A stretch of 64,000 bases of DNA. It comes from Bacillota bacterium (GTDB lineage: Bacteria; Bacillota; Clostridia; Oscillospirales; Oscillospiraceae). The stretch is taken from NCBI GenBank assembly GCA_021768085.1, contig JAETOJ010000009.1, positions 1 through 64,000 on the forward strand, in the 5' to 3' direction. A model generated the notes under the pieces. That model was not told the origin of the DNA, searched no databases, and saw nothing but the letters and a program-made list of their open reading frames with translations. Made by a program: the position numbers and the translations under genes. Below, one piece after another: positions 1-64,000 of the stretch (positions are counted from its first letter, which is position 1; every line of letters begins with the position of its first letter).

Positions 1-3000
1 GGTCAGTTTACCGTCCTCAATGTGATAGTACACGATTTGCCCAAATTCGATCTGCTCCCCCGGGAAGTAGGCCACGCTTTTGGGGATGGTCACCCGATCC
101 ATGCCCGGGGCGGAGAGGTAGAAATACTGATCGTCCCCGGTGGAGCTGATCCGGGCGATGATCCGCTCCGTCAGGTCGGAGGTGTCATACTGCGTCAGGG
201 TGTCCGCATCGAACAGGTAGAGCCGATCCACCCAGCACCCGGTGCCTCTGCCTTCGTTTAACGTGAAGGCGATCTCGTCTTTGCCGTCGCCGTTGAAGTC
301 CCGCACCTGGAAGTCTACCTCGGACGGGTACAGCTCGTCCCAGTAGCCGTCAAACTGCACGTATTTGTCCCGGTAGGTGAGCTGTAAATGGCTGCCGTAC
401 TCGTCCAGAGTACGCAGCTGGGGCGTCTTGGCGTAACTCTGTGCGGACATGGCCTCCTTAAAAGCCCGCAGGTTTTCCAGCAGGGACTTGGACGGGTCGC
501 GGGTGAACACAGACTCCCAGTGATCCAGCCACCAAAGGCTGTCATACAGCCGCCCCTCCTTCTCAAAGGTGGCCAGCAGCTCGGAATCGGTGTTGATGAG
601 CTGGACGCTGTGGGCCAACAGGTCGTTGATCTCCTCCATAAAAGCGGCGATGTCCTCCGGGACAAACTCGCTGCCACCGGGGCCGCCAAAATCCCCGCCG
701 GCGAAATAATTCAGCTCAAAGGATACGCTGCCCTCTTTCACCGTCCGCTCCTCCCCATTTTTAGACAGGGTGAACAGTTGGTAGTTGTAGGTACTGCTGC
801 CCTGGTACATGGTGGGATGGTAGCGCAGCAGGTAGTCCTTCCCGTCCAGGGTGCACAGGAACACGGCGTTATAGCCCGCGTGGACGTAGTACGCCTCGTC
901 GGCCCAAATTAGGGTCTCGTCCCGCCACAGCTCCACCCGCTGGCCCTGGGCGCTTCCCTCCTCGTCGGTGATGATGGTGCGTTGGATCAATTCCTGGCGC
1001 ATATCCCCGTCCAGGTCGCGGGCGTAGGCCGGGGCCTCCCCGGCCAGCTTGAACCGGGTCAGGTTCTCCAGGGTGGTGAGGCTGTCGTTCCACTGGAAGC
1101 CGACGGCATAGTTGGACAGCCACCGCAGATCCACCCGCAGGGGGTCGTCGCCGGGCCAGAAGTCCCCGGAGGTGTCCGCCAGAATCACGCAGTCCGCCAG
1201 CAGGCTGTCCGCGTCCTCCACAAAGGCGGCCACCGCCTCCGGGTCGAAGTTCTCCCGCACGTCGGCGCCGGTGCCGGGCACCGAGACGTAGTCGAAGTAC
1301 ACCTGGTTCTCCCGGACGGTGTGCTCCTCGCCGTTTTCCAGGGTGAAAATACGGTAGTAGCCGCTGCCGTGGCCCTGGCCGCCGTTGATGTCGAATTCCA
1401 TCAGGTAGTGTTCGTCGTCCTTGCTATACAGCAGGATGGCGATCTCCCCGGCGTGGAATTGGGCGGCGATGCCGTACCACAGCACCTCCCCGTCCTCCTG
1501 CACCACCACGCCCAGATCCCACCGATAATCGTCCTTGCTCGTCCGGGCCTCGTCCGCAGCGTCCGGGGCGCACAGCCGCCCCGCGGTGATGGTCTCCGGC
1601 ACGCCGTTGCGGTTCAAGTCGGGGTGGACGTCCATGACGGTGCCGTTCACCAGCATGGTGGGGGTGCCGTCCCAGTCGAAGGTGAGCTCCGCTCCGCGCC
1701 CGGCGGCGTTCTTGTAGTAGTCCTCCGCCGCCGTCAGCAGCTTGGCGGCGTAGCGGGCGGCCTGAACCGCGTCCTCGTCGGGGAGGGACGCGGGGTACAG
1801 CGTTGGCTCTCCCAGATTGCTGTTCCCTTGGGAGTGCTCCTTGAAAACCACCGTGCCGCTGTCCCCGGAGAGCTCCACGGTAAACACCCAGTAGCCGCTG
1901 TTGAATTGGCTGCTGACCATAGCTGACATCAATGTGGACACCGTTACCGAGGTGCGCTCCTCGTCCGCCCAGCGGGCGGACACGCAGGCCCAGCCGGTGG
2001 AGAACTCATATTCCGCGCTCAGCTGCGGCCCCTGCTTCTCCCCCTCGTCAGGGATATCCACAAGCGCCCCGAAGCCAAACCCGTCGCCCTCCGGATACCA
2101 GACGGTGTGATCCACCGTCCGCCCGTCCACCTGGCCCCCGATCCGGACAAAGGGCTTCCCGTCCTCGGAGGCTTCCAGGGTAAAGTTTAGGTCGGCCGGG
2201 GGCAGATTGATCGGGTCTTTTCCGGCGGACTTGTCCTCCGCCCGCCCGAAGGCCACCACGCAGGCCAGCGCCGTCACCAGCACCAGGGCCACCGCCGCCC
2301 ACAGCAGCTGCTTGGGGGCGCGGGCGATGCGGGTGAACCGCTCCTTCAGGCTTTTCTTGTCCCCCGCCATGGTGGTGCCGAAGCGCAGCAGGTCGCCCGG
2401 CCCGGGCTTGGCGGTCACCAGGGACAGCAGGGTGTTGCCGTAGGCCAGCCGCTCCCCGTCCCCCAGGCGCTTGAGGGCCCCCTCGTCGCAGGCCAGCTCC
2501 CCGTCCCGCCGGCTCAGGGCCACCGCCAGCCACACCAGCGGGTTCCACCAGTGGGCGGCCAGCGCCCCGCACCGCAGGACGCTCCACAGGTGATCGCCCT
2601 GGCGGAAGTGGGTGTACTCGTGGGCGATGACATGGCGGAGCATGGTGGGATCAGCAGCCGCCTCCGGCGTGGCGTAGACGGCGGGGCGGAACAGCCCGAA
2701 CAGGCAGGGGGAGGGCAGGCCCGCTGCCGCGTACACCGGCAGGGGGCAGTCCGTCCCCTCCAGGGGGATGCGTACCCGCCGCAGCCGGCGGGCGAACCGC
2801 AGATTGGCCCACGCCAGCCCCAGGGCCAGCGCACCGCTCCCCGCCAGCCACGCCCAGCCCAGCAGGGCCATCCAGTCCGGGGGATTGCGGAGATCCGGCG
2901 CCTCCGGCGCCACCGGGGGCTCGGGGGCGTCCGGCAGGGTAGGGGGCGTCAGCACATTGCCCGGGGTCACGTTGGTCACCGGCAGGCCCGGGTTCCCCTC

Positions 3001-3270
3001 CATGGGGGCGGTGGCGATGGGCGCGGTGGCCGCGGGGGCGGTGGGCAGCTCCACCTCGCTGTGCTCCACCTGCTGCTCCGTCCTCACCCACGTCCCGGCC
3101 AGGGGGGAGGTGAACAGCTGCACCGGCACCAGCAGCCGCACCAGCACCACCAGCCACAGGGCGTACCGTAGCCGGGCGCTCACCCGCTTCCCGAAGGCTG
3201 CTCGGAGGGCCAGCACCGCCAGAATCAGAAAGGAGGCGGTGCACACCCACTCCAACAGCATGATGGTCAT
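1..3270 (-). CDS. M56 family (BlaR1/MecR1-like) membrane metallopeptidase, 3' end beyond window
   Basis: Signal-transducing zinc metalloprotease of the BlaR1 type, expected in the membrane and partnered with the BlaI repressor just upstream. The frame is open without a stop from the ATG at 3270 to position 1, at least 1090 codons. N-terminal membrane segments are followed by HEYTH (residues 217-221), the zinc-binding HExxH, and by a downstream ELACDE motif typical of M56. No penicillin-binding sensor domain is visible. Instead the long outer part holds three acidic motifs (DLNRNGVPE, DLDGDMRQE, DFNGDGKDE) that resemble EF-hand/FG-GAP calcium loops. The start overlaps the blaI stop (ATGA), so the two are translationally coupled. 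Family membership is firm; the signal sensed is unknown. Confidence 0.85.
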   Translation of the reverse strand, partial: MTIMLLEWVCTASFLILAVLALRAAFGKRVSARLRYALWLVVLVRLLVPVQLFTSPLAGTWVRTEQQVEHSEVELPTAPAATAPIATAPMEGNPGLPVTNVTPGNVLTPPTLPDAPEPPVAPEAPDLRNPPDWMALLGWAWLAGSGALALGLAWANLRFARRLRRVRIPLEGTDCPLPVYAAAGLPSPCLFGLFRPAVYATPEAAADPTMLRHVIAHEYTHFRQGDHLWSVLRCGALAAHWWNPLVWLAVALSRRDGELACDEGALKRLGDGERLAYGNTLLSLVTAKPGPGDLLRFGTTMAGDKKSLKERFTRIARAPKQLLWAAVALVLVTALACVVAFGRAEDKSAGKDPINLPPADLNFTLEASEDGKPFVRIGGQVDGRTVDHTVWYPEGDGFGFGALVDIPDEGEKQGPQLSAEYEFSTGWACVSARWADEERTSVTVSTLMSAMVSSQFNSGYWVFTVELSGDSGTVVFKEHSQGNSNLGEPTLYPASLPDEDAVQAARYAAKLLTAAEDYYKNAAGRGAELTFDWDGTPTMLVNGTVMDVHPDLNRNGVPETITAGRLCAPDAADEARTSKDDYRWDLGVVVQEDGEVLWYGIAAQFHAGEIAILLYSKDDEHYLMEFDINGGQGHGSGYYRIFTLENGEEHTVRENQVYFDYVSVPGTGADVRENFDPEAVAAFVEDADSLLADCVILADTSGDFWPGDDPLRVDLRWLSNYAVGFQWNDSLTTLENLTRFKLAGEAPAYARDLDGDMRQELIQRTIITDEEGSAQGQRVELWRDETLIWADEAYYVHAGYNAVFLCTLDGKDYLLRYHPTMYQGSSTYNYQLFTLSKNGEERTVKEGSVSFELNYFAGGDFGGPGGSEFVPEDIAAFMEEINDLLAHSVQLINTDSELLATFEKEGRLYDSLWWLDHWESVFTRDPSKSLLENLRAFKEAMSAQSYAKTPQLRTLDEYGSHLQLTYRDKYVQFDGYWDELYPSEVDFQVRDFNGDGKDEIAFTLNEGRGTGCWVDRLYLFDADTLTQYDTSDLTERIIARISSTGDDQYFYLSAPGMDRVTIPKSVAYFPGEQIEFGQIVYYHIEDGKLT

Positions 3271-3650
3271 TGTACTCCCCCCTCGTCAATCTGATCCAGG
3301 ATGGCCCGGAGCTGGGCCACCTCAACCGCGGACAGCTCCTGCCGCCGCGCCATGGCGCTCATCATCAGGCCCACGCTGCCCTGATAGACCCGATCCAGGA
3401 AGCTGTGGGTCTCGGCGGTGGCGGCCTGCTCCCGCTCCACGGCGGGGGTGTAGGATTTGCCCCGGCCTGTCTGCTCCGCCCGCACCAGGCCCTTTTCCTC
3501 CATCCGGCGCAGGGTGGTAATGGTGGTGCTCTTAGCCCAGCCCACCGCCTGCTCCAGCTCCGCCACCAGCTGCATCACCGTGCGGGGGCTGTCCCTCCAC
3601 AGGCAGTTCAGCACGTTCCACTCGCTGGCGCTCAGTTTGATCTCGTCCAT
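3267..3650 (-). CDS. blaI: BlaI/MecI/CopY family transcriptional repressor
   Basis: Winged-helix repressor of about 127 residues that represses its own operon and is cleaved or released when the partner M56 protease is activated. The N-terminal wHTH contains the family-typical sequences LSASEWNVLNCLW and TTITTLRRMEEKGLV; the C-terminal part is the dimerisation helix region. The frame is open further upstream, but the ATG at 3650 is preceded at good spacing by AAAGGAGGA, so I start there. It overlaps the BlaR1-like gene by 4 bp. A consensus promoter with two operator-like palindromes lies directly upstream. Confidence 0.9.
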   Translation of the reverse strand: MDEIKLSASEWNVLNCLWRDSPRTVMQLVAELEQAVGWAKSTTITTLRRMEEKGLVRAEQTGRGKSYTPAVEREQAATAETHSFLDRVYQGSVGLMMSAMARRQELSAVEVAQLRAILDQIDEGGVQ

Positions 3651-3670
3651 GGCCCAGTCCTCCTTTGGTT

Positions 3671-3715
3671 TACATTGTAGCCCTATCATACCATGACTGG
3701 TTTACAATGTCAACC
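3671..3715 (-). promoter_or_regulatory. blaI promoter with two BlaI-type operators
   Basis: On the minus strand TTGACA (3713-3708) is followed after exactly 17 nt by TATGAT (3690-3685). A perfect palindrome TACATTGTA lies at 3671-3679 and a near copy TACAATGTC at 3702-3710, one downstream of the -10 and one over the -35. BlaI operators are built on TACA/TGTA dyads, so autorepression is the natural reading. Confidence 0.75.
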
Positions 3716-3739
3716 AAAGAATCGTTACAATCTGGAAAC

Positions 3740-3775
3740 AAAAAAGGCGTCCCCCCGGCGTGGCCGGAGGGACGC
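3740..3775 (-). terminator. Intrinsic terminator of degV
   Basis: On the minus strand a GC-rich hairpin (GCGTCCCTCCGGC pairing across a CAC loop) is followed by CTTTTTTG, directly after the degV stop. Confidence 0.75.
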
Positions 3776-3782
3776 GCAAATT

Positions 3783-4652
3783 TTATTGTTTGGGCAGCTC
3801 CACCCGCCGCACCAGGCCCAGGCCGAAGGCCCCCGGCCCGGTGTGGCAGCCGATGCTGAGGGCCAGCTCCCCGTGGAAGGCGGGCAGTCCGGGGAAGTTG
3901 TCCTCCAGGGTGTGCTGCCAGTCCCGGATCTCCTCCGGGGTGCGGTAGGTGTGGGCGGTGCCCACCACGAAGTCCCAGCCCTTGGCCTGGAACTCCTCCA
4001 CGCTCTCACGCAGCGCCTCCACCGCCCGCTGCTTGCAGGCCTTCACCCCCCGCACCTTGGCGAAGGCGTCCAGCCGATCCCCCTGGATCTTTAGTAGGGG
4101 CTTGATGTTCAGCAGGCTGCCCAGGGCGGCCGCCGCCGGGGTCACCCGGCCTCCTCGCCGCAGATAGGTCAGCGTCTCTACGCCGATGTAGATCATGGCA
4201 TCCATGGCCACTCGCTCCAGCTCCTGACGGATCTCCACGGCGGTGAGGCCCAGCTTGGCCAACTCCAGCCCGTCCAGCACCGCCAGCTTCTGGGTCACCG
4301 AGATCCGCCGAAGATCTGCCACCTGCACCCGGCCGTCATAGCTCTCCGCCAGCCCCATGGCGGTCTGGCAGGAGGCGCTGAGCCCGCTGGACATGGGGAT
4401 ATACACCAGGGCGTCGTACTCCTCCAGCACCCGGTCCCAGAGATCCATCACATCGCCGGGGGAGGGCTGGGAGGTGGACAGATCCCGCCCAGCCAGCAGG
4501 GCGGCGTAGAACTCATCCGACGTGAGATCCACCCCCTCGTACCGGATTTCCCCGTCCACCAGCAGGGGCATAGGCAGCACAAAACACCCCAGATCCCGGC
4601 CCTCGGCCACGCTGATCCCGCTGTTGGTGTCCGTCACGATGGCAGTACGCAT
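3783..4652 (-). CDS. DegV family fatty-acid-binding protein
   Basis: Cytosolic lipid-binding protein of the DegV/FakB family, which presents fatty acids to a fatty-acid kinase. The 289 residues match the usual length. The start has TDTNSGI (family TDSxxDL), the middle has IPMSSGLSASCQTA, the fatty-acid head-group Ser/Thr motif, and the C-terminal domain has SLLNIKPLLKI. A Shine-Dalgarno GAGGAGCG precedes the ATG. It stands alone between the blaIR promoter and the glycerophosphodiesterase. A short GC hairpin (4678-4699) lies in its 5' leader. Confidence 0.85.
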   Translation of the reverse strand: MRTAIVTDTNSGISVAEGRDLGCFVLPMPLLVDGEIRYEGVDLTSDEFYAALLAGRDLSTSQPSPGDVMDLWDRVLEEYDALVYIPMSSGLSASCQTAMGLAESYDGRVQVADLRRISVTQKLAVLDGLELAKLGLTAVEIRQELERVAMDAMIYIGVETLTYLRRGGRVTPAAAALGSLLNIKPLLKIQGDRLDAFAKVRGVKACKQRAVEALRESVEEFQAKGWDFVVGTAHTYRTPEEIRDWQHTLEDNFPGLPAFHGELALSIGCHTGPGAFGLGLVRRVELPKQ

Positions 4653-4755
4653 ACGCGCTCCTCCTTGATCAAGCAGCCCCCGCCGGCTCAGCGGCGGGGC
4701 GGCTTCACTGAAAGAAAGTATACGAGAATGGCGGGGGACAAGCTATGGACAGAAC

Positions 4756-4788
4756 AGGCCCAATGCACAAAATTTGTGCATTGGGCCT
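4756..4788. repeat. 33-bp near-perfect palindrome between degV and GDPD genes
   Basis: AGGCCCAATGCACAAA (4756-4771), one central A, then its exact reverse complement (4773-4788). It forms a 16-bp stem. It lies just downstream of the glycerophosphodiesterase stop, so it may act as a transcript-end hairpin, but no T-run follows on the minus strand. Confidence 0.6.
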
Positions 4789-4816
4789 TAACTGTGCGAA
4801 ACTTCCCCGCAGAGCA

Positions 4817-5644
4817 TCAGGGCAGAAAGCCCTCAAAGATGGCGGGCACGCCCTCCGCCTCCAGGGCGTCCATGGTTCGCCGATCCCGGACGGTCCAACC
4901 CACCTCGTGGACGCCGTACAGCGCCCGCATCAGCCGCAGGGAGGGGTTCCCCCGATCCTGCCACTTGTAGGCCACGAAGTCGGGCCCGGTGAGGGCGGTG
5001 GTGAGCAGATTGGTGAGGAGGAACCGAGCTGGCAGGGACAGGCCGTGCACCTCGCTTCCCTTGAGGAAGTTCTGGCTGAGCTGGCCCCGGAGCACCCAAG
5101 GGTACCGCTCCTTCAGCCGCAGCAGCACGCCGGGGTGGAAAGATTCCAGGCAATAGACGCCGTTCCAATCCTCCAGCATGGCCATCACCGCGTCGGTGAG
5201 GGCGTTGGCGTTGCCGCCCGCCACCTTCAATTCAATGATCAGGGGCGTCTTGCCCTCAAACAGCTCCAGCACCTCCTGGAACAGGGGGATCAGCTCCTCC
5301 GTGCCCATCAGCGGGTACTCGATGAGATCCTCCTCCACCAGATCCTCGATGATCCCCGGTTTGCCGCACACCCGGGTGAGGTCGCTGTCGTGCACCACCG
5401 CCAGGTTGCCGTCCGCCATCAGGTGGACGTCCAGCTCTGCGCCGAAGCCGGCCTCCACCGCCAGTTGGAAGGCGGCCATGGAGTTCTCCGGCACGCCCTT
5501 GTCCGCGTTGTGGAGGCCCCGGTGGGCGTACTTCACACCCGCCAGCTTATCCCAGCCCGGCTGATTCCGCCGGGGCCGGAGCAGGGCGCACCACGCCCCC
5601 GCCGCCCCCAGGGCGGCAAGGCTAATTTTTGTCATGGCTTTCAT
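4817..5644 (-). CDS. Glycerophosphodiester phosphodiesterase (GDPD)
   Basis: Hydrolyses glycerophosphodiesters to glycerol-3-phosphate and an alcohol. Catalytic motifs of the TIM-barrel family are present in order: AHRG (first catalytic His), PENSMAAF, ELDVH (metal ligands) and VVHDSDLTR (second catalytic His). An N-terminal hydrophobic stretch of about 20 residues suggests a membrane anchor or signal peptide. Length 275 is normal. It is the last gene of a leftward group with an MFS transporter and a HAD phosphatase, which suggests uptake and breakdown of glycerophosphodiesters or related esters (inference). Confidence 0.9.
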   Translation of the reverse strand: MKAMTKISLAALGAAGAWCALLRPRRNQPGWDKLAGVKYAHRGLHNADKGVPENSMAAFQLAVEAGFGAELDVHLMADGNLAVVHDSDLTRVCGKPGIIEDLVEEDLIEYPLMGTEELIPLFQEVLELFEGKTPLIIELKVAGGNANALTDAVMAMLEDWNGVYCLESFHPGVLLRLKERYPWVLRGQLSQNFLKGSEVHGLSLPARFLLTNLLTTALTGPDFVAYKWQDRGNPSLRLMRALYGVHEVGWTVRDRRTMDALEAEGVPAIFEGFLP

Positions 5645-5728
5645 AGCAATTTCCCCTTTTTGTTCGGACTGTAGGGGCGCACATCGTGCGCCCGCCTGTA
5701 GAGTTCCCGCGCTTCTGTCCGCGCCCCG

Positions 5729-7075
5729 TCAATCATCCATGTCCTCAAAGGCGTCCAGGCCCGTTTTTGCCTCCGCCTTGCTGTCGCCGTGGCGGACGAA
5801 CAGCATGGTGACAAAGCTCATGGCCACAAAGAACGCGGCATAGGGGAACAGGATCTGATAGCTGATATGCTTCATCAGCGTCCCCGCCAACACCGGGGTC
5901 ACCACCTGGGCCGCCATGGAGGCGGTGTAGTAATAGCCGGTGAACCTGCCCACGTCGGAGCCACGGCACATCTCCACCACCATGGGCAGGGAGTTGACGT
6001 TGATGGCCGCCCAGGCCAGCCCCACCAGGGCAAAGGCCACGTACATGATGGGGGTGATGGCGGTGGCCCGGACGGTGAGCAGATAGCCCGCCAGGAAGCA
6101 GGCGGCCAGCAGCACCACTCCCGCCTGGATGGTGCGCTTGCGCCCCACCTTGGAGGCCAGCACGCCGATGGGGATGTAGGACACGATGGCCCCTACGGTG
6201 GCCACGGTGAGGCAGATGTTGGTGCCCTGCAAGCCCTCTCCCATCACCTCCGCCGTATAGTTCGACCACCAGGTCGTCACGCCGTTGTAGCCGATGAACC
6301 ACAGGGCGATAGAGGCCAGCAGAAAGCCCAGGCTCCGCTTCACCGGGGCGGGCAGGGTCTCGTGGCCGCTGCCGTCGTCCTTGGCCAGATTCCACTCCGG
6401 GTGCTGCTTCTCCAGCGCCTGGTTTTCCGCTGCCAGCTTGGGCTCCCGGATGGTGAGCAGCAGCACCACCACCGCGATCACCATAATCAGCGCCACAATG
6501 AGGAACAGAGGCTGGTAGTCCACATGGGCCGCGCCCTCCGTCTTGGAGGCGGGGTACAGTGCCGCGCTTACCCCCAGGTAGAGCACGCCGCCCACCGCTC
6601 CCATCAGGTTGATGATGGCGTTGGCCTTGGAGCGCAGGGGCTTGGGGGTCACGTCGGGCATCAGGGCCACCGCCGGGGAGCGGTAGGTGCCCATGGCGAC
6701 CAGCAGCAGGCCCAGCACAATCACAAAGCTGGCCAGCTTGAAGGGGGCCGCCTCGGCCGCGTAGCTGTTGTCCAGCACAGGCAGCAGGTTCATCAGCACC
6801 ACCGCCCCGGCGGTGCCCGCCAGAATGAACGGCGTGCGGCGGCCCAGCCTGCCCATGCCGCACTTGTCGGACAGACCGCCGAACAGGGGCAGCAGGAACA
6901 GCGCCAGCACGTTGTCCGCCGCCATGATCATGCCGGTGAGGGACTCGTCCAGGGCGAAGGTGCGCCGGAGGATCAGGGGCACCAGATTGTCGTACATCTG
7001 CCAGAAGGCGCAGATGGACAGGAAGGCCAACCCCACCAGAATCGTGCGCTTGTTGTTCAGCTTCAGATCGTTCAT
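5729..7075 (-). CDS. MFS transporter, SLC45/sucrose-transporter-like
   Basis: Twelve-helix major facilitator membrane transporter of 448 residues. Seen: GGLSDKCGMGRLGRRTPFI, the MFS loop 2-3 signature, TYRSPAVALMPD, typical of the SLC45-like subfamily, and a second-half loop SKVGRKRTI. The frame could start further upstream (7165), but the ATG at 7075 has a purine-rich site and begins MNDLKLNNKR, the usual short N-terminus. Substrate is not readable; a sugar, glycoside or glycerol-type solute is plausible from neighbours. Confidence 0.8.
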   Translation of the reverse strand: MNDLKLNNKRTILVGLAFLSICAFWQMYDNLVPLILRRTFALDESLTGMIMAADNVLALFLLPLFGGLSDKCGMGRLGRRTPFILAGTAGAVVLMNLLPVLDNSYAAEAAPFKLASFVIVLGLLLVAMGTYRSPAVALMPDVTPKPLRSKANAIINLMGAVGGVLYLGVSAALYPASKTEGAAHVDYQPLFLIVALIMVIAVVVLLLTIREPKLAAENQALEKQHPEWNLAKDDGSGHETLPAPVKRSLGFLLASIALWFIGYNGVTTWWSNYTAEVMGEGLQGTNICLTVATVGAIVSYIPIGVLASKVGRKRTIQAGVVLLAACFLAGYLLTVRATAITPIMYVAFALVGLAWAAINVNSLPMVVEMCRGSDVGRFTGYYYTASMAAQVVTPVLAGTLMKHISYQILFPYAAFFVAMSFVTMLFVRHGDSKAEAKTGLDAFEDMDD

Positions 7076-7118
7076 GGTTCCACTCTCTTTCCCAATGTGA
7101 TGCGCCCGCCCGGGCGGC

Positions 7119-7919
7119 TCAGCCCGCCCCGATCCAGGCCCGGTACAGGGCGGAGATGTCGTCAAATACCCAGGTCGGCGTCACGCCGCTCCCCGCTAAA
7201 TCCTCCCGCGTCCCCTCGCCGGACAGGACGAAGGCGGTGTCGATCCCGGCGTTTACCCCGCAGGCCACGTCGGTATACAGCCGATCCCCCACCATCAGGG
7301 CCGCCGACTGCGGAAACCCGGTGCGCTCCAGCGCCAGCCGCGCCATGGCGGGCTGGGGCTTGCCGATGACCCGGGGGCGGCGGCCTGTGGCCCGGTACAG
7401 CATCTCGCACACGCTGCCGCAGTCGGGCACCGAGCCGTACCAGGTGGGGCACACCCAGTCCGGGTTGGTGGCGATAAACTCCACCCCCCGGTTCAGCAGG
7501 ATGCAGGCGTCCTTTAGCTTCTGAAAGGTCAGCTCGGTGTCAAAGCCGATGAGCAGGCAGTCCACCTCGTCGGACAGACGGTTGGTGACGGGCACGCCCG
7601 CCGCCCGGAGCTGGCTTTGGAAGCTGTCCGTGCCGAAGGCGTAGCATAGGCGGAAGGGGGGGCGCGCCGCCAGATCCGCGATCAGCGCGTCCACCGAGGT
7701 GAGGAAGTCCTCTCGAACGGCGGCCACGCCCATGCCGCCCAGCTTTTCGATATAGGCGTCCACCGACTTGGAGGAGTTGTTGGTGAGGAACAGATACCGC
7801 CCGCCCCTGGCCCGCACCGCCTCCAAAAAGGGGAGCGTGCCGGGGAACAGGGTGCAGTCCAGATAGATGGTGCCGTCCATGTCCAGCAGGAACAGGCGCT
7901 TTTCCGACAGGTTGCCCAT
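7119..7919 (-). CDS. HAD-IIA family phosphatase (NagD/AraL-like)
   Basis: Cytosolic haloacid-dehalogenase-type phosphatase of 266 residues. Motif I is LLDMDGTIYLD (nucleophile and acid/base Asp), motif II FLTNNSS, motif III lysine in IGKPQPAM, motif IV MVGDRLYTDVACG. The large C2B cap between motifs II and III places it in subclass IIA with NagD and glycerol-phosphate phosphatases. First gene of the leftward set with the MFS transporter and GDPD; dephosphorylation of glycerol-3-phosphate is an attractive but unproven role. Confidence 0.85.
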   Translation of the reverse strand: MGNLSEKRLFLLDMDGTIYLDCTLFPGTLPFLEAVRARGGRYLFLTNNSSKSVDAYIEKLGGMGVAAVREDFLTSVDALIADLAARPPFRLCYAFGTDSFQSQLRAAGVPVTNRLSDEVDCLLIGFDTELTFQKLKDACILLNRGVEFIATNPDWVCPTWYGSVPDCGSVCEMLYRATGRRPRVIGKPQPAMARLALERTGFPQSAALMVGDRLYTDVACGVNAGIDTAFVLSGEGTREDLAGSGVTPTWVFDDISALYRAWIGAG

Positions 7920-8002
7920 GGGCGTCCCCCTTTTTGCGGCCGGTTGTCTATTTATGATAACCGGAAATCAGGTTTATTTTAGCATACCCGCCGGCGTTTG
8001 TC

Positions 8003-8034
8003 AAAAAATTCCCCCCGGCTTGGCCGGGGGGGAA
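8003..8034 (-). terminator. Intrinsic terminator downstream of flagellin
   Basis: On the minus strand, stem CCCCCCGGCC with loop AA and its complement, followed by AATTTTTTG, about 150 bp after the flagellin stop. Confidence 0.7.
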
Positions 8035-8108
8035 TCAGAACGGGTCTATGCGGTTCTTACCAAGAACGATGCCCCTGGGGCCCCCGCAAAGCCGAACTTA
8101 GGCTTTGT

Positions 8109-8185
8109 GGGGAGATGAGGAGCAAGGGAGCGTGCGTAGTTTTCGCCGCAAGGCGGAAACGAAGCAAAGCGGACTTTGCGACGAA
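8109..8185 (+). repeat. Intergenic palindromic element, copy 1 (flagellin 3' side)
   Basis: Starts GTGGGGAGATGAGGAGCA, then AGGGAGCG, then a small hairpin TTTCGCC/GGCGGAAA, then a GCGACGA-type end. An imperfect copy in opposite orientation lies at about 9894-9978 on the other side of the flagellin gene. Probably a dispersed non-coding repeat of this genome; only two copies are seen here. Confidence 0.45.
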
Positions 8186-9838
8186 TCACTGGAGCAGCTG
8201 GAGCACACCCTGGGGAACCTGGTTGGCCTGGGCCAGCATGGCCTGGGCGGACTGGATCAGGATGTTGTTCTTGGTGTAGGCCATCATTTCCTCGGCCACA
8301 TCGGTGTCGCGGATGGTGGACTCCGCGTCCTGGATGTTCTCGGTCATGACGGACAGGTTGTTGATGGTGTGATCCAGACGGTTCTGGGTGGCGCCCAGCG
8401 TACCGCGGACGTCGGAGATGTAGTTGATAGCGGCCTTGATGGCATCCACGGCGGTGGCGGCACTTTCCTGATTGGCGATGGAGATGTCGGCGATGCCCAA
8501 GGCCTTGGTGTGGCAGTCGTTGATGGACACGTCCAGCTGGTTATAGCTGTCGGCGGTATCGCCGATCTGAAGCCGCAGACCGCTGTCGGCCTTGCCGTTA
8601 CCCAAGCTGATCTCAAGACCGTCGGCCGTAGACTTGACATCAAGGCCAGTCTTCTCTTTAATCAACTTCACATTTTGCTTGTAGTTGGCATCGGCGGTGT
8701 CAATGCCCGTGTTGGTGCCATCGCTGACCAGCACGTTCACATCGCTACCCAGAGCAGCTACGGCGTTCAGATAACCATCAGAGGCATAGTCCAATGTGCC
8801 GGTCAGCACCACGAACTTCTTGCCGTTGATGGTGAACAGGGCATCATCCTTATTTTTGCCATCGTACAGGGTAATATCGCCTTTGGCGATCTTGTAGGTG
8901 TCGTCCGTAGCGGCTGTAGTAACAGCAATGCCATTTGCCTTATGGGTTGTGGTTCCATCCTTTGTGACAGCGCTATCAAAGGCATCGATCTGGGGAGCGG
9001 TGGTCTTGCCCGGGGTCAGATTCTTAAAGCCAATCACACCAGTGCCAGCATCAGTAATGGCAAAGTCATCGGCCAGGCCAGTGTTCTTCAGGGCCTTGAC
9101 AACGGCTGCGGTGTGCTGAGCCTGCGTGATACCGTCCGTGGCAATATCGTCGATAGTGGCCAGCTTCTTGCCGGTATTGGCGTCCACCAGGAAGGACTTC
9201 TTGCCGGTGGTGTCATCTTCGTCTTTCACCACGTTGATGGTGGCGGTATAAGACTTGCCGTTGTTCAGGGACACGGTGAAGCTGAAGCTATCGCCCATGC
9301 CAATTTCAGTTTTGGCAATAGCGGCCAACGCAGTAGCATTTTTCACGTCACCAGTGACGGCATTGACCTTGGTGGCATCCACGCCCTCGATCTTGACCTC
9401 GCTGGCCTTGCCGCCCATGGAGCCGTCCAGCAGCTTAATGCCGTTGAAGTTGGAGCTGTCGGCGATGCGGTTGATCTCGGAGCGGAGCTGATCCATCTCC
9501 TTCTGGAGCTGATAACGGTCGGTGGTGTCATCGTAGGTGCCGTTGGCGGACTGGGTGGCCAGTTCCACCATGCGGTTGAGCATATCGTGCACCTCGGTCA
9601 GGGCGCCCTCGGCGGTCTGCACCAGGCTGATGCCGTCCTTGGCGTTCTTCTGAGCGGTCTTGAGACCGGTGATCTGAGCCCGCATCTTCTCGCTGATGGC
9701 CAGACCGGCGGCGTCGTCGCCCGCCCGGTTGATCTTGTAGCCGGAGGACAGCTTCTCCAGGTTGGACTTCATGGCGGAGACGTTGTTGGTGTAGTTCCGG
9801 TAGGCATTCATAGCCATAATATTGTGCTGAATACGCAT
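8186..9838 (-). CDS. hag: Flagellin
   Basis: Structural subunit of the flagellar filament, exported by the flagellar type III system. The conserved N-terminal D0/D1 region ([36 protein letters not shown]) and C-terminal D1/D0 region ([17 protein letters not shown]) are intact. The middle of about 250 residues is the variable surface domain and is visibly less GC-rich than its ends. Two ATGs lie close together; I use the one at 9838 because AAAGGAG is then 9 nt away and flagellins begin MRIQHN. No other flagellar gene is in the window. Terminator at 8003-8034. Confidence 0.95.
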
Positions 9839-9844
9839 GATCAT

Positions 9845-10297
9845 AAACTCCTTTTATAAAATTTATTTCGCGCTTTCGCCATCCATTGCGTCCGCGCGTC
9901 GTCGGCACAAGCTTCGGATCGCTCGCTTCCCCGCAAGCGGGAAAGCTCGCTCCCTACGCTGTGCCTCCTCTCCCCACGTGACCCGCTTCGCTGGGCTCAC
10001 GCGGGGCCCCGGATTTCCTGGAACAACCTGGCCAGGGTGTTCCGCTTGTCCGGCGCTGGGGTGCGGCCCCCCCGGCCCGGAACCGGGGGTGCCCTGAACG
10101 GGGCGGGGGAGGTGAGGTTCCCCGGGCCGTTCACTTACTTATTCGGCAGGCTTTTTGAAAAGTTTAGTGGGAACGGGAAAAATTTTTCCAGGCGGGTGGG
10201 ATATCGGGAAAAAACCTCTATCTTTTTTGGGAAAGGTTTGGTATACTATTAAGGAAAAGCATTTGGCCGGAGGGCTCCGGCCCAAGGAGGGATCTTC
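9845..10297. other. Non-coding interval between flagellin and der
   Basis: About 450 bp without a credible gene. It holds the second, inverted copy of the intergenic palindromic element (about 9894-9978), further GC hairpins (for example around 10066-10092), and just before der a -10-like TATACT at 10242-10247 without a convincing -35. The promoter of flagellin must lie in the right-hand part, but I could not find a sigma-28 consensus. Confidence 0.5.
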
Positions 10298-11629
10298 ATG
10301 GCAAGGCCCCTGGTGGCCATTGTGGGCCGCCCCAACGTGGGCAAATCCATGCTGTTCAATAAACTGACGGGAAAGCGCCTGTCTATTGTAGAGGACACCC
10401 CGGGGGTGACCCGGGACAGGCTGTACGCCCAGGCGGAGTGGCGGGGCCGCGCCTTTGACCTGGTGGACACCGGCGGCATCGAGCCGGGGACGGACAACCA
10501 GATCCTGTCCTTCATGCGGGAGCAGGCGGAGATCGCCATTGCCGCCGCCACGGTGATCGTCTTCGTGTGCGACATCCGCACCGGCATGACCGCCGCCGAT
10601 CAGGAGGTGGCGGGGATGCTCCAGCGCTCCCGGAAGCCGGTGGTGCTGGCGGTGAACAAGATGGACTCCACCGGCCACACCAACCCGGACATCTATGAGT
10701 TCTACAACCTGGGGTTGGGGGATCCCTACCCCGTGTCCGCCGTCCACGGCCACGGCACCGGCGATCTGCTGGACGCCTGCTTCGCCTACTTCCCCCCCGA
10801 GGATCAGGAGGAGGCGGAGGACGATGTGATCAAGGTGGCCATCATCGGCAAGCCCAACGTGGGCAAGTCCTCCCTGGTGAACCGGATCCTGGGCCAGGAG
10901 CGGGTGATTGTGTCCGACGTGGCGGGCACCACCCGGGACGCGGTGGACAGCTATTTTGAAAAGGACGGGCAGAAGTACCTCATCATCGACACCGCCGGGA
11001 TGCGGAAGAAGTCCAAGGTGGACGACCGGGTGGAGAAATTTTCCGTCCTCCGGGCCACCATGGCCATCGAGCGCAGCGATGTGTGCCTGATCCTCATCGA
11101 CGCCCAGGAGGGGGTGACGGAGCAGGACACCAAGGTGGCAGGGCTGGCCCACGACGCGGGGAAGGCCTGCGTCATCGTGGTGAACAAGTGGGACGCCATC
11201 GAGAAGGACGGCAAAACCATGCAGCGCATGGAGGAGGACGTGCGGCGGGATCTCAGCTACATGACCTACGCCCCGGTGCTGTTCCTTTCCGCCCTGACGG
11301 GGCAGCGGGTGGACAGGCTGTTCGGACTCATTGACAGCGTGGTAAACCAGGCCGCCATGCGCATACCCACCGGCGTGCTCAACCAGGTTCTGGCCGACGC
11401 CCAGGCCCGGGTGCAGCCCCCCACCGACAAGGGGAAGCGGTTGAAGATCTATTATATGACCCAGATCGGGGTAAAGCCGCCCCATTTTGTGATTTTCTGC
11501 AACGACGCCCAGCTCTTTCATTTTTCCTACCGGCGGTATCTGGAAAACCAGATCCGGGCCACCTTCGGCCTGACGGGCACGCCGGTGCGCATCACCATCC
11601 GGCAAAAGGGCGATAAGGAGGACGTATGA
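10298..11629 (+). CDS. der: Ribosome biogenesis GTPase Der (EngA)
   Basis: Essential double-GTPase acting in 50S subunit assembly. Two G domains are visible: GRPNVGKS near residue 10 and GKPNVGKS near residue 183, each followed by its DTPGVTRDR or GTTRD switch and an NKxD (VNKMDS, VNKWDA). The C-terminal KH-like domain ends HFSYRRYLENQIRATF. 443 residues, normal. AAGGAGGG precedes the ATG. First gene of a der-plsY-gpsA operon with 4-bp overlaps. Confidence 0.97.
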   Translation: MARPLVAIVGRPNVGKSMLFNKLTGKRLSIVEDTPGVTRDRLYAQAEWRGRAFDLVDTGGIEPGTDNQILSFMREQAEIAIAAATVIVFVCDIRTGMTAADQEVAGMLQRSRKPVVLAVNKMDSTGHTNPDIYEFYNLGLGDPYPVSAVHGHGTGDLLDACFAYFPPEDQEEAEDDVIKVAIIGKPNVGKSSLVNRILGQERVIVSDVAGTTRDAVDSYFEKDGQKYLIIDTAGMRKKSKVDDRVEKFSVLRATMAIERSDVCLILIDAQEGVTEQDTKVAGLAHDAGKACVIVVNKWDAIEKDGKTMQRMEEDVRRDLSYMTYAPVLFLSALTGQRVDRLFGLIDSVVNQAAMRIPTGVLNQVLADAQARVQPPTDKGKRLKIYYMTQIGVKPPHFVIFCNDAQLFHFSYRRYLENQIRATFGLTGTPVRITIRQKGDKEDV

Positions 11630-12432
11630 TGCTGTCTCGATTCATTGACGCCGCCGGGGTGGCCCCCGGCTGGCTGGCCGCCGCCGCCGCAGGGGTGGCC
11701 GTGGTATCCTATTGCCTGGGCTGCTTCAACGGGGCGGTGGTGGTGTCCCGGTATATTCTCCGCAACGACGTGCGCAGCCACGGCAGCGGCAACGCGGGGC
11801 TGACCAACTTCTACCGGGTGTTCGGCGGGCCGCTGACGCTGGTGGTGATCCTGTCCGACGTGATAAAGGCGGTGCTGGCGGTGCTGTTCGCCGCCTTCAT
11901 CGCGGGGCACATCTCGCCGGAGCTGGTGGCCCTGTCCAAGTATTGGGCGGGCGCCTTCTGCCTGCTGGGGCATATGTACCCCTGTACCTTCCAGTTCCGG
12001 GGGGGCAAGGGCATTCTATCCGGCGGGGCCATCGCCATCATGATGGGGTTCGACGGCGGGAACCCCTGGAGCTGGTGTATCCCGGTGGTGGTGTGGGGTG
12101 GGTTCCTCATCCTGGCCGTTGCCACGAAATACGTGTCCCTGGGCTCCTGCTGGGCGGGGGCCTCCTTCCCCTTCGTGTCCTGGTTCGTGTACCGGGATCC
12201 GCTGATCCTGCTGCTGTCCGTGATTGTGGGCGGGCTGATTCTGTGGAAGCACCGGGGAAATATTGTGCGGCTGGTGAAGGGCACCGAATCCAAATTTTCC
12301 CTCCATAAAAAGAAGGCGGAGCCTACGACAACAGAAGAACCCGCCCCCGAGTCTGCTCCAGAGACGGCTAAACAACCGGAGTCCGCGCCCGAGGGGGCGG
12401 CCGCCTCCGGGGATGGGGAGGACAAGGCATGA
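11626..12432 (+). CDS. plsY: Glycerol-3-phosphate acyltransferase PlsY
   Basis: Membrane enzyme that moves an acyl group from acyl-phosphate to glycerol-3-phosphate, the first step of phospholipid synthesis. The family motifs are present: HGSGNAGLTNFYR, FRGGKG and a later membrane-embedded GSxxAGASFPF-type segment. At 268 residues it is longer than the usual 200 or so because of a charged, Glu/Pro/Ala-rich cytoplasmic tail of about 45 residues after KHRGNIVRL. Start overlaps the der stop by 4 bp and its own stop overlaps gpsA. Confidence 0.93.
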   Translation: MMLSRFIDAAGVAPGWLAAAAAGVAVVSYCLGCFNGAVVVSRYILRNDVRSHGSGNAGLTNFYRVFGGPLTLVVILSDVIKAVLAVLFAAFIAGHISPELVALSKYWAGAFCLLGHMYPCTFQFRGGKGILSGGAIAIMMGFDGGNPWSWCIPVVVWGGFLILAVATKYVSLGSCWAGASFPFVSWFVYRDPLILLLSVIVGGLILWKHRGNIVRLVKGTESKFSLHKKKAEPTTTEEPAPESAPETAKQPESAPEGAAASGDGEDKA

Positions 12433-13439
12433 GGGCGGCGGTGATCGGCAGCGGCGCCTGGGGCACCGCCCTGGCCCTGGCCCTGCTGGCCAACGGGCAT
12501 GAGACGGCCCTGTGGAGCTATACGGAGCAGGAGAGCGCAACCCTGCGGGAGCGGCGGGAGAATCCCATGCTCCCCGGCGTGGCCCTGCCGGACGGGCTGG
12601 AGCTCACCACGGATCTGAGCTGCGCCAGGGGGCGGGGCGCGGTGGTGTTGGCCACCCCGTCCTTCGCGGTGCGCGGCACCGCCCGGCGGCTCAAGAAGTT
12701 TCTGGATCCGGGCATCCCGGTGATCCTGGTGTCCAAGGGCATTGAGAAGGACACCTCCCTGCTGCTCCACCAGGTGGCGGAGCAGGAACTGGGGCGGGAC
12801 AACCCGGTGGTGGTGCTGTCCGGGCCGTCCCACGCCGAGGAGGTGGGCCGGGGCGTGCCCACGGCGGTGGTGGTGGCCTGTGAGAACCGGGAGGCGGCCC
12901 TGCTGGCCCAGGATCTGTTCATGAGCCGCCAGTTCCGGATCTACACCTCCCCGGACATCACGGGGGTGGAGATCGGCGCGGCGTTGAAAAACGTCATCGC
13001 CCTGTGCGCGGGCTGCTGCGACGGCATGGGCTGCGGGGACAACACCAAGGCCGCGTTGATGACCCGGGGGCTGACGGAGATCGCCCGTTTAGGTGTGGCC
13101 CTGGGGGCCCGGAAGGAGACCTTTGCGGGGCTGGCCGGGGTGGGGGATCTGATCGTCACCTGCACCTCCATGCACTCCCGCAACCGGCGGGCGGGCATCC
13201 TCATCGGCCAGGGTAAAACCGCTCAGCAGGCCATAGACGAGCTGGGCGGGGCGGTGGTGGAGGGCTACTATGCCGCTACCAGTGCCAAACAGCTGGCGGA
13301 GCGGGCGGGGGTGGAGATGCCCATCACCGCCGGGGCCTATGAGGTGCTGTACCGGGGGGCGGATCCCCGGCAGGTGCTGGAGCGACTCATGGCCCGGGAG
13401 CGCCGGGACGAGCTGGAGGCCGAACAGAGCTGGATCTAA
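12429..13439 (+). CDS. gpsA: Glycerol-3-phosphate dehydrogenase [NAD(P)+]
   Basis: Makes sn-glycerol-3-phosphate from dihydroxyacetone phosphate, feeding PlsY encoded just upstream. N-terminal Rossmann motif GSGAWGTALA; later GPSHAEEV, the lysine segment AALKNVIALCAG and the C-terminal RNRRAG. 336 residues, full length. The ATG overlaps the plsY stop by 4 bp. Shared bidirectional terminator follows. Confidence 0.96.
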   Translation: MRAAVIGSGAWGTALALALLANGHETALWSYTEQESATLRERRENPMLPGVALPDGLELTTDLSCARGRGAVVLATPSFAVRGTARRLKKFLDPGIPVILVSKGIEKDTSLLLHQVAEQELGRDNPVVVLSGPSHAEEVGRGVPTAVVVACENREAALLAQDLFMSRQFRIYTSPDITGVEIGAALKNVIALCAGCCDGMGCGDNTKAALMTRGLTEIARLGVALGARKETFAGLAGVGDLIVTCTSMHSRNRRAGILIGQGKTAQQAIDELGGAVVEGYYAATSAKQLAERAGVEMPITAGAYEVLYRGADPRQVLERLMARERRDELEAEQSWI

Positions 13440-13455
13440 ATAAATTGAGAGCAAA

Positions 13456-13491
13456 AAACTGAACCCCGTGCAGATGCACGGGGTTCAGTTT
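13456..13491. terminator. Bidirectional terminator between gpsA and rpmB
   Basis: Perfect stem AAACTGAACCCCGTGC with an AGAT-type loop and its complement. A-run on the left and TTT on the right fit termination of both converging genes. Confidence 0.75.
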
Positions 13492-13505
13492 GCTTTCCTA
13501 TGGAA

Positions 13506-13694
13506 TCACACAGCACGGGTGACCTTGCCGGAGCGGAGACAGCGGGTGCACACATAGACGTGCTTGGGGGTGCCGTCCACCACAGCCTTCACACGCTTGA
13601 CGTTGGGCTTCCAGGGGCGGTTGGAGCGGCGGTGAGAGTGGGACACCTGGATGCCGAAGTTCACGCCCTTGCCGCAGAACTCGCATTTGGCCAT
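13506..13694 (-). CDS. rpmB: 50S ribosomal protein L28
   Basis: 62-residue ribosomal protein of the large subunit. Begins MAKCEFCGKGVNFGIQVSHS and has the zinc-ribbon type cysteine pairs CEFC and CTRC, so it is the C+ zinc-binding form. The upstream ATG at 13733 is rejected because AAGGAGGTTA directly precedes the ATG at 13694 and homologues start MAK. Monocistronic between the shared terminator and the divergent hprK. Confidence 0.96.
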   Translation of the reverse strand: MAKCEFCGKGVNFGIQVSHSHRRSNRPWKPNVKRVKAVVDGTPKHVYVCTRCLRSGKVTRAV

Positions 13695-13869
13695 ATTGAC
13701 TAACCTCCTTGCTGCTTGGAATGACGCGCACAATACACGATAACTTCATTATGCTACCACACGAGCCGGCAAAAATCAAGTGGAAATTTCCGAGATTCCC
13801 TATTTTTTTCAGGGGTGGAATGTGGTAAAATAAAACACGACACCGATACCGGACAAGGGGGCGCGCGCC

Positions 13870-14823
13870 ATGGCGGACTGCGTGGGGATCAAGCTGGGCA
13901 CCATCATCGACAACTTTCACCTGAAGGTGATCTACGGCCCGGAGGGCTACCGGAACCGGAGGATCACCACCGAGGACGTAAACCGGCCGGGGCTTCAGCT
14001 CACCGGCTTTTTTGACTACTTTGACAAGGATCGGATGCAGCTGCTGGGGCTGGTGGAGATCTCCTACCTGGAGGGGATCCCCGCAGCCAAGCGGGCGGTG
14101 GTGTTCGACACGCTGTTCTCCTACCACACCCCGGCGGTGATCTTCGCCCGAGGGCTGAAGCCCTATCCGGAGTGCCTGGAGATGGCCAGAAAGCATGGGC
14201 AGGTGATCCTGGGCACCCAGGAGAACACCGCCGACATCATGAGCACCCTCATCGCCTATCTGCGCTCGGCGCTGTCCCCCACCATCACCCGCTCCGGCGT
14301 GCTGGTGGAGGTGTACGGCGAGGGCGTGATGCTGGCGGGGGAGTCCGGCGTAGGCAAGAGCGAGACCGCCATTGAGCTGGTAAAACGGGGCCACCGGCTC
14401 ATCGCGGACGACGCGGTGGAGATCCGCCGTTCCCCCACTGGGGGGCTGGTGGGCACCGCGCCGGAGCTCATCCGCCACTATATCGAGCTGCGGGGCATCG
14501 GGGTGGTGGACGTGCGACGGCTGTTCGGTATGTCCGCCGTCAAATTTGACAGTGCCATCGACATGATGATCCAGCTGGAGACCTGGAAGGACGGCAAGCT
14601 GTACGACAGGCTGGGGGCGGACGATCACTTCGTCTCCCTGCTGGACGTGCGCATCCCCACGCTGCTCATCCCGGTGAAGCCGGGGCGGAACCTGGCGGTG
14701 ATCATCGAGGTGGCGGCCATGAACAACCGGAACAAAAAGATGGGCTACAACGCCGCGCTGGAGTTTTCCATGCAGGTGGACAGCCACATCGACCAGAAAT
14801 ATTTGGAGATGAACCCGCAATGA
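13870..14823 (+). CDS. hprK: HPr kinase/phosphorylase
   Basis: Phosphorylates or dephosphorylates Ser46 of HPr and so controls carbon catabolite repression. Walker A GESGVGKS at residues 157-164 follows the N-terminal domain; the RLIADDAVEI segment and the C-terminal KKMGYNAALEF match the family. 317 residues, normal. The stop overlaps the ATG of the next gene by 4 bp. Confidence 0.95.
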   Translation: MADCVGIKLGTIIDNFHLKVIYGPEGYRNRRITTEDVNRPGLQLTGFFDYFDKDRMQLLGLVEISYLEGIPAAKRAVVFDTLFSYHTPAVIFARGLKPYPECLEMARKHGQVILGTQENTADIMSTLIAYLRSALSPTITRSGVLVEVYGEGVMLAGESGVGKSETAIELVKRGHRLIADDAVEIRRSPTGGLVGTAPELIRHYIELRGIGVVDVRRLFGMSAVKFDSAIDMMIQLETWKDGKLYDRLGADDHFVSLLDVRIPTLLIPVKPGRNLAVIIEVAAMNNRNKKMGYNAALEFSMQVDSHIDQKYLEMNPQ

Positions 14824-15344
14824 GCAGAAAGACAGCCCCTGAATTCGGCCCGGTGCTCTACCGGGATAGCCCCATCGGCACGCTGGGGCTGGTGGACGAC
14901 GGCTCCGGCCTCAGCCGGGTGTTCCTCCGGCAGGCGGGGCGGGAGTGGGCCGGCCCGTCGGGGGAGACGGAGCTGACCGCTTGGGCCGCGGCGGAGTTGG
15001 AGGAGTATTTCTCCGGGCGGCGGACTGTGTTTTCGGTTCCGCTGTCCCCTCATGGGACAACCTTTCAGCTGGCGGTGTGGGAGGCGCTGCGGGACATCCC
15101 CTACGGCCAGACCAGAACCTACGGGGAGATCGCCGCCGCGGTGGGCCGCCCCAAAGCGGCCCGGGCGGTAGGGATGGCCAACCATGACAACCCGCTGCTG
15201 ATCTTTACCCCATGCCACCGGGTTGTGGGGAAAGGCGGGGCCCTCACCGGCTTTGCCTGCGGGCTGGAGGTGAAGGGTCGGCTGCTGGCTCTGGAGGGCG
15301 CTGAAATGCCCGCGCAGAGGAACGGGAGGCGCACTCCAGCTTGA
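14820..15344 (+). CDS. ogt: Methylated-DNA--[protein]-cysteine S-methyltransferase
   Basis: Suicide repair protein removing O6-alkyl groups from guanine. The C-terminal domain carries PCHRVV with the acceptor Cys at residue 132, preceded by the HTH-like YGQTRTYGEIAAAVGRPKAARAVG and Asn-containing MANHDNPL. N-terminal ribonuclease-like domain is short and divergent. 174 residues, normal. Translationally coupled to hprK. Confidence 0.92.
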   Translation: MSRKTAPEFGPVLYRDSPIGTLGLVDDGSGLSRVFLRQAGREWAGPSGETELTAWAAAELEEYFSGRRTVFSVPLSPHGTTFQLAVWEALRDIPYGQTRTYGEIAAAVGRPKAARAVGMANHDNPLLIFTPCHRVVGKGGALTGFACGLEVKGRLLALEGAEMPAQRNGRRTPA

Positions 15345-15612
15345 AAGAGCGTGAATTGGGCATGGTGCACAGTTTTAAATGGGCGAATTTTTGCACAATG
15401 CACGAGTTTATGAAAAATTAACCATCATTCCCCAAATTTCCTCTTGCTTTTTCGTGTGTATTCCGGTAAGATACAAAGAGATGGGTAGGAATGCTTTTGC
15501 ACAAGGACGCGCGTCCTTGTGTTCCCCGGCTTTTCCGGGGAACATGGAGAGGTGCTCCGCAAAAAAAGAGGACATTCCATGCTCATCAAAAATGGAAAAG
15601 GAGAATTGTAGT
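15345..15612 (+). promoter_or_regulatory. Leader of the sugar ABC operon with two tandem hairpins
   Basis: About 270 bp upstream of the binding-protein gene. A weak promoter candidate is TTGCTT (15444-15449), 17 nt, TAAGAT (15467-15472). The leader then holds a perfect 20-bp palindrome (15501-15520, half site ACAAGGACGC) immediately followed by a second hairpin GTTCCCCGG/CCGGGGAAC (15521-15543). Neither has a T-run, so an operator or mRNA-stabilising role is more likely than termination. Near 15362-15405 the word TGCAC is repeated. Confidence 0.5.
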
Positions 15613-16920
15613 ATGAAGAAAGCTCTTGCAATGATTCTCGCCCTGATGATGGTTCTGAGCCTGGCTGCCTGCGGCAACAGCGACAACCCTCAGAACTCCA
15701 CCGCCGGCGGCGAGAGCAAAGCCCCTGTTGAGACCCAGAACTCCAACGAGGGCGGCGAGGTCGCCAACAAGGACAAGCCCCTGGTGTGGTTCAACCGTCA
15801 GCCCTCCAACAGCTCCACCGGCGAGCTGGACATGGACGCCATGAACTTCAACAAGGACACCTATTACGTGGGCTTTGACGCCAACCAGGGCGCCGAGCTC
15901 CAGGGCCAGATGATTCTGGACTACATCACCGCTCACATCGACGAGATCGACCGCAACGGCGACGGCGTCATCGGCTACGTGCTGGCCATCGGCGACATCG
16001 GCCACAACGACTCCATCGCCCGTACCCGCGGCGTCCGCAAGGCCCTGGATACCGCCGTTGAGGACGGCGGCGCCATCAAGAGCGACCCCGTGGGCATCAA
16101 TGCCGACGGCTCCGCCACCGCTGTCAAGGACGGCAAGCTGACCATCGGCGGCAAGGAGTACACCGTCCGTGAGCTGGCCTCTCAGGAGATGAAGAACTCC
16201 GCCGGCGCCACCTGGGACGCCGCCACCGCCGGCAACACCATCACCACCTGGGTGTCCACTTTCGGCGATCAGATCGACGTGGTGGCCTCCAACAACGACG
16301 GCATGGGCATGGCTATGTTCAACGCCTGGTCCAACGAGAACAAGGTTCCCACCTTTGGCTATGACGCCAACAGCGACGCTGTGGAGGCCATTGCCAACGG
16401 TTACGGCGGCACCATCAGCCAGCACGCCGACGTGCAGGCCTACCTGACCCTGCGGGTGCTGCGCAACGCCCTGGATGGCGTGGACATCGACACCGGCATC
16501 GGCACTGCCGACGACGCGGGCAACGTGCTCAGCGACGACGTGTATAAGTACGTGGAGTCCCAGCGCTCCTACTACGCCCTGAACGTGGCGGTCACCGCCG
16601 ACAACTACAAGGACTTCCTGGACGCCACCGTGCCCTATGCCCCCGTGTCCAACCAGCTGAGCCAGGATACCCATGCCACCAAGAACGTGTGGCTGAACAT
16701 CTACAACGCCGCGGATAACTTCCTCAGCGCCACCTATCAGCCCCTGCTGCAGAAGTACGACGACATCCTGAACCTGAACGTGGAGTACATCGGTGGCGAC
16801 GGCCAGACCGAGGCCAACATCACCAACCGTCTGGGCAACCCCAGCCAGTACGACGCCTTTGCCATCAACATGGTGAAGACCGACAACTCCGCCTCCTACA
16901 CCTCTCTGCTGGAGGGCTAA
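15613..16920 (+). CDS. Galactose/methyl-galactoside-type sugar ABC transporter, substrate-binding lipoprotein
   Basis: Extracellular periplasmic-binding-protein type lipoprotein for a sugar, related to MglB. Lipoprotein signal MKKALAMILALMMVLSLAACG with Cys acceptor, then a Ser/Glu-rich linker, then the type 1 binding fold with YVGFDANQGAEL, VVASNNDGMGMAM (the sugar-contacting Asn/Asp) and PTFGYDANSDAVEAI. An in-frame upstream ATG exists, but AAAGGAG precedes the one at 15613. About 435 residues, longer than E. coli MglB, with inserts. First gene of a binding protein, ATPase, permease operon. Confidence 0.88.
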   Translation: MKKALAMILALMMVLSLAACGNSDNPQNSTAGGESKAPVETQNSNEGGEVANKDKPLVWFNRQPSNSSTGELDMDAMNFNKDTYYVGFDANQGAELQGQMILDYITAHIDEIDRNGDGVIGYVLAIGDIGHNDSIARTRGVRKALDTAVEDGGAIKSDPVGINADGSATAVKDGKLTIGGKEYTVRELASQEMKNSAGATWDAATAGNTITTWVSTFGDQIDVVASNNDGMGMAMFNAWSNENKVPTFGYDANSDAVEAIANGYGGTISQHADVQAYLTLRVLRNALDGVDIDTGIGTADDAGNVLSDDVYKYVESQRSYYALNVAVTADNYKDFLDATVPYAPVSNQLSQDTHATKNVWLNIYNAADNFLSATYQPLLQKYDDILNLNVEYIGGDGQTEANITNRLGNPSQYDAFAINMVKTDNSASYTSLLEG

Positions 16921-16965
16921 TCGGCTCTGACGGATCTTCTTCACTGACAAGTAAATGACTTAAAT

Positions 16966-17033
16966 TAGGGGGAGGGAATTCTCCGTTCGGCAGAAGCAAC
17001 GCTCCGTTCGGCAGAAGGACCTCCCCCTATTTT
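16966..17033 (+). terminator. Leaky intercistronic terminator between binding protein and ATPase genes
   Basis: Stem TAGGGGGAGG (16966-16975) pairs with CCTCCCCCTA (17020-17029), followed by TTTT. The 44-nt loop contains a 16-bp direct repeat CTCCGTTCGGCAGAAG at 16981-16996 and 17002-17017. Such a site would keep binding-protein mRNA more abundant than ATPase mRNA. Confidence 0.6.
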
Positions 17034-17106
17034 AAAAGTAAAACGGTATACCGGGCAGGATCAGGCATTTTCTGAACCTGCTAATTTGCAAACGGGGGTG
17101 ACGAGA

Positions 17107-18615
17107 ATGTCTGATGCGAAAGACGGTGTCGTGCTTTCGATCCGCGGTATGAGCAAATCCTTCGGCCGAAACCGGGTGCTTGACCATATCAACCTGGATC
17201 TGAAGCAGGGCAGCATCATGGGGCTCATGGGTGAAAACGGAGCCGGCAAGTCCACCATGATGAAATGCCTGTTCGGCACCTACCAGAAGGACGAGGGAAA
17301 GATCTACTTAAACGGGAAGGAAATCAGCTTTTCCGGGCCGAAGGACGCCCTGGAAAACGGGATTGCCATGGTGCACCAGGAGTTGAACCAGTGCCTGGAG
17401 CGGAGCGTCACGGACAATCTGTTCCTGGGGCGGTATCCCACCAACTCCGCGGGGATCGTGGACGAGGGCGGCATGAAGAAAAAGGCGGCCGAGCTGTTCC
17501 GCAAGCTGGGGATGACGGTGAACCTGAGCCAGCCCATGCGGAATATGTCGGTGTCCCAGCGGCAGATGTGCGAGATCGCCAAGGCGATGTCGTACAACGC
17601 TCAGGTGATCGTGCTGGACGAGCCCACCTCCTCCCTGACGGTCCAGGAGGTAGCTAAGCTCTTTGAGATGATGCGGATGCTGAAGGAACAGGGGATCTCG
17701 CTGATCTACATCTCCCACAAGATGGACGAGATTTTTGAGATCTGCGACGAGATCTCAGTGCTTCGGGACGGCAACCTGGTGATGACCAAGGCCACCAAGG
17801 ACACCAACATGAACGAACTGATCACCGCCATGGTGGGCCGCTCTTTGGAAAGCCGCTTCCCAACCGTGGACAACACGCCGGGCAAGCCCATTTTGTCGGT
17901 GCAGCATCTGTCCACCAAGTTCGCGCCCCACCTCCAGGATGTCACCTTCGATGTGCGGGAGGGGGAGATCTTCGGCCTGTACGGCCTGGTGGGTGCCGGG
18001 CGTACCGAACTGCTGGAGACCATCTTCGGGGTGCGTACCCGGGCGGCGGGCCGGGTCTATTTTAAGGATCGGCTGATGAACTTCAACAGCGCCAAGGAGG
18101 CCATCGAGCACGGCTTCGCCATGATCACCGAGGAGCGCAAGGCCAACGGCCTGTTCCTCAAGTGCGACCTGACCTTCAACACCACCATCGCCAGCCTGGA
18201 GCAGTACAAGTCCGGCCCGGTCCTGTCCAACCCCAAGATGGTGAAGGCCACCAGCAAGGAGATCAAGACCATGCGCACCAAGTGCATGGGGCCGGACGAC
18301 ATGATCACCAGCCTGTCCGGCGGCAACCAACAGAAGGTGATCTTCGGCAAGTGGCTGGAGCGGGATCCCCAGATCTTCATGATGGACGAGCCCACCCGCG
18401 GCATCGACGTGGGCGCGAAATACGAGATCTACGAGCTGATTATCAAGATGGCAAAGCAGGGCAAGACGATCATCGTCGTCTCCTCTGAAATGCCGGAGAT
18501 TCTCGGCATCACCAACCGGATCGGCGTCATGTCCAACGGGTATCTCTCTGGGATTGTGAACACCGCGGAGACCGATCAGGAAGAACTTTTGCGGCTCAGC
18601 GCGAAATATCTGTAA
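17107..18615 (+). CDS. Sugar ABC transporter ATP-binding protein (MglA/RbsA type)
   Basis: Double-nucleotide-binding-domain ATPase of the carbohydrate uptake transporter-2 family. Domain 1: Walker A GENGAGKST (42-50), signature MSVSQRQM, Walker B VIVLDEPTSSL. Domain 2: degenerate Walker A GLVGAGRTELLE, signature LSGGNQQKV, Walker B MMDEPTRGIDVG. 502 residues, normal. I start at the ATG at 17107, as the upstream alternative is a TTG with no ribosome site. Works with the permease 14 bp downstream. Confidence 0.93.
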   Translation: MSDAKDGVVLSIRGMSKSFGRNRVLDHINLDLKQGSIMGLMGENGAGKSTMMKCLFGTYQKDEGKIYLNGKEISFSGPKDALENGIAMVHQELNQCLERSVTDNLFLGRYPTNSAGIVDEGGMKKKAAELFRKLGMTVNLSQPMRNMSVSQRQMCEIAKAMSYNAQVIVLDEPTSSLTVQEVAKLFEMMRMLKEQGISLIYISHKMDEIFEICDEISVLRDGNLVMTKATKDTNMNELITAMVGRSLESRFPTVDNTPGKPILSVQHLSTKFAPHLQDVTFDVREGEIFGLYGLVGAGRTELLETIFGVRTRAAGRVYFKDRLMNFNSAKEAIEHGFAMITEERKANGLFLKCDLTFNTTIASLEQYKSGPVLSNPKMVKATSKEIKTMRTKCMGPDDMITSLSGGNQQKVIFGKWLERDPQIFMMDEPTRGIDVGAKYEIYELIIKMAKQGKTIIVVSSEMPEILGITNRIGVMSNGYLSGIVNTAETDQEELLRLSAKYL

Positions 18616-18629
18616 GGGGGGAAGGGCAT

Positions 18630-20282
18630 ATGGCAGACAATACAAAAATTCTTACGGCGGAACAGGAGCTGGAGCTCCGCCGCCCCATCGACGACTATGT
18701 CGGCGGGATCCAGGAGCAGATCAACGCCCTGCGGAAGGACGGCACGGATCGGGTCATCGACATTCAGAGCGCCCTGGACGGCCTGAAGCGGGACAAGATC
18801 TACACTGCTCAGGAGAAGGAGGCCAAACGGGCTCAGTACCAGAAGGAACTGGAGCAGGCCAAGGCGGTGGAGGCCAAAAATAAGGATCAGATCAACAAGC
18901 TGATCGCCGACGCCGAGGGCTACCTGAAGGCCCACTTTGACAAGGAGTACTACCAGGCAGTGGCGGCCAGCTGCGCCCAGGAAAAGGTGCAGGCCCAAGA
19001 GAAGTATCGCGCCACGGTGGAGCAGCTCAACAAGGCCCACCAGGAGACGCTGTCCAAGCTCAGTGACGCCCACGAGATCAAGGACGAGAAGTACGTTCAC
19101 AAGAACCGCCTGTTCGACGCAAAGATGCAGTTGGGCAAGGATCTCCAGGACGTGAAGGATCGGCGCCATGCGGCCTTTGATCACCAGTACCACCTCATTG
19201 ACTTGCTGCGGATGTCCAAGTTCACCTTTGGGGAGTCTATGGCCCAGCGGTGGGAAAACTACAAGTACACCTTTAACGCACGGAACTTCCTGTTGCGCAA
19301 CGGTCTGTACCTGGCCATCGCCGTCATCTTCATTGCCCTGTGCTTCATCACGCCGGCGGTGAAGGGCGTCCAGCTGCTGACGTTGAACAACATCCTGAAC
19401 ATCCTCCAGCAGGCGTCGCCCCGAATGTTCCTGGCCCTGGGCGTGGCCGGCCTGATCCTGCTGGCCGGCACCGACCTGTCCATCGGCCGTATGGTGGGCA
19501 TGGGCATGACCGCCGCCACCATCGTGATGCACAAGGGCATCAACACCGGCGGCGTGTTCGGGCATATCTTTGACTTTACCGGCCTGCCGGTGATCGCGCG
19601 GGTGATCCTGGCCCTGGTGATCTGCATCGTGCTGTGCACCATCTTCACCACCATCGCCGGCTTCTTCACCGCCAAGTTCAAGATGCACCCCTTCATCTCC
19701 ACCATGTCCACCATGCTGATGATCTTCGGCTTGGCTACTTACTCCACCAAGGGCGTGTCCTTCGGCGCCATCGAGGGGGATATCCCCAAGATGATCATCC
19801 CCAAGCTCAACGGCTTCCCCACCATTATCCTGTGGGCCATCGCGGCGGTCGTCATTGTGTGGTTCATCTGGAACAAGACCACCTTCGGCAAGAACCTGTA
19901 CGCCGTGGGCGGCAACCCCGAGGCGGCCTCGGTGTCCGGCATCTCCGTGTTCAAGGTCACGGTGGGCGCCTTCATCATGGCCGGCATCCTGTACGGCTTT
20001 GGCTCCTGGCTGGAGTGCATCCGGATGTCCGGCTCCGGCTCGGCCAGCTATGGCCAGGGCTGGGAGATGGACGCCATTGCGGCCTGCGTGGTGGGCGGCG
20101 TGTCCTTCACCGGCGGTATCGGCAAGATCTCCGGCGTGGTGACGGGCGTGTTTATCTTCACCGCCCTAACCTATTCCCTGACCACTCTGGGTATCGACAC
20201 CAACCTCCAGTTTGTGTTCTCCGGCGTCATCATTCTGGTGGCCGTCATGCTGGACTGCCTGAAGTACGTCCAGAAGAAGTAA
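18630..20282 (+). CDS. Sugar ABC transporter permease with long N-terminal coiled coil (MglC type)
   Basis: Inner-membrane permease of the MglC/RbsC family. The C-terminal 330 residues are the normal permease: about eight to ten membrane segments, GLILLAGTDLSIGRMVG, KFKMHPFISTM, YAVGGNPEAASVSGI and the C-terminal AACVVGGVSFTGGIG. Before this come about 215 residues with no membrane segment, rich in Glu, Lys, Gln and Ala, with heptad-like spacing, predicted to be a cytoplasmic coiled coil. There is no second start with a ribosome site at the permease boundary, and GGGGGGAAGGG precedes the ATG at 18630, so the extension is real. MglC proteins are usually near 340 residues. Confidence 0.88.
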   Translation: MADNTKILTAEQELELRRPIDDYVGGIQEQINALRKDGTDRVIDIQSALDGLKRDKIYTAQEKEAKRAQYQKELEQAKAVEAKNKDQINKLIADAEGYLKAHFDKEYYQAVAASCAQEKVQAQEKYRATVEQLNKAHQETLSKLSDAHEIKDEKYVHKNRLFDAKMQLGKDLQDVKDRRHAAFDHQYHLIDLLRMSKFTFGESMAQRWENYKYTFNARNFLLRNGLYLAIAVIFIALCFITPAVKGVQLLTLNNILNILQQASPRMFLALGVAGLILLAGTDLSIGRMVGMGMTAATIVMHKGINTGGVFGHIFDFTGLPVIARVILALVICIVLCTIFTTIAGFFTAKFKMHPFISTMSTMLMIFGLATYSTKGVSFGAIEGDIPKMIIPKLNGFPTIILWAIAAVVIVWFIWNKTTFGKNLYAVGGNPEAASVSGISVFKVTVGAFIMAGILYGFGSWLECIRMSGSGSASYGQGWEMDAIAACVVGGVSFTGGIGKISGVVTGVFIFTALTYSLTTLGIDTNLQFVFSGVIILVAVMLDCLKYVQKK

Positions 20283-20303
20283 ATTTCCCATATCAAGTTA
20301 AAG

Positions 20304-20345
20304 CCGCCGCGAAGTGGACAGGTTCCGCTTCGCGGCGGTTTTTTG
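20304..20345 (+). terminator. Intrinsic terminator of the sugar ABC operon
   Basis: Stem GCCGCCGCGAAG / CTTCGCGGCGGT with TTTTTT following. Confidence 0.85.
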
Positions 20346-20364
20346 TGGCGCTATGTTGACAGTG

Positions 20365-20418
20365 TTTACAAGCCCGTTACAACTTCGTGCTGACATGGAG
20401 ACCTTTAGGTGATATAAT
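20365..20418 (+). promoter_or_regulatory. Promoter of the two-component operon with tandem 11-bp operator
   Basis: CTGACA (20390-20395), 17 nt, TATAAT (20413-20418). Three bp upstream of the -35 are two tandem 11-mers, TTTACAAGCCC (20365-20375) and GTTACAACTTC (20376-20386). Direct repeats at 11-bp spacing beside the -35 are typical for OmpR-family regulators; the same arrangement occurs at 23545-23566. Confidence 0.7.
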
Positions 20419-20450
20419 TGTAGTAGTTTGGACAGAGAGGGGGCGTTCCG

Positions 20451-21110
20451 ATGGCCCATATCCTGATTGTGGAGGACGAGGAGAACATCGCCCGGATGAT
20501 CGAGGCCACCCTGGCTCTGGGGGGCCATACCGGCCGGTGGTGCGCCGACGGCGGGCAGGCACTGCCCGTCATCGGGGAGGGGGGCTTTGATCTGGTGCTG
20601 TTGGACGTGATGCTCCCCGGGCTGGACGGCTTTGCCGTCATGGAGCGGCTGGACGCCCAGACCATCCCGGTGATCTTCCTGTCCGCCATGCAGCAGGTGG
20701 AGGACAAGGTGCGGGGCCTGCGTTTGGGGGCGGAGGACTACATCGTCAAGCCCTTCGAGCCCCTGGAGCTGCTGGCCCGCATCGAGGTGGTGCTCCGCCG
20801 CCGGGGCCGGGGGCGGAATGTGCTGGAATACGGAGCCATCCGCCAGGAGCTGGACAGCCGCACCGTCACCCTCCGGGGGGAGCCGGTGGCCCTGGCCCCC
20901 AAGGAGTTTGAGCTGCTGCGGGTATTTTTACAAAACCAGAACCTGGCCCTCAGCCGGGAGAAGCTGCTGGCCATGGTGTGGGGCTACGGCTTCGCCGGGG
21001 AGAGCCGCACGGTGGACATACACGTCCAGCGGCTGCGCCAGAAGCTGGGGCTGGCCGACCATCTGGTGACCCTGCCCCGGATCGGCTACCGGCTGGAGAA
21101 GCTGCCATGA
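20451..21110 (+). CDS. OmpR-family response regulator
   Basis: Transcription factor with receiver domain (acidic pair ED near residue 9, phospho-acceptor D52 in LLDVMLPG, switch Lys in DYIVKPF) and C-terminal winged helix (LAPKEFELLRVF, SRTVDIHVQRLRQKLG, RIGYRLEK). 219 residues. First gene of an operon with a histidine kinase and a secreted protein; stop overlaps the kinase ATG by 4 bp. Probably autoregulated through the tandem repeats in its promoter. Confidence 0.93.
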   Translation: MAHILIVEDEENIARMIEATLALGGHTGRWCADGGQALPVIGEGGFDLVLLDVMLPGLDGFAVMERLDAQTIPVIFLSAMQQVEDKVRGLRLGAEDYIVKPFEPLELLARIEVVLRRRGRGRNVLEYGAIRQELDSRTVTLRGEPVALAPKEFELLRVFLQNQNLALSREKLLAMVWGYGFAGESRTVDIHVQRLRQKLGLADHLVTLPRIGYRLEKLP

Positions 21111-22576
21111 GGCTGTGGCAGAAGATTTTTCTGTCCACCCTGGCCCTGATGGTGTTGTCCACCGCCCTGGTGTCCATCCTGCTGCTGCGGGCCAGCCGGG
21201 ACGCTTTGTGGGAGCGGGAGGGCCAGCGGGTGGTGGCCCAGCAGCGGTATCTGGCCGGAATGCTCCGGGCGGGGGTGGTGAGCCGGCGGCTCCAATCCGG
21301 CACGGTGCAGCTGAGCCCGGAGGAGACGGAGCAGACCGCCCGGCAGGCGCTGGAGCGGCAGGGGACGGACGACTACCTCACCGGGCTGGCCCTGCTGGAC
21401 GGGGAGGGGGCCGCCTCCTATGCCGCCATGGCGGACGATCTGCTGAGCCAGATCCCGCCGTCCCCGGCGGAGGAGCCCAACGCCACCGTCTACCAGCTGT
21501 GCCTCGGGGAAGGCGAGGGGGAGTGGTATCTGGTATGCGCCTTGCCGGTGACGCTGGAGTCCCGGCCCTTCCGGCTGTGCGCCGCCTACGACGTCAGCGG
21601 CCTGCAGGGGCAGCTGGAGCGGGAGGCGGCGGGGACGGTGGCCCTGTGCCTCGTCGTGAGCCTGGCCGGGGCGGGGCTGCTGCTGGCGCTGGTGTGGTTC
21701 CTGCTGCGGCCGCTGGCGGCGCTGGACGAGAGCGCCCGACGGGTGGCCGGGGGCCGGTATGACGAGCGGCTAACGGTGCGGGGCCGGGACGAGCTGGCCG
21801 GACTGGCCCGGGACATGAACGCCATGGCCGCCGCCGTCCAGGATCGGGTGGAGCAGCTGGAGCGGGTGGCGGAGGATCGGCGGGTGTTCATCGGCAACCT
21901 GGCCCACGAGATGAAAACGCCGCTTACCAGCATCCTGGGCTTCGCCGACCTGCTCTATCTGCAAAAGGAGGTGCCGGAGGCCCAGCGGGTGGAGTACGCC
22001 CAGGTCATCTCCCAGGAGGCCAAGCGGCTCCAGTCCCTGTCGGGCAAGCTGCTGGAACTCATCACCCTGGGCAGCGCCGATCTGGAGCAGGCCCCGGCCT
22101 CCCTCCGGGAGGTGGTGGCGGAGGTGGAGCTGAGCCTGCGGCCCGTCATGGTTCAAAGTGAGCTGCATCTGGAGTGCAGCTGCCCGGATCTGACGTTGGA
22201 CATGGATCGGGAGCTGTTCAAGTCCCTGCTCTACAACCTACTGGACAACGGCCGGAAGGCCAGCGAGACCGGCGGCCGGCTGGAGCTCACCGCCCGGGAG
22301 GCGGAGGGACAGGCGGAGATCCTGGTGCGGGACTACGGCCGGGGCATCCCCCGGGAGGAGCTGGACAAGGTGTGCCAGCCCTTCTACATGGTGGACAAGA
22401 GTCGGAGCCGGAGGGCGGGGGGCGCGGGGCTGGGGCTGGCCCTGTGCCAGGAGATCGTGTCCGTCCACGGCGGAACCATGGAGCTGGACAGCCGCCCGGG
22501 GGAGGGCACCCTGGTTACCCTGCGCTTCCCCCTGAGCCAAAGTACGGAAAGAGGGGACAGCCATGCGGAACCTTAA
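21107..22576 (+). CDS. Membrane sensor histidine kinase
   Basis: Two membrane helices (about residues 7-28 and 180-202) bracket an extracellular sensor domain; then HAMP, the HisKA dimer with catalytic H267 in LAHEMKTPLTSILG, and HATPase with N box (LLYNLLDNGRKAS), G1 (VRDYGRGIP) and G2 (GAGLGLALCQEI). 489 residues. Partner of the response regulator. The true start is the ATG at 21107 that overlaps the regulator stop. Confidence 0.93.
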   Translation: MRLWQKIFLSTLALMVLSTALVSILLLRASRDALWEREGQRVVAQQRYLAGMLRAGVVSRRLQSGTVQLSPEETEQTARQALERQGTDDYLTGLALLDGEGAASYAAMADDLLSQIPPSPAEEPNATVYQLCLGEGEGEWYLVCALPVTLESRPFRLCAAYDVSGLQGQLEREAAGTVALCLVVSLAGAGLLLALVWFLLRPLAALDESARRVAGGRYDERLTVRGRDELAGLARDMNAMAAAVQDRVEQLERVAEDRRVFIGNLAHEMKTPLTSILGFADLLYLQKEVPEAQRVEYAQVISQEAKRLQSLSGKLLELITLGSADLEQAPASLREVVAEVELSLRPVMVQSELHLECSCPDLTLDMDRELFKSLLYNLLDNGRKASETGGRLELTAREAEGQAEILVRDYGRGIPREELDKVCQPFYMVDKSRSRRAGGAGLGLALCQEIVSVHGGTMELDSRPGEGTLVTLRFPLSQSTERGDSHAEP

Positions 22577-23540
22577 ATTTGTGCTGTCCGCCCTGGCAAT
22601 TTTGCTGGCGGGGGCACTGGCGGCGGGGATGGCGGCCCGGGCGGTGGCCGCCCCTCGGGCCGGGGAGACAGTGTCCGCCGGGGCGGTGAGCGTGCCCTCT
22701 GTCCTGGGGCAGACGGCGGACGAGGTGCTGTTTTACCCTTGGTCCAGGTATGATGGGCAGTCCCTGGTTCCCTTGGAAGGGGCGACGCTGGATGGCATCG
22801 AGGCCGGCGTTGTCAACGCCCCCTCGGGGGCTGGGGATGATCTGACGGCCTCCATCGCCACCCTGGACGCGCTGGAGGCCGACTTCGACCTCGGCCTGCT
22901 GCTGAAGGATCTGACGTGGAACCAGAGCGACCTGAAAACCGCCGATATGGTATTCTTAAAGGACTTCCCCGCCACCCTGGATGACGGTACCCCTGTGTTT
23001 CTCCGCTACGCACTGAGCTTTTCCGGCCCCCAGTCCGTCAGCTGGGTCATGACGCCCCGGGATGCGGCGGAACCCTCCGAGGAGCGGCGGCAGGCGGCGC
23101 TGGACAAGGTAAAGGACGATCTGGCCGGACTGCTGTGGGCAGTCCTCCGTCCGGATCGGAACTTCACCAACGATATGTATGCCTTTTTGCGGAATTTTGA
23201 CCAATATTTCATAGCACTGAAGCAGGACAAGCTCCACGAGCGCCTGGAATTCATCTTCATCCAGGCGTGTGACCGTATCAACTACAGCTATTTCCAGGAA
23301 ACCGTTCCAGCGGAAGCCGCCGGGGATGAGGCGGGGCTGCCACTCGAGGCGGAACTGCCGTCTGAGCCGCCCCCGGCAGAGGAGCTGCTGGATCGGGCGG
23401 ACGGTGGCAGTGGTCAACTCCAGCTCATCTCCACTCAGGATCAGATCGTGGCCCTGTTTACCAGCGACATCGGCATCATGCTGGGTTTGTACTACGACAT
23501 CCAGCTGGAGCGGTACAGCGGGCTGGGGATCAGCGAGTGA
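22563..23540 (+). CDS. Exported protein of unknown function in two-component operon
   Basis: I do not recognise the family. 325 residues; the first 30 form a hydrophobic signal or anchor (LKFVLSALAILLAGALAAGMAA). The rest is acidic, with an alpha/beta-like body and a Pro/Glu-rich linker near residues 255-280. It overlaps the kinase gene by 14 bp, so it is made with it. In several Firmicutes the third gene of such operons encodes a surface protein that feeds into or is controlled by the kinase; that is an inference here. Confidence 0.7.
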   Translation: MRNLKFVLSALAILLAGALAAGMAARAVAAPRAGETVSAGAVSVPSVLGQTADEVLFYPWSRYDGQSLVPLEGATLDGIEAGVVNAPSGAGDDLTASIATLDALEADFDLGLLLKDLTWNQSDLKTADMVFLKDFPATLDDGTPVFLRYALSFSGPQSVSWVMTPRDAAEPSEERRQAALDKVKDDLAGLLWAVLRPDRNFTNDMYAFLRNFDQYFIALKQDKLHERLEFIFIQACDRINYSYFQETVPAEAAGDEAGLPLEAELPSEPPPAEELLDRADGGSGQLQLISTQDQIVALFTSDIGIMLGLYYDIQLERYSGLGISE

Positions 23541-23544
23541 CGAA

Positions 23545-23638
23545 TTTACAACTTCGATACAGCTTCTTGGTGACTTGGAGCCCCCTTTTGACGGACAATG
23601 GATTCATATCCAAAAGCCGGTCAAAAGGGGGACTTTTT
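23545..23638 (+). promoter_or_regulatory. Operator copy, candidate promoter and SD-hiding terminator upstream of C39 peptidase
   Basis: Tandem 11-mers TTTACAACTTC and GATACAGCTTC (23545-23566) match those of the upstream operon. At the same 3-bp distance comes GTGACT (23570-23575), then after 18 nt GACAAT (23594-23599), a weak promoter that would need activation. A strong hairpin, CCCCCTTTTGAC (23581-23592) with GTCAAAAGGGGG (23620-23631), is followed by CTTTTT and contains the next gene's ribosome site in its right arm. It should end transcripts from the operon, while a start near 23606 would lack the left arm. Confidence 0.6.
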
Positions 23639-24433
23639 ATGCGGAGCATGACGATGACGGCGGCCCTACCCGTCGAGCTGGGGCGCAGGCCCAGGCGGCA
23701 CACCCGGCGCGGCACCCGGCGGCGGGATCTGCTGAAGATGGTGGCGGCGCTGGTGGGGGCGGTGCTGGCAGGGGTGGCGCTCTGGCTCAGCGGGGCCCTT
23801 GTACCCACTCCGGCCCCGCCCTCTGGCGGGTACGACCCGGTGACGCTGATCCGGCAGAACCCGGAGCTGCCCAACGGCTGCGAGGTCACCAGCCTTGCCA
23901 TGCTGCTCAAGGCGGTGGGCTGTCCGGTGGACAAGCTGACGCTGTACCAGGACTACCTGCCCAAGGCGGATTTTTCCCGGGTGGACGGCAAATGCTACGC
24001 CCCCAACCCGGAGCGCTGGTACGTGGGGGACGCCGCCGACCCCACGGGGGGCTGGTACTGTTTTGAGGGGCCCGTGGTCCAGGCGGCCAACGGCTGGCTG
24101 GAGGATTGGGGCAGCGATCTCCGGGCCCGGGCCCTCACCGGGCTGGATCGGGAGGGGCTGGATCGGTACGCCCGGGCGGGCACGCCGCTGGCGGTGTGGG
24201 TGACGCTGAACTATGCCGAGCCCCAGCGCAGCCAGTTTTTCTGGCTGCTGGAGGACGAGACGGTCTACTATCCCTACCGCAATCTGCACTGCGTGGTGCT
24301 GGCCGGGGTGGAGGACGGGAAGTACCGGGTAGCCGACCCCATCAACGGCATCACGCTGGTGGAGAAGGAGCTGTTCTGGGACAGCTTTTCCGCCATGGGT
24401 GGCAGGGCGGTTGTAGTGGGCCGGGGCGGCTGA
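23639..24433 (+). CDS. Membrane-anchored C39-like cysteine peptidase domain protein
   Basis: 264 residues. A basic N-terminus (about 35 residues, many Arg) precedes one membrane helix (LLKMVAALVGAVLAGVALWLSG). The outer domain has the Peptidase_C39_2 (papain-like) signature: LPNGCEVTSLAMLL with catalytic Cys, HCVVLAG with catalytic His, and VADPINGI with the Asp. The earlier in-frame start at 23537 lies in the operator, so I start at the ATG at 23639, whose ribosome site AGGGGGA sits in the hairpin above. Likely in the regulon of the upstream two-component system. Confidence 0.75.
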   Translation: MRSMTMTAALPVELGRRPRRHTRRGTRRRDLLKMVAALVGAVLAGVALWLSGALVPTPAPPSGGYDPVTLIRQNPELPNGCEVTSLAMLLKAVGCPVDKLTLYQDYLPKADFSRVDGKCYAPNPERWYVGDAADPTGGWYCFEGPVVQAANGWLEDWGSDLRARALTGLDREGLDRYARAGTPLAVWVTLNYAEPQRSQFFWLLEDETVYYPYRNLHCVVLAGVEDGKYRVADPINGITLVEKELFWDSFSAMGGRAVVVGRGG

Positions 24434-24443
24434 GCGGCGGGCT

Positions 24444-24560
24444 CATCTGGAGGAGTGCATTGGGGACTGCGAGAAAGAGCTGGACGACGGCGCAGAGAAC
24501 ATCATCACCAACCAGTGGTACGCCTACATCAACGCTGTTGTGACCAAGGCGGTCAAGTAA
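24444..24560 (+). pseudogene. C-terminal gene remnant
   Basis: An open stretch without a start encodes a coherent acidic, helix-like peptide (HLEECIGDCEKELDDGAEN, then NQWYAYINAVVTKAVK and stop). It reads like the end of a larger, perhaps extracellular binding, protein whose body is missing. It directly follows the C39 gene. Family not established. Confidence 0.35.
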
Positions 24561-24594
24561 AAGGCGGCCCCGCTTATCCCGGGAGATAAAGGAG

Positions 24595-24712
24595 CCGAAA
24601 GAACAAGTATACGGCATGAAGTCCGGCTGAATTGGGAAGGCCCGTGAAAACGGGCGCAGCGGCCGGCTGACGGGGAGATTGTTTGAAAACCCCCGTCATA
24701 TTCCTTCCGATT
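24595..24712 (+). other. Possible structured RNA leader upstream of ECF sigma gene
   Basis: A non-coding stretch with nested hairpins: CCCGTGAAAACGGG around 24641-24655, GCGGCCGGC, and GACGGGG / CCCCCGTC around 24669-24698. The segment GGGAAG to GCGCAGC slightly resembles the core of a cobalamin riboswitch, but key parts do not match and the downstream gene is a sigma factor. I record structure only. Confidence 0.3.
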
Positions 24713-24771
24713 TTGCGACAAAACAGATAGAGGGCCCTTCTGACAAGCCTTTTGGGAAAGGAGGCGGGGCC

Positions 24772-25329
24772 ATGGACGACCGCGCCATTGTGGAGCTCTA
24801 CCACCGGCGGGAGGAGCGGGCCATTGCCGAGACGGATCAAAAATACGGCGGGCTGTGCCATTCCATTGCCCTGGGGCTGCTGGGCGACCGGGAGGACGCG
24901 GAGGAGTGCGTCAACGACACCTGGCACGCCGCCTGGAACCGGATGCCCCCGGACTGGCCCCAGTCCTTGGGCGCCTTTTTGGGGCGGATCACCCGGAACC
25001 TGTCCATCAGCCGGTGGCGGCGGGAGCACGCCCAAAAGCGGTACGACGGGATAGAGCTGCTGCTCTCCGAGCTGGAGGACTGCGTTCCCGCCCCGGGCAC
25101 GGTGGAGGAAACCCTGGAACGGCGGCAGCTGGGCCGGGCCATCAGCGCGTGGCTGGACGGGCTGGAGGAGGGGGATCGGCGGATCTTCCTCCGGCGGTAC
25201 TGGTACGGCGACGCGGTGAAGGATCTGGCGGCGGAGGCGGGGCAGGGGGCCAACGCCCTGGCCCAGCGGCTGCTGCGGCTGCGGAAGGGCCTGCGGGCCT
25301 TTCTGGAATCGGAAGGAGTGGAGCTATGA
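24772..25329 (+). CDS. ECF-type sigma factor (sigma-70 family)
   Basis: 185-residue alternative sigma factor. Region 2 reads DREDAEECVNDTWHAAW and GRITRNLSISRWRRE; region 4 near the end has GDAVKDLAAEAGQGANALAQRL. GGAAAGGAGG precedes the ATG at 24772, so the longer upstream frame is rejected. Its stop overlaps the next ATG, which encodes not a standard anti-sigma factor but a membrane-anchored serpin. Confidence 0.85.
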   Translation: MDDRAIVELYHRREERAIAETDQKYGGLCHSIALGLLGDREDAEECVNDTWHAAWNRMPPDWPQSLGAFLGRITRNLSISRWRREHAQKRYDGIELLLSELEDCVPAPGTVEETLERRQLGRAISAWLDGLEEGDRRIFLRRYWYGDAVKDLAAEAGQGANALAQRLLRLRKGLRAFLESEGVEL

Positions 25330-26753
25330 AGGCGGACGATGTGTTTGACGGCGTCACCGACGTCCGGGACGATCTTATTGACGGGGCCGGGGAGGCCCCC
25401 AAACAGCGGAGCCGGTGGACAAAACGGCGGTGGCTGGGAGCGGTGGCGGCGGTGCTGGCGGTGGCCATCCTGGGGGGCGTGCTTCTGCGCCCCGGCGGGG
25501 GGATGACGGCCTATGCCATCGCCCAGGCGGAATATCCCAGAATGGCCCAGTACCCCGGCGAGGGCGAGGGTGGCAGCGCGGCCTATGACGCGTGGTGGGA
25601 GAGCGTAAAGGCCCAGCGGCGGGATTTGGGGGATACCTCCGCCCTGGAGATGTTCTTTGCCCGGAGCGCCCAGACCTTTTTGACCGAGAAGCCGGGGGAA
25701 AATCGGGTTTACTCCCCTGTGAACGTCTACCTGGCCCTGTCCATGCTGGCCTATCTCACCGATGGGGACAGCCGGGGCCAGATCCTGGAGGCGCTGGGCA
25801 GCGGCGGCATGGACGAGCTGCGGAAGCAGGCGAACGACGTGTGGAACGTCAGTTACCGGGACGACGGGGTGATAACCTCCATCTTGGCCAGCTCCCTGTG
25901 GCTAAACGAGAATGTGAAGTTCAACCGGGACACCCTGAACGCCCTGGCCCGGGATTTCTATGCCTCCTCCTATCGGGGGGAGATGGGCTCGAAGGAGCTC
26001 AACAAGGCCCTGCAAGGCTGGCTCAATGAGCAGACCGGGGGGCTTTTGGAGGAGCAGGCGGAAAACATTGAGCTGGATCCCACCACCATCCTGGCCCTGG
26101 CAACCACGCTCTATTTCAAGGCCCCGTGGGCTGCGGAGTTCTCCAAGGATCAGACCGCGCCCCAGACCTTCCACACCCCCACCGGGGACGTGGAGACAGA
26201 CTTCCTGCACCAGTGGAATTCAGGAAGCTACTATTCGGGGGACAAATTTTCCGCCGTGAGCCAGTCCTTCAAGGAGGATGGCGCCATGTGGTTCCTCCTG
26301 CCCGACGAGGGGGTGACACCGGAGGAGCTGCTGGCCGACGAGGAGGTCATGGAGTTCCTGTTCACGGAAAAGAAATATGACTGGGGCCGGTCCGCCTTGG
26401 TGAACAAAGCCATCCCCAAGTTCGACGTGTCCGCCCAGTTTGATCTGAAGGACGGCCTGAAGGCGATGGGGATCACCGACGTCTTTGACCCGGAGCGGGC
26501 CGACTTCACCCCCATGACCACCGGGGTGAACGGGCCCATCACCCTCAACCAGACCAGCCACGCCGCCCGAGTGGTGATCGACGAGGAGGGCTGCATCGCT
26601 GCGGCTTTTACCGTGCTGGCGCCCGGCGGCGAAGCTCCCCCCGAGGAGGAGGTGGACTTTGTTTTGGATCGGCCCTTCCTGTTCTGCGTCACCGGGAACG
26701 GCGGCCTGCCCCTGTTTGTGGGGGTAGTCAACGACCCGATGAAAGCATCCTGA
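25326..26753 (+). CDS. Membrane-anchored serpin (serine protease inhibitor)
   Basis: 475 residues. A 35-residue cytoplasmic N-terminus (Asp-rich, then Arg/Lys-rich) and one membrane helix (about 36-54) precede a full serpin fold outside the cell: VYSPVNVYLALSML, the helix and sheet motifs SLWLNENVKFNRDTL, ATTLYFKAPWAAEF, IPKFDVSAQFDLKDGLKAMGI, and the hinge of the reactive loop at 420-430 (EEGCIAAAFTV), followed by the conserved DRPFLFCV. Serpins trap proteases; gut Firmicute and Bifidobacterium serpins act on host proteases. The 4-bp overlap with the sigma gene suggests that the short N-terminal part could also hold the sigma factor (inference). Confidence 0.88.
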   Translation: MKADDVFDGVTDVRDDLIDGAGEAPKQRSRWTKRRWLGAVAAVLAVAILGGVLLRPGGGMTAYAIAQAEYPRMAQYPGEGEGGSAAYDAWWESVKAQRRDLGDTSALEMFFARSAQTFLTEKPGENRVYSPVNVYLALSMLAYLTDGDSRGQILEALGSGGMDELRKQANDVWNVSYRDDGVITSILASSLWLNENVKFNRDTLNALARDFYASSYRGEMGSKELNKALQGWLNEQTGGLLEEQAENIELDPTTILALATTLYFKAPWAAEFSKDQTAPQTFHTPTGDVETDFLHQWNSGSYYSGDKFSAVSQSFKEDGAMWFLLPDEGVTPEELLADEEVMEFLFTEKKYDWGRSALVNKAIPKFDVSAQFDLKDGLKAMGITDVFDPERADFTPMTTGVNGPITLNQTSHAARVVIDEEGCIAAAFTVLAPGGEAPPEEEVDFVLDRPFLFCVTGNGGLPLFVGVVNDPMKAS

Positions 26754-26763
26754 ATAGCTGACG

Positions 26764-26793
26764 ACGGCAGGGAGCGATCCCTGCCGTTGTTTT
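26764..26793 (+). terminator. Intrinsic terminator of the sigma-serpin operon
   Basis: Stem ACGGCAGGGA / TCCCTGCCGT with a GCGA loop, then TGTTTTG. Confidence 0.7.
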
Positions 26794-26818
26794 GCCGCCC
26801 CCGTACCGGCCGGATCGC

Positions 26819-26847
26819 TTGACAACAGGGGGACAAGGGGCTATACT
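26819..26847 (+). promoter_or_regulatory. Consensus promoter of DUF2871 gene
   Basis: TTGACA (26819-26824), 17 nt, TATACT (26842-26847). Confidence 0.8.
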
Positions 26848-26889
26848 ATTCCTTTAACAGGCGAAATGTCAATCAGAGGAGGAAGAACC

Positions 26890-27309
26890 ATGAAACGATA
26901 CCTGAATACGGCCCTGCTGTATGCCATCCTCGCCATGTGCGGCGGCGTGTTCTACCGGGAGTTCACCAAGTTCAACGGCTTTACCGGCAAAACCACCCTC
27001 TCCTTCGTACATACTCATTATTTTCTGCTGGGCATGGTGATGTTCCTGCTGCTGCTCCTGCTGGAAAAGAGCTTTTCCTTCACCGGGGCCAAGACCGGGC
27101 GGGTGCTGGCAGTGTACCACGTGGGCCTGAACCTGACCGCCGTGATGCTGCTGGTGCGGGGGGTGACTCAGGTGGTGGCGTCCACCCTTTCCTCCGGCCT
27201 GAACGCGGCCATCTCCGGCATTGCCGGCATCGGCCACATCCTGCTGGGCGTCAGCCTGCTGCTGCTGCTGCTGGAGATCAGGCGCAGCCTGCCGGCGGAG
27301 CGGGCCTGA
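26890..27309 (+). CDS. DUF2871 family membrane protein
   Basis: 139-residue protein with four membrane helices. The start YLNTALLYAILAMCGGVFYR, FTKFNGFTGKTTLSFVHTHYF and the HILLGVSLLLLLL end are characteristic of DUF2871, a family of unknown function with conserved His residues in membrane segments. AGAGGAGG precedes the ATG at 26890. Single-gene unit with its own promoter and terminator. Confidence 0.85.
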   Translation: MKRYLNTALLYAILAMCGGVFYREFTKFNGFTGKTTLSFVHTHYFLLGMVMFLLLLLLEKSFSFTGAKTGRVLAVYHVGLNLTAVMLLVRGVTQVVASTLSSGLNAAISGIAGIGHILLGVSLLLLLLEIRRSLPAERA

Positions 27310-27342
27310 TCGGAGGGCGCGGAGCAGACGCGAGGTTCGGCA

Positions 27343-27380
27343 AAGCGGCGGAAAGCCCACAGGGGCCTTCCGCCGCTTTT
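27343..27380 (+). terminator. Intrinsic terminator of DUF2871 gene
   Basis: Stem AAGCGGCGGAA pairing with TTCCGCCGCTT, loop of about 13 nt, then TTTT. Confidence 0.8.
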
Positions 27381-27492
27381 CATCATTGAAATCAGGGGAG
27401 GAATATGCTACCATAAGACTGCCAAAAAGCGGGCCGATTCGAGCGGGGCGGCCTGTTCCGCAGTTGACGCCCGTCACCGCCGGGTAACTATG

Positions 27493-27539
27493 GCACAATA
27501 TTGTGCATACTTTACGGAGGTGGGAGTTTGCGCTATACT
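27493..27539 (+). promoter_or_regulatory. Promoter with adjacent 14-bp palindrome, flavin/ferredoxin operon
   Basis: TTTACG (27511-27516), 17 nt, TATACT (27534-27539). A perfect palindrome GCACAATATTGTGC lies at 27493-27506, 4 bp upstream of the -35, a likely regulator site of unknown type. Confidence 0.65.
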
Positions 27540-27591
27540 GGCCACAGCAGACGGGGAAGGGCTTACTCCCCGAGAATTGGAGGAACCAGTG

Positions 27592-28203
27592 ATGAACCAA
27601 ACCGCAAAAAAATATGTTGACCTGTTCCGTCAGGTGAAGATCGCCACCGCCGCCACGGTGGACGCCCAGGGCCGGCCCCAGGCCCGCATCATCAACGTGA
27701 TGCTGGCGGAGGACGACGGGATGTATATCGTCACATCCAAGGGCAAACCCTTCTACAAGCAGCTAATGGAGACTGGTGAGATCGCCCTGGCCGCCATGTG
27801 CCCCGACTGCCAGTCCCTGAAATTCACCGGCAGGCTCCGGGTGGTGGGCAAGGAGTGGGTGGACAAGGTGTTCGAGCACAACCCGGGCATGAATGAGGTC
27901 TACCCCGGTGAGAGCCGCTACATCCTGGACGCCTTCCACATCTACGAGGGCCACGGCGAGTGGTTCGATCTGCTCCACTATCCCATCAGCCGGGAGAGCT
28001 TCGCCTACGGCGGGGACGAGGTGGAGAAGAACGGGTTTGTCATTTCGGATCGGTGCATCGGCTGCGGCGCGTGTGCCAAGGCCTGCCCCCAGCAGTGCAT
28101 TGCCGCCGGGACGCCCTATGTCATTGACCCGGCCCACTGCCTCCAGTGCGGGCGGTGCGTGGAGTTCTGCCCCGTGGACGCCGTGGATCGGCTCCACCCC
28201 TGA
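27592..28203 (+). CDS. Pyridoxamine-5'-phosphate-oxidase-like flavoprotein fused to 2[4Fe-4S] ferredoxin
   Basis: 203 residues. Residues 1-130 form a split-barrel flavin-binding domain (IATAATVDAQGRPQARIINVML, KPFYKQLMETGEIAL). Residues 145-200 hold two [4Fe-4S] motifs, CIGCGACAKACP and CLQCGRCVEFCP. It should be a small flavin redox protein with built-in electron wiring. GGAGGAACC precedes the ATG at 27592; longer in-frame starts have no site. Only 5 bp separate it from the ABC permease that follows, so it is probably in one operon with the transporter. Substrate unknown. Confidence 0.82.
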   Translation: MNQTAKKYVDLFRQVKIATAATVDAQGRPQARIINVMLAEDDGMYIVTSKGKPFYKQLMETGEIALAAMCPDCQSLKFTGRLRVVGKEWVDKVFEHNPGMNEVYPGESRYILDAFHIYEGHGEWFDLLHYPISRESFAYGGDEVEKNGFVISDRCIGCGACAKACPQQCIAAGTPYVIDPAHCLQCGRCVEFCPVDAVDRLHP

Positions 28204-28208
28204 CCGCT

Positions 28209-28850
28209 ATGGAGCTGATTCAGGCCATCTTCGCGCTCTACCGGGAACGCGGGGGCTGGTTTTTGGGGCTGCTGTGGGATCACTTCCTCCTGTCGGGGCA
28301 GGCCATCCTGCTGTCCGGAAGCATCGGATTGCTGCTGGGCATCTTCATCGCCCAGCGGCCCCGGCTGGCTCCGGCGGTGATGGGAGTGTGCAATGTGCTG
28401 TACACCATCCCGGCCATCTCCCTGCTGGGCATTTTGATCCCCTTTACCGGAATTGGAAACAAAACGGCGGTGATCGCCCTGACCATCTATGGCGTCATGC
28501 CCATGGTGCGCAACACCTACGTGGGCCTCACCACCCTGGATCCGGACATTTTAGAGGCCGCCGCCGGCATGGGGAGCACCGCCATGCAGACGCTGCTGCG
28601 GGTGAAGTTGCCCATGGCCGCCGGGGTGATCCTGGCGGGTGTGCGGAACATGGTGGTGATGACCGTCTCGGTGGCGGGCATTGCCTCCTTTGTGGGGGCC
28701 GGTGGGCTGGGCGTGTCCATCTACCGGGGCATCACCATCTATGACCCCGCCATGACCGCGGCGGGGAGCATTTTGATCGCGTCCCTGGCGGTTCTGCTGG
28801 ACTTTATTCTGGGGCGCGTGGAAAAACACTTTAAAAAATACGGGAGCTGA
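28209..28850 (+). CDS. Quaternary-amine (osmoprotectant) ABC transporter permease
   Basis: 213-residue membrane permease of the OpuCB/ProW kind, about five to six helices. The EAA-type loop (LEAAAGMGSTAMQTLLRVKLPMA) and the N-terminal QAILLSGSIGLLLGIFIA, PAISLLGILIPFTGIG are typical. The upstream in-frame start lies inside the preceding gene, so I use the ATG at 28209. Forms an importer with the binding protein and ATPase that follow. Confidence 0.88.
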   Translation: MELIQAIFALYRERGGWFLGLLWDHFLLSGQAILLSGSIGLLLGIFIAQRPRLAPAVMGVCNVLYTIPAISLLGILIPFTGIGNKTAVIALTIYGVMPMVRNTYVGLTTLDPDILEAAAGMGSTAMQTLLRVKLPMAAGVILAGVRNMVVMTVSVAGIASFVGAGGLGVSIYRGITIYDPAMTAAGSILIASLAVLLDFILGRVEKHFKKYGS

Positions 28851-28855
28851 TTGTG

Positions 28856-29761
28856 ATGAAGCAGAAAATTCTTGCGCTGATTCTGGCGCTGGCCGTCGGG
28901 CTGAGCCTGTCCGCCTGCGGTAAACCTGCCGCCGCGGGGCCGGTGAAGATCGCCACCAAGCCCATGACGGAGCAGTATATCCTGGGGGAGATGCTGGGCC
29001 TCATTCTGGAGGACGCGGGCTTCCAGGTGGAGATCACCAAGGGCATCGGCGGAGGCACCAACAACATCCACCCCGCCATGGAGAAGGGGGAGTTCGATCT
29101 CTACCCGGAGTACACCTCCAGCGGCTGGGTGATGGTGCTGGATCACGAAGCCGTGGGCGTGGACGACCAGGAGATGCTGGCCAAGCTGAAGGAGGAGTAT
29201 CAAGACAAGTTCCAGATGACCTGGGTGGGGCTCTACGGGTTCAACAACACCTTCGCCATCGCGGTACGGGAGGAGACGGCCCAAAAGTACGGCTTGAGCA
29301 CCACCAGTGATCTGGCCAAGGTGGCGGGGGAGCTAAACTTTGGCGGCAACCCGGACTATATCGAGCGGGCGGACGGTTTCGCTCTGCTGGCTGACACCTA
29401 CGGCCTGGCGTTCAAGAGCGTCAACGACATCGACATCGGCCTGAAGTACCAGGCCCTCCAAAACGGGGACATCGACGTGACCAACGCCTTCACCACCGAC
29501 GCCCAACTGGGCAACGCCTCCGCCGGGCTGGTGACGCTGGAGGACGATCTGCATTTACAGGTCAACTATTTCTGTTCCACCGTGGTACGGCAGGACGCGC
29601 TGGAGAAGCACCCCGGCTTGGAGGACGCGCTGATGAAGATGGACGGCCTGCTGTCCGATGGGGAGATGGCCCACCTGAACTATCTGGTAGAGGTGGAGGG
29701 CGCGGACGAGAAAGCGGTGGCCCGGGACTTCCTGATGGAAAAGGGCGTTTTGAAGGGCTGA
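28856..29761 (+). CDS. Glycine betaine/choline-type ABC transporter binding lipoprotein (OpuC/ProX family)
   Basis: Lipoprotein signal KILALILALAVGLSLSACG, then the OpuAC fold: VKIATKPMTEQYILGEML, DLYPEYTSSGW (aromatic cage region) and NGDIDVTNAFTTDAQ. 302 residues. GTG at 28853 and ATG at 28856 are both possible; the ATG has the better spacing from GGGAG. Stop is 3 bp before the ATPase start. Confidence 0.9.
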   Translation: MKQKILALILALAVGLSLSACGKPAAAGPVKIATKPMTEQYILGEMLGLILEDAGFQVEITKGIGGGTNNIHPAMEKGEFDLYPEYTSSGWVMVLDHEAVGVDDQEMLAKLKEEYQDKFQMTWVGLYGFNNTFAIAVREETAQKYGLSTTSDLAKVAGELNFGGNPDYIERADGFALLADTYGLAFKSVNDIDIGLKYQALQNGDIDVTNAFTTDAQLGNASAGLVTLEDDLHLQVNYFCSTVVRQDALEKHPGLEDALMKMDGLLSDGEMAHLNYLVEVEGADEKAVARDFLMEKGVLKG

Positions 29762-29764
29762 GCC

Positions 29765-30523
29765 ATGGCGGAGCCTGTGATTCAATTTGACCGGGTGTGC
29801 AAGTCCTTTGACGGCCACCCGGTGCTGCGGGACTTCTCCCTGGACCTGGAGCGGGGGGAGTTCCTGACGGTGATCGGCCGCTCCGGCTGTGGCAAGACCA
29901 CCGCCCTGCGGTTGGTGAACGGCCTCATTGCCGCCGATTCGGGCCGGGTGCTGGTGAAGGGCCGGGATGTGGCCCAGACCGACCCGGTGGCCCTGCGCCG
30001 GGGTATTGGCTACACCATCCAGAACGTGGGCCTGTTCCCCCACATGACGGTGGAGAAAAACATCGCTTACGTCCCCTCCCTGTCCAAGTCACCCCTCTGG
30101 AAGGGGGAGGAACGCAGCCGCCGGGCGGCGGAGCTGCTGCAAACGGTGGGGCTGGAGCCGGGGCTGGCGGGGCGCTACCCCCGGGAGCTGTCCGGCGGGC
30201 AGCGGCAGCGGGTGGGCATCGCTCGGGCCTTGGCCGCTCAGCCGGATGTCCTCCTGATGGACGAGCCCTTCGGGGCGGTGGACGAGATCACTCGCCGCCA
30301 GCTCCAGGACGAGCTCCTGCGCCTCCACCAGGAGCGGGGCATCACCATCCTGTTCGTCACCCACGACATTGAGGAGGCCCTCAAGCTGGGCACCCGGGTG
30401 CTGGTGATGGAGGAGGGGAGGCCTACCCAGTTCGGCCCACCCAGTGCCCTCCTGTCCAACCCCGCTACCCCCTTCGTTGCCCAGCTGGTGCGCCGGAGCC
30501 GGGACTTTGCCCCCAGACAGTAA
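29765..30523 (+). CDS. Quaternary-amine ABC transporter ATP-binding protein
   Basis: 252-residue ATPase. Walker A GRSGCGKT, Q loop TIQNVGLFPHMTV, signature LSGGQRQRVGIARAL, Walker B VLLMDEPFGAVD, and H loop FVTHDIEEAL. The core matches OpuCA/ProV, but the C-terminal CBS pair that senses ionic strength in OpuA/OpuC is absent, so regulation by osmolarity through CBS is unlikely. eutH follows 18 bp later. Confidence 0.9.
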   Translation: MAEPVIQFDRVCKSFDGHPVLRDFSLDLERGEFLTVIGRSGCGKTTALRLVNGLIAADSGRVLVKGRDVAQTDPVALRRGIGYTIQNVGLFPHMTVEKNIAYVPSLSKSPLWKGEERSRRAAELLQTVGLEPGLAGRYPRELSGGQRQRVGIARALAAQPDVLLMDEPFGAVDEITRRQLQDELLRLHQERGITILFVTHDIEEALKLGTRVLVMEEGRPTQFGPPSALLSNPATPFVAQLVRRSRDFAPRQ

Positions 30524-30541
30524 AAGGAGGAGGAAGCCCAC

Positions 30542-31654
30542 ATGACAATCATGGCTCTGAACCAGATCCTGATGATCGTCATGGCCGGGGGCGCGGTGCT
30601 GGGGGGGATCGACCGCGTTCTGGGCAACCGGCTGGGCCTGGGGGAGCAGTTTGAAAAGGGCTTTCTGCTGCTGGGGCCCATGGCGCTGTCCATGGCGGGG
30701 ATGATCTGCCTGACGCCGGTGCTGGCGGATGTGCTGGGCCGGTTCATCGTCCCTCTGTACCGGCTGATGGGGGTGGATCCCGCCATGTTTGGGGGCCTGC
30801 TGGCTATCGACATGGGAGGATATCAGCTGGCCCGAGAGCTGGCCGCCGACCCCCTCATGGGCAGCTACGCGGGGCTGGTGGTGGCCGCCATGTTCGGCTG
30901 CACCCTGGTATTTACCATTCCCGTGGGCATGGGGATGATCGCAAAGCCGGATCGCCCGCTGTTTGCCCGGGGCATCATGCTGGGGCTGGCGGCCATGCCG
31001 GTGGGGCTGGCGGCGGGAGGGCTGGCCGCCGGGCTGTCCCTCCCGGCCTGCCTGCACCAGAACCTGCCCATCTTCGCCCTGTCCTTGCTGCTGCTATTGG
31101 GGCTTTGGAAAGCCCCGGAGCGAATGGTTAGGGGCTTCTGCGCCCTGGCCGCCGGCATCAGGGCCCTTGTCACCGGGGGGCTGGTGCTGGCGGCGGTGGA
31201 GTCGCTGACGGGGTGGAACCCGGTGGCGGGCATGGCCCCCGTTTCGGAGGCCATGGCGGTGGTGGCCTCCATCGGGGTGGTGATGTTGGGCAGCCTACCT
31301 GTGGCGGAGCTGCTGCGCCGGGGGTTGGCCCGCCCGTTTCAGCGGCTGGGCGGCAGGCTGGGGGTGAGGCCTGAGAGCCTCACTGGGATGCTGGTCAGTC
31401 TGGCCACGCCTCTGCCCGCCCTGTCCATGTATCCGGACATGGATCGCCGGGGCAAGGTGGCGGTGGGGGCTTTTCTGGTGAGCGGGGCCAGCCTGCTGGC
31501 CGCCCACATGGGCTTTGTAGTCAGTGTGGAGCCGGAGATGCTGTTCCCACTGTTTGCGGGCAAGCTCGCCGGAGCGCTGGCTGCGGCCGTGCTGGCCCTG
31601 TGGTTGGAACGGAACGAGGAAACGGACAGAAGCCGTGCTGAGCGGAACGTCTGA
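30542..31654 (+). CDS. eutH: Ethanolamine utilization protein EutH (putative ethanolamine permease)
   Basis: 370-residue polytopic membrane protein. GVDPAMFGGLLAIDMGGYQLA and the N-terminal GGAVLGGIDRVLGNRLGLGEQFEKGF are EutH hallmarks. EutH helps move ethanolamine into cells at low external pH. No other eut gene is seen in the window. Here it closes an operon with a quaternary-amine ABC importer. AAAGGAGGAGG precedes the ATG. Confidence 0.9.
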   Translation: MTIMALNQILMIVMAGGAVLGGIDRVLGNRLGLGEQFEKGFLLLGPMALSMAGMICLTPVLADVLGRFIVPLYRLMGVDPAMFGGLLAIDMGGYQLARELAADPLMGSYAGLVVAAMFGCTLVFTIPVGMGMIAKPDRPLFARGIMLGLAAMPVGLAAGGLAAGLSLPACLHQNLPIFALSLLLLLGLWKAPERMVRGFCALAAGIRALVTGGLVLAAVESLTGWNPVAGMAPVSEAMAVVASIGVVMLGSLPVAELLRRGLARPFQRLGGRLGVRPESLTGMLVSLATPLPALSMYPDMDRRGKVAVGAFLVSGASLLAAHMGFVVSVEPEMLFPLFAGKLAGALAAAVLALWLERNEETDRSRAERNV

Positions 31655-31676
31655 GCGGACGCCGCCCCGTGGAAAA

Positions 31677-31711
31677 GGAAGCCCCCGGTTGTGCCGGAGG
31701 GCTTCCTTTTT
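31677..31711 (+). terminator. Intrinsic terminator after eutH
   Basis: Stem GGAAGCCCCCGG / CCGGAGGGCTTCC with loop TTGTG, then TTTTTC. Confidence 0.85.
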
Positions 31712-31729
31712 CTGTCCGGCGGAAGGGGG

Positions 31730-31780
31730 TTGACTTTGGTATGAAATCGTACTATACTACCGGAGTACGATTTCATACCA
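31730..31780 (+). promoter_or_regulatory. Promoter with long inverted repeat, marR-MATE operon
   Basis: TTGACT (31730-31735), 17 nt, TATACT (31753-31758). A perfect inverted repeat with 16-bp arms, TGGTATGAAATCGTAC (31737-31752) and its complement (31765-31780), brackets the -10 exactly. A bound MarR dimer or pair of dimers would block polymerase. Confidence 0.85.
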
Positions 31781-31795
31781 AGGGAGGAACCGCCC

Positions 31796-32266
31796 ATGCC
31801 CCACGGATCCAAGGCCCTGCGCCGCTTCAACCATCTGTTCAACGAGACCACGGAGGCGTACCACGACGCTTCGGTTCGGCTGGGCCTGTCCCACAGCATG
31901 ATGCAGATCCTATATACCGTCTATGACTACGGCGACGGTCGCCGCTGCCCCCTGCGGGAGGTGTGTGTCCAGACCGGGATCAGTAAGCAGACCATCAACT
32001 CCGCCCTGCGAAAGCTGGAGAGGGAGGGGATCGCCCGCCTGGAGCAGGCCGGGGCAAAACGGAAGAACGTGTGCCTAACGGAGAAGGGGCTGGCCCTGGC
32101 TCGGCGTACTGTGGCCCGGATCATGGAGGTGGAGGACGGGGTGTTCGCCTCCTGGCGGCCGGAGGATGTGGAGATGTACCTGACCCTCACCCAGCGATAT
32201 CTCACCGCCTTCCGGGAGGAAATTCAGAGCCTTGAAACAGAACGGGAGCATCAGAACGAGCCATGA
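31796..32266 (+). CDS. MarR family transcriptional regulator
   Basis: 156-residue winged-helix regulator: SHSMMQILYTVYDYGDG, recognition segment QTGISKQTINSALRKLEREGIA and wing KRKNVCLTEKG. It overlaps the MATE gene by 4 bp and lies behind a promoter with a large inverted repeat, so autorepression relieved by an exported compound is likely. The ATG follows GGGAGGAA. Confidence 0.92.
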   Translation: MPHGSKALRRFNHLFNETTEAYHDASVRLGLSHSMMQILYTVYDYGDGRRCPLREVCVQTGISKQTINSALRKLEREGIARLEQAGAKRKNVCLTEKGLALARRTVARIMEVEDGVFASWRPEDVEMYLTLTQRYLTAFREEIQSLETEREHQNEP

Positions 32267-33591
32267 TACAGTTATCCGATCATTTTGACTGTAAGCGCCT
32301 GCTGCGCTTCACCTTCCCCTCCATCATCATGATGGTGTTTACCTCCATCTATGGGGTGGTGGACGGTTTTTTCGTGTCCAACTACGCGGGCAAGACCCCC
32401 TTTGCGGCGGTAAACTTCATCATGCCTGTGCTGATCATTCTGGGCTGCGCTGGATTCATGCTGGGCACCGGCGGCGGTGCCCTTATCGCCAAGACCCTGG
32501 GGGAGGGAAGGCAGAGGAAGGCCAACGAGATCTTCTCCCTGATAGTGTGGGCTGGTGGGGTGCTCGGCGTGGCGCTGGCGGTGGCTGGGATCGCTCTGCT
32601 GCCCGCAGTGGCCTCTTTGCTGGGGGCGGAGGGCCAAATGCTGGAGGACTGCGTGACCTACGGGCGGATCATCCTGGCGGCGCTGCCCTTCTATGTCCTC
32701 CAGATGGAGTTCCAGTGCCTGTTCGCCACGGCGGAAAAGCCCAAGCTGGGCCTTGCCGTCACGGTGGCGGCGGGAATGACAAATATGGTGCTGGACGCCC
32801 TGTTTGTGGGGGCCTTCCGCTGGGGCGTGGTGGGCGCGGCGGCGGCTACCGCCTTCAGCCAGATGGTGGGCGGCATGATCCCGTTGATCTACTTTGGCCG
32901 GGAGAACTCCAGCCTGCTGCGGCTGACCCGGTGCAGCTTTGACGGGCGGGCGCTGCTGGCCGCCTGCTCCAACGGGGCCTCCGAGCTGATGAGCAATATC
33001 TCCATGTCGGTGGTATCCATGCTCTACAACGGCCAGCTCATGGTCAAGGCGGGGGAGGACGGCGTGGCCGCCTACGGGGTGCTGATGTATGTGAGCATGA
33101 TTTTCCAGGCCATCTTCATCGGCTATGCCGTGGGGACGGCCCCGGTGGTGGGCTACCACTACGGCGCGGGCAACCAGGGAGAGCTGAAGGGGCTGCTGCG
33201 GCGCAGCGCCGCCCTTATCGGCTGCTTCTCCGCGGCCATGTGTCTGGCGGGGGAAACGCTGGGGAGACCCTTGTCGGTGATCTTCGTGGGCTATGACCGG
33301 TCGCTGCTGGACATGACAGCCCACGCCTTCGCCATCTTCTCCGTGTCCTTCCTGTTCTCCGGCTTCGCTATCTTTGGCTCCTCCTTCTTCACAGCCCTGA
33401 ACGACGGGCTCACCTCGGCGCTGATCTCCTTTTTGCGCACGCTGGTGTTCCAGTGCGCGGCGGTGATTATCTTCCCCGTGTTCTGGGGGCTGGACGGGAT
33501 CTGGTGGTCTATTGTGGCGGCGGAGGTGATGGCGGTGGCGGTGACGCTGGCTTTTCTGGCGGCCAAGCGCAAGCGGTACGGATACGCGTAA
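32263..33591 (+). CDS. MATE family efflux transporter
   Basis: 442 residues, twelve helices, of the MepA/DinF branch. SIYGVVDGFFVSNYAG at the start, TGGGALIAKTLGEG, and the second-half GYAVGTAPVVGYHYGAGN are typical of MATE repeats. Na+ or H+ driven export of cationic drugs or metabolites. Controlled by the coupled MarR gene. Confidence 0.92.
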   Translation: MIQLSDHFDCKRLLRFTFPSIIMMVFTSIYGVVDGFFVSNYAGKTPFAAVNFIMPVLIILGCAGFMLGTGGGALIAKTLGEGRQRKANEIFSLIVWAGGVLGVALAVAGIALLPAVASLLGAEGQMLEDCVTYGRIILAALPFYVLQMEFQCLFATAEKPKLGLAVTVAAGMTNMVLDALFVGAFRWGVVGAAAATAFSQMVGGMIPLIYFGRENSSLLRLTRCSFDGRALLAACSNGASELMSNISMSVVSMLYNGQLMVKAGEDGVAAYGVLMYVSMIFQAIFIGYAVGTAPVVGYHYGAGNQGELKGLLRRSAALIGCFSAAMCLAGETLGRPLSVIFVGYDRSLLDMTAHAFAIFSVSFLFSGFAIFGSSFFTALNDGLTSALISFLRTLVFQCAAVIIFPVFWGLDGIWWSIVAAEVMAVAVTLAFLAAKRKRYGYA

Positions 33592-33594
33592 AAA

Positions 33595-33625
33595 ACGGGC
33601 GGCAGGAAAAACCTGCCGCCCGTCT
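33595..33625. terminator. Bidirectional terminator, MATE / Gfo-Idh-MocA genes
   Basis: Stem ACGGGCGGCAGG / CCTGCCGCCCGT with an AAAAA loop between two converging genes; A-run on the left, CTGTCT on the right. Confidence 0.7.
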
Positions 33626-33639
33626 GTCTATGGATGTGC

Positions 33640-34914
33640 TCAGAAGTCCGCCAGGGTGATGGTTCGGCCCCCGTCCAGCCGGGACGCCTCCGCGGCCAGG
33701 GCCATCACGTGGCTCTCCACCGAGGCGTCGATGCCGGTGAGGCTCTGGGCACCGCCCTCCGCCATCAGTTTGCAGAAGGCCGCCATCAGACCGAAGTCGC
33801 CGCCGCCGTGGCCGGAATAGGCGCCGCTTTCCTCCCGCAGGTCAATGACCTCCTCCGGCCGGCCGAACCGGCGCAGGTGGAGGGTGTTTTCCTCCATGTC
33901 CCCCTCGATCTCTCCCTGGGTGCCGGTGACCTTGATGGTGCGGTGGCAGTCCTGGGTAAAGGCGGTCATGGTGAAAGTGGCGTGGATGTGGTTGGCAAAC
34001 TCCAGGTTCACCGTCTGGTGATCCACCACGTTGTTGTCACAGTGGAACACGCACCGGCCATAGGGTCCCGTGCGCAGGGCGGCCATAATTTTGTCCTCGT
34101 CCGGATTGCTGGCCAGCACGCCGCAGGGCCAGCCCGCCCCCCGGCCCCGTATGCCGGTGCGGGGGTCGGTGATGTAGATCTTCTCCGCATCGTAGGGGCA
34201 GCCCTCCTTGCAGGCGCAGCCGTCCAGGCACCGTAGGGCCGCCCCCTCCGGGGCGTTTTCCGCCTTGAAGTAGTCCAGGGAGCCGAAGCTCTGCACCCGC
34301 AGGCAGGGCTCCCCTGCCAGCCAGCGGAGTATGTCCATGTCGTGGCAACTCTTTTGCAGGATCATGGGGCTGGTTTCGTGGTCATTGCGCCAGTTGCCCC
34401 GGACGAAGCTGTGGGCCTGGTGCCAGTAGGCCACGTGCTCGATGGCGTCGATGGTTTCCACCTTGCCGATCTCTCCCCGGGAGAGGAGATCCTTCAGGGC
34501 GGCATAGAACCGGGTGTACCGCAGCACATGACACACCACCACCGTTTTGCCCGTCTCGTGGGCCTTGGCCTGTAGGGCGCGGCAGTCCTCCAGATCGGGG
34601 GAGATGGGCTTTTCCAGCAGGACGTGATAGCCCTTGTCCAAAGCGGCCAGGGCGGCGCGGACGTGCTGCCGGTCCTGGGTGGCCACAATCATCACATCGG
34701 CCAGTTTGGGCTGGGCCAGCAGGGCGTCGTCAGAGGGGAAGCAGCGATTCTCTGGCACGCCGAACCGCTCCCGCAGCAGGGCCAGGCGCTCCGGGCGGAC
34801 GTCCGCCCCGGCGACGATCTGCATCTCCTCCGGGTGATCCTCCTGGTAGGGGGCATAGGCCTCCAGCCCTCGGGCCCCGCAGCCGCAGATGGCAAAAGTA
34901 ATAGGCTTTGACAT
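33640..34914 (-). CDS. Gfo/Idh/MocA family oxidoreductase
   Basis: 424-residue NAD(P)-dependent sugar or inositol dehydrogenase-type enzyme. Rossmann GCGARG near residue 12, EKPIS with the conserved Lys, and a C-terminal alpha/beta domain. An unusual Cys-rich loop (CLDGCACKEGC) lies in the middle and may bind metal. A longer in-frame start exists, but AAGGAGAG precedes the ATG at 34914. Monocistronic; substrate unknown. Confidence 0.85.
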   Translation of the reverse strand: MSKPITFAICGCGARGLEAYAPYQEDHPEEMQIVAGADVRPERLALLRERFGVPENRCFPSDDALLAQPKLADVMIVATQDRQHVRAALAALDKGYHVLLEKPISPDLEDCRALQAKAHETGKTVVVCHVLRYTRFYAALKDLLSRGEIGKVETIDAIEHVAYWHQAHSFVRGNWRNDHETSPMILQKSCHDMDILRWLAGEPCLRVQSFGSLDYFKAENAPEGAALRCLDGCACKEGCPYDAEKIYITDPRTGIRGRGAGWPCGVLASNPDEDKIMAALRTGPYGRCVFHCDNNVVDHQTVNLEFANHIHATFTMTAFTQDCHRTIKVTGTQGEIEGDMEENTLHLRRFGRPEEVIDLREESGAYSGHGGGDFGLMAAFCKLMAEGGAQSLTGIDASVESHVMALAAEASRLDGGRTITLADF

Positions 34915-34975
34915 GGTGCGATCTCTCCTTATCATTGAATGGCCGCCCTCCCGGAGGAAGGCGGCATTGGAACCA

Positions 34976-35944
34976 CTAAAGAGTGAACTGCACTGCACAG
35001 AAGGCGGCGTAGATGGCCAGCAGCACCAGACCCTGGATCCGGCTCAGCTTCCCCCTGCGCAGGGCGGGGAGGGTGAGCAGCGCCATGACCAGGAACATGA
35101 CGGGCAGATCCAGCACCAGGGAGGCGTTATAGCCGGCGATCTGGGCGCTCTGGGGAATGGGGAAGGGGGCCAGGGTTACCGACACCCCGGACACCAGCAC
35201 CAGATTGAACAGGTTGGCCCCAATGACGTTGCCCAGGGACAGGGCCCCGTGGCCCTTGACCAGGGAGGTGATGGCGGTGACCAGCTCGGGCAGGGAGGTG
35301 CCCAGGGCCACGAAGGTGAGGGCGATGACCGACTCGGGCACGCCCAGAGCCTGGGCGATGAGGGTGCCGTTGTCCACCAGCAGATTGGCCCCCACCGCGA
35401 TCAGCACGGCCCCGGCCACCAGCAGGACGATGTCCTTCAGGGTGGAGCCACCTTCTTCCTGGATGGGCTCCCCATGGGGGGCGGGGGAGGGGTGGGCCTT
35501 CATCTGCCACACGGTGGCAATCATGTAGACCACAAACAGAGCCAGCAGGCAGAAACCCGCGACCTGGGTGAACTGGCCGGTGGTGTAGGCGATGCCGGCG
35601 TACAGCGCCGCCGCCGTGAAGAAGAAGGCCACCGGCAGGCGCAGGGACTTGAGATCTACCTTCCCGGGACGGATGGCCACGGTGAGGGCGGCGATGAGGG
35701 CGGTGTTGCAGATCACCGAGCCGATGGCGTTACCGTAGGCGATCTCGCCATGGCCGGACAGGGCGGAGGTGGTGGACACCATCACCTCCGGCAGGGTGGT
35801 GCCAATGGACACCACCGTGGCACCGATGAGCAGCTCGGGCAGATGGAAGCGGCGGGCGATGCCAGTGGCGCCGTCCACAAACCAGTCGCCGCCCTTGATC
35901 AGAAAGACCAAACCGACGGCGAACAGCAGAACCGGGATTAGCAT
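34976..35944 (-). CDS. Calcium/sodium antiporter (CaCA family, YrbG-like)
   Basis: 322 residues, ten membrane helices in two inverted halves. Each half carries an alpha repeat: GATVVSIGTTLPEVMVS and ALTFVALGTSLPELVTA, whose Glu residues bind cation. A cytoplasmic loop of about 25 residues divides the halves. Divergent from the DivIVA-like gene. A GC hairpin at about 34946-34966 lies after its stop but lacks a T-run. Confidence 0.92.
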   Translation of the reverse strand: MLIPVLLFAVGLVFLIKGGDWFVDGATGIARRFHLPELLIGATVVSIGTTLPEVMVSTTSALSGHGEIAYGNAIGSVICNTALIAALTVAIRPGKVDLKSLRLPVAFFFTAAALYAGIAYTTGQFTQVAGFCLLALFVVYMIATVWQMKAHPSPAPHGEPIQEEGGSTLKDIVLLVAGAVLIAVGANLLVDNGTLIAQALGVPESVIALTFVALGTSLPELVTAITSLVKGHGALSLGNVIGANLFNLVLVSGVSVTLAPFPIPQSAQIAGYNASLVLDLPVMFLVMALLTLPALRRGKLSRIQGLVLLAIYAAFCAVQFTL

Positions 35945-36081
35945 TGCGGAAAACCTCCTGCGGGCCGGAGCCCATGTAAAGACGTTGGGACGAAGCCTGA
36001 GCGTCAGCTATAGCGTACCCCAAAGTTTGGGGCTTGTCAATGACCTTCCAGGATCTTTCCCAAAAACTTCCCAGAGGGGCG

Positions 36082-36110
36082 TTGCCAGCAGGCGAATTCT
36101 GTGTTAAAAT
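36082..36110 (+). promoter_or_regulatory. Promoter of DivIVA-like gene
   Basis: TTGCCA (36082-36087), 17 nt, TAAAAT (36105-36110), 40 bp before the ATG. Confidence 0.7.
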
Positions 36111-36150
36111 AGAGAAACTGACCAAACTGATGGAGGAAGAAGGAGACGGG

Positions 36151-36783
36151 ATGGACACGGTGATTCAAAAGTTCCGCACTGCCCTGGGCGGCTTCAACCG
36201 CCGGGATGTGCAGGAGTATCTCGAGCAGACCGCCGCCGCCCACCGGCAGGAGCTGGCCCAGCTCCAGGAGCGGCTGGAGCAGGCGGAGGGGCGCAACGCG
36301 GAGCTGGAGGCCGCCCTGTCCGGTGCGGAGAGCGAAAAGAGCGGCGCGGCGGCGGAGGAGGCCAAGGTGCGGGCCTCGCTGGAGACGTCCACCCGGACGC
36401 TGTCCAAGCTGCGGGGGGAGCTGTCCCAGACCGAATCCAAGCTAATGGTGGCCAAAAAGGAGCTGGAGCGGCTTCAGACCCAGGTGGGCACCCTGGAGCC
36501 CATGGCGGCCAGCTATGCCAAGCTGAAGGATCGGGTGGCCACGGTGGAGCTGGACGCCCACCGCAAGGCTCAGGATACGGTAGATGAGGCCCAGGCGGAG
36601 GCAGAACGGATCCGGGCGGACACCCAACTCTGGCTGGACGGCGTGTTGGAACAGTACGGCAAGCTGCGCCGGGGGATGGACGCCCTGCTGGAACAGGCCC
36701 ATGCCCTGGGCCGGGCGGCGGAGCAGGTGGGCAAGCTGGACGAGACGGCCCGGGCCCTTCAGGAACAGTACCGACAGGATTGA
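36151..36783 (+). CDS. DivIVA domain-containing coiled-coil protein
   Basis: 210 residues. The start (FRTALGGFNRRDVQEYLEQ) matches the lipid-binding DivIVA N-terminal module, including a Phe-Asn-Arg-Arg-Asp turn; the rest is continuous coiled coil. Proteins like this mark curved membrane at division sites or poles. AAGGAGACGGG precedes the ATG at 36151; longer frames lack it. Monocistronic, with strong hairpins after the stop. Confidence 0.8.
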   Translation: MDTVIQKFRTALGGFNRRDVQEYLEQTAAAHRQELAQLQERLEQAEGRNAELEAALSGAESEKSGAAAEEAKVRASLETSTRTLSKLRGELSQTESKLMVAKKELERLQTQVGTLEPMAASYAKLKDRVATVELDAHRKAQDTVDEAQAEAERIRADTQLWLDGVLEQYGKLRRGMDALLEQAHALGRAAEQVGKLDETARALQEQYRQD

Positions 36784-36801
36784 AACTTTTGGATGAAAAA
36801 G

Positions 36802-36915
36802 CCCAGCGTGGCGAAAAAGTTTTTTCGCCACGCTGGGTGCGGATTTTTGGAACAAAGGCCGTTCCAAAAATCCGTTGATTAAACGTGAAAGACACCCCTC
36901 CTGGGTTTCTTTCAC
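36802..36915 (+). terminator. Three tandem hairpins after the DivIVA-like gene
   Basis: Hairpin 1: CCCAGCGTGGCGAAAA (36802-36817) with its complement (36822-36837). Hairpin 2: GGATTTTTGGAAC (36841-36853) with 36861-36873. Hairpin 3: GTGAAAGA (36885-36892) with TCTTTCAC (36908-36915). All stems are perfect. The first has T's in its right arm and would stop transcription from either side; the function of the other two is unclear. Confidence 0.6.
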
Positions 36916-36967
36916 ACTATCTTCCTTCCCGAGATCGGAGCTGAAGTGGTTTTCCCGACAGTCTCGA

Positions 36968-36999
36968 CCCTCGCTTTCTGTGGGAAGCGGGGGCTTTTT
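36968..36999 (+). terminator. Terminator-like hairpin upstream of HTH membrane gene
   Basis: CCCTCGCTTT pairs with GAAGCGGGGG, then CTTTTTG. It lies before the promoter at 37021 and insulates the next gene from upstream transcription. Confidence 0.6.
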
Positions 37000-37020
37000 G
37001 CGGATTCGCTGTTTTTGGGG

Positions 37021-37049
37021 TTCACAAACCGGGGGTGTCCGGGTATGCT
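37021..37049 (+). promoter_or_regulatory. Promoter of membrane HTH gene
   Basis: TTCACA (37021-37026), 17 nt, TATGCT (37044-37049), 24 bp before the ATG. Confidence 0.65.
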
Positions 37050-37072
37050 GAAGCCAGAAGGGGGGCCAGAGG

Positions 37073-37786
37073 ATGGATCAGGTAAAAATCGGGGCCTTCA
37101 TCGCCCAGCTGCGCCGGGAGAGGGACTGGACGCAGGAGGAGCTGGGGGAGCGGCTGGGGGTGACCAACAAGACCGTCTCCCGCTGGGAGAACGGGAACTA
37201 TATGCCCGGCATTGAGCTGCTGGCTTTGATGGGGAGGGAATTTGACGTGAGCCTGAACGAGCTGCTGGAGGGCCGGCGGCTGGACAATGAGGCGGAGTTC
37301 CGGGCGGCGGCGGACAAAAACCTGGCCTCGGCTATGGAGAGCCGCCTGGACAGGTTCTGGAAGTGGATGGAGCGGTATGGGGCCTATGCGGCGGTGATAT
37401 TCCTGCTGTGCTGTATCATCGGGGTGTTGTCGGCTGTGCTGTATTATAATCGGATCGCTTACCCCTATGACGCCCTCCCGGTTGGCACATGGGGTACGGC
37501 ATACACGCATTTTGCGGATGACCTCACTAAATATGGGGAGTATATTGTGCTGGACAGGGATGGGCGGTACTACCGTTACCGCCAGTTTGAGCCGCTGGAA
37601 CAGGGCCTCTGGGAAGCCTGGGATCCGAGCATCATCCGGGTGACTGTGGGGGGTAAGCACCGGGATGTGGTAATCAAGAGATCCATACTGTATGCATCCA
37701 ATGAGGAAGGGGTACTGGAGGAGTTCAGGAGGCTGTCCGACGTGCCCAGCTTTATCAATGTATCACCTGAAGAATTTGAGAAATAA
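37073..37786 (+). CDS. XRE-family HTH protein with transmembrane segment and exported domain
   Basis: 237 residues. Residues 1-70 are a Cro/CI-type HTH (IGAFIAQLRRERDWTQEELGERLGVTNKTVSRWENG). After a linker comes one membrane helix (about 104-124, AVIFLLCCIIGVLSAVLYY), then about 110 residues outside the cell with no family I recognise. The layout suggests a membrane-tethered transcription factor. Terminator follows at 37790. Confidence 0.8.
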   Translation: MDQVKIGAFIAQLRRERDWTQEELGERLGVTNKTVSRWENGNYMPGIELLALMGREFDVSLNELLEGRRLDNEAEFRAAADKNLASAMESRLDRFWKWMERYGAYAAVIFLLCCIIGVLSAVLYYNRIAYPYDALPVGTWGTAYTHFADDLTKYGEYIVLDRDGRYYRYRQFEPLEQGLWEAWDPSIIRVTVGGKHRDVVIKRSILYASNEEGVLEEFRRLSDVPSFINVSPEEFEK

Positions 37787-37789
37787 GCG

Positions 37790-37826
37790 CAGCCCGCCCC
37801 GATTTCCGGGACGGGCTGTCTGTCTG
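37790..37826 (+). terminator. Intrinsic terminator of membrane HTH gene
   Basis: CAGCCCGCCCCG pairs with CGGGACGGGCTG (one mismatch), then TCTGTCTG. Confidence 0.6.
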
Positions 37827-37917
37827 AAAAAAACGCTTCCCTTACGCAACCGTTCCGTCACCGGGCGCAAAACTTCCGGTTCGCACCACAATGGTAGCGC
37901 CTTCAAGCTCTTTTTCG

Positions 37918-37945
37918 GTTCCTTTTTCTCTCGAGAAAAAGGAAC
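37918..37945 (-). terminator. Perfect hairpin abutting the pfkA stop
   Basis: GTTCCTTTTTCTC (37918-37930) and its complement (37933-37945), touching the pfkA stop codon. No T-run outside the stem on the minus strand, but the arm itself is T-rich. Confidence 0.5.
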
Positions 37946-39031
37946 TCAGTCGTCGCCGAAGCTGATGCCAAGCAGGCGGGCCTCGGCGATGATGTCGGAC
38001 TTGGGATCGATGGTTTTGAGCTTGCCCGCCACCTCCTTCAGGGGGACGGAGGTGATGACGTGATCCTGAATGGCCACCATGTTGCCGTACTCCTCCTTGG
38101 AGATCATCAGGGCCGCGGTGGTGCCCAGCCGGGAGGAGAGCACCCGGTCGTAGGCGCAGGGGGTGCCGCCCCGCTGCATATGGCCGGGGACGGTGACCCG
38201 TACCTCCTTGCCGGTCTTTTTCAGGATCTTGTCCGCGATGGCGTAGGACACGGAGGGGTATTTCTCCAGCAACTCCGCCAGGTGCTGCTTGTACTCCTTC
38301 TTGGGCATCTCCGATTCTTTTTTGGACATGGCGCCCTCCGCCACCGCCAGGATGGTGAAGCCATTGCCGGAGGCGGCCCGCTGCTTGATCTTGGCGACTA
38401 CGGAGTCGATGTTGTAGGGGATCTCAGGGATGAGGATGATGTCCGCGCCGCCAGCAATGCCGGCATTCAGCGTCAGCCAGCCCGCCTTGTGGCCCATGAT
38501 CTCCACCATGAACACCCGGTTGTGGGAGGCGGCGGTGGTGTGGATGCAGTCGATGACCTCGGTGGCCAGGGAGATGGCGGACTGGAAGCCGAAGGTGGTG
38601 TCCGTACCCCACAGGTCATTGTCGATGGTTTTGGGCAGGCCGATGATATTCAGCCCCTCCTCGCTGAGCAGGTTGGCGGTCTTTTGGCTGCCGTTGCCGC
38701 CCAGAATCACCAGGCAGTCCAGCCGCAGGCGGCGGTAGGTGTACTTCATGGCCTCCACCTTGTCCAGGCCGTTCTCGTCGGGCACCCGCATCAGCTTGAA
38801 GGGCTGACGGCTGGAGCCCAGGATGGTGCCGCCCCGGGTGAGCAGGCCGGTGAAGTCGATGGGGGACAGCTTCCGGTACTCCTCGTACATCAGGCCCTTG
38901 TAGCCGTCGATGAAGCCGATGATCTCCACCTCGTTGCCGTAGATGTTATAGAGCCCCTTGGCCACGCCGCGCATGGTGGCGTTGAGCGCCTGACAGTCGC
39001 CGCCGCTGGTGAGCATTCCGATTCGTTTCAT
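37946..39031 (-). CDS. pfkA: 6-phosphofructokinase, mixed-signature (Gly104/Lys124) type
   Basis: Phosphorylates fructose-6-phosphate in glycolysis. 361 residues. GGNGS (N113, G114) replaces the usual GGDGS of ATP enzymes, and PKTIDND (K134) has the Lys typical of pyrophosphate-dependent enzymes where E. coli PfkA has Gly. The catalytic Asp in TIDND (D137) is present. Such Gly/Lys combinations define a separate clade whose phosphoryl donor is not certain from sequence. Downstream of ppk by 57 bp, same strand. Confidence 0.88.
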   Translation of the reverse strand: MKRIGMLTSGGDCQALNATMRGVAKGLYNIYGNEVEIIGFIDGYKGLMYEEYRKLSPIDFTGLLTRGGTILGSSRQPFKLMRVPDENGLDKVEAMKYTYRRLRLDCLVILGGNGSQKTANLLSEEGLNIIGLPKTIDNDLWGTDTTFGFQSAISLATEVIDCIHTTAASHNRVFMVEIMGHKAGWLTLNAGIAGGADIILIPEIPYNIDSVVAKIKQRAASGNGFTILAVAEGAMSKKESEMPKKEYKQHLAELLEKYPSVSYAIADKILKKTGKEVRVTVPGHMQRGGTPCAYDRVLSSRLGTTAALMISKEEYGNMVAIQDHVITSVPLKEVAGKLKTIDPKSDIIAEARLLGISFGDD

Positions 39032-39088
39032 GACATTGCTTCCTTTCCATGGTTATTATCTGCGTTTTCGCAGGGAGAACCGCGTGGA

Positions 39089-41365
39089 TCAGTCTCGCCC
39101 AAAGAGCCGGCTCAGTAGGCCGCTCCGACGGCCCTGCACCTTGACGGCGGGCCGGGGCTGGGCGGGGTGGGTTGGTATGGGCTTGGGCGCCGGAACCCGG
39201 GATGAGGTAGAGGGTGCAGGTGGTTTTCGCTCCGGCCGCTCCGCGGGTTCGGGGGCGGGGGAAGGTGCCGGGGGTAGCCCGGATAGGGCCCAGGCCCCGG
39301 AGCCGGCCTGATCGCAGAAATGCTCCTGGGAGTTGAAGGGCTCCCCCTGGGCCCGGACGTAGGTTCCGTCGGGCTGCTGTATGCGGCCCTTGGCGGTGTC
39401 CCGCAGCTCGTCGGCAAACATCTGCTCCAGATGGGCCCTGAGAGCGGGATCCTCCACCGGTGCGGCCACCTCCACCCGGCGGGTGGTGTTGCGGGTCATG
39501 AAGTCGGCGGAGGAGATGTAGAGCTTCCGCCTGTCCCCCACACCGAAGATATAGATCCGGGCGTGTTCCAGATAGCGGCCTACGATGCTCACCACCCGGA
39601 TGTTGTCCGTCAGCCCGGGGACGCCGCCGGTGAGGCAGCAGATCCCCCGCACAATCAGATCGATCTTCACCCCCGCCTGGGAGGCGGCGATGAGCTTGTC
39701 AATGAGCTGTTTGTCGGTGAGACCGTTGAGCTTGAAGCCCAGGTAGGCGGGCTCTCCTGCCGCGGCCCGCTCCATCTCACCGTCGATGCAGGCCATCACC
39801 TTGGTACGCAGGCAGGCGGGGGCCACCATCAGCTTCTGGCTCTCCTCCAACACCTCGCCCATGGACAGAGCGTTGAACACCTGGGCAGCGTCGGCACCGA
39901 TGACGGGATCGGCGGTCATCAGCGCGTAATCAGTGTAAAGCCGGACGGTGTCCTCGTTGTAGTTGCCTGTGCCCACCTGGGTGATATACTCCACCTGCTC
40001 CCCTCGCTTGCGGGTGATGAGCAGCAGCTTGGAGTGCACTTTCAGCCCGTCCAGACCGTAGATCACCCGACAGCCCGCCTGTTCCAGCACCCGAGACCAG
40101 CCGATGTTGTTCTCCTCGTCGAACCGGGCCCGGAGCTCCACCAGGGCCACCACTTCCTTGCCATTTTCGGCGGCGTCCACCAGGGCCTCCACCACCTTGC
40201 TGTTGTGGGCCACCCGGTACAGCGTCATCTTGATGGACACCACGTCCGGATCCTGCCCCGCCTCCTGGAGCAGCCGCAGCAGGGGCCGCACGCTCTCATA
40301 GGGATAGCTCAGCATCAGATCATGGCGGCGGATCTGCTCTGTCATAGGGGCCTGCGGATCCACGTTGGGGGAGTTCTGGGGCACCCGGCGGGGATAGAAC
40401 AACTCCGTTTTGTCCCGGAGCAGATCCCGCACCGCGTTGAAAAAAGACAGATCCAGCGGGACACTGCTGGCGAACAGGTGCTTTTTGGACAGCCCCAGGC
40501 TGGCACACAATCCGTCCCGGATCCCGTCGGACAGTTTGCCCCGGTACTCCAGCTTCACCGGCTGAAGCCGCTTCCGGCGTCGGATCAGCTTCTCCATGCT
40601 CTTGCGGTACTCCTCCGCCGGGAGATCGTCCGCCTGATCGGAGGCGTCGTCCATGTCGATGTCCGCGCTGCGTACCAGCCGGATCAGCACCGTCCCCTCC
40701 ACCTTATAGTGGACAAAGAGTTTGGGCAGGAAGCTGGCGATGAGCTCCTCTACCAGAATGAACTGCCCGCCCTCCCCGGGCAGGGGCACCAGCCGGCGCA
40801 GCACGCCCTCGCCGCAGGGGACAATGCCCATGCGCTCCCCGCCGTTCTTGGTTTTCAGAATGGCCACGGCGTAGATCTCCTTATTGCGCAGGAAGGGGAA
40901 GGGCTGCTTGCGTCCGATGATCTGGGGGGAGAGTAGGGGCAGGACGCTGGCGGTGAAATACTTCTCCAGGAAGGATTGGGCCTTGTCCGGCAGCAGGTCA
41001 AAGCGGCACAGCTCCACCCCTTGGGCGGCCAGCTCCCCCAGCAGACCCTTGCAGATTCGGTCGCGATCGGCCAGCAGCTGGCGGGTTCTGTCCAGCACAG
41101 CTGCGGTCTGCTGGGCGGAGGTCATCCCGGTCTTATTGTCCGTTACCCCCATGTGGAGGGTATCCAGCAGCATCCCCACCCGAACCATGTAGAACTCATC
41201 CAAATTGCTCTGGAAGATGGCGGCGAAGTTTAGCCGCTCGCACAGGGGGTTGGCTGGATCCTCCGCCTCCTCCAGCACCCGGCGGTTGAACTGGAGCCAG
41301 GACAGTTCCCGGTTGACATAGCAGCTGGGCGCCTGGGCGGCGTCAGCCCGCGGTTGGTCGCTCAT
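39089..41365 (-). CDS. ppk: Polyphosphate kinase 1
   Basis: Makes polyphosphate from ATP on the membrane side of the cytosol. 758 residues. N-terminal YVNRELSWLQFNRRVLEEA, FFNAVRDL and active-site VHSKLLLI with the phosphohistidine; second PLD-like half has EHARIYIFG and SSADFMTRNTTRRVEV. After the core comes an 85-residue Pro/Ala/Arg tail ending in GLLSRLFGRD, not normal for PPK1. I use the ATG at 41365 (MSDQ), as GAAAGGGA precedes it; an in-frame ATG at 41389 has no site. Confidence 0.93.
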   Translation of the reverse strand: MSDQPRADAAQAPSCYVNRELSWLQFNRRVLEEAEDPANPLCERLNFAAIFQSNLDEFYMVRVGMLLDTLHMGVTDNKTGMTSAQQTAAVLDRTRQLLADRDRICKGLLGELAAQGVELCRFDLLPDKAQSFLEKYFTASVLPLLSPQIIGRKQPFPFLRNKEIYAVAILKTKNGGERMGIVPCGEGVLRRLVPLPGEGGQFILVEELIASFLPKLFVHYKVEGTVLIRLVRSADIDMDDASDQADDLPAEEYRKSMEKLIRRRKRLQPVKLEYRGKLSDGIRDGLCASLGLSKKHLFASSVPLDLSFFNAVRDLLRDKTELFYPRRVPQNSPNVDPQAPMTEQIRRHDLMLSYPYESVRPLLRLLQEAGQDPDVVSIKMTLYRVAHNSKVVEALVDAAENGKEVVALVELRARFDEENNIGWSRVLEQAGCRVIYGLDGLKVHSKLLLITRKRGEQVEYITQVGTGNYNEDTVRLYTDYALMTADPVIGADAAQVFNALSMGEVLEESQKLMVAPACLRTKVMACIDGEMERAAAGEPAYLGFKLNGLTDKQLIDKLIAASQAGVKIDLIVRGICCLTGGVPGLTDNIRVVSIVGRYLEHARIYIFGVGDRRKLYISSADFMTRNTTRRVEVAAPVEDPALRAHLEQMFADELRDTAKGRIQQPDGTYVRAQGEPFNSQEHFCDQAGSGAWALSGLPPAPSPAPEPAERPERKPPAPSTSSRVPAPKPIPTHPAQPRPAVKVQGRRSGLLSRLFGRD

Positions 41366-41456
41366 ATGGATCACATCCCTTTCACCCATAAATGTACCAT
41401 TCTTTTTCCTGAGACGCAAGCTTTTTTTGGTGAGTTTTTCACAGTTCGGCCAGGGC

Positions 41457-41490
41457 AAAAAAACCGGCCCGGAGTCTGTGCTCCGGGCCA
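41457..41490 (-). terminator. Intrinsic terminator of sigma/anti-sigma operon
   Basis: On the minus strand GGCCCGGAG pairs with CTCCGGGCC, followed by GGTTTTTTTG. Confidence 0.85.
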
Positions 41491-41507
41491 GCCTGCGCAG
41501 CAGGGGA

Positions 41508-42143
41508 TCATTCAGTGGGAATGCTGTCCAGCAGGGTGTGCCATTGGGCCTCCGCCAGCCCCTGGGACAGCCGGAGGGAGTAGGAAAACGTCCCGTCTGT
41601 CCACACCGCCAGCACATACGCGCCCGCGTCCCCTTTGAGGGTGACGGACAGGCCGCCGGCGGTGATCTTAGTCACATCGCGGTAGGCGGTGTAGTCGCCG
41701 GAGTTGTCCGATTCCCCGACGGACTGGCGGTAAGTGGCGGTCTGCCCCTGGCCGCTGTACTGGATCTGGGCCAGTTCATTCCAGTAGGCGCAGTAGGCCA
41801 TTTCCTCTGGTGTAAAGGGCAGCGCTGCCGCTGGGCTCACCTCGAAGCCCACCAGCCCGGACAGCTCGGCCAGCGACGAGGCATCCTGAATCCGGGGAAC
41901 GATCTGCACAGTCTCCCCCGGGGGCAGGAGCGGAATCAGCCGGGGCAGCGCCGCCGCCCCGGCGATGACCAGGATCAGGCAGGCCGCCGCAGACAGATAT
42001 TTTTTCCACGCCGGGAAGCGCAGCACCTTGGGCGGGGCCGGTTCAATGTCCTCCTGCGCGATACGGCTGAGCACCCGCTGGCGCATCTCCTCCGTCACCT
42101 CGATCCGATCCATGATCTCGTCATATGCCCTCCTCAAAGTCAT
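41508..42143 (-). CDS. Putative membrane anti-sigma factor
   Basis: 211 residues: a cytoplasmic N-terminus of about 45 residues (RRAYDEIMDRIEVTEEMRQRVLSRI), one membrane helix (YLSAAACLILVIAGAAAL), and an outer domain of about 140 residues. It overlaps the ECF sigma gene by 23 bp. The layout fits a transmembrane anti-sigma that holds the sigma factor until a surface signal is sensed. Family not identified beyond this. Confidence 0.7.
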   Translation of the reverse strand: MTLRRAYDEIMDRIEVTEEMRQRVLSRIAQEDIEPAPPKVLRFPAWKKYLSAAACLILVIAGAAALPRLIPLLPPGETVQIVPRIQDASSLAELSGLVGFEVSPAAALPFTPEEMAYCAYWNELAQIQYSGQGQTATYRQSVGESDNSGDYTAYRDVTKITAGGLSVTLKGDAGAYVLAVWTDGTFSYSLRLSQGLAEAQWHTLLDSIPTE

Positions 42144-42741
42144 ACGCCTCCTTTAAAATCTCCTTCAGCTTGGCCCGTCCCCGGCGCAGGTCGGAGCGGA
42201 CGGTGGACTCCCGCCGCCCCAGCATGGCCCCGATCTCCGCCGCGGTGTAGCCCTCGTGATAAAACAGGTGGACGGCCTCCCGCTGGTGAGCGGGCAGGGC
42301 TTTTACCGCCTCCCACACAAAGGACAGATCCTCCCGCTCCTCCGAGATTAGCTCCTCGTTCAGTTCGTCGGTGAGGCGGATCCGGTTGTAGTCGATGCGG
42401 TTCTTGCTCAGGTTTGCCGCCACCCGCAGCAGCCACGCCTTCTCGTGCCGGGGGCTGTCCAGCGTCGGGGCATTTTTCAGGAACTGGATCAGCGTATCCT
42501 GCAAAACCTCCTCCGCATCGCTGAGGTTGTGGAGGTAGGAATAGGCCAGGCGCAGGATGCTGGTTCCGTATTCGGTGAGCATCCGCTCCGCCTGGCGGTT
42601 CACCGCCTCCCGGACGGCGGGCTGCTCCCGACTTGCTGCGCCGTCCTCCGGGGCCAGGAGAGCGAAAAATCGGCGGATCAGCGCCCGGATCAGCTCGGGC
42701 AGAGAGGGGAATGCCGCCGCCTGGATGAGACAATACTCCAT
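42121..42741 (-). CDS. ECF-type RNA polymerase sigma factor
   Basis: 206 residues. Region 2: YGTSILRLAYSYLHNLSDAEEVLQDTLIQFL; WLLRVAANLSKNRID; region 4: ALPAHQREAVHLFYHEGYTAAEIGAMLGRRESTVRSDLRRG. An N-terminal extension of about 50 residues precedes the usual start of the fold. Paired with the overlapping anti-sigma gene. Confidence 0.9.
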   Translation of the reverse strand: MEYCLIQAAAFPSLPELIRALIRRFFALLAPEDGAASREQPAVREAVNRQAERMLTEYGTSILRLAYSYLHNLSDAEEVLQDTLIQFLKNAPTLDSPRHEKAWLLRVAANLSKNRIDYNRIRLTDELNEELISEEREDLSFVWEAVKALPAHQREAVHLFYHEGYTAAEIGAMLGRRESTVRSDLRRGRAKLKEILKEAYDFEEGI

Positions 42742-42821
42742 TTGACTGTCCTCCTGTCGCAGGCGGGAGGGGCCGTGCGGGTCTGCGGCCCCTCCCGTTT
42801 TTTCTCAGTTGATCGACCGGA

Positions 42822-43322
42822 TCAGTGGGTCATGGCGGCGGCGCCGGGATCGGTGTGGATCTGGATGGCGCCGTCCTTCAGGATCACAGTACCATCCTGA
42901 CAGCCCAGCAGGGCATCAAACAGCTCCACTGGCACGTAGGTGACGTCGTGCATCAGAACGGGGGCACAGCCCAGGGAGAACAGGCTGGCGCCTGCCAGCC
43001 CCTCCTGAGTGGGGGCGGCGAAATACTGATCCACACCGATGGTGAGCTCAGCGTACCGCTCCGGCGCCGTCACGGTGACAAGGCCGTTGTCCCAGGTGAC
43101 GGTGAAGCCCAGTTCCTCCGCCAGGGGCCGCAGGGGAACCAAGACGTGGGCCCGGGCGCCGGAGTCCCGGCCGTCGATCTCAATGGCATAGCCCGTGGAA
43201 GCGGTTTCCTCAGCGGCGGCAGGGGCGGGGGCGATCAGCGGCCGGCTGTCCGCGGCCAGGGCGGGAACGGCGGTGGTGGCCAGCAGGGCCAGAGAGAGCA
43301 TACCGGTTAAAAGTTTTTTCAT
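42822..43322 (-). CDS. Exported stalk-domain (copper amine oxidase N-domain-like) protein
   Basis: 166 residues with signal peptide MKKLLTGMLSLALLATTAVPALA. The body matches the Cu_amine_oxidN1/stalk domain found on many Clostridial surface proteins: HVLVPLRPLAEELGFTVTWDNGLVTVT and VTYVPVELFDALLG. GGAAGGAAG precedes the ATG. Role unknown; no enzyme domain is attached. Confidence 0.85.
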   Translation of the reverse strand: MKKLLTGMLSLALLATTAVPALAADSRPLIAPAPAAAEETASTGYAIEIDGRDSGARAHVLVPLRPLAEELGFTVTWDNGLVTVTAPERYAELTIGVDQYFAAPTQEGLAGASLFSLGCAPVLMHDVTYVPVELFDALLGCQDGTVILKDGAIQIHTDPGAAAMTH

Positions 43323-43591
43323 GAGAGATCTTCCTTCCCATCAAATTTGATTTGGGCGGCAGTTGTGCCGCTCTGCCCTGTATACAGATGGGAGGGAAGG
43401 AAAGTTGCAGGGAAGAAAACTTTTTTATTATGCCTGCAAAGTACAGAAAATTTTCGCAATCTGCTTATTGTCTTTAAAAGCCGATAAAATTGTAGCATGA
43501 GAGGCGGAACTGCGTCAATGAAAACACATATGGGGAATTGGCGCGAGGATCTGCCGGCTTCCTGCCCGCGCCGATGGGGCTGAAAAAACAG

Positions 43592-43722
43592 TTGACTTTT
43601 GATCGGGGCAGTGATAAGATGCAGAAAAATGAATGGAGAACTCTTTGCCGCCGGGTAAAGAGGGAGACGCCAGACTTTCTATCGTTAGGCCGTAGAAGAT
43701 AGAGGGGCTGGCGCTATATTTT
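43592..43722 (+). promoter_or_regulatory. Promoter and attenuator-like leader of B3/B4 gene
   Basis: TTGACT (43592-43597), 17 nt, TAAGAT (43615-43620). The 210-nt leader then has a bulged hairpin with base CGCCAG (43668-43673) and CTGGCG (43708-43713) and an inner TCTATC/GATAGA stem, followed by CTATATTTTTA. This could terminate transcription before the gene. No T-box core sequence was found. Confidence 0.55.
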
Positions 43723-43838
43723 TATGGCGAGGGAAGGGAGGACTGCTTCAGGCAGAACAGGCAAAGGAACCGCAGGCGTGCATATTCGGCTCCCGGTCTG
43801 CTTCCGGGGCCGGTGCAGAATACAGTTAGGAGGATTTG

Positions 43839-44570
43839 ATGATGAAAAGGTTTATTACCGACCCCTCGTTTTGGGAACTGTTTCCCGGCGCCGCCATCGG
43901 CGTGCTCGCGGTGAAGGACATAAACGAGGCCGCCCAGCTCGGGCCGGAGCAGGCTGCGGAGGTGGAGGCCCTGCTCAAAAATGCCAACGCCGCCGCGCTG
44001 GAACACCTGGAGGAGGGCGTGGCGCTGTCCCAGAACCGGCCGGTGGCGGTATGGCGGGAGGCATATCAGAAGTTCCCCACCAAAAAAGGGGCCCGCTGCT
44101 CCATTGAGGCGCTGCTGAAGCGGGTGTCCAAAGGCGAGCCCGTGGGAACCATCGCCCCCACGGTGGATATCACCAACGCCATCTCCCTGAAGTATGCCCT
44201 GCCCATCGGAGCGGAGGATCTGGAAGCCTTTGAGGGCGATCTCCATCTGGGCGCGATGGCGGGGGGCGAGGACTTTGTGCCCATCGGCGCGGAGGAGCCC
44301 GATCCCCCCAGGCCGGGCGAGCTGGCCTATTATGACGCCGCCGGGGTGGTGTGCCGCTGCTGGAACTGGCGGGACGGCAAGCGCACCGCGGTGAAGGACG
44401 CCACAACTGCCGAATTCATCGCCATGGAGTGCGTCGATCCGGAGCGAATGGATGCCTTGAAGGCCGCGCTGAACGAGCTGGCCGAACTGCTGGAGCGCTA
44501 CACCGGGGCCAAGGTGGTGTCCAAGGGTGTGGTGGACAGCGCCAACCGGGAAATGCTGATTCAAGAGTGA
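43839..44570 (+). CDS. B3/B4 tRNA-binding domain protein (PheT-like)
   Basis: About 243 residues. The centre (GTIAPTVDITNAISLKYALPIGAEDLE, GAMAGGEDFVPIGAEEPDPPRPGE) matches the B3/B4 domain of phenylalanyl-tRNA synthetase beta chain, found alone in many bacteria and linked to tRNA editing or binding. AGGAGG lies 5 nt before the ATG at 43839 and 8 nt before a second ATG; either may be used. Last chromosomal gene before the prophage; its 3' end is intact. Confidence 0.85.
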   Translation: MMKRFITDPSFWELFPGAAIGVLAVKDINEAAQLGPEQAAEVEALLKNANAAALEHLEEGVALSQNRPVAVWREAYQKFPTKKGARCSIEALLKRVSKGEPVGTIAPTVDITNAISLKYALPIGAEDLEAFEGDLHLGAMAGGEDFVPIGAEEPDPPRPGELAYYDAAGVVCRCWNWRDGKRTAVKDATTAEFIAMECVDPERMDALKAALNELAELLERYTGAKVVSKGVVDSANREMLIQE

Positions 44571-44646
44571 GCCACAACAGGACATCCTTTCCGCGCGCTA
44601 ATCCCGTAATTTGTCAAGAGAAATGCGAAAATTTTTATAAATTTTT

Positions 44647-45702
44647 TTAGCACAAGGCGGGGAGGCCAGGAAAAGCGGCGGCGAAAAGCTCCGCCGCGGT
44701 GTGGAATCCAAACATTTTGCGGGGATAGTTGTTAATCCAGTCCGTGGTCTCCCGGAGCTTTTTCCGGGATACCTTCTTAAAATCTGTCCCTTTTGGGTGG
44801 CGGCGGCGGAGCATACCATTTTGTTTCTCATTGGAGCCCCGCTCGCTGGAGCTATACGGATGGCAGTAATAGACCGTCGTCCGCTTTTCCCCCTTGCGGA
44901 TACAAGATCGCTCCATTCCCTCCACGTCCGCAAACTCGGAGCCATTGTCGACTGTGATCGAGCGGAACACGACCGGGAACATAGCCCCGAGTTTCCGCTC
45001 CAGCGCGTCCAGGGCGGCGACTACGCTCGCCGTCTCCCCATTCTTGATCTTAATATTTATTTGGTTCCTGGTGGCGCGTTCAGTTATGCCGAGGTCCCGC
45101 TCCAGGCTCCCGTCCTTTGCGCTTAAAACTGTATCCATTTCCCAATGTCCGACCTCCTCCCGGGTGTTGACTTCCCGGGGGCGCTCCTCTATGCTCTTTC
45201 CTTTTGCGGATCGGGCGGCCCTCGGCTTTTCCTTTTTCTTTTGGTCCTTCTTGTTTCTCTTGTGCGGTAGGTCCATATTAGAGACGCCCGGAATAAATCC
45301 CATATCAATATATCTGTAAAGGGTCCGGGGCGAGATTTTAGTATCAAATTCCATCCCCTTTACTTCGATCTCCCCGAGCGCGGCCTCCGGGGAGCGATAG
45401 CCGTCCTTGAGGACCTTCCCGAGATAGTTTGCCAGCTTGTGGTCGTGTCCGATCTTAATCCGCGGCCCCTTCCCGGAGAATTTCGCCTCATAGGCGGCCT
45501 GTGCTATATCCGGGATATAGCACTCGTAGTCTATTAGGTCGGTCGTGCGTTGGACGCCGAGGCCGCGCTTTTTCTCCCGGTAGATGGTGGAGACGTGCCG
45601 CCCGAGTTCGTTGGCTATTTTTTGCGGGCTCCACCCGTCCTTGAGGCGGGTCTCCATTTTAAGCCGTTCCCTCCAGGTTAAATGCTTATAGTGCTCTCCC
45701 AT
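44647..45702 (-). CDS. IS30-type DDE transposase, probable phage recombinase
   Basis: 351 residues. N-terminal HTH typical of IS30 (HLTWRERLKMETRLKDGWSPQKIANELGRHVSTIYRE), then an RNase-H-like DDE core: HWEMDTV (first Asp), ITVDNGSEF (second Asp), and YSSSERGSNEKQNGMLRR (Glu). I see no inverted repeats flanking the gene, as an insertion sequence would have. It sits at the prophage edge next to the repressor-like genes, where an integrase would be. I infer it is the phage's integration enzyme. Confidence 0.82.
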   Translation of the reverse strand: MGEHYKHLTWRERLKMETRLKDGWSPQKIANELGRHVSTIYREKKRGLGVQRTTDLIDYECYIPDIAQAAYEAKFSGKGPRIKIGHDHKLANYLGKVLKDGYRSPEAALGEIEVKGMEFDTKISPRTLYRYIDMGFIPGVSNMDLPHKRNKKDQKKKEKPRAARSAKGKSIEERPREVNTREEVGHWEMDTVLSAKDGSLERDLGITERATRNQINIKIKNGETASVVAALDALERKLGAMFPVVFRSITVDNGSEFADVEGMERSCIRKGEKRTTVYYCHPYSSSERGSNEKQNGMLRRRHPKGTDFKKVSRKKLRETTDWINNYPRKMFGFHTAAELFAAAFPGLPALC

Positions 45703-45719
45703 GACAAAACCTCCAGAAA

Positions 45720-45753
45720 AGAAAATCCCCGCTCGACCACTGGCCGGGCGGGG
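45720..45753 (-). terminator. Terminator between HTH regulator and transposase
   Basis: On the minus strand CCCCGCCCG pairs with CGAGCGGGG, then ATTTTCTTTT. Confidence 0.7.
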
Positions 45754-45760
45754 TTGTGCT

Positions 45761-45973
45761 TTATATCAGGTCCCGAGGGTGTACGCCGAGGGCGTCCGCA
45801 AGGGCGAGGGCGTTCTTGAGGGTTATATTTGATATATCCCGCTCCCCACTCTCAAAGCTCTGTATTTGCCGAATACCTACGCCGGACGCCTCCGATAACT
45901 CCCGCAAACCAAAGCCCGCCCCCGCCCGGAGCCTTGCGAGCTTGCTCGTTTTTTCCGTGGTTCCCTTTCTCAT
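45761..45973 (-). CDS. Small Cro/CI-type HTH regulator
   Basis: 70 residues, just one HTH domain: LARLRAGAGFGLRELSEASGVGIRQIQSFESGERD. GGGAGGCGG precedes the ATG. It has its own strong promoter (46005-46033) with an inverted repeat, its own terminator, and a 14-bp direct repeat on either side (45753-45766 and 45993-46006). Probably the Cro-like or CI-like switch of the prophage. Confidence 0.82.
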   Translation of the reverse strand: MRKGTTEKTSKLARLRAGAGFGLRELSEASGVGIRQIQSFESGERDISNITLKNALALADALGVHPRDLI

Positions 45974-46004
45974 GTTGTCCGCCTCCCTTGCTGTTGTGCT
46001 TTAT

Positions 46005-46041
46005 ATATTACGCTCTTTTGCGCTATATGTCAAGCGCAAAA
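46005..46041 (-). promoter_or_regulatory. Promoter and operator of small HTH gene
   Basis: Minus strand TTGACA (46033-46028), 17 nt, TAATAT (46010-46005). Inverted repeat TTTTGCGC (46016-46023) and GCGCAAAA (46034-46041) overlaps the -35. Confidence 0.75.
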
Positions 46042-46075
46042 AAGCCGCCGAGGAGAAATTTTTCCCCGCGGCGGT
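46037..46075 (-). terminator. Terminator of second HTH gene
   Basis: Minus strand GCCGCCGCGG stem with an AT-rich loop and CGGCGGC, then TTTTTT. It overlaps the operator of the following gene. Confidence 0.65.
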
Positions 46076-46078
46076 CTG

Positions 46079-46324
46079 TTATTGCTCCGCGCCGATCAGC
46101 CAATCCGCCGAAACGGCGAAAATCCTTGTCAGGGCGAGGAGCTCGTAATCGGTCACAAGGCGGGAGCCGCTCTCGATCCGGCTTATTACGTCCTGTTCCA
46201 TAATGACGCCCTCCGTTGTCATTTTCGCCGCAAGGGCAGACTGTGACAAGCGGGCCCGGAGGCGTAGCTCCCGGACGCGGTCCCCGGATATGTTTCCTTT
46301 GCCCTCAAACTGAAATTTTTTCAC
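46079..46324 (-). CDS. HTH regulator, Cro/CI type
   Basis: 81 residues. The HTH reads VRELRLRARLSQSALAAKMTTEGVIMEQDVISRIESGSRLVTDYELLALTRIF and is followed by ADWLIG, a classical repressor end. Together with the 70-residue regulator it likely forms the lysis-lysogeny switch. Confidence 0.8.
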   Translation of the reverse strand: MKKFQFEGKGNISGDRVRELRLRARLSQSALAAKMTTEGVIMEQDVISRIESGSRLVTDYELLALTRIFAVSADWLIGAEQ

Positions 46325-46419
46325 GGACCCGCCTCCCGTTTATGGAAATATCGCATATTTTATTTAACTTTAACATGAAAAAGGCCCTTGTCCATGGTAA
46401 TACTCAATGGGTCCACAAA

Positions 46420-46454
46420 AGAAAAGGCGGGCCGGAGGTGTTACCCTCCGGCCC
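46420..46454 (-). terminator. Terminator of the late (tail-lysis) operon
   Basis: Minus strand GGCCGGAGGG pairs with CCTCCGGCC, followed by CGCCTTTTCTTTT, just after the endolysin stop. Confidence 0.75.
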
Positions 46455-46461
46455 CTGCGTC

Positions 46462-47820
46462 CTACCGCTTGCCCTCCCGGGCGTCGTGGTACATAGCCGC
46501 CACGACCACGGCCTTTAATGTTTCCTTGCGGAGGTTGAGGTCCGTCGCGCATACCTCCGCCGGGGTCCCGCCGTTCACGGCTCCAGCCTCCAGGAGCGCG
46601 GCGGCGGTCGGTTGCCAGTATTTCGGGACGTCCTTCAAATCCTTATAGACCGGGTTCTCCTCGTCGAGGACCTCCTTCACGGTCTCCCGGATCAGGGCCT
46701 TTAATTCCTCTTTGCTCATGTTCTCGATCTCCTCCTCATAGCTGATATAGGGGATTTTCCCCCACTTGGTCCACTTGCGGGCGTTGTATCCGGCCTTTGT
46801 TCCGATATTGGAGACGGCGGTCACTTGGACCTTGTTCCTCCATTTCGGAGTACACTCGACCGCGAGGCCGTCCCCGATATATACCCCGATATGTCCGGGG
46901 AGCCATACTGCCGCCCCTGGGACGATCCGGGAGAAATCGGTGGAGACCTCCTTGCAAATTTTAATCATTCCGTCCGCCGAGACGTCCGGGCAAGCTCCCG
47001 CCGCAAAAGCCGCCGCGGTCGGATAGGTCGCGCCGCCGTATCTTTTGGAGGCGTCCCCACTCCAGCCCCACAAAATCCCCTTTATGAGGTTCACGCAATC
47101 AAATCCGAATGTATCGGCGGAGGCGGCGTTGATCCGCGCCTTTTGGGCCTCGCTTGTATTGTAGGCGTGATTTTTTGTATACCGCGCCTTGTTCTCCGGC
47201 GTCATAGGGGCCCCAAAGCACCCCATAACATAGAGCGTCTTATAGTTTCCCGCCACGGTGAGGAGCTTGTCCACAAACACGCCGGAGGGCATGAGGCCGG
47301 AGGTATCCGCCGGGGCGTATCGGTCAAAGTAGGTTTTCCCGTATCCGGCGCGGCGGGCCCGGGCGGCCTCCCCCTGGTCCGCGGGCCGCTCAAACTGGAG
47401 GAGAACGGCGTCGGAGGCGGCGCGGATGTCCTGGGCGCTTTTCAGCGTTGAGAGGACGCCCTTGTAGCTCCCGGCGAGCTCCTGGAGTAAAAATCCGACT
47501 TGCGCCTCCAGGTCCCCCACGGACCGCCCCGCCGCCCGGACATAGGCCAGGAGGGCCGCCTTGCGGGTTTTATAGGTCCACTGTGCGAGGCCGTACCCCG
47601 CGCCGTCCCCGGCGAAATTGGTATAGGTCCCGGCGTCCACGGCGGCGGTATAGGCGGCGTCGGTGAGGCCGAGCTTTTTCTCGTGGGTGTTCTGGAGGTT
47701 CTCCGGGTTGAGGCCGCTCTCGGCGTAAAGGTTCCCCATGAGGCCCGCCGCCCCCGCGGGCGTGAGCCCCGCGGCGGCGAGGCGGCTCCAGATATATTTT
47801 TCTCTTTCTGCGACCGTCAT
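46462..47820 (-). CDS. Two-domain phage endolysin (tail-lysozyme and NlpC/P60)
   Basis: 452 residues. Residues 1-170: lysozyme-like domain with GLMGNLYAESGLNP (catalytic Glu) and GYGLAQWTYKTRKAALL. Residues about 230-360: NlpC/P60-like cysteine peptidase with FDCVNLIKG (Cys) and PGHIGVYIGDGLAVEC (His). The C-terminal 90 residues carry no catalytic motif and may bind the wall. No signal peptide, so release depends on the holin just upstream (4-bp overlap). I start at the ATG at 47820; longer frames read back through the holin gene. Confidence 0.85.
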   Translation of the reverse strand: MTVAEREKYIWSRLAAAGLTPAGAAGLMGNLYAESGLNPENLQNTHEKKLGLTDAAYTAAVDAGTYTNFAGDGAGYGLAQWTYKTRKAALLAYVRAAGRSVGDLEAQVGFLLQELAGSYKGVLSTLKSAQDIRAASDAVLLQFERPADQGEAARARRAGYGKTYFDRYAPADTSGLMPSGVFVDKLLTVAGNYKTLYVMGCFGAPMTPENKARYTKNHAYNTSEAQKARINAASADTFGFDCVNLIKGILWGWSGDASKRYGGATYPTAAAFAAGACPDVSADGMIKICKEVSTDFSRIVPGAAVWLPGHIGVYIGDGLAVECTPKWRNKVQVTAVSNIGTKAGYNARKWTKWGKIPYISYEEEIENMSKEELKALIRETVKEVLDEENPVYKDLKDVPKYWQPTAAALLEAGAVNGGTPAEVCATDLNLRKETLKAVVVAAMYHDAREGKR

Positions 47821-48266
47821 TTCAGCAGCTCCTCTCCCTTGTTTTCCGTGGTCTTTTTCAGCTTTTGGATCAGCGCCACAAGGAAGGACGGGAGCGGGAC
47901 GCCGATCTCGGAGATATTCTCCAGGATCGAAATACACTCATTGAGAATAAGCCAGATTGTCACGAGGAGCCCGAAAAAGAAGAATCCGCCGAAATCGACC
48001 CCGAGCTGGCCCGCCGCCGTCTGGACCACCCAATCGGCCACGATCGCCACGACGACGGCCAGCAGATAGGAGACCTTTTTCACGATCCCCAAAACGCCGA
48101 CGCGGGAACAAAGCTCGCCCCGGGTCCATGCCCGGACCATGCCGGAAACATAGTCCACGACCATTGCAAGGAAAAGGACCACGACCGGGAGGGCGAGTTC
48201 CTGGAAGTAGGCCGCGGCTCCGGCCACGGCGGCGGCGATCACGCCGCGGAAAATGTTCTCTTTCAT
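47817..48266 (-). CDS. Phage holin (phage_holin_4 / Cp-1 family)
   Basis: 149 residues, three to four membrane segments (VIAAAVAGAAAYFQEL, VVVLFLAMVVDYVSGM, VSYLLAVVVAIVADWVV, FFFFGLLVTIWLILNE). DYVSGMVRAW and NECISILENI are family hallmarks. The charged C-terminus faces the cytoplasm. AAGGAGGA precedes the ATG. Makes membrane holes at the end of the lytic cycle. Confidence 0.88.
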   Translation of the reverse strand: MKENIFRGVIAAAVAGAAAYFQELALPVVVLFLAMVVDYVSGMVRAWTRGELCSRVGVLGIVKKVSYLLAVVVAIVADWVVQTAAGQLGVDFGGFFFFGLLVTIWLILNECISILENISEIGVPLPSFLVALIQKLKKTTENKGEELLK

Positions 48267-48285
48267 TGTCTTTTGTTCCTCCTTC

Positions 48286-49119
48286 TTAAAGTGCGGCCCG
48301 AATAGCCGCGATAATATCCGCCTTGAGGGTTTTCCCCGCGAGGTTGATCCCGCGCTCCTGGGCGTATGCCTTGAGCTGGGGGATCGTCATAGCCTCCAGG
48401 TCCACGGCCTCCTCCGCCGCGGGCGCGGGCTTGTCCGGGAGGCTCCAGGCGTCCGGGTCGTCGTCCGGGCCGAAATTCGTCTCCCGGAGACATTCCCGGA
48501 CGGTCCCGTCCGTCCAGACCATAAACTCGCCCGCCTTGTATGTATCGTGGGCCCCCTGGACCTCCACAAAGGGGCGGGCGGTCTCCGGCGTGTTGCCGTG
48601 GAGCGGTCTCCAGAACGTGCGCCACGCGGTCCCCTCCGGGGAAATATCGGGATGTTCCGCGGCGTTGTGTCCCTGGAAACACTCCCACGTCTGGCCGTCC
48701 GCGTTCCTCACGTCTCCGGCCTCGTAGTCCGCCCCGGGCGTCCAGTCCTCATAAAGGGCGGAGACGGCGATCCGCTGGCCGTCGTCGAGGTCCAGCCCCG
48801 GCAACGTCAGGCGGGCGACCTTTGCGGCGGCGATCGTGGCCTCCGGCCCCATGCGCTGAACGGTCGCGGCGACGGGGAGGGTGTGGTCCACCTCCACGAG
48901 TACACTCTCCAGCTCGTACCACTCATAGAAAAAGCCTCCTTCCTGGGCCTCGCGGATCAGGTCCCCGATAATGCACTCGTAGACGCTCCGCTTGTCCTCC
49001 TGTTCCCTGGTGAATGAGACGACGGGGTCCAGGACCTGGATCGCCTCGTCTGATTTAATGCGGAGGTAGCGGCGGGGCCGCCCGCCGTCCCTCATTACGC
49101 CGATCGTGTATTCAAGCAT
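48286..49119 (-). CDS. Tail-associated protein with carbohydrate-binding-like and HeH domains
   Basis: 277 residues. Residues 130-185 look like a short carbohydrate-binding module of the chitinase type (WTPGADYEAGDVRNADGQTW, FQGH, PDISPEGTAWRTFW). The last 35 residues (MTIPQLKAYAQERGINLAGK) match HeH/SAP-like helix-extension-helix domains. It starts inside the reverse transcriptase gene (25-bp overlap) with GGAGGAG, so it is co-translated with it. Common in Firmicute siphophages next to the tail tip; function not settled. Confidence 0.65.
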   Translation of the reverse strand: MLEYTIGVMRDGGRPRRYLRIKSDEAIQVLDPVVSFTREQEDKRSVYECIIGDLIREAQEGGFFYEWYELESVLVEVDHTLPVAATVQRMGPEATIAAAKVARLTLPGLDLDDGQRIAVSALYEDWTPGADYEAGDVRNADGQTWECFQGHNAAEHPDISPEGTAWRTFWRPLHGNTPETARPFVEVQGAHDTYKAGEFMVWTDGTVRECLRETNFGPDDDPDAWSLPDKPAPAAEEAVDLEAMTIPQLKAYAQERGINLAGKTLKADIIAAIRAAL

Positions 49120-50159
49120 AGGTTTCTCCTCCTTTTGTCTGCCTCCCGGACAGCGTTTTTCAAAACTGGCCGGATCGGTAGGACGTGCTTTTCATACTGT
49201 TTCTTGCCCGCACAATGTTTGAGCTGTCCGGCCCTGGACAGAATCCCCCTGGCCTGTTTCGGGTCTACCCGCCGCCGCGCCTCGATCCGTTTACTCGCCC
49301 TGGTGCATTGTCTTTTTAGGCGGAGGAGGTTTCGCTTGCGGATCATGGTCAAGCCCCGTTTCATGCGATACCCTACGGCGTCGACCATGCGCTTTCTCGT
49401 GTTGTATACTTGCCAATTTTCCTTTAGCCGTAGGCCCATACGGGCGAGGTATTCCATGATCGCCCGGATCGCCTTGTGTAACTTTTTCTTGTTCGGGCCG
49501 AAAAAAGTAAAATTGTCAATATACCTTGTATAGCGCCGGACTCCGAGCTTTTCCCGGATATAGTGATCCAGAGGCTCAAGGACGGCGTTTGCGAGCCATT
49601 GAGAAATATAAAATCCTATTTTGATCCCGTTCTTGATGATCCTCCATATAAGATCAAGAAAAGCCCGGTCCTTAATTTTCCGGCGTAAAAATCGCATAAC
49701 CACGCGAGGGGATAGGGAATCATAAAATTTCTTAATATCCGCCTCGACGCCGTATTTCGTGCCCTTGCGGTCCTTGTCGAGCCATTTTTCAATAGCCTTT
49801 TTCTCTTTGTGCGGGCCCCGGCCCGGGATACTTCCGCAACAAAAGCGATCCATACCCCGCATAAGGATAGGGCGCAAAACCTGGACAATCATGTGATGGA
49901 TATATTGGTCCGGCCAGAGGGCGGGCTCGTGGATGATCCGGGTTTTCCCGGCTGTTGGGTCGTACCGCTCAAAGGTCCGGTCGGGTTTTGGGCGGAAGTC
50001 CCGGACGATCTCGCAAAGCTCCTCCGCCCGTTGCTCCTTCGTCCGTTCCACCCATTGGGCGGTTTTATTGTCTTTGCGGTCCTCGTTTATTTCCGCGATC
50101 GCCTGGAGGGCGTTTTCCTTTGTTGCGAGGACCTCCATTAAAAATCCTGTTCGTTTCAT
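49095..50159 (-). CDS. Diversity-generating retroelement reverse transcriptase
   Basis: 354 residues. RT motifs in order: YGVEADIKKFYDSL with catalytic D141; the DGR hallmark GxxxSQ as IGFYISQWLAN (S186, Q187); the active-site box YIDN at 213-216, where most RTs have YxDD; then GYRMKRG and a basic C-terminus. Group II intron domains (maturase, endonuclease) are absent and the template repeat is 144 bp upstream. Copies TR RNA into adenine-mutated cDNA that replaces VR. The Asn in place of the second Asp is unexpected; see findings. Confidence 0.93.
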   Translation of the reverse strand: MKRTGFLMEVLATKENALQAIAEINEDRKDNKTAQWVERTKEQRAEELCEIVRDFRPKPDRTFERYDPTAGKTRIIHEPALWPDQYIHHMIVQVLRPILMRGMDRFCCGSIPGRGPHKEKKAIEKWLDKDRKGTKYGVEADIKKFYDSLSPRVVMRFLRRKIKDRAFLDLIWRIIKNGIKIGFYISQWLANAVLEPLDHYIREKLGVRRYTRYIDNFTFFGPNKKKLHKAIRAIMEYLARMGLRLKENWQVYNTRKRMVDAVGYRMKRGLTMIRKRNLLRLKRQCTRASKRIEARRRVDPKQARGILSRAGQLKHCAGKKQYEKHVLPIRPVLKNAVREADKRRRNLCLNTRSA

Positions 50160-50251
50160 GTTCGCCTCTCGGATGTAAATAAATTTTCTTATTCACCTCA
50201 CGGTCTTTCAAATCCAAAAGGGCTTACTAAACCGTGTCCCTACGGCAATTT

Positions 50252-50566
50252 TTACCGAGCGGTATGGAAAAGGCTACGCGGTGAGACTGTTTCTTGAATA
50301 AGTAGGCGCGAGCCGAGGTTGCCGTTGGTGTTGGACGGCGCGTTGTTGCCGTTGAGGTAGAACGGCCCCGCGTTGGTGCCGTTGTTGTAGTTGCCGCCGA
50401 CATAGAGGGCCCGGACCCCGGTGTTATAGTTGCAATAATCCGGGACGCGGGAGCCAAAAACCCGGTCGCATAGCGTAGCCAGTCCCTTATATTTGTATCC
50501 CTCCCTCCTATTCGTCAGTGTGTGCTTATCGTTACCTCCGGGGGGTTGCGACCCCCCGGTCCCCCT
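50252..50566 (-). other. Open frame carrying the template repeat in frame with the target gene
   Basis: After the single TAA of the receptor-binding gene (50567-50569) the same frame stays open for 104 codons to a TAA at 50252-50254. It includes the whole TR, which reads VPDYCNYNTGVRALYVGG and so on with an Asn-rich pattern. No ATG or GTG start with a ribosome site is seen. Could be chance in GC-rich DNA, a relic of the duplication that made TR, or reached by rare read-through. Confidence 0.4.
50304..50447 (-). repeat. DGR template repeat (TR)
   Basis: 144 bp, aligned without gaps to VR at 50583-50726. It differs at 14 positions; each is an A in the coding strand of TR (T as given) and becomes C, G or T in VR. 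Of roughly 33 such adenines, most lie in AAC codons, the pattern that lets one codon give many residues. Non-adenine positions are identical throughout. Identity runs unbroken over the first 15 bp (50304-50318), the likely initiation end. Confidence 0.97.
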
Positions 50567-50574
50567 TTAGGGGA
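50538..50574 (-). other. Two hairpins beside VR (candidate retrohoming structures)
   Basis: Hairpin 1: CCGGGGGGT (50538-50546) and ACCCCCCGG (50551-50559) with a 4-nt loop. Hairpin 2: CCCC (50562-50565), loop TTTA, GGGG (50570-50573), containing the target's stop codon. They lie 9 to 45 bp beyond the end of VR; the matching position beside TR has no such stem. In the Bordetella phage DGR a hairpin just downstream of VR promotes target recognition. Confidence 0.6.
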
Positions 50575-53119
50575 GTTTTTGAAGGCGCGAGCCGAGGAGG
50601 CCGTAGGTGTTGGACGGCGCGTTGTCGCCGCTGAGGTAGAACGGCCCCGCGCCGGCGCCGATGCTGTAGTAGCCGCCGACACAGAGGGCCCGGACCCCGG
50701 TGTAATAGCTGCAATAATCCGGGACGAACGTCGTCTCGGACCCGCCGACCTCCGAGGGATAGATAAAGCTCGGGTCGTTTGTGTCGTGGCCCCACGCCTT
50801 GATCCAGCCTCCCGTCGTGGCCCGCTTGTTGCTCCGTACCGTTGCCCCGGTCCCGTTGTAGCTGTCGGAGAAGTTGGCCGGGTTGTTGTAGGTGGAAATA
50901 TTCGCGTCGGAGAAAATGATCCCGTCGCGCCACTCAAGGACGTTGCCCCACGGGTTTTCAATGTTCCGATACTGGACCGCCGTCTGGCCGTCCGTTCCGG
51001 CGGCGCGGCCCGTGTGGTATGTCATGGAATCCGTGGCCCCGGTGTTGATTTTCGCGCCGGAGCTCACGTTGCCCTGTCCGATCGCGGTCTGTCCGTTCCA
51101 ATCCGCATACTCCACGATATACAAAAACCACCATGTCAAATGTAAAGCAATATCCGCTTGCCAGTAGGTCGCGCCGAGGGCGTGAATCCCGCTCCTGAAG
51201 GTGGCGAGGGGCGTCGAGACTTTCGGGGCCTGTCCGCTCCTGGACATATAGGAGCCGTCGCACTCATAGCGGCCAATATAGACCACGTCGCGCTCGCCCT
51301 TGCCGTCCCCGCGGTCCCGGTGGGCCGGGGATACCTGATAGCCCGGAGTCGCCTTGTCCGCGATCTGGACCTTAAAGGGCGCGTGAGATACCTTTACCCA
51401 ATATTTCGGAATGGCGACGAGGACGTTATTCCCGTCCGTGGTTTTCGTCATGCCGGACCACGGGAGGCGGTTGTCAAAGGGGGAGGACCCGGCCCCGTTG
51501 CCGACGGCTGGGACGGGGTCCGTAAAGAGGCCCGCGTCGTCCGTCCTGGTGAGCTTGGTCGTGCTGGAGCCGTCCCACGACGCGCCGTAGATGTGGACAT
51601 AGGCGAGGGAGATCGTTTTCGACTGGCCGGAGGCGGTGATCTGGACCGTCCCGCTCGCCTCCTGTCCGCTCTTTGTGGCGGTGATCGTATAGGTCCCGGC
51701 CTCCTTTACCGTAAAGACGGCGGAGCCCGTAGAGGTCTTTGTCTGCGTGTTGGAGCCCTTCGCACAAGTAACGGTCGAGCCGCTCTCCACGTTGACGGTG
51801 ATCGTCGCGGAGAAAAATTCAAGGTTGAGGGTTTTCGACTGGCCGCCCGCCGTGATCTGGACGCTCCCGCTCGTGGTCTCCCCGTTCATGGAGCCTACGA
51901 TCTGCCACGTCGCCGCATTGTGGATCGTAAACACGACGGAGCCGTTAGAGGTCCCGTCGAGGGTGGTCGTCCCGTCCGTACAAGTGACATAGGCCCCGGC
52001 GGCGATATTGACGGTGATCGTGGATCGGAAATATTCGAGGGTGAGGGTCTCCGACTGGCCGGAGGCGGTGATCTGGACCGTTCCGCTCGTGGTCTCGTCC
52101 CCCGTGGTGGCCGTTATGGTGTAGGTGGCCGCCGAGGTAACGGTAAAGACGACGGAGCCCGTCTCGGAGGTTTTGGTCTGCGTCTTTCCGCCGCCCTCGC
52201 ATACCACGGAGGAGCCCGCCTCCACGTTGACGGTGATCGTGGACTCAAAAAAGGCCAGGGCGGCGGCGTACTGTTTCGCCGTGTCGACCACGACGTCGAC
52301 GGTGTTCGAGGGGAGGCCGTCCCGCTCCGCCGAGACGCTCCAGGTCCCATAATCCGGGACATTGAACACGACCGCCGCGCCCGTGGAGGTCTGCTCGTAG
52401 CTCTTGGAGCCGTTGGAGCACGTCACGGCGGCCCCCGCCGCCACGGTCACAATAATTTGAGGATAGAGGCCGCCCGCCGCCTGTGCGGCCTCCAGGGCCT
52501 CGTCTGCGGTCTCCAGGGCCTCCGTCGCCGCGGCCTGGGCGGTGCTGGCCGCCGAGGAGGCGGAGGCCGCCGCGGTCTGTGCTGTCTCCGCCGCACCCTG
52601 GGCCGTGGCCGCCGCGTCCGCCGCGGTCTGTGCGTCCTCCTTTGCCTGTGCGGCGTCCTGGGCCGCCTGTGTGGCCGTCGTGGCCGCCGTCGTAGCTTTA
52701 CCCTCCGCCGCCGCCGCGGCCTCCTGGGCGGCTTTTGCGGCGTCCTTGGCGTCCTTTGCCGAGGTCCCCGCCGCTGTTGCGGCCTCCTGGGCCGTTGTGG
52801 CCGCGTCCCTGGTCTCCGTAACGGCGGCGATCAGGTCGGCATGGTCCTTTGCGGTGAAGTTCCGCCCGATCAGCTCCCCCGCCGTCCATGCCTTGGCGGT
52901 TCCTTCGACGCCCCTTTGACAGCCGGAGAGGGCGGTCTCCGTTTTGGCCGTATAGAGGATGGTCTCGCCCTCCTCGTCGGTGCCAATGGTGGCGAGGTTC
53001 GGGGCGGGCGGAAACGCCGAGACGTCCGAGACTTCGATAATGGAGTCCGCCGCGCCGATATTGTTCGTGAGGGTGGCTTGCGGTGAGAACGGAATACCGG
53101 GATAGAGTGTTGTCGCCAT
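50567..53119 (-). CDS. DGR-diversified receptor-binding tail protein
   Basis: 850 residues. Residues 1-100: virion-attachment region. Residues 100-215: Ala-rich coiled coil (repeats of AAxTAQxAA), likely a trimeric stalk. Residues 215-520: four or so related modules of about 75 residues (ITVNVEAGSSVVCEGG, SGTVQITASGQSKT) that look Ig/PEGA-like. Residues 560-850: C-type-lectin/formylglycine-enzyme-like fold (WGNVLEWRDG, GVRALCVGGYYS) ending in VR, so the varied residues (12 changed) form the binding face. A direct parallel to the phage Mtd adhesin system. Confidence 0.9.
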   Translation of the reverse strand: MATTLYPGIPFSPQATLTNNIGAADSIIEVSDVSAFPPAPNLATIGTDEEGETILYTAKTETALSGCQRGVEGTAKAWTAGELIGRNFTAKDHADLIAAVTETRDAATTAQEAATAAGTSAKDAKDAAKAAQEAAAAAEGKATTAATTATQAAQDAAQAKEDAQTAADAAATAQGAAETAQTAAASASSAASTAQAAATEALETADEALEAAQAAGGLYPQIIVTVAAGAAVTCSNGSKSYEQTSTGAAVVFNVPDYGTWSVSAERDGLPSNTVDVVVDTAKQYAAALAFFESTITVNVEAGSSVVCEGGGKTQTKTSETGSVVFTVTSAATYTITATTGDETTSGTVQITASGQSETLTLEYFRSTITVNIAAGAYVTCTDGTTTLDGTSNGSVVFTIHNAATWQIVGSMNGETTSGSVQITAGGQSKTLNLEFFSATITVNVESGSTVTCAKGSNTQTKTSTGSAVFTVKEAGTYTITATKSGQEASGTVQITASGQSKTISLAYVHIYGASWDGSSTTKLTRTDDAGLFTDPVPAVGNGAGSSPFDNRLPWSGMTKTTDGNNVLVAIPKYWVKVSHAPFKVQIADKATPGYQVSPAHRDRGDGKGERDVVYIGRYECDGSYMSRSGQAPKVSTPLATFRSGIHALGATYWQADIALHLTWWFLYIVEYADWNGQTAIGQGNVSSGAKINTGATDSMTYHTGRAAGTDGQTAVQYRNIENPWGNVLEWRDGIIFSDANISTYNNPANFSDSYNGTGATVRSNKRATTGGWIKAWGHDTNDPSFIYPSEVGGSETTFVPDYCSYYTGVRALCVGGYYSIGAGAGPFYLSGDNAPSNTYGLLGSRLQKLP
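50583..50726 (-). repeat. DGR variable repeat (VR)
   Basis: The last 48 codons of the receptor-binding gene. Compared with TR the changes at protein level are N to S, Y, Y, S, I, G, S, D, Y and L, plus Y to C and T to A. All arise from A-to-other changes, two codons being hit twice. Shows that this retroelement has been active since VR was last identical to TR. Confidence 0.97.
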
Positions 53120-53130
53120 AGAAAAACCTC

Positions 53131-55170
53131 CTAAACTGTTTTATCCCCGCGGGATTGAATAAAGCCTTGCACGATCAAGTCAATACTGATATAGGCGAGG
53201 TCGTCCGGGCGCACCTCCAGAGATAGCCAGCTCCCCCGGGGGATCATGTTGTCCGATCCCGTCAAGAGGTCCGTAATATCAAGCTCCGCCGTCCTCCCGG
53301 AGAAATCCGCCTTTTTCGCCCCGTTGATGTAGAGGCCGAATTTTTGAGGGTTCCCATACTGATAAATTCCCGGCGTGATATTGTGGGAATGAGAGGGGAC
53401 CGTTACCTTGTGGGAGTGCCCCGGGATCGTGATCGTGTGCCTGTGGTCCGGGATGGTGACGCGGTGGGAATGGCCCGGGATCGTGGTCGTGTGGGAGTGC
53501 GCCGGGATGGTGACGCGGTGGGTGTGGTCGTCTACGGTGTGCGTGTGCGACGGGATCATGTGAGAGTGCGCCGGGTGGATATGAGCGCCGGAGTCCACCC
53601 AATTCTCATACCCTGCCGCAATCACGGCCCCGTCCTCCGTCTTTCCCCCATAGACCGCGAGTTTTACTCCATTATGGAGGCCGTGGTTATGTACCGCCTG
53701 CCCGGTGGTCTCATGCGGGAGGACGTTCGAGCTCTCAAGGGCCGTCGCGCTGGAGGTGGCCCCGCCGCCGCTGGAGGTTGTTTGTCCGCCGCCGCTGGAG
53801 CTGGTGGCCGTGGTCCGGCCCCCGTCGGAGCTTGTCCGGGTTTGGTCGTCGCTGGTGGTGGTGGTCGAGGTGGTCCGGCCCCCGTCGGAGCTTGTCCGGG
53901 TTTGGTCGTCGCTCGTGGTGGAGGTGACGACCTTCGCCGCGTCGCTCTCTGTGCTCTTGGAGTAGGCCCGGAATTTCGCCACTCTTACCTTGACGAGGAC
54001 CTTGTTTATAATCCGCATTTCCGCCGGGATGAAAAAGTCCATAACTGCCCCGGAGGCGGCGTCGCAATTCGCTTGGAGGGCTTGGCTATAAATTTGCGTG
54101 GCCCCCTGTGCATAGGTCTGTTCTATCCTCTGTCGGTCCGCCATATCGGCCAGGGAGGAGGCGATCGAGGTCTCCTTGTTCGCCACTACCAAAGAGGACC
54201 GCTCCACGTCCTCATAATCCCGCTTGATCTCCGTAATGAACGTGTCCACGTTCTCCCCGATCTCCGGGTAAACCATGCGGAGGCGTTTCCCTATGGCCGC
54301 CTTGTCAAAGTCGGAGGCGGTCATTTCCTGATAGCCTACGGAATAGGAGACGGCGGGCTCCTGGAGCTCCTGGAGCATAGCCGCCGCCGCGGCCTTGAGG
54401 GAGGCCGGGTCCTCATAGCGGCGGTCCGTCCATACCCTTTCTATGATCCCGTATTTATCCGTGATCGCTTTCGGGCTCTGGAGGTATGGGACGCCGCCGT
54501 TCACGCTCCCGATCCCGAGCTGGTTCACGCCCTCGCCATAGCCGAGGGGATAGAGGCGGGTCACGATATTTTGAGGGTCCCTTTGCCGCTGGTAGCTCGT
54601 CATATTGTGCCGCCGCCGGACGTACATTTCCGGGCGGCCTGTGGTGTCCAGCCGCTTTAATGACAGCCGCCACGGATAGACCGCCGTATTTGTCCGCCAT
54701 ATATAGGGGCCCGCGAGGGGCGTCGCCACGGAAAAGAGGGCGGAGAGGAGGGACTCTTGCTCCCACCCGTATTCAAATTGGTTTCGATAGTCGCACTCGT
54801 CCAGGACCCAATTTTTCACAAGCTGGTGATCCAGGACGTACCGGATCACGTCCGGGGTGTAGGTCCCGAGGTTCCCGACGACGTGATACCCGAAAAGGAT
54901 ATTGTCGATCAGGGTAGCGAGGACGTGTTCGCATTGATAGGCCACGCTCCCGGACTCGTCCACGGCGAGGGTCTCCGGCATGATCCGGTAAAGCTCCCCG
55001 CCGTTGTGCCGGACATAATAGAACGGCTTGCAATACTCATTTTTCGGGTCCTTGTAGGGGAGGGAGAAATAGAGATACCAAACGGCGTTTATCCGCTGTT
55101 GTTCTGAAATAGCGTGGGCGTTCTCCGCGATCGCTACCCGCCGCCGCGATTTATCAAAAATTTCTATCAT
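53131..55170 (-). CDS. Tail tip protein, minor structural/endopeptidase-like N-terminus
   Basis: 679 residues. Residues 1-370 match the Siphovirus tail-associated (Tal, ReqiPepy6 gp37-like) region: SEQQRINAVWYLYFSLPYKD, YRQCEHVLATL-type and VTRLYPLGYGEGVNQLGI. Then a Ser/Thr/Gly-rich linker (about 400-470) coded partly by a perfect 43-bp repeat (53811-53853 and 53871-53913), and a stretch (about 535-610) with repeated HxH (HTH, HSH, HRH). Such HxH sets bind iron or zinc in phage fibres. Between Dit-type genes and the receptor-binding gene, as expected for the tail tip. Confidence 0.82.
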   Translation of the reverse strand: MIEIFDKSRRRVAIAENAHAISEQQRINAVWYLYFSLPYKDPKNEYCKPFYYVRHNGGELYRIMPETLAVDESGSVAYQCEHVLATLIDNILFGYHVVGNLGTYTPDVIRYVLDHQLVKNWVLDECDYRNQFEYGWEQESLLSALFSVATPLAGPYIWRTNTAVYPWRLSLKRLDTTGRPEMYVRRRHNMTSYQRQRDPQNIVTRLYPLGYGEGVNQLGIGSVNGGVPYLQSPKAITDKYGIIERVWTDRRYEDPASLKAAAAAMLQELQEPAVSYSVGYQEMTASDFDKAAIGKRLRMVYPEIGENVDTFITEIKRDYEDVERSSLVVANKETSIASSLADMADRQRIEQTYAQGATQIYSQALQANCDAASGAVMDFFIPAEMRIINKVLVKVRVAKFRAYSKSTESDAAKVVTSTTSDDQTRTSSDGGRTTSTTTTSDDQTRTSSDGGRTTATSSSGGGQTTSSGGGATSSATALESSNVLPHETTGQAVHNHGLHNGVKLAVYGGKTEDGAVIAAGYENWVDSGAHIHPAHSHMIPSHTHTVDDHTHRVTIPAHSHTTTIPGHSHRVTIPDHRHTITIPGHSHKVTVPSHSHNITPGIYQYGNPQKFGLYINGAKKADFSGRTAELDITDLLTGSDNMIPRGSWLSLEVRPDDLAYISIDLIVQGFIQSRGDKTV
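53811..53913. repeat. 43-bp direct repeat inside tail tip gene
   Basis: TGGTCCGGCCCCCGTCGGAG and the next 23 bases occur twice at 60-bp spacing (53811-53853, 53871-53913). Encodes DDQTRTSSDGGRTT twice in the linker. May change length by recombination. Confidence 0.85.
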
Positions 55171-55865
55171 AGGTATCTCTCCGTATAAATGAGCTGTCCC
55201 CGGAGCTGGCCGCCGGAGGCGCTCTCAATAATGAGCCGGAGGAGGTCGCGGGAAATGTTGATCCAGTCCCCGGACTGTGTATGCAAGGCGTTTTCCCCGT
55301 CCAGGAGGACGAGGAAAAGCCCGCTATCTATCCGCAATTCTCCCCCGGGCGGGATCGTGAGCTGGAGGGTCGTCCGTTCTGTGGTCTGTGAGGTTGCCTC
55401 TAACATGGAGGTCAGGACCTCGGAGCCCTTGAGGAGGGCCGGGACATTCTTCGATCCCGCCGCCGCCGCGGCGAGGCGGTCCGCAAGCTCCAGGGGGGCG
55501 GGGACATTCTTCGCGCCCTGGGCCTGTGCGGTCAGCGTGTCCCGGGCGGCCAGCGCCGCGGGCGTGTTCTTCTGGCCGTACATGGAGCCCCGGAGGGCCT
55601 CGGATAGGGCGGCCCGGGTCACTACGTCCGCCGACATTTTCGCCGTCGTAAAGAGGCCGGAGGCCGCCGAGAACGCGGAAATAACGGAGACCGTCCCCCG
55701 GGCGGAGCCCTGGAGGGCCTCCGCGTATTTGTCCCGAAAATCGACGGGGATCGCGGCCCCGGCGACCGCTCCCATAGCCTCGGAAAAGCTCTCCGCGATC
55801 TCGACCGTCTTTGTCTCCTGGTTGACGGAATACCGGGCGAGGCTATACCGCCTATCGTTATACAT
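55167..55865 (-). CDS. Phage tail protein of unknown function
   Basis: 232 residues, not recognised as a named family. Ala-rich helical middle with two similar segments (AALAARDTLTAQAQGAKNVP, LELADRLAAAAAGSKNVPAL) and a C-terminal beta-rich end (LTIPPGGELRIDSGLFLVLLDG, HTQSGDWINI). Coupled by 4-bp and 1-bp overlaps to its neighbours in the tail operon. Likely baseplate or tail-tip part. Confidence 0.65.
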   Translation of the reverse strand: MYNDRRYSLARYSVNQETKTVEIAESFSEAMGAVAGAAIPVDFRDKYAEALQGSARGTVSVISAFSAASGLFTTAKMSADVVTRAALSEALRGSMYGQKNTPAALAARDTLTAQAQGAKNVPAPLELADRLAAAAAGSKNVPALLKGSEVLTSMLEATSQTTERTTLQLTIPPGGELRIDSGLFLVLLDGENALHTQSGDWINISRDLLRLIIESASGGQLRGQLIYTERYL

Positions 55866-56644
55866 TAGTTGATCCCTACCTCCACGGCCCCCTCCGCGAT
55901 CGTGGGCATATACCCGCGCTTGAGCTCCACGGACTCCGTCAGGGGCTTAATATAGACGGGCTCGCCGGAGGTCTCGGCGGAGTAGAGGGCGGAATAGGTC
56001 CAGGTCCCCCACGCGGTCGAGGGCCTGGGAAACGCCGCCGCCGTGGAGTTTCGGGCGATAATCTGGCCGGAGGTCTGCTCCGCCGGGGCCCCAAAGGTGA
56101 GCGCGACCCGCTGGTAATTGTCGCCGGACAGCTCGGAGCCCGCCGCCTCCGGCGATCCGTTCCAGAGGGAAAAATAGGGCGTGATCCCCTGGATCGAGTT
56201 CCCCCGGAAGATGTTCAAAACCTTCGTTTTCCACGCCTTGGAGAGGTTCCCGGTGAGGTAGAAAAGCACGTCCCCGGCCAGGAATACGGGGGGCTCCTCC
56301 GCCCCGATAATGAGCGGCTCCACAAGCTCGCCCCGGGCGAGCATATTCCCGCCCGTGAGGGAATCCACGACGCCGATATGTGTAATAGTTCCCGCCGCCG
56401 AGACGGGGGTCGGGAAAGTAATGTCGGTGAGGTTCTGAATCCCGATCCCGCCGTTAGAATCGGCCGGCGCGGAAAAGTCAATTTCCATCCGCTTATATCC
56501 GGTATAGCTTACCTCCGTCCCTCCCGCTCCGGTCTCGCCGGGGTCGTTAAGGTAGAGGGCGAGGTAGCATTTCGCCGGAGCCGCAAAAGTGACGCCGCGG
56601 AGGGCGTTCAAAATCCCGTTTTCCAGGTAGTCGCAAGCGTACAT
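55865..56644 (-). CDS. Phage tail/baseplate protein with duplicated beta domain
   Basis: 259 residues. Two similar halves: MYACDYLENGILNALRGVTF with YLALYLNDPGETGAGGTEVS, and KVLNIFRGNSIQGITPYFSLW with GSPEAAGSELSG; both run on to a similar beta segment (MEIDFSAP versus VALTFGAP) and an aromatic/positive stretch. This head-to-tail pairing suggests a duplicated small tail-fibre domain. I start at the ATG at 56644 with AGGAG-type site; the longer frame runs into the Dit gene. Confidence 0.7.
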   Translation of the reverse strand: MYACDYLENGILNALRGVTFAAPAKCYLALYLNDPGETGAGGTEVSYTGYKRMEIDFSAPADSNGGIGIQNLTDITFPTPVSAAGTITHIGVVDSLTGGNMLARGELVEPLIIGAEEPPVFLAGDVLFYLTGNLSKAWKTKVLNIFRGNSIQGITPYFSLWNGSPEAAGSELSGDNYQRVALTFGAPAEQTSGQIIARNSTAAAFPRPSTAWGTWTYSALYSAETSGEPVYIKPLTESVELKRGYMPTIAEGAVEVGIN

Positions 56645-56646
56645 AA

Positions 56647-57180
56647 TCAAACACTCCTTTTTATGGCCGTTATGGTGACGGTGAGGACGTCCGCGTCGGA
56701 GAGGTTCCTCAAGACGATAATGCAAGGGGTCTCCGCTGTGCCCTGGTAGTCGACCGGGTTCTCCCCGGAGGCGATCGGCTGGGTCACGGTCCGCCCGAGG
56801 GCAAAGGGCGGGTTATAGTTCCATGTGAGATCAAACTCCCCGTATTTGAGGTGTTGCGCCATAGGGGGGCCGCCGGAGATACGGGCCGTATAGTATTTGT
56901 CCGGCTCCTTATCGTAGGTGAGCCGCCCGGTCCCGGACAGCCAATAGGCGATCTCCCGGCATACCTCCGGGACGGTTTTCCCGCTCGGGCATTTGAACGC
57001 ACAATGAATAGTCTCGGCCCGCTCGTCGTATACGTTCCCGACCACGCCGTCATAATAGCCGGAGCGGCCAGGAATGACGACTTTCCCCTCCCGCCGCGGG
57101 GGGAGAATGATCCGGCTCGTGTCCTGTGTGTAAATCCCGAATTTGCTACTATGAACGCCCCGGAAAGAAAATCCGCTCAT
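56647..57180 (-). CDS. Distal tail protein (Dit family)
   Basis: 177 residues. FRGVHSSKFGIYTQDTSRIILPPRR, then VVIPGRSGYYD, is the start of Dit-like (SPP1 gp19.1, SIPHO tail) proteins, which form the hub at the tail end between tape measure and tip. Overlaps the tape measure stop by 4 bp. Confidence 0.85.
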   Translation of the reverse strand: MSGFSFRGVHSSKFGIYTQDTSRIILPPRREGKVVIPGRSGYYDGVVGNVYDERAETIHCAFKCPSGKTVPEVCREIAYWLSGTGRLTYDKEPDKYYTARISGGPPMAQHLKYGEFDLTWNYNPPFALGRTVTQPIASGENPVDYQGTAETPCIIVLRNLSDADVLTVTITAIKRSV

Positions 57181-60100
57181 AAGCTCCCGCCTCCTCTCGA
57201 TCTGCTTTCCCGCTCCGTGAGATAGTAAAGCTCCCGGGCGACCCGCCCGACGTCCTGGTCGTCCCGGACCTCCAGCTTGTCGACGTAGATCGCAATACCC
57301 CCGGGCCCGCCGCCGCGGTTCTGGACCGCCGCCACGATCGCCGCGGTCTGTTCCCGTTGGGCGGCGAGGAGGCCCGCCTCCGTCCCGCTCGGGCGGCTTT
57401 TTTCGTATGCCCGGATCGCGGACTCGGCGAGTGTGGAATAGGTCCGCTCCAGGTTCGGCCCCTCCTCCTCGGCTCCTTCAATCGCGCCCCGGATCGTGTT
57501 CTTTCCGCTTTCCTTGAAAACGCGGGACGGTGAATGTATGTCAAGCGTGGATTTATAGGCATTATTCGCCGCGTTTGCGAGGGAGCGATATGTGGAAACA
57601 AGGGAGGAGCGCATACTCTCTGCGCCGTCGATATAGCCGTCTATGGTAGCCATGCCCGCGGCCTGGGCCTCCGCCGAGGCGTCCAGCTCGTCCGCCATTT
57701 CCTTTACACGGTCCTCTATGTCCTTCATTTTGTCGGAAAAATCGGTTTCCATTTCGGCCACGGTCTCGGAAAATGCCTCTTTGCCCTCCTCCACTTTTGC
57801 AAGCTGTTCATTAAGGGCGGCTATATCCTCCTCGCCGCCTTCCACGATGGCCGCGAGAATTTGGGCGGACTCCTCGGAGCCGTCGGACAGCTTACGGATC
57901 AGGCCCTCGTCGACGCCGAGCTCCATAGCCTTTTGAATGTTGGCGGCGTAGGTTTCCATATAGGAGACCTGCCCCTGGAGGGTCCCGATCAGGTTGTCAA
58001 TGGAAGTTTTCGCCGATCCGTCCAGCTCGTTAAAAAGGCCGAGCTGTCCGTCTATGCTCTCCATAGCGGAGTTATAGCTTTCCTCATAGGCCGCCTGGAG
58101 GCTTTCCATTTCGGAAATCAGCCCCTCGACGGTCTGTGTTGCCTCCTGGGTCTTTTGTGCGGTCGCCTCCTGTTGGGCCGTATATTCCGCCGTGGCGGCC
58201 TCCAGCTCCGCGATCTGCGCGGCGTTTTCCTCCTGGGCGGCGGTCAGGGCTTTTACATTGTTCTCCTCCGTTGCCGTAAACCACGCGCCGGACTCTTTCG
58301 CCGCCGAAAGTTCCGCCTCCGCCTGTTCGAGCTCCTGGGCGATCTGCGCCTCCTCTTTTCGGAGCTCCGTCAAGCGGGCGACCTGGGCCTCCATTTCCTC
58401 TTGTTCCGCCGACTTTTCGATCATAGCGCCGAGGGCGTCGGTCGTCATATTGATTGAATCGGCGGTTTCATCATAGGCGAGGCCGAGGCCCGGGACGGCC
58501 TCGTTTAGTTCGTCGACTAACTGTTTTATATTTTCCTTTTGGGTGGCCGACTTTTCCTCTACGGCGAGGAGGTTCTCCAGGGCCGCAAGGGAGGCGGAGG
58601 TCGAGGCTTGCTCCTCCTCCATAGCGGCGGAGAGGTCCTCATAGGCCGTTTTCGTTTCTTCAAGGGACGCCGTAAACTCTTTTACTTGTTCGGACGCCTC
58701 TGTCGCCGATACGATCCAGCTCCCCACGACGGCGATCAGGGCCCCCGCCGCCGCCGTGACGGCAAGGATCGGACAGAGGGACATAGAGAGGTTGAGGGCG
58801 TCTTGCACCACTTTAGCGGCGGCGGTTACCGCCGTATAGGCCGCAAAGCCCGCCGATAGGAGCCCGATCGCCGTAACTGCCCCCGTGATCGCTTGCACGA
58901 GCCACGGGTTTTCATTTGCGAAATCCGTCGCCCACGAAAAGGCGTCCGCCCCGGTGCTATACAGTTTTTCGAGCGCCGGGTTCAGTTGATCGCCGATTGC
59001 AATTTTTAGATTTTCCGCGGCGGTTGTCATTCGCTGGTGTGCAAATTCCGTTGTATCCGCCATAGTCTGGAAATTACGATCGACCGCGCCGGAGCTGTTC
59101 GCCATGACGCCGAGGGTCCGGTCAAATTCTTCCGCCCCGGTGTTGAGGAGAGAGAGGGCCGCCTTGCCCGCCGTGGTGCTACTCCAAAGGTTGGAGAACG
59201 CGGTCGCGTCCCCGTCGACGCTGTCGGAGAGGATCGTCATAATGTCCCCGAGGTTGGAGCCGCTCCCCATGAGCTCGGCAAAGCTCTTTCCGGTTTGATC
59301 CTCCAGAATCCCGGCCACGTTGGAGCCGCTCTTTGCCAGCTCGTCCAGCATAGCGCCGAGGTTGGTCGTCGAAATCGCCGTATTCATACCGCCTTTTGTG
59401 AGGAGTGCATAGGCGGTTGTCAGGTTTTCGAGGCTTACGTTATAAGCGGCGGCGGATGGGATCACGCGGCCTATGTTCGCGGCCAGCTCGCCGACCGATG
59501 TCTTGCCCTCGTCCTGTGTCTTTACGAGCATAGAGGCCACGCGCTCGGCCTCTGTCCCCTCCAGCTTGTAGGAGTTGATCGCGGTCGTCAGAACGTCGAC
59601 GGCGGTCGCGGAATCGGTAAATCCCGCCGTCGAGGTCTTTGTTGCCGTGGCGACAAAGTTCACGACGTCCGCCGTATCCACGCCCGCCGAGAGGGCTTGA
59701 TAGGCCGCCTCGGATAGAGCCCCCACGGCGACGCCTGTCTCGGAGGACAGCTCCAGAAATTGAGCCTTGAGGGTCTCAAGCGGGACCTTTGTTGTGTCTG
59801 CCAGGGTTGAGACCTTCGCCATTGAGGTCTCAAAGCCCGCCGCGGCCTCCGCGCATTCAAGGAGGACGTCCGCGATCTCCTTCACGGTTTTAGCAATCCC
59901 CGCGGCGGCCAGGGCAGAGGCGAGGGCGTCGATCCCCTTTTTTGATCCCTCGACCTCATTCCCAAACTCGTCTATGGAATCCGCGCACCCGTCGGCGCTG
60001 TTGCGGGCCTCGTCAAGATAGCCGTTATTCTTGTCGATCTCGTCGGATAGGCCGTTTAACTCGACCTTTGCGTTATTGAGCTGTTTTTGCCAATTCTGGA

Positions 60101-60539
60101 CGCCGCGCTCCGCCGCCGCCTGTCCGGCCTGGGCCTCCTCAAGTTCGGAGTTCCATTTGTCGAGCTCCTTTGTGAGGGCCTCTTGTTCCTCCGTCGTGTC
60201 CCCCGTGGACCGCCGCAAGTTCTCAAGGGCCCGCTCGCACCGCTCTATATTGCTCTGTGCCGTGGATACGCGGGAGGCGTATTCCTCCTGGGCCCGCTGG
60301 GCGTTACGGAGTGCGGCCTCCAGGGTGGAGACCTTTTCCTGTTGCTTTTTATACATGGAGTCCAGGGCGGCCCCCTTGGCCGTGAGGGCCTCCATGCTGT
60401 TAGCGTTGCCGCGAAATTCGCTCTCCACAAGGGCAAGGCCCGACTTGAGCGTGGACAGTTCAGAATTACAAGCGGCGATCGCCTGTTTATATTGGGCCTC
60501 GCCCTCGACGGCGAGTTTCGTCGAAATGGTTCTTGCCAT
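57177..60539 (-). CDS. Tail tape measure protein
   Basis: 1120 residues. Long coiled coil at both ends; the first 250 residues have Gln/Glu-rich heptads, residues about 210-500 include the TMP core domain (AAAGFETSMAKVSTLADTTKVPLETL, ALSEAAYQALSAGVDTADVVNF), then hydrophobic stretches about 545-625 (AITGAVTAIGLLSAGFAAYTAV) that may enter the host membrane. Length sets tail length, roughly 1.5 angstrom per residue in known cases. Gene order GT - lipoprotein - TMP - Dit is standard apart from the insert. Confidence 0.92.
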   Translation of the reverse strand: MARTISTKLAVEGEAQYKQAIAACNSELSTLKSGLALVESEFRGNANSMEALTAKGAALDSMYKKQQEKVSTLEAALRNAQRAQEEYASRVSTAQSNIERCERALENLRRSTGDTTEEQEALTKELDKWNSELEEAQAGQAAAERGVQNWQKQLNNAKVELNGLSDEIDKNNGYLDEARNSADGCADSIDEFGNEVEGSKKGIDALASALAAAGIAKTVKEIADVLLECAEAAAGFETSMAKVSTLADTTKVPLETLKAQFLELSSETGVAVGALSEAAYQALSAGVDTADVVNFVATATKTSTAGFTDSATAVDVLTTAINSYKLEGTEAERVASMLVKTQDEGKTSVGELAANIGRVIPSAAAYNVSLENLTTAYALLTKGGMNTAISTTNLGAMLDELAKSGSNVAGILEDQTGKSFAELMGSGSNLGDIMTILSDSVDGDATAFSNLWSSTTAGKAALSLLNTGAEEFDRTLGVMANSSGAVDRNFQTMADTTEFAHQRMTTAAENLKIAIGDQLNPALEKLYSTGADAFSWATDFANENPWLVQAITGAVTAIGLLSAGFAAYTAVTAAAKVVQDALNLSMSLCPILAVTAAAGALIAVVGSWIVSATEASEQVKEFTASLEETKTAYEDLSAAMEEEQASTSASLAALENLLAVEEKSATQKENIKQLVDELNEAVPGLGLAYDETADSINMTTDALGAMIEKSAEQEEMEAQVARLTELRKEEAQIAQELEQAEAELSAAKESGAWFTATEENNVKALTAAQEENAAQIAELEAATAEYTAQQEATAQKTQEATQTVEGLISEMESLQAAYEESYNSAMESIDGQLGLFNELDGSAKTSIDNLIGTLQGQVSYMETYAANIQKAMELGVDEGLIRKLSDGSEESAQILAAIVEGGEEDIAALNEQLAKVEEGKEAFSETVAEMETDFSDKMKDIEDRVKEMADELDASAEAQAAGMATIDGYIDGAESMRSSLVSTYRSLANAANNAYKSTLDIHSPSRVFKESGKNTIRGAIEGAEEEGPNLERTYSTLAESAIRAYEKSRPSGTEAGLLAAQREQTAAIVAAVQNRGGGPGGIAIYVDKLEVRDDQDVGRVARELYYLTERESRSRGGGSL

Positions 60540-60579
60540 GCGCGGCGGCTCCTTTCTATGGCAATAATCAATTTTTTAC

Positions 60580-60608
60580 TTGATATTGCCATAAAGTCAG
60601 GCTATAAT
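60580..60608 (+). promoter_or_regulatory. Promoter of prophage lipoprotein gene
   Basis: TTGATA (60580-60585), 17 nt, TATAAT (60603-60608), on the strand opposite to all other phage genes. Confidence 0.85.
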
Positions 60609-60657
60609 TTCCCTTGTGAAATGCGATAATTTCGCGCTATTATTGGAGGTGGTTCTT

Positions 60658-61443
60658 TTGAAAAAAGCTCTTTGCCTTTTCCTTTCGCTTTTCCTGGTGG
60701 TTTTTCTCCCCGCTTGCTCCAGTGACAGCGGAAACGCCCCGCCGCCGGAGGTCTCCTCCACCGCGGAAACTCCTCCCGCCGTCCCGGAGTACGATCTCAT
60801 AAACTCCGACGAGTACGTCCAGAACGGAAAAAGCGGGATCGGCTACCGTGTAGTGATCGGCGACGACGCCACGGAGGAGGAAATGAGGGCCGTTTTTTCC
60901 GCCCTTTGTTCCGGCGACTCATACGCATTACATACGGTTTGGTATTATGGGCTCGCCTCCGATGTGGAGACGGTCGGCGCTTTCTCTGTTGGTATGCTTG
61001 AGGAGGTCGCCCCGGGTGGTTATCCCGAGTTTACTCCATGCACCTACGGGGAGGAGCTTATAGCCTCTCTCCGCGGCCAGGGCTCCGACGTGAACACGGC
61101 GGGAGACGTTCGCAGTATCCCGGACCTGTCTATCACGCAAGAGGCCCTCGCCCCGGATAACTCTTTTTCTCCCGCTCCGGCGGAGATATTCTCCACGACC
61201 GCCGAGGAAAACGGCCTCGCCGATATGGCTTTTTATGCAGACGGCGAGATCGTTTCCCGCTCCGACGTCGGCGGTTATGACACGATCCAGGTCGCCACGG
61301 AGGAGGGGGACCTATATATTTCCGCGGTCCTTGTCGACCTCCCGGAAATATCCGAGGTGGAGGCCGTCACGGTGTATTTTGTATATACCGGATGGTCCGA
61401 AAAGCTCGGCGGCGCGTGTGGCGCTTATGTTTATAGCGAGTGA
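60658..61443 (+). CDS. Prophage 'moron' lipoprotein of unknown function
   Basis: 261 residues from a TTG start with GGAGG 9 nt before it. Lipoprotein signal KKALCLFLSLFLVVFLPAC with the acceptor Cys at residue 20, then a Ser/Pro/Glu linker and a compact acidic domain (YRVVIGDDATEEEMRAVFSA, YDTIQVATEEGDLYISAVLV). It is the only rightward gene in the prophage, lies between the tail chaperones and the tape measure, and has its own promoter (60580) and terminator (61455). These features mark it as a lysogeny-expressed cargo gene. Superinfection exclusion, as by lipoproteins in the same place in streptococcal phages, is a reasonable guess. Confidence 0.8.
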   Translation: MKKALCLFLSLFLVVFLPACSSDSGNAPPPEVSSTAETPPAVPEYDLINSDEYVQNGKSGIGYRVVIGDDATEEEMRAVFSALCSGDSYALHTVWYYGLASDVETVGAFSVGMLEEVAPGGYPEFTPCTYGEELIASLRGQGSDVNTAGDVRSIPDLSITQEALAPDNSFSPAPAEIFSTTAEENGLADMAFYADGEIVSRSDVGGYDTIQVATEEGDLYISAVLVDLPEISEVEAVTVYFVYTGWSEKLGGACGAYVYSE

Positions 61444-61454
61444 CTATCCATTTC

Positions 61455-61480
61455 CGCCGGAGGGGTCCGCCCCTCCGGCG
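61455..61480 (+). terminator. Terminator of moron lipoprotein gene
   Basis: Perfect stem CGCCGGAGGGG / CCCCTCCGGCG with a TCCG loop, ending 1 bp before the stop codon of the tail chaperone frameshift product. Confidence 0.75.
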
Positions 61481-62022
61481 TTATTCGTCCTCCGGTTCCG
61501 TCCTTCTCCGCACCCCCCGGGCCCGGAGGTATAGCTCGAACAGGTCCGCCACTTCCCCGGGCGGCATGAGGAGGGCGTCTTTCGGCGATAGGCCCGCCGC
61601 TATCCCTTCCCGGAGGTACTCCACCCGCGTTACTTCGTTTTTTTTTGCGTGTTGAGCTCCGCAAGGCCGAGGTCGACCTCGTCGTTTTCCGGCTCGACTT
61701 CCCGGCCATATCCGAGGGAGATCGCCGCCGGGATTGCCAGCTTGAGGGCGACGATCTCATTCGGGGCGGCGGTTGCCGCAATCGTCGAGGCGTCGAGGAT
61801 GGGCTCCGGGTCATACCCGAAATTTCGCCGGACAAGCTCCCCCTGTTCGGCCAGGAGCGCGGCGGCCTCGCAAGCGATAGAAAAGCCCTCCCGGGTGTCT
61901 GCTTTCATGTTGTCGAGGAGCTGGGACGTTCCGCCGAATTTATCCCGCATTTGGAACATAGCCTCCCCGGTAAAGGCGAGGTATCGCACCCGGCCCGCAA
62001 GGTTGATTTTTACGGCTTTCAT
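61481..62022 (-). CDS. Tail assembly chaperone GT (-1 frameshift product)
   Basis: G is read to a run of nine A's in the mRNA (61646-61638 on the minus strand). A -1 slip on A_AAA_AAA continues as NEVTRVEYLREGIAAGL, then SPKDALLMPPGEVADLFELY and a charged end to the stop at 61481. The T part has no start codon of its own, and SPKDALLMPPGEVADL is typical for T domains. GT and G recruit major tail protein to the tape measure in lambda-like assembly. Frame of slip is inferred from sequence. Confidence 0.75.
61630..62022 (-). CDS. Tail assembly chaperone G
   Basis: 130 residues, ends ELNTQKKTK at a stop just after the slippery run. Start MKAVKINLAGRVRYLAFTGEAMFQMRDKFGG is typical for the Firmicute phage tail-chaperone (gp14/gpG-type) family. 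Between major tail protein and tape measure. Confidence 0.8.
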   Translation of the reverse strand: MKAVKINLAGRVRYLAFTGEAMFQMRDKFGGTSQLLDNMKADTREGFSIACEAAALLAEQGELVRRNFGYDPEPILDASTIAATAAPNEIVALKLAIPAAISLGYGREVEPENDEVDLGLAELNTQKKTK

Positions 62023-62046
62023 AGCGCCCTCCTGTAAATTCTTGTA

Positions 62047-62071
62047 GGGAGGCGGGTTTTCCCCGCCTCCC
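62047..62071. terminator. Hairpin between major tail protein and G genes
   Basis: Stem GGGAGGCGGG / CCCGCCTCCC with a TTTTC loop. On the minus strand no T-run follows, so it may lower transcription past the abundant major tail protein or protect its mRNA end. Confidence 0.5.
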
Positions 62072-62077
62072 TTTGTG

Positions 62078-62887
62078 TTACGCCGTCAGGGTATAGTGAG
62101 CCTCCAGCACGTCGGAGGCGGCGAATCCCTCGGCGGTTGCAATCGCCTTGATCGTGGTCTCCGCCGTGATCTCGATAGGGGAGGAATAGGCCGGGGAGGT
62201 CTCGGTCGGATCGGAGCCGTCCGTGGTATAACGGATCACGGCGCTTTCCGTGGTAGAGGTGAGGGCAACGGTCGTGCCGCTGGCGACCGCACCCGCCGCG
62301 GGCGTTGCCGTGGGCGTGGCGGCCCGTTTCTTCCCCTGGAGCTGTTTCTTGATCCAGGCGATCGCCTCGGCCTCCGTCTTAAACTCCTCCGTAAACCTCC
62401 AGTCCCCGGTCTCGCAAGCGAACACGGTAAAGGTCGTGGAGTTGGTCCCAAAGGTGATACTGTCGGTTTTGGTCTGCGCCGTGTCGTTTCCGAGGGCGGC
62501 CTTTACGAGGGGATAGAAATAGCCCTTGTAAAGGACCTTTTTCCGGCGCATGAGTTTCTTAAAATAGGCGAGGCCGCCCGCCGGGGGATCGTCCCCGACG
62601 TTATAGCGGACCATTTTCCCCTCCACGTTGCACCCATACACCACGGCGGCGACGGGGTCCTCCATGTCGTCGGTCTCCATAGCGATAGAGCCGGAGGAAA
62701 ACTCGTCCACGCTCTCGGCGAGGCCGTCGTCGGCAAAGAGCTTGCCGGAGGCGAGGTTCACGGTGAGGTCCGCCTTGACGAGGCGGCCCACCCGGACGGG
62801 GTCCTGGTCCTGGTAGACCGGGAGCTGGCCCTCCGGCTCCTCCGCCACGGGGTTAAAATAGGGGAATTTCGCCCCAAAACTTGCCAT
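62078..62887 (-). CDS. Major tail protein with C-terminal chitobiase-like Ig domain
   Basis: 269 residues. Residues 1-185: tail tube protein of the phi13/major tail family (PVYQDQDPVRVGRLVKADLTV, YGCNVEGKMVRYNVGDDPP, YPLVKAALGNDTAQTKTDSI). Residues about 195-269 form a CHB_HEX_C-like beta-sandwich (AVIRYTTDGSDPTETSPAYS, TIKAIATAEGFAASDVL), which would project from the tail surface at every subunit. AAAGGAG-like site before the ATG. Confidence 0.85.
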   Translation of the reverse strand: MASFGAKFPYFNPVAEEPEGQLPVYQDQDPVRVGRLVKADLTVNLASGKLFADDGLAESVDEFSSGSIAMETDDMEDPVAAVVYGCNVEGKMVRYNVGDDPPAGGLAYFKKLMRRKKVLYKGYFYPLVKAALGNDTAQTKTDSITFGTNSTTFTVFACETGDWRFTEEFKTEAEAIAWIKKQLQGKKRAATPTATPAAGAVASGTTVALTSTTESAVIRYTTDGSDPTETSPAYSSPIEITAETTIKAIATAEGFAASDVLEAHYTLTA

Positions 62888-62905
62888 AATAAAACCTCCT
62901 AAAAA

Positions 62906-63340
62906 TTATAGGTTTCTGCTGTCGAGGAATTGGTTATAGACCCGCTCTCCGGCGGCCACGGCCTCCTCCTCTTTTTTCTTGTTCGCGGCGTCGATCGCGG
63001 GGCGGGCGGGCTGGCCCCGCTTTCCGTATTCGTTGATAAAAGCGATCTCGGCATTTCTCGTGGTCTGCCCGCCACGCTTGCGGGTTCCCTTGGGATAGAT
63101 GGAGAGGGAGCGCCCGTCCCGATCCTTTTTGACCTTTCCCTTTTTGATAGACTTTGCCGACATTCCGGTGGAGAGGTTTTTAGGTCCGTTCCACTGTTTT
63201 TCAATCTCCGCCCGCTGTGCCGGGAGGATCACGTCCGCCTCGGCGTCCAGAATCCCGTCTATCACGCTGTCAGGGAGGCGAGCCAGGGCGGCGAAATCGT
63301 CGGAGAGGGCGTCGATCCCGTTCACGGTCAAGCGTCCCAT
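62906..63340 (-). CDS. HK97 gp10-like tail completion/minor capsid protein
   Basis: 144 residues, very basic. The start VNGIDALSDDFAALARLPDSVIDGILDAEADVILPAQ and the end FINEYGKRGQPARPAIDAANK match the HK97-gp10 family, which works at the head-tail joint. ATG at 63340 overlaps the previous stop by 1 bp; the longer frame overlaps more and lacks a site. Confidence 0.85.
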   Translation of the reverse strand: MGRLTVNGIDALSDDFAALARLPDSVIDGILDAEADVILPAQRAEIEKQWNGPKNLSTGMSAKSIKKGKVKKDRDGRSLSIYPKGTRKRGGQTTRNAEIAFINEYGKRGQPARPAIDAANKKKEEEAVAAGERVYNQFLDSRNL

Positions 63341-63672
63341 TATTCCACCTCCAGCCCTTCGACGGCCTCGCACTCAAAAACATGGTGCTGTCCGTCCTTG
63401 TCCGAGGCGTTGGTATAGGCCGGGTATGTAAATCCCGCCGAGACAAGGGCTTTCTTGACGGCCCGCCGTTTTGCGGTTATATCATAGCCGAGAGGGGCGT
63501 ATAGATGGACCTGGATCGAGGCCCGCTCCTGTTCCGGCTCGTCGTCGCCGTAGTTGATCGGGGTCGTGTCATAGTTGAACGTGATATAAACCGCTTTCTT
63601 TCCCTCGTATGTGTCCGCCTCTGCTGGCGCTATGTGGTCCAGGGCGGCCCGCAAAGTCTCATTGATACTCAT
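63340..63672 (-). CDS. Tail completion (tail terminator-like) protein
   Basis: 110 residues. INETLRAALDHIAPAEADTYEG, then YITFNYDTTPINYGDDEP and IQVHLYAPLGYDITAKRRAVKKAL, resembles the minor tail terminator family that follows gp10 in siphophages. Coupled by 4-bp and 1-bp overlaps. Confidence 0.75.
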   Translation of the reverse strand: MSINETLRAALDHIAPAEADTYEGKKAVYITFNYDTTPINYGDDEPEQERASIQVHLYAPLGYDITAKRRAVKKALVSAGFTYPAYTNASDKDGQHHVFECEAVEGLEVE

Positions 63673-64000
63673 ACCGCCCCCTCCTCGTCTGGCCCCTCCT
63701 GGGCCGTTTCTGGCGGCTCCTGGGCCTCTTTACAGTTGAGCTCGTAGGTCTCGCCGCTTTCGGTGTAGGCCCTCACGACCTCATAGAGGCGGCCCTCGCA
63801 CTCGACGAGGGTCTCCCCCTGGTAGTCCGCGCCCCGCACCTCCAGGACGAGGGCGATCTTGTCCCCGGCCTGTTTCGCTGTGTAAAACTCGGAGCGCGTG
63901 GCGGTCTTTTTGTTGGCGTATACCTCCCGCCGCGCCGTGGTCGTGTCCTTATATCCGTTGGGCTTTACCGTCTTTTCCTCCCGAATGAGGGCGGCCTCGT
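63669..64000 (-). CDS. Head-tail connector/head closure protein, 5' end beyond window
   Basis: The visible 110 codons read REVYANKKTATRSEFYTAKQ, AGDKIALVLEVRGADYQGET and LVECEGRLYEVVRAYT, the pattern of SPP1 gp16-like stopper (head closure) proteins. The C-terminus is Glu/Pro-rich. Frame stays open to position 64000; the start is outside. Confidence 0.7.
   Translation of the reverse strand, partial: EAALIREEKTVKPNGYKDTTTARREVYANKKTATRSEFYTAKQAGDKIALVLEVRGADYQGETLVECEGRLYEVVRAYTESGETYELNCKEAQEPPETAQEGPDEEGAV

What the first reader, a model, noticed from the sequence alone, without database searches (positions are those of the whole stretch)
49095..53119. Active diversity-generating retroelement in a prophage tail locus
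The 144-bp TR (50304-50447) and VR (50583-50726) align without gaps. They differ at 14 sites, all adenines in the TR coding strand and none at C, G or T. Twelve residues of the receptor-binding protein change, mostly Asn codons. A reverse transcriptase with the DGR GxxxSQ motif follows. Order: target, VR, TR, RT. This is enough to call adenine-directed mutagenic retrohoming. The host receptor space that it samples is unknown.
Basis: partly seen in the sequence, partly recalled or inferred. Interest (0 to 1): 0.92.

Follow-up and report, generated by a model that had tools for sequence, protein, structure and literature searches.

The report
Phage diversity element, odd catalytic site
A prophage of a gut bacterium carries a genuine mutation cassette that rewrites the tip of its tail fibre, and the copying enzyme belongs to a group whose catalytic centre has an asparagine where an aspartate was thought to be always present.

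Summary
In detail: TR and VR (144 bp, ungapped) differ at 14 sites, all TR adenines; target, VR, TR and RT lie in that order in a prophage tail module. Relatives suggest use: two contigs share an identical TR but have VRs differing at 18 sites, all at TR adenines. The target end resembles DGR variable proteins and the RT resembles BPP-1 bRT. As a phage tail-fibre DGR it is ordinary in kind.

A DGR survey calls both aspartates 100% conserved. The window RT lies in a well-supported all-YxDN clade; a smaller YxDN clade is separate (one clade rejected, AU p 0.003). Most YxDN loci keep adenine-type TR/VR pairs. In YxDN ORFs Thr usually stands two residues on (92 of 101; YxDD 5 of 100). In the main clade A-to-C changes are rare (5% against 22%); the smaller YxDN clade has 37%, so Asn alone does not explain it. 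bAvd was not found (0 of 50 records). Biochemistry is untested.

The parts
50567..53119 (-). Target gene: 850-aa tail-fibre-like protein (Ala-rich stretch near the N-terminus, three repeats 216 bp apart, C-terminal domain that resembles DGR variable proteins)
   Evidence: ORF; repeats; phrog_5302 tail protein E 4e-48; AlphaFold model of the last 345 aa, pLDDT 94.6; PDB matches TaqVP 5vf4 (E 1.5e-9, TM 0.53/0.48) and, weakly, Mtd 1yu4 (E 2e-4, TM 0.35/0.33)
50583..50726 (-). Variable repeat (VR) at the 3' end of the target gene
50538..50559 (-). GC-rich hairpin past the VR: 9-bp stem CCGGGGGGT/ACCCCCCGG, loop CGCA
   Evidence: the 55-nt stretch, which folds into two hairpins, has z -3.65; the loop CGCA occurs in 21 of the 41 main-clade YxDN loci that have such a hairpin, of 71 examined
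50304..50447 (-). Template repeat (TR), outside the target gene
50160..50303 (-). 144-nt spacer between TR and RT; the same length lies between TR and brt in BPP-1
   Evidence: coordinates; any function is inferred
49095..50159 (-). DGR-type reverse transcriptase, 354 aa: D141, GFYISQ, motif C YIDN (D215, N216), T218
   Evidence: AlphaFold pLDDT 96.1; best PDB match 8ub7, a DGR RT, TM 0.82/0.89
48286..49119 (-). Gene overlapping the RT 3' end (277 aa; SAP/Rho_N and a below-cut-off CBM_5_12 match); possibly a tail gene, not a bAvd match
   Evidence: the tail role is inferred from its place
46462..48266 (-). Endolysin-like and holin genes downstream
53131..62887 (-). Tail module upstream: endopeptidase-tail/minor protein, Dit, tape measure, major tail protein

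Best explanation
A diversity-generating retroelement in a prophage of an Oscillospiraceae-like bacterium. TR RNA is copied by the phage RT with errors at adenines, and the cDNA replaces the VR at the 3' end of the tail-fibre gene, helped by the hairpin past the VR. Of the TR codons 21 hold an adenine, so about 20 residues of a receptor-binding domain can change. Shown: anatomy, adenine-only differences, identical TRs with different VRs in relatives, purifying selection on the RT. Inferred: priming, retrohoming, receptor switching. The RT belongs to a clade of gut-type phage DGR RTs in which the second Asp of YxDD is Asn, mostly with Thr two residues on. I infer that it is still the catalyst, with D141 and D215 holding the metals, as in natural polymerases with a GDN motif.
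For: TR/VR 14 of 14 at A. L005 and L006: identical TR, VRs differ at 18 sites, 18 at A; L034 and L036: identical TR, VRs differ at 23, 22 at A. A pair with at least 75% of mismatches at A, which is what the finder asks for, was found in 76 of 94 main-clade YxDN loci, 5 of 6 minor-clade YxDN loci and 80 of 94 YxDD loci; in the 71 main-clade pairs left after removing duplicates 1110 of 1159 mismatches are at A. RT dN/dS 0.09-0.11 against five relatives. D141 and D215 are invariant in 86 aligned RTs, while position 216 is Asp or Asn. The window RT lies in an all-DN clade: 55 rows, SH-aLRT 100, quick tree; 20 rows, 100/100, careful tree. One clade of all DN rows is rejected, p 0.003. G118 (one contig, about 100% complete) has two RT genes at PF00078 E up to 1e-4, its QMDN RT and one with PQGSGMSP and RYADD that looks like a group II intron RT (recalled motif); its TR/VR differs at 23 sites, 23 at A. 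G322 (one contig, minor YxDN clade) has one, YMDN; TR/VR 15 of 16 at A. In other viral polymerases, changes of the second Asp lower activity or alter the metal need without inactivating, and Mononegavirales and Birnaviridae have Asn there (PMC4634563, passage). Folds.
Against: No reads mapped for this strain and no assay. The pair finder favours A-type pairs. 18 of 94 main-clade YxDN loci gave no pair, some because the stretch ends near the RT. No bAvd was found, although Avd is described as essential for cDNA synthesis in BPP-1 (PMC6642488, passage). L007 has one C>G among 11 differences. The own genome holds two other DGR-type RTs with DD, so help in trans cannot be excluded in this cell. 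The TM-scores of the target model are moderate.
Confidence: 0.88

Rival explanations
1. The YxDN RTs are catalytically dead or weak, and a YxDD RT in the same cell copies the TR in trans.
For: The own genome has two other DGR-type RTs, RYMDD and RYADD. L030 carries a YMDN and a YMDD RT on one contig, and the TR/VR pair found there lies by the YMDD one.
Against: G322 has a single RT gene found, YMDN, and in G118 the only other one looks like a group II intron RT, yet both have adenine-type TR/VR pairs. D141 and D215 are invariant in 86 rows; dN/dS 0.09-0.11.
Confidence: 0.07
2. A decayed DGR: the VR was diversified in the past, and the D-to-N change is inactivating.
For: Second-Asp changes usually lower polymerase activity (PMC4634563, passage). 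One truncated relative exists (L016).
Against: Asn is kept through a deep clade and needs more than one change on the tree. Identical TRs with different VRs. Purifying selection.
Confidence: 0.04
3. The A-to-C deficit of the main YxDN clade reflects selection on the tail-fibre tip or shared descent, not RT chemistry.
For: VRs in genomes are survivors of selection. Only about three independent Asp/Asn changes exist. The other YxDN clade has 22 of 60 A>C. Ten of 78 YxDD loci have A>C under 8%, and five of 71 main-clade loci over 15%.
Against: The deficit is seen at both adenines of AAC triplets, frame not checked: 23 of 428 and 7 of 348 changes, against 56 of 310 and 62 of 256 in YxDD loci.
Confidence: 0.45

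Closest known systems
Bordetella phage BPP-1 DGR (mtd, avd, TR, brt)
   Same: Target with VR, then TR, then RT; adenine-directed changes; hairpin past VR; 144-nt TR-RT spacer; RT fold. That 8ub7 is BPP-1 bRT is recalled and borne out by equal motifs
   Different: BPP-1 has YMDD, avd between VR and TR, and loop GAAA; the window has YIDN, no bAvd nearby and loop CGCA
YxDD DGRs of Firmicutes phages (Butyrivibrio phage Idris, Faecalibacterium phage FP_Epona)
   Same: Nearer to the window RT than BPP-1 in the trees (Idris represented by L129, 99% identical); TR/VR differences 17 of 17 and 13 of 13 at A; FP_Epona has a gene annotated as BPP-1-like tropism determinant before the RT
   Different: Both motif C aspartates kept: RYMDDIVI and RYMDDVTI
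Lactobacillus phage LBR48 RT
   Same: 37% identity over 97% of the query, GFYSSQ
   Different: Motif NIDD; no TR/VR pair was found in the 5.9-kb stretch
RdRp of Mononegavirales and Birnaviridae (Asn in motif C)
   Same: Asn in place of the second motif C Asp in a natural polymerase (PMC4634563, passage)
   Different: RNA-dependent RNA polymerases; an independent change

Membership tests
Diversity-generating retroelement | RT within the DGR RT clade | tested here: met
   Trees with BPP-1 bRT and other TR/VR-bearing RTs; phrog_1423 E 1e-78; best fold match is a DGR RT. Non-DGR RTs were not put in the trees.
Diversity-generating retroelement | TR/VR pair with mismatches at TR adenines | tested here: met
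   14 of 14
Diversity-generating retroelement | GxxxSQ in RT motif 4 | tested here: met
   GFYISQ
Diversity-generating retroelement | VR in the 3' end of a target gene, commonly with a C-type lectin fold | tested here: met
   VR at the 3' end; fold matches to DGR variable proteins, TM 0.53/0.48 at best
Diversity-generating retroelement | Hairpin past the VR, usual in phage DGRs: 7-10 bp GC-rich stem, 4-nt loop GRNA | tested here: inconclusive
   9-bp stem and 4-nt loop present; loop CGCA departs from GRNA at its first base
Diversity-generating retroelement | YxDD active site (reported as 100% conserved; a described trait, not a criterion for membership) | tested here: not met
   YIDN; DiGReF passage
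Diversity-generating retroelement | bAvd accessory gene ('often found', PMC4159848, passage; not universal) | tested here: not met
   Own genome: one match, on another contig beside another RT. 0 of 50 records with main-clade YxDN RTs, largely fragments; BPP-1 rings
Diversity-generating retroelement | Mutagenic retrohoming observed | not testable with these tools
   Needs reads or an assay; different VRs over identical TRs are indirect support

The most novel reading that the evidence does not exclude
Phage DGR RTs have more than once replaced the second catalytic aspartate by asparagine and remain mutagenic polymerases. In the main clade the change goes with Thr two residues on (YxDNxT), works without Avd, and accompanies a changed error spectrum in which dG is rarely inserted opposite template adenine, possibly through changed metal use.
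Probability: 0.3. Interest if true: 0.8.

Novelty: new variant of a known kind. Interest (0 to 1): 0.6.

Why it matters
Reverse transcriptases are taught as needing three catalytic carboxylates (recalled). A natural clade with one of them replaced, whose products can be read directly in genomes, is a natural experiment on which active-site parts set catalysis, metal choice and the adenine-specific infidelity of DGRs. It also warns that filters requiring YxDD would discard real DGRs of phages.

Tried and rejected
D-to-N as plain inactivation: rejected on clade depth, selection and VR turnover. Single origin of all YxDN: rejected (p 0.003, 0% of 200 bootstrap trees need only one change, 5-95% range 3). 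D-to-N as the sole cause of the low A-to-C: not supported, the other YxDN clade has 22 of 60. bAvd beside the window DGR: the one match in the genome lies on another contig. The gene overlapping the RT end as a new accessory protein: left open, not supported; no Pfam match under E 0.05 for two relatives and no PHROGs match up to E 1 for two relatives. Target against PDB by sequence: no match up to E 0.1. A first comparison of the share of mutated adenines with 17 YxDD loci showed no difference (p 0.12); with 78 it did (0.45 against 0.59, p 2e-9), neither corrected for kinship. A spectrum test corrected for kinship was not run: too few independent changes. The scan of genome contigs with the RT gave one relative.

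Full report
Observation. TR 50304-50447 and VR 50583-50726 on the minus strand align without gaps over 144 bp and differ at 14 sites, all adenines of the TR (8 A>G, 5 A>T, 1 A>C; chance of 14 of 14 at A is 8e-11). Twelve residues change, ten of them in AAC codons. Target ORF 50567-53119, TR and RT ORF 49095-50159 follow in that order. In the held assembly the TR finds only itself and this VR.

Setting. The window is part of an 89-kb contig of a genome that I call Oscillospiraceae-like: the title of the close relative L009 says Oscillospiraceae, and hits in the family scan share the window's family code f1. Holin and endolysin lie downstream; tail endopeptidase, Dit, tape measure and major tail protein upstream; capsid, protease, portal and terminase follow on the same contig. 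A prophage is well supported; its ends were not mapped.

Target. The last 345 residues were modelled with 53 rows (pLDDT 94.6). The best PDB matches are the DGR variable protein TaqVP (5vf4, E 1.5e-9, TM 0.53/0.48) and, more weakly, Mtd (1yu4, E 2e-4, TM 0.35/0.33). The VR lies at the end of that domain; that it forms the receptor-binding surface is inferred from the known proteins.

Use in relatives. RT relatives at 91-93% identity are five IMG/VR contigs and one MAG contig. L005 and L006, from records of different IMG datasets, have identical TRs and VRs that differ at 18 sites, 18 at TR adenines; for L034 and L036 it is 23 sites, 22 at A. Their own TR/VR differences at A: L005 13 of 13, L006 13 of 13, L007 10 of 11.

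Active site. The RT keeps motif A D141, R74, I181 and GFYISQ, but motif C reads YIDN. That R74 and I181 of BPP-1 bRT bear on fidelity is recalled; the alignment is. The codon at 216 is AAT, and AAT or AAC in five relatives. DiGReF reports both aspartates of YxDD as 100% conserved in DGR RTs (PMC3521204, passages); another survey describes Y(V/M)DD for 57 sequences (PMC4244168, passages). Of 205 RT ORFs gathered here, motif C could be read in 202: DN in 101, DD in 100, GD in 1. This is no census: one collection scan was seeded with DN proteins and one with DD proteins, each keeping the best 80 loci, the genome scans were seeded with the window RT and with DN proteins, and loci repeating others were dropped while near-copies stayed.

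Tree. 141 representatives at 80% identity stand for 202 RT ORFs of at least 250 aa. With the variable motif column taken out, the 63 DN rows need at least 3 changes; the window lies in a 55-row all-DN clade (SH-aLRT 100), and three DN rows form a clade inside YxDD rows. A careful tree of 58 of the 141 rows, chosen by me after setting eight aside (six DD and two DN), gives the same: all-DN clade of 20 rows with the window, 100/100, and 3 changes. Forcing all DN rows into one clade is rejected, AU p 0.003, on the quick tree. The third change may be a return to Asp in L106 or a further gain.

Coupled features. Two residues after the motif, Thr stands in 92 of 101 DN and 5 of 100 DD ORFs; Val in 75 of 100 DD. 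The minor DN clade has Tyr or Phe there. bAvd (PF22296) matches 0 of 50 records with main-clade YxDN RTs (49 virus records and one MAG; 50 of the roughly 94 such loci), and 0 of 39 other virus records (36 YxDD, 3 minor YxDN), but rings in BPP-1 and in the host genome beside another RT. The virus records are often fragments. Since the YxDD neighbours lack it too, the lack of bAvd is not tied to YxDN.

Error spectrum. After removing duplicates, main-clade YxDN loci (71) show A>C 5.1%, A>G 62.8%, A>T 32.1% of 1110 changes; YxDD loci (78) 21.7, 49.4 and 29.0% of 1246; the per-locus share of A>C differs with p 4e-17, not corrected for kinship. Four loci (L030, L166, L168, L169) and those without a readable DN or DD motif were left out. 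At the second A of AAC triplets A>C is 7 of 348 changes against 62 of 256. BPP-1 bRT inserts G at 26.8% opposite A in NAC contexts (PMC12875486, section 7 read), so the main clade departs from that pattern. Against a simple link with Asn: the minor YxDN clade has A>C in 22 of 60 (4 loci), ten of 78 YxDD loci have under 8% and five of 71 main-clade loci over 15%. Selection on VRs is a further confounder.

Hairpin. Past the VR a 9-bp GC-rich stem with loop CGCA folds as DNA. A stem of at least 7 bp with a 4-nt loop lies within 70 bp of the VR in 41 of 71 main YxDN, 21 of 78 YxDD and 4 of 4 minor YxDN loci; shuffles expect 0.2, 0.2 and 0.0. In BPP-1 such a hairpin is required for efficient retrohoming and the phage loop consensus is GRNA (PMC3240598, abstract and passages); CGCA departs at its first base.

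Is the YxDN enzyme the catalyst? RT dN/dS against five relatives is 0.09-0.11. G118, one contig, has its QMDN RT and one RT that looks like a group II intron's; its TR/VR pair differs at 23 of 23 sites at A. G322, one contig, minor clade, has one RT found, YMDN, and 15 of 16 at A (PF00078, E up to 1e-4). In other viral polymerases second-Asp changes lower activity or alter the metal need without inactivating, and two virus groups have Asn there (PMC4634563, passage). I take the enzyme as active, with changed metal use as the leading guess; no assay exists here.

Print. In the library no paper held 'diversity-generating retroelement' with YMDN, 'reverse transcriptase' with YxDN, or 'diversity-generating' with YxDN, YIDN or YVDN; the 20 papers listed of 115 held none of these motif words. 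Roux et al. 2021 (PMC8144416, passages) does not use 'motif' or 'catalytic' in its main text. Supplements and most subscription journals could not be searched, so a mention there is possible.

Noticed in passing
L214 (G000:C88:11000-19000) and L215 (G000:C33:125000-130331): The same host genome carries two further DGR-type RTs, with RYMDD and RYADD motifs; only the C33 one has a bAvd match beside it.
   Followed up: partly
L011, L014, L059, L103: RTs with altered SQ motifs (GYYICQ, GAFFSS, GLYTSI, GAFFSA) lie by TR/VR pairs with adenine-only mismatches (15 of 15, 23 of 23, 19 of 19, 13 of 13).
   Followed up: no
window 48286-49119: The gene overlapping the RT 3' end belongs to a cluster of 93 ORFs in 88 of 197 loci; the window copy has SAP/Rho_N matches and a below-cut-off CBM_5_12 match.
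   Followed up: partly
L016 (G007:C2): Broken DGR remnant in a genome of the same genus: target cut short, RT front half missing, motif QMDN.
   Followed up: no
window 53131-55170: Tail protein with His-rich repeats of 27 bp.
   Followed up: no
window 44647-45702: ORF that looks to me like an IS30-type transposase near the lysis end of the prophage; not tested against any family library.
   Followed up: no
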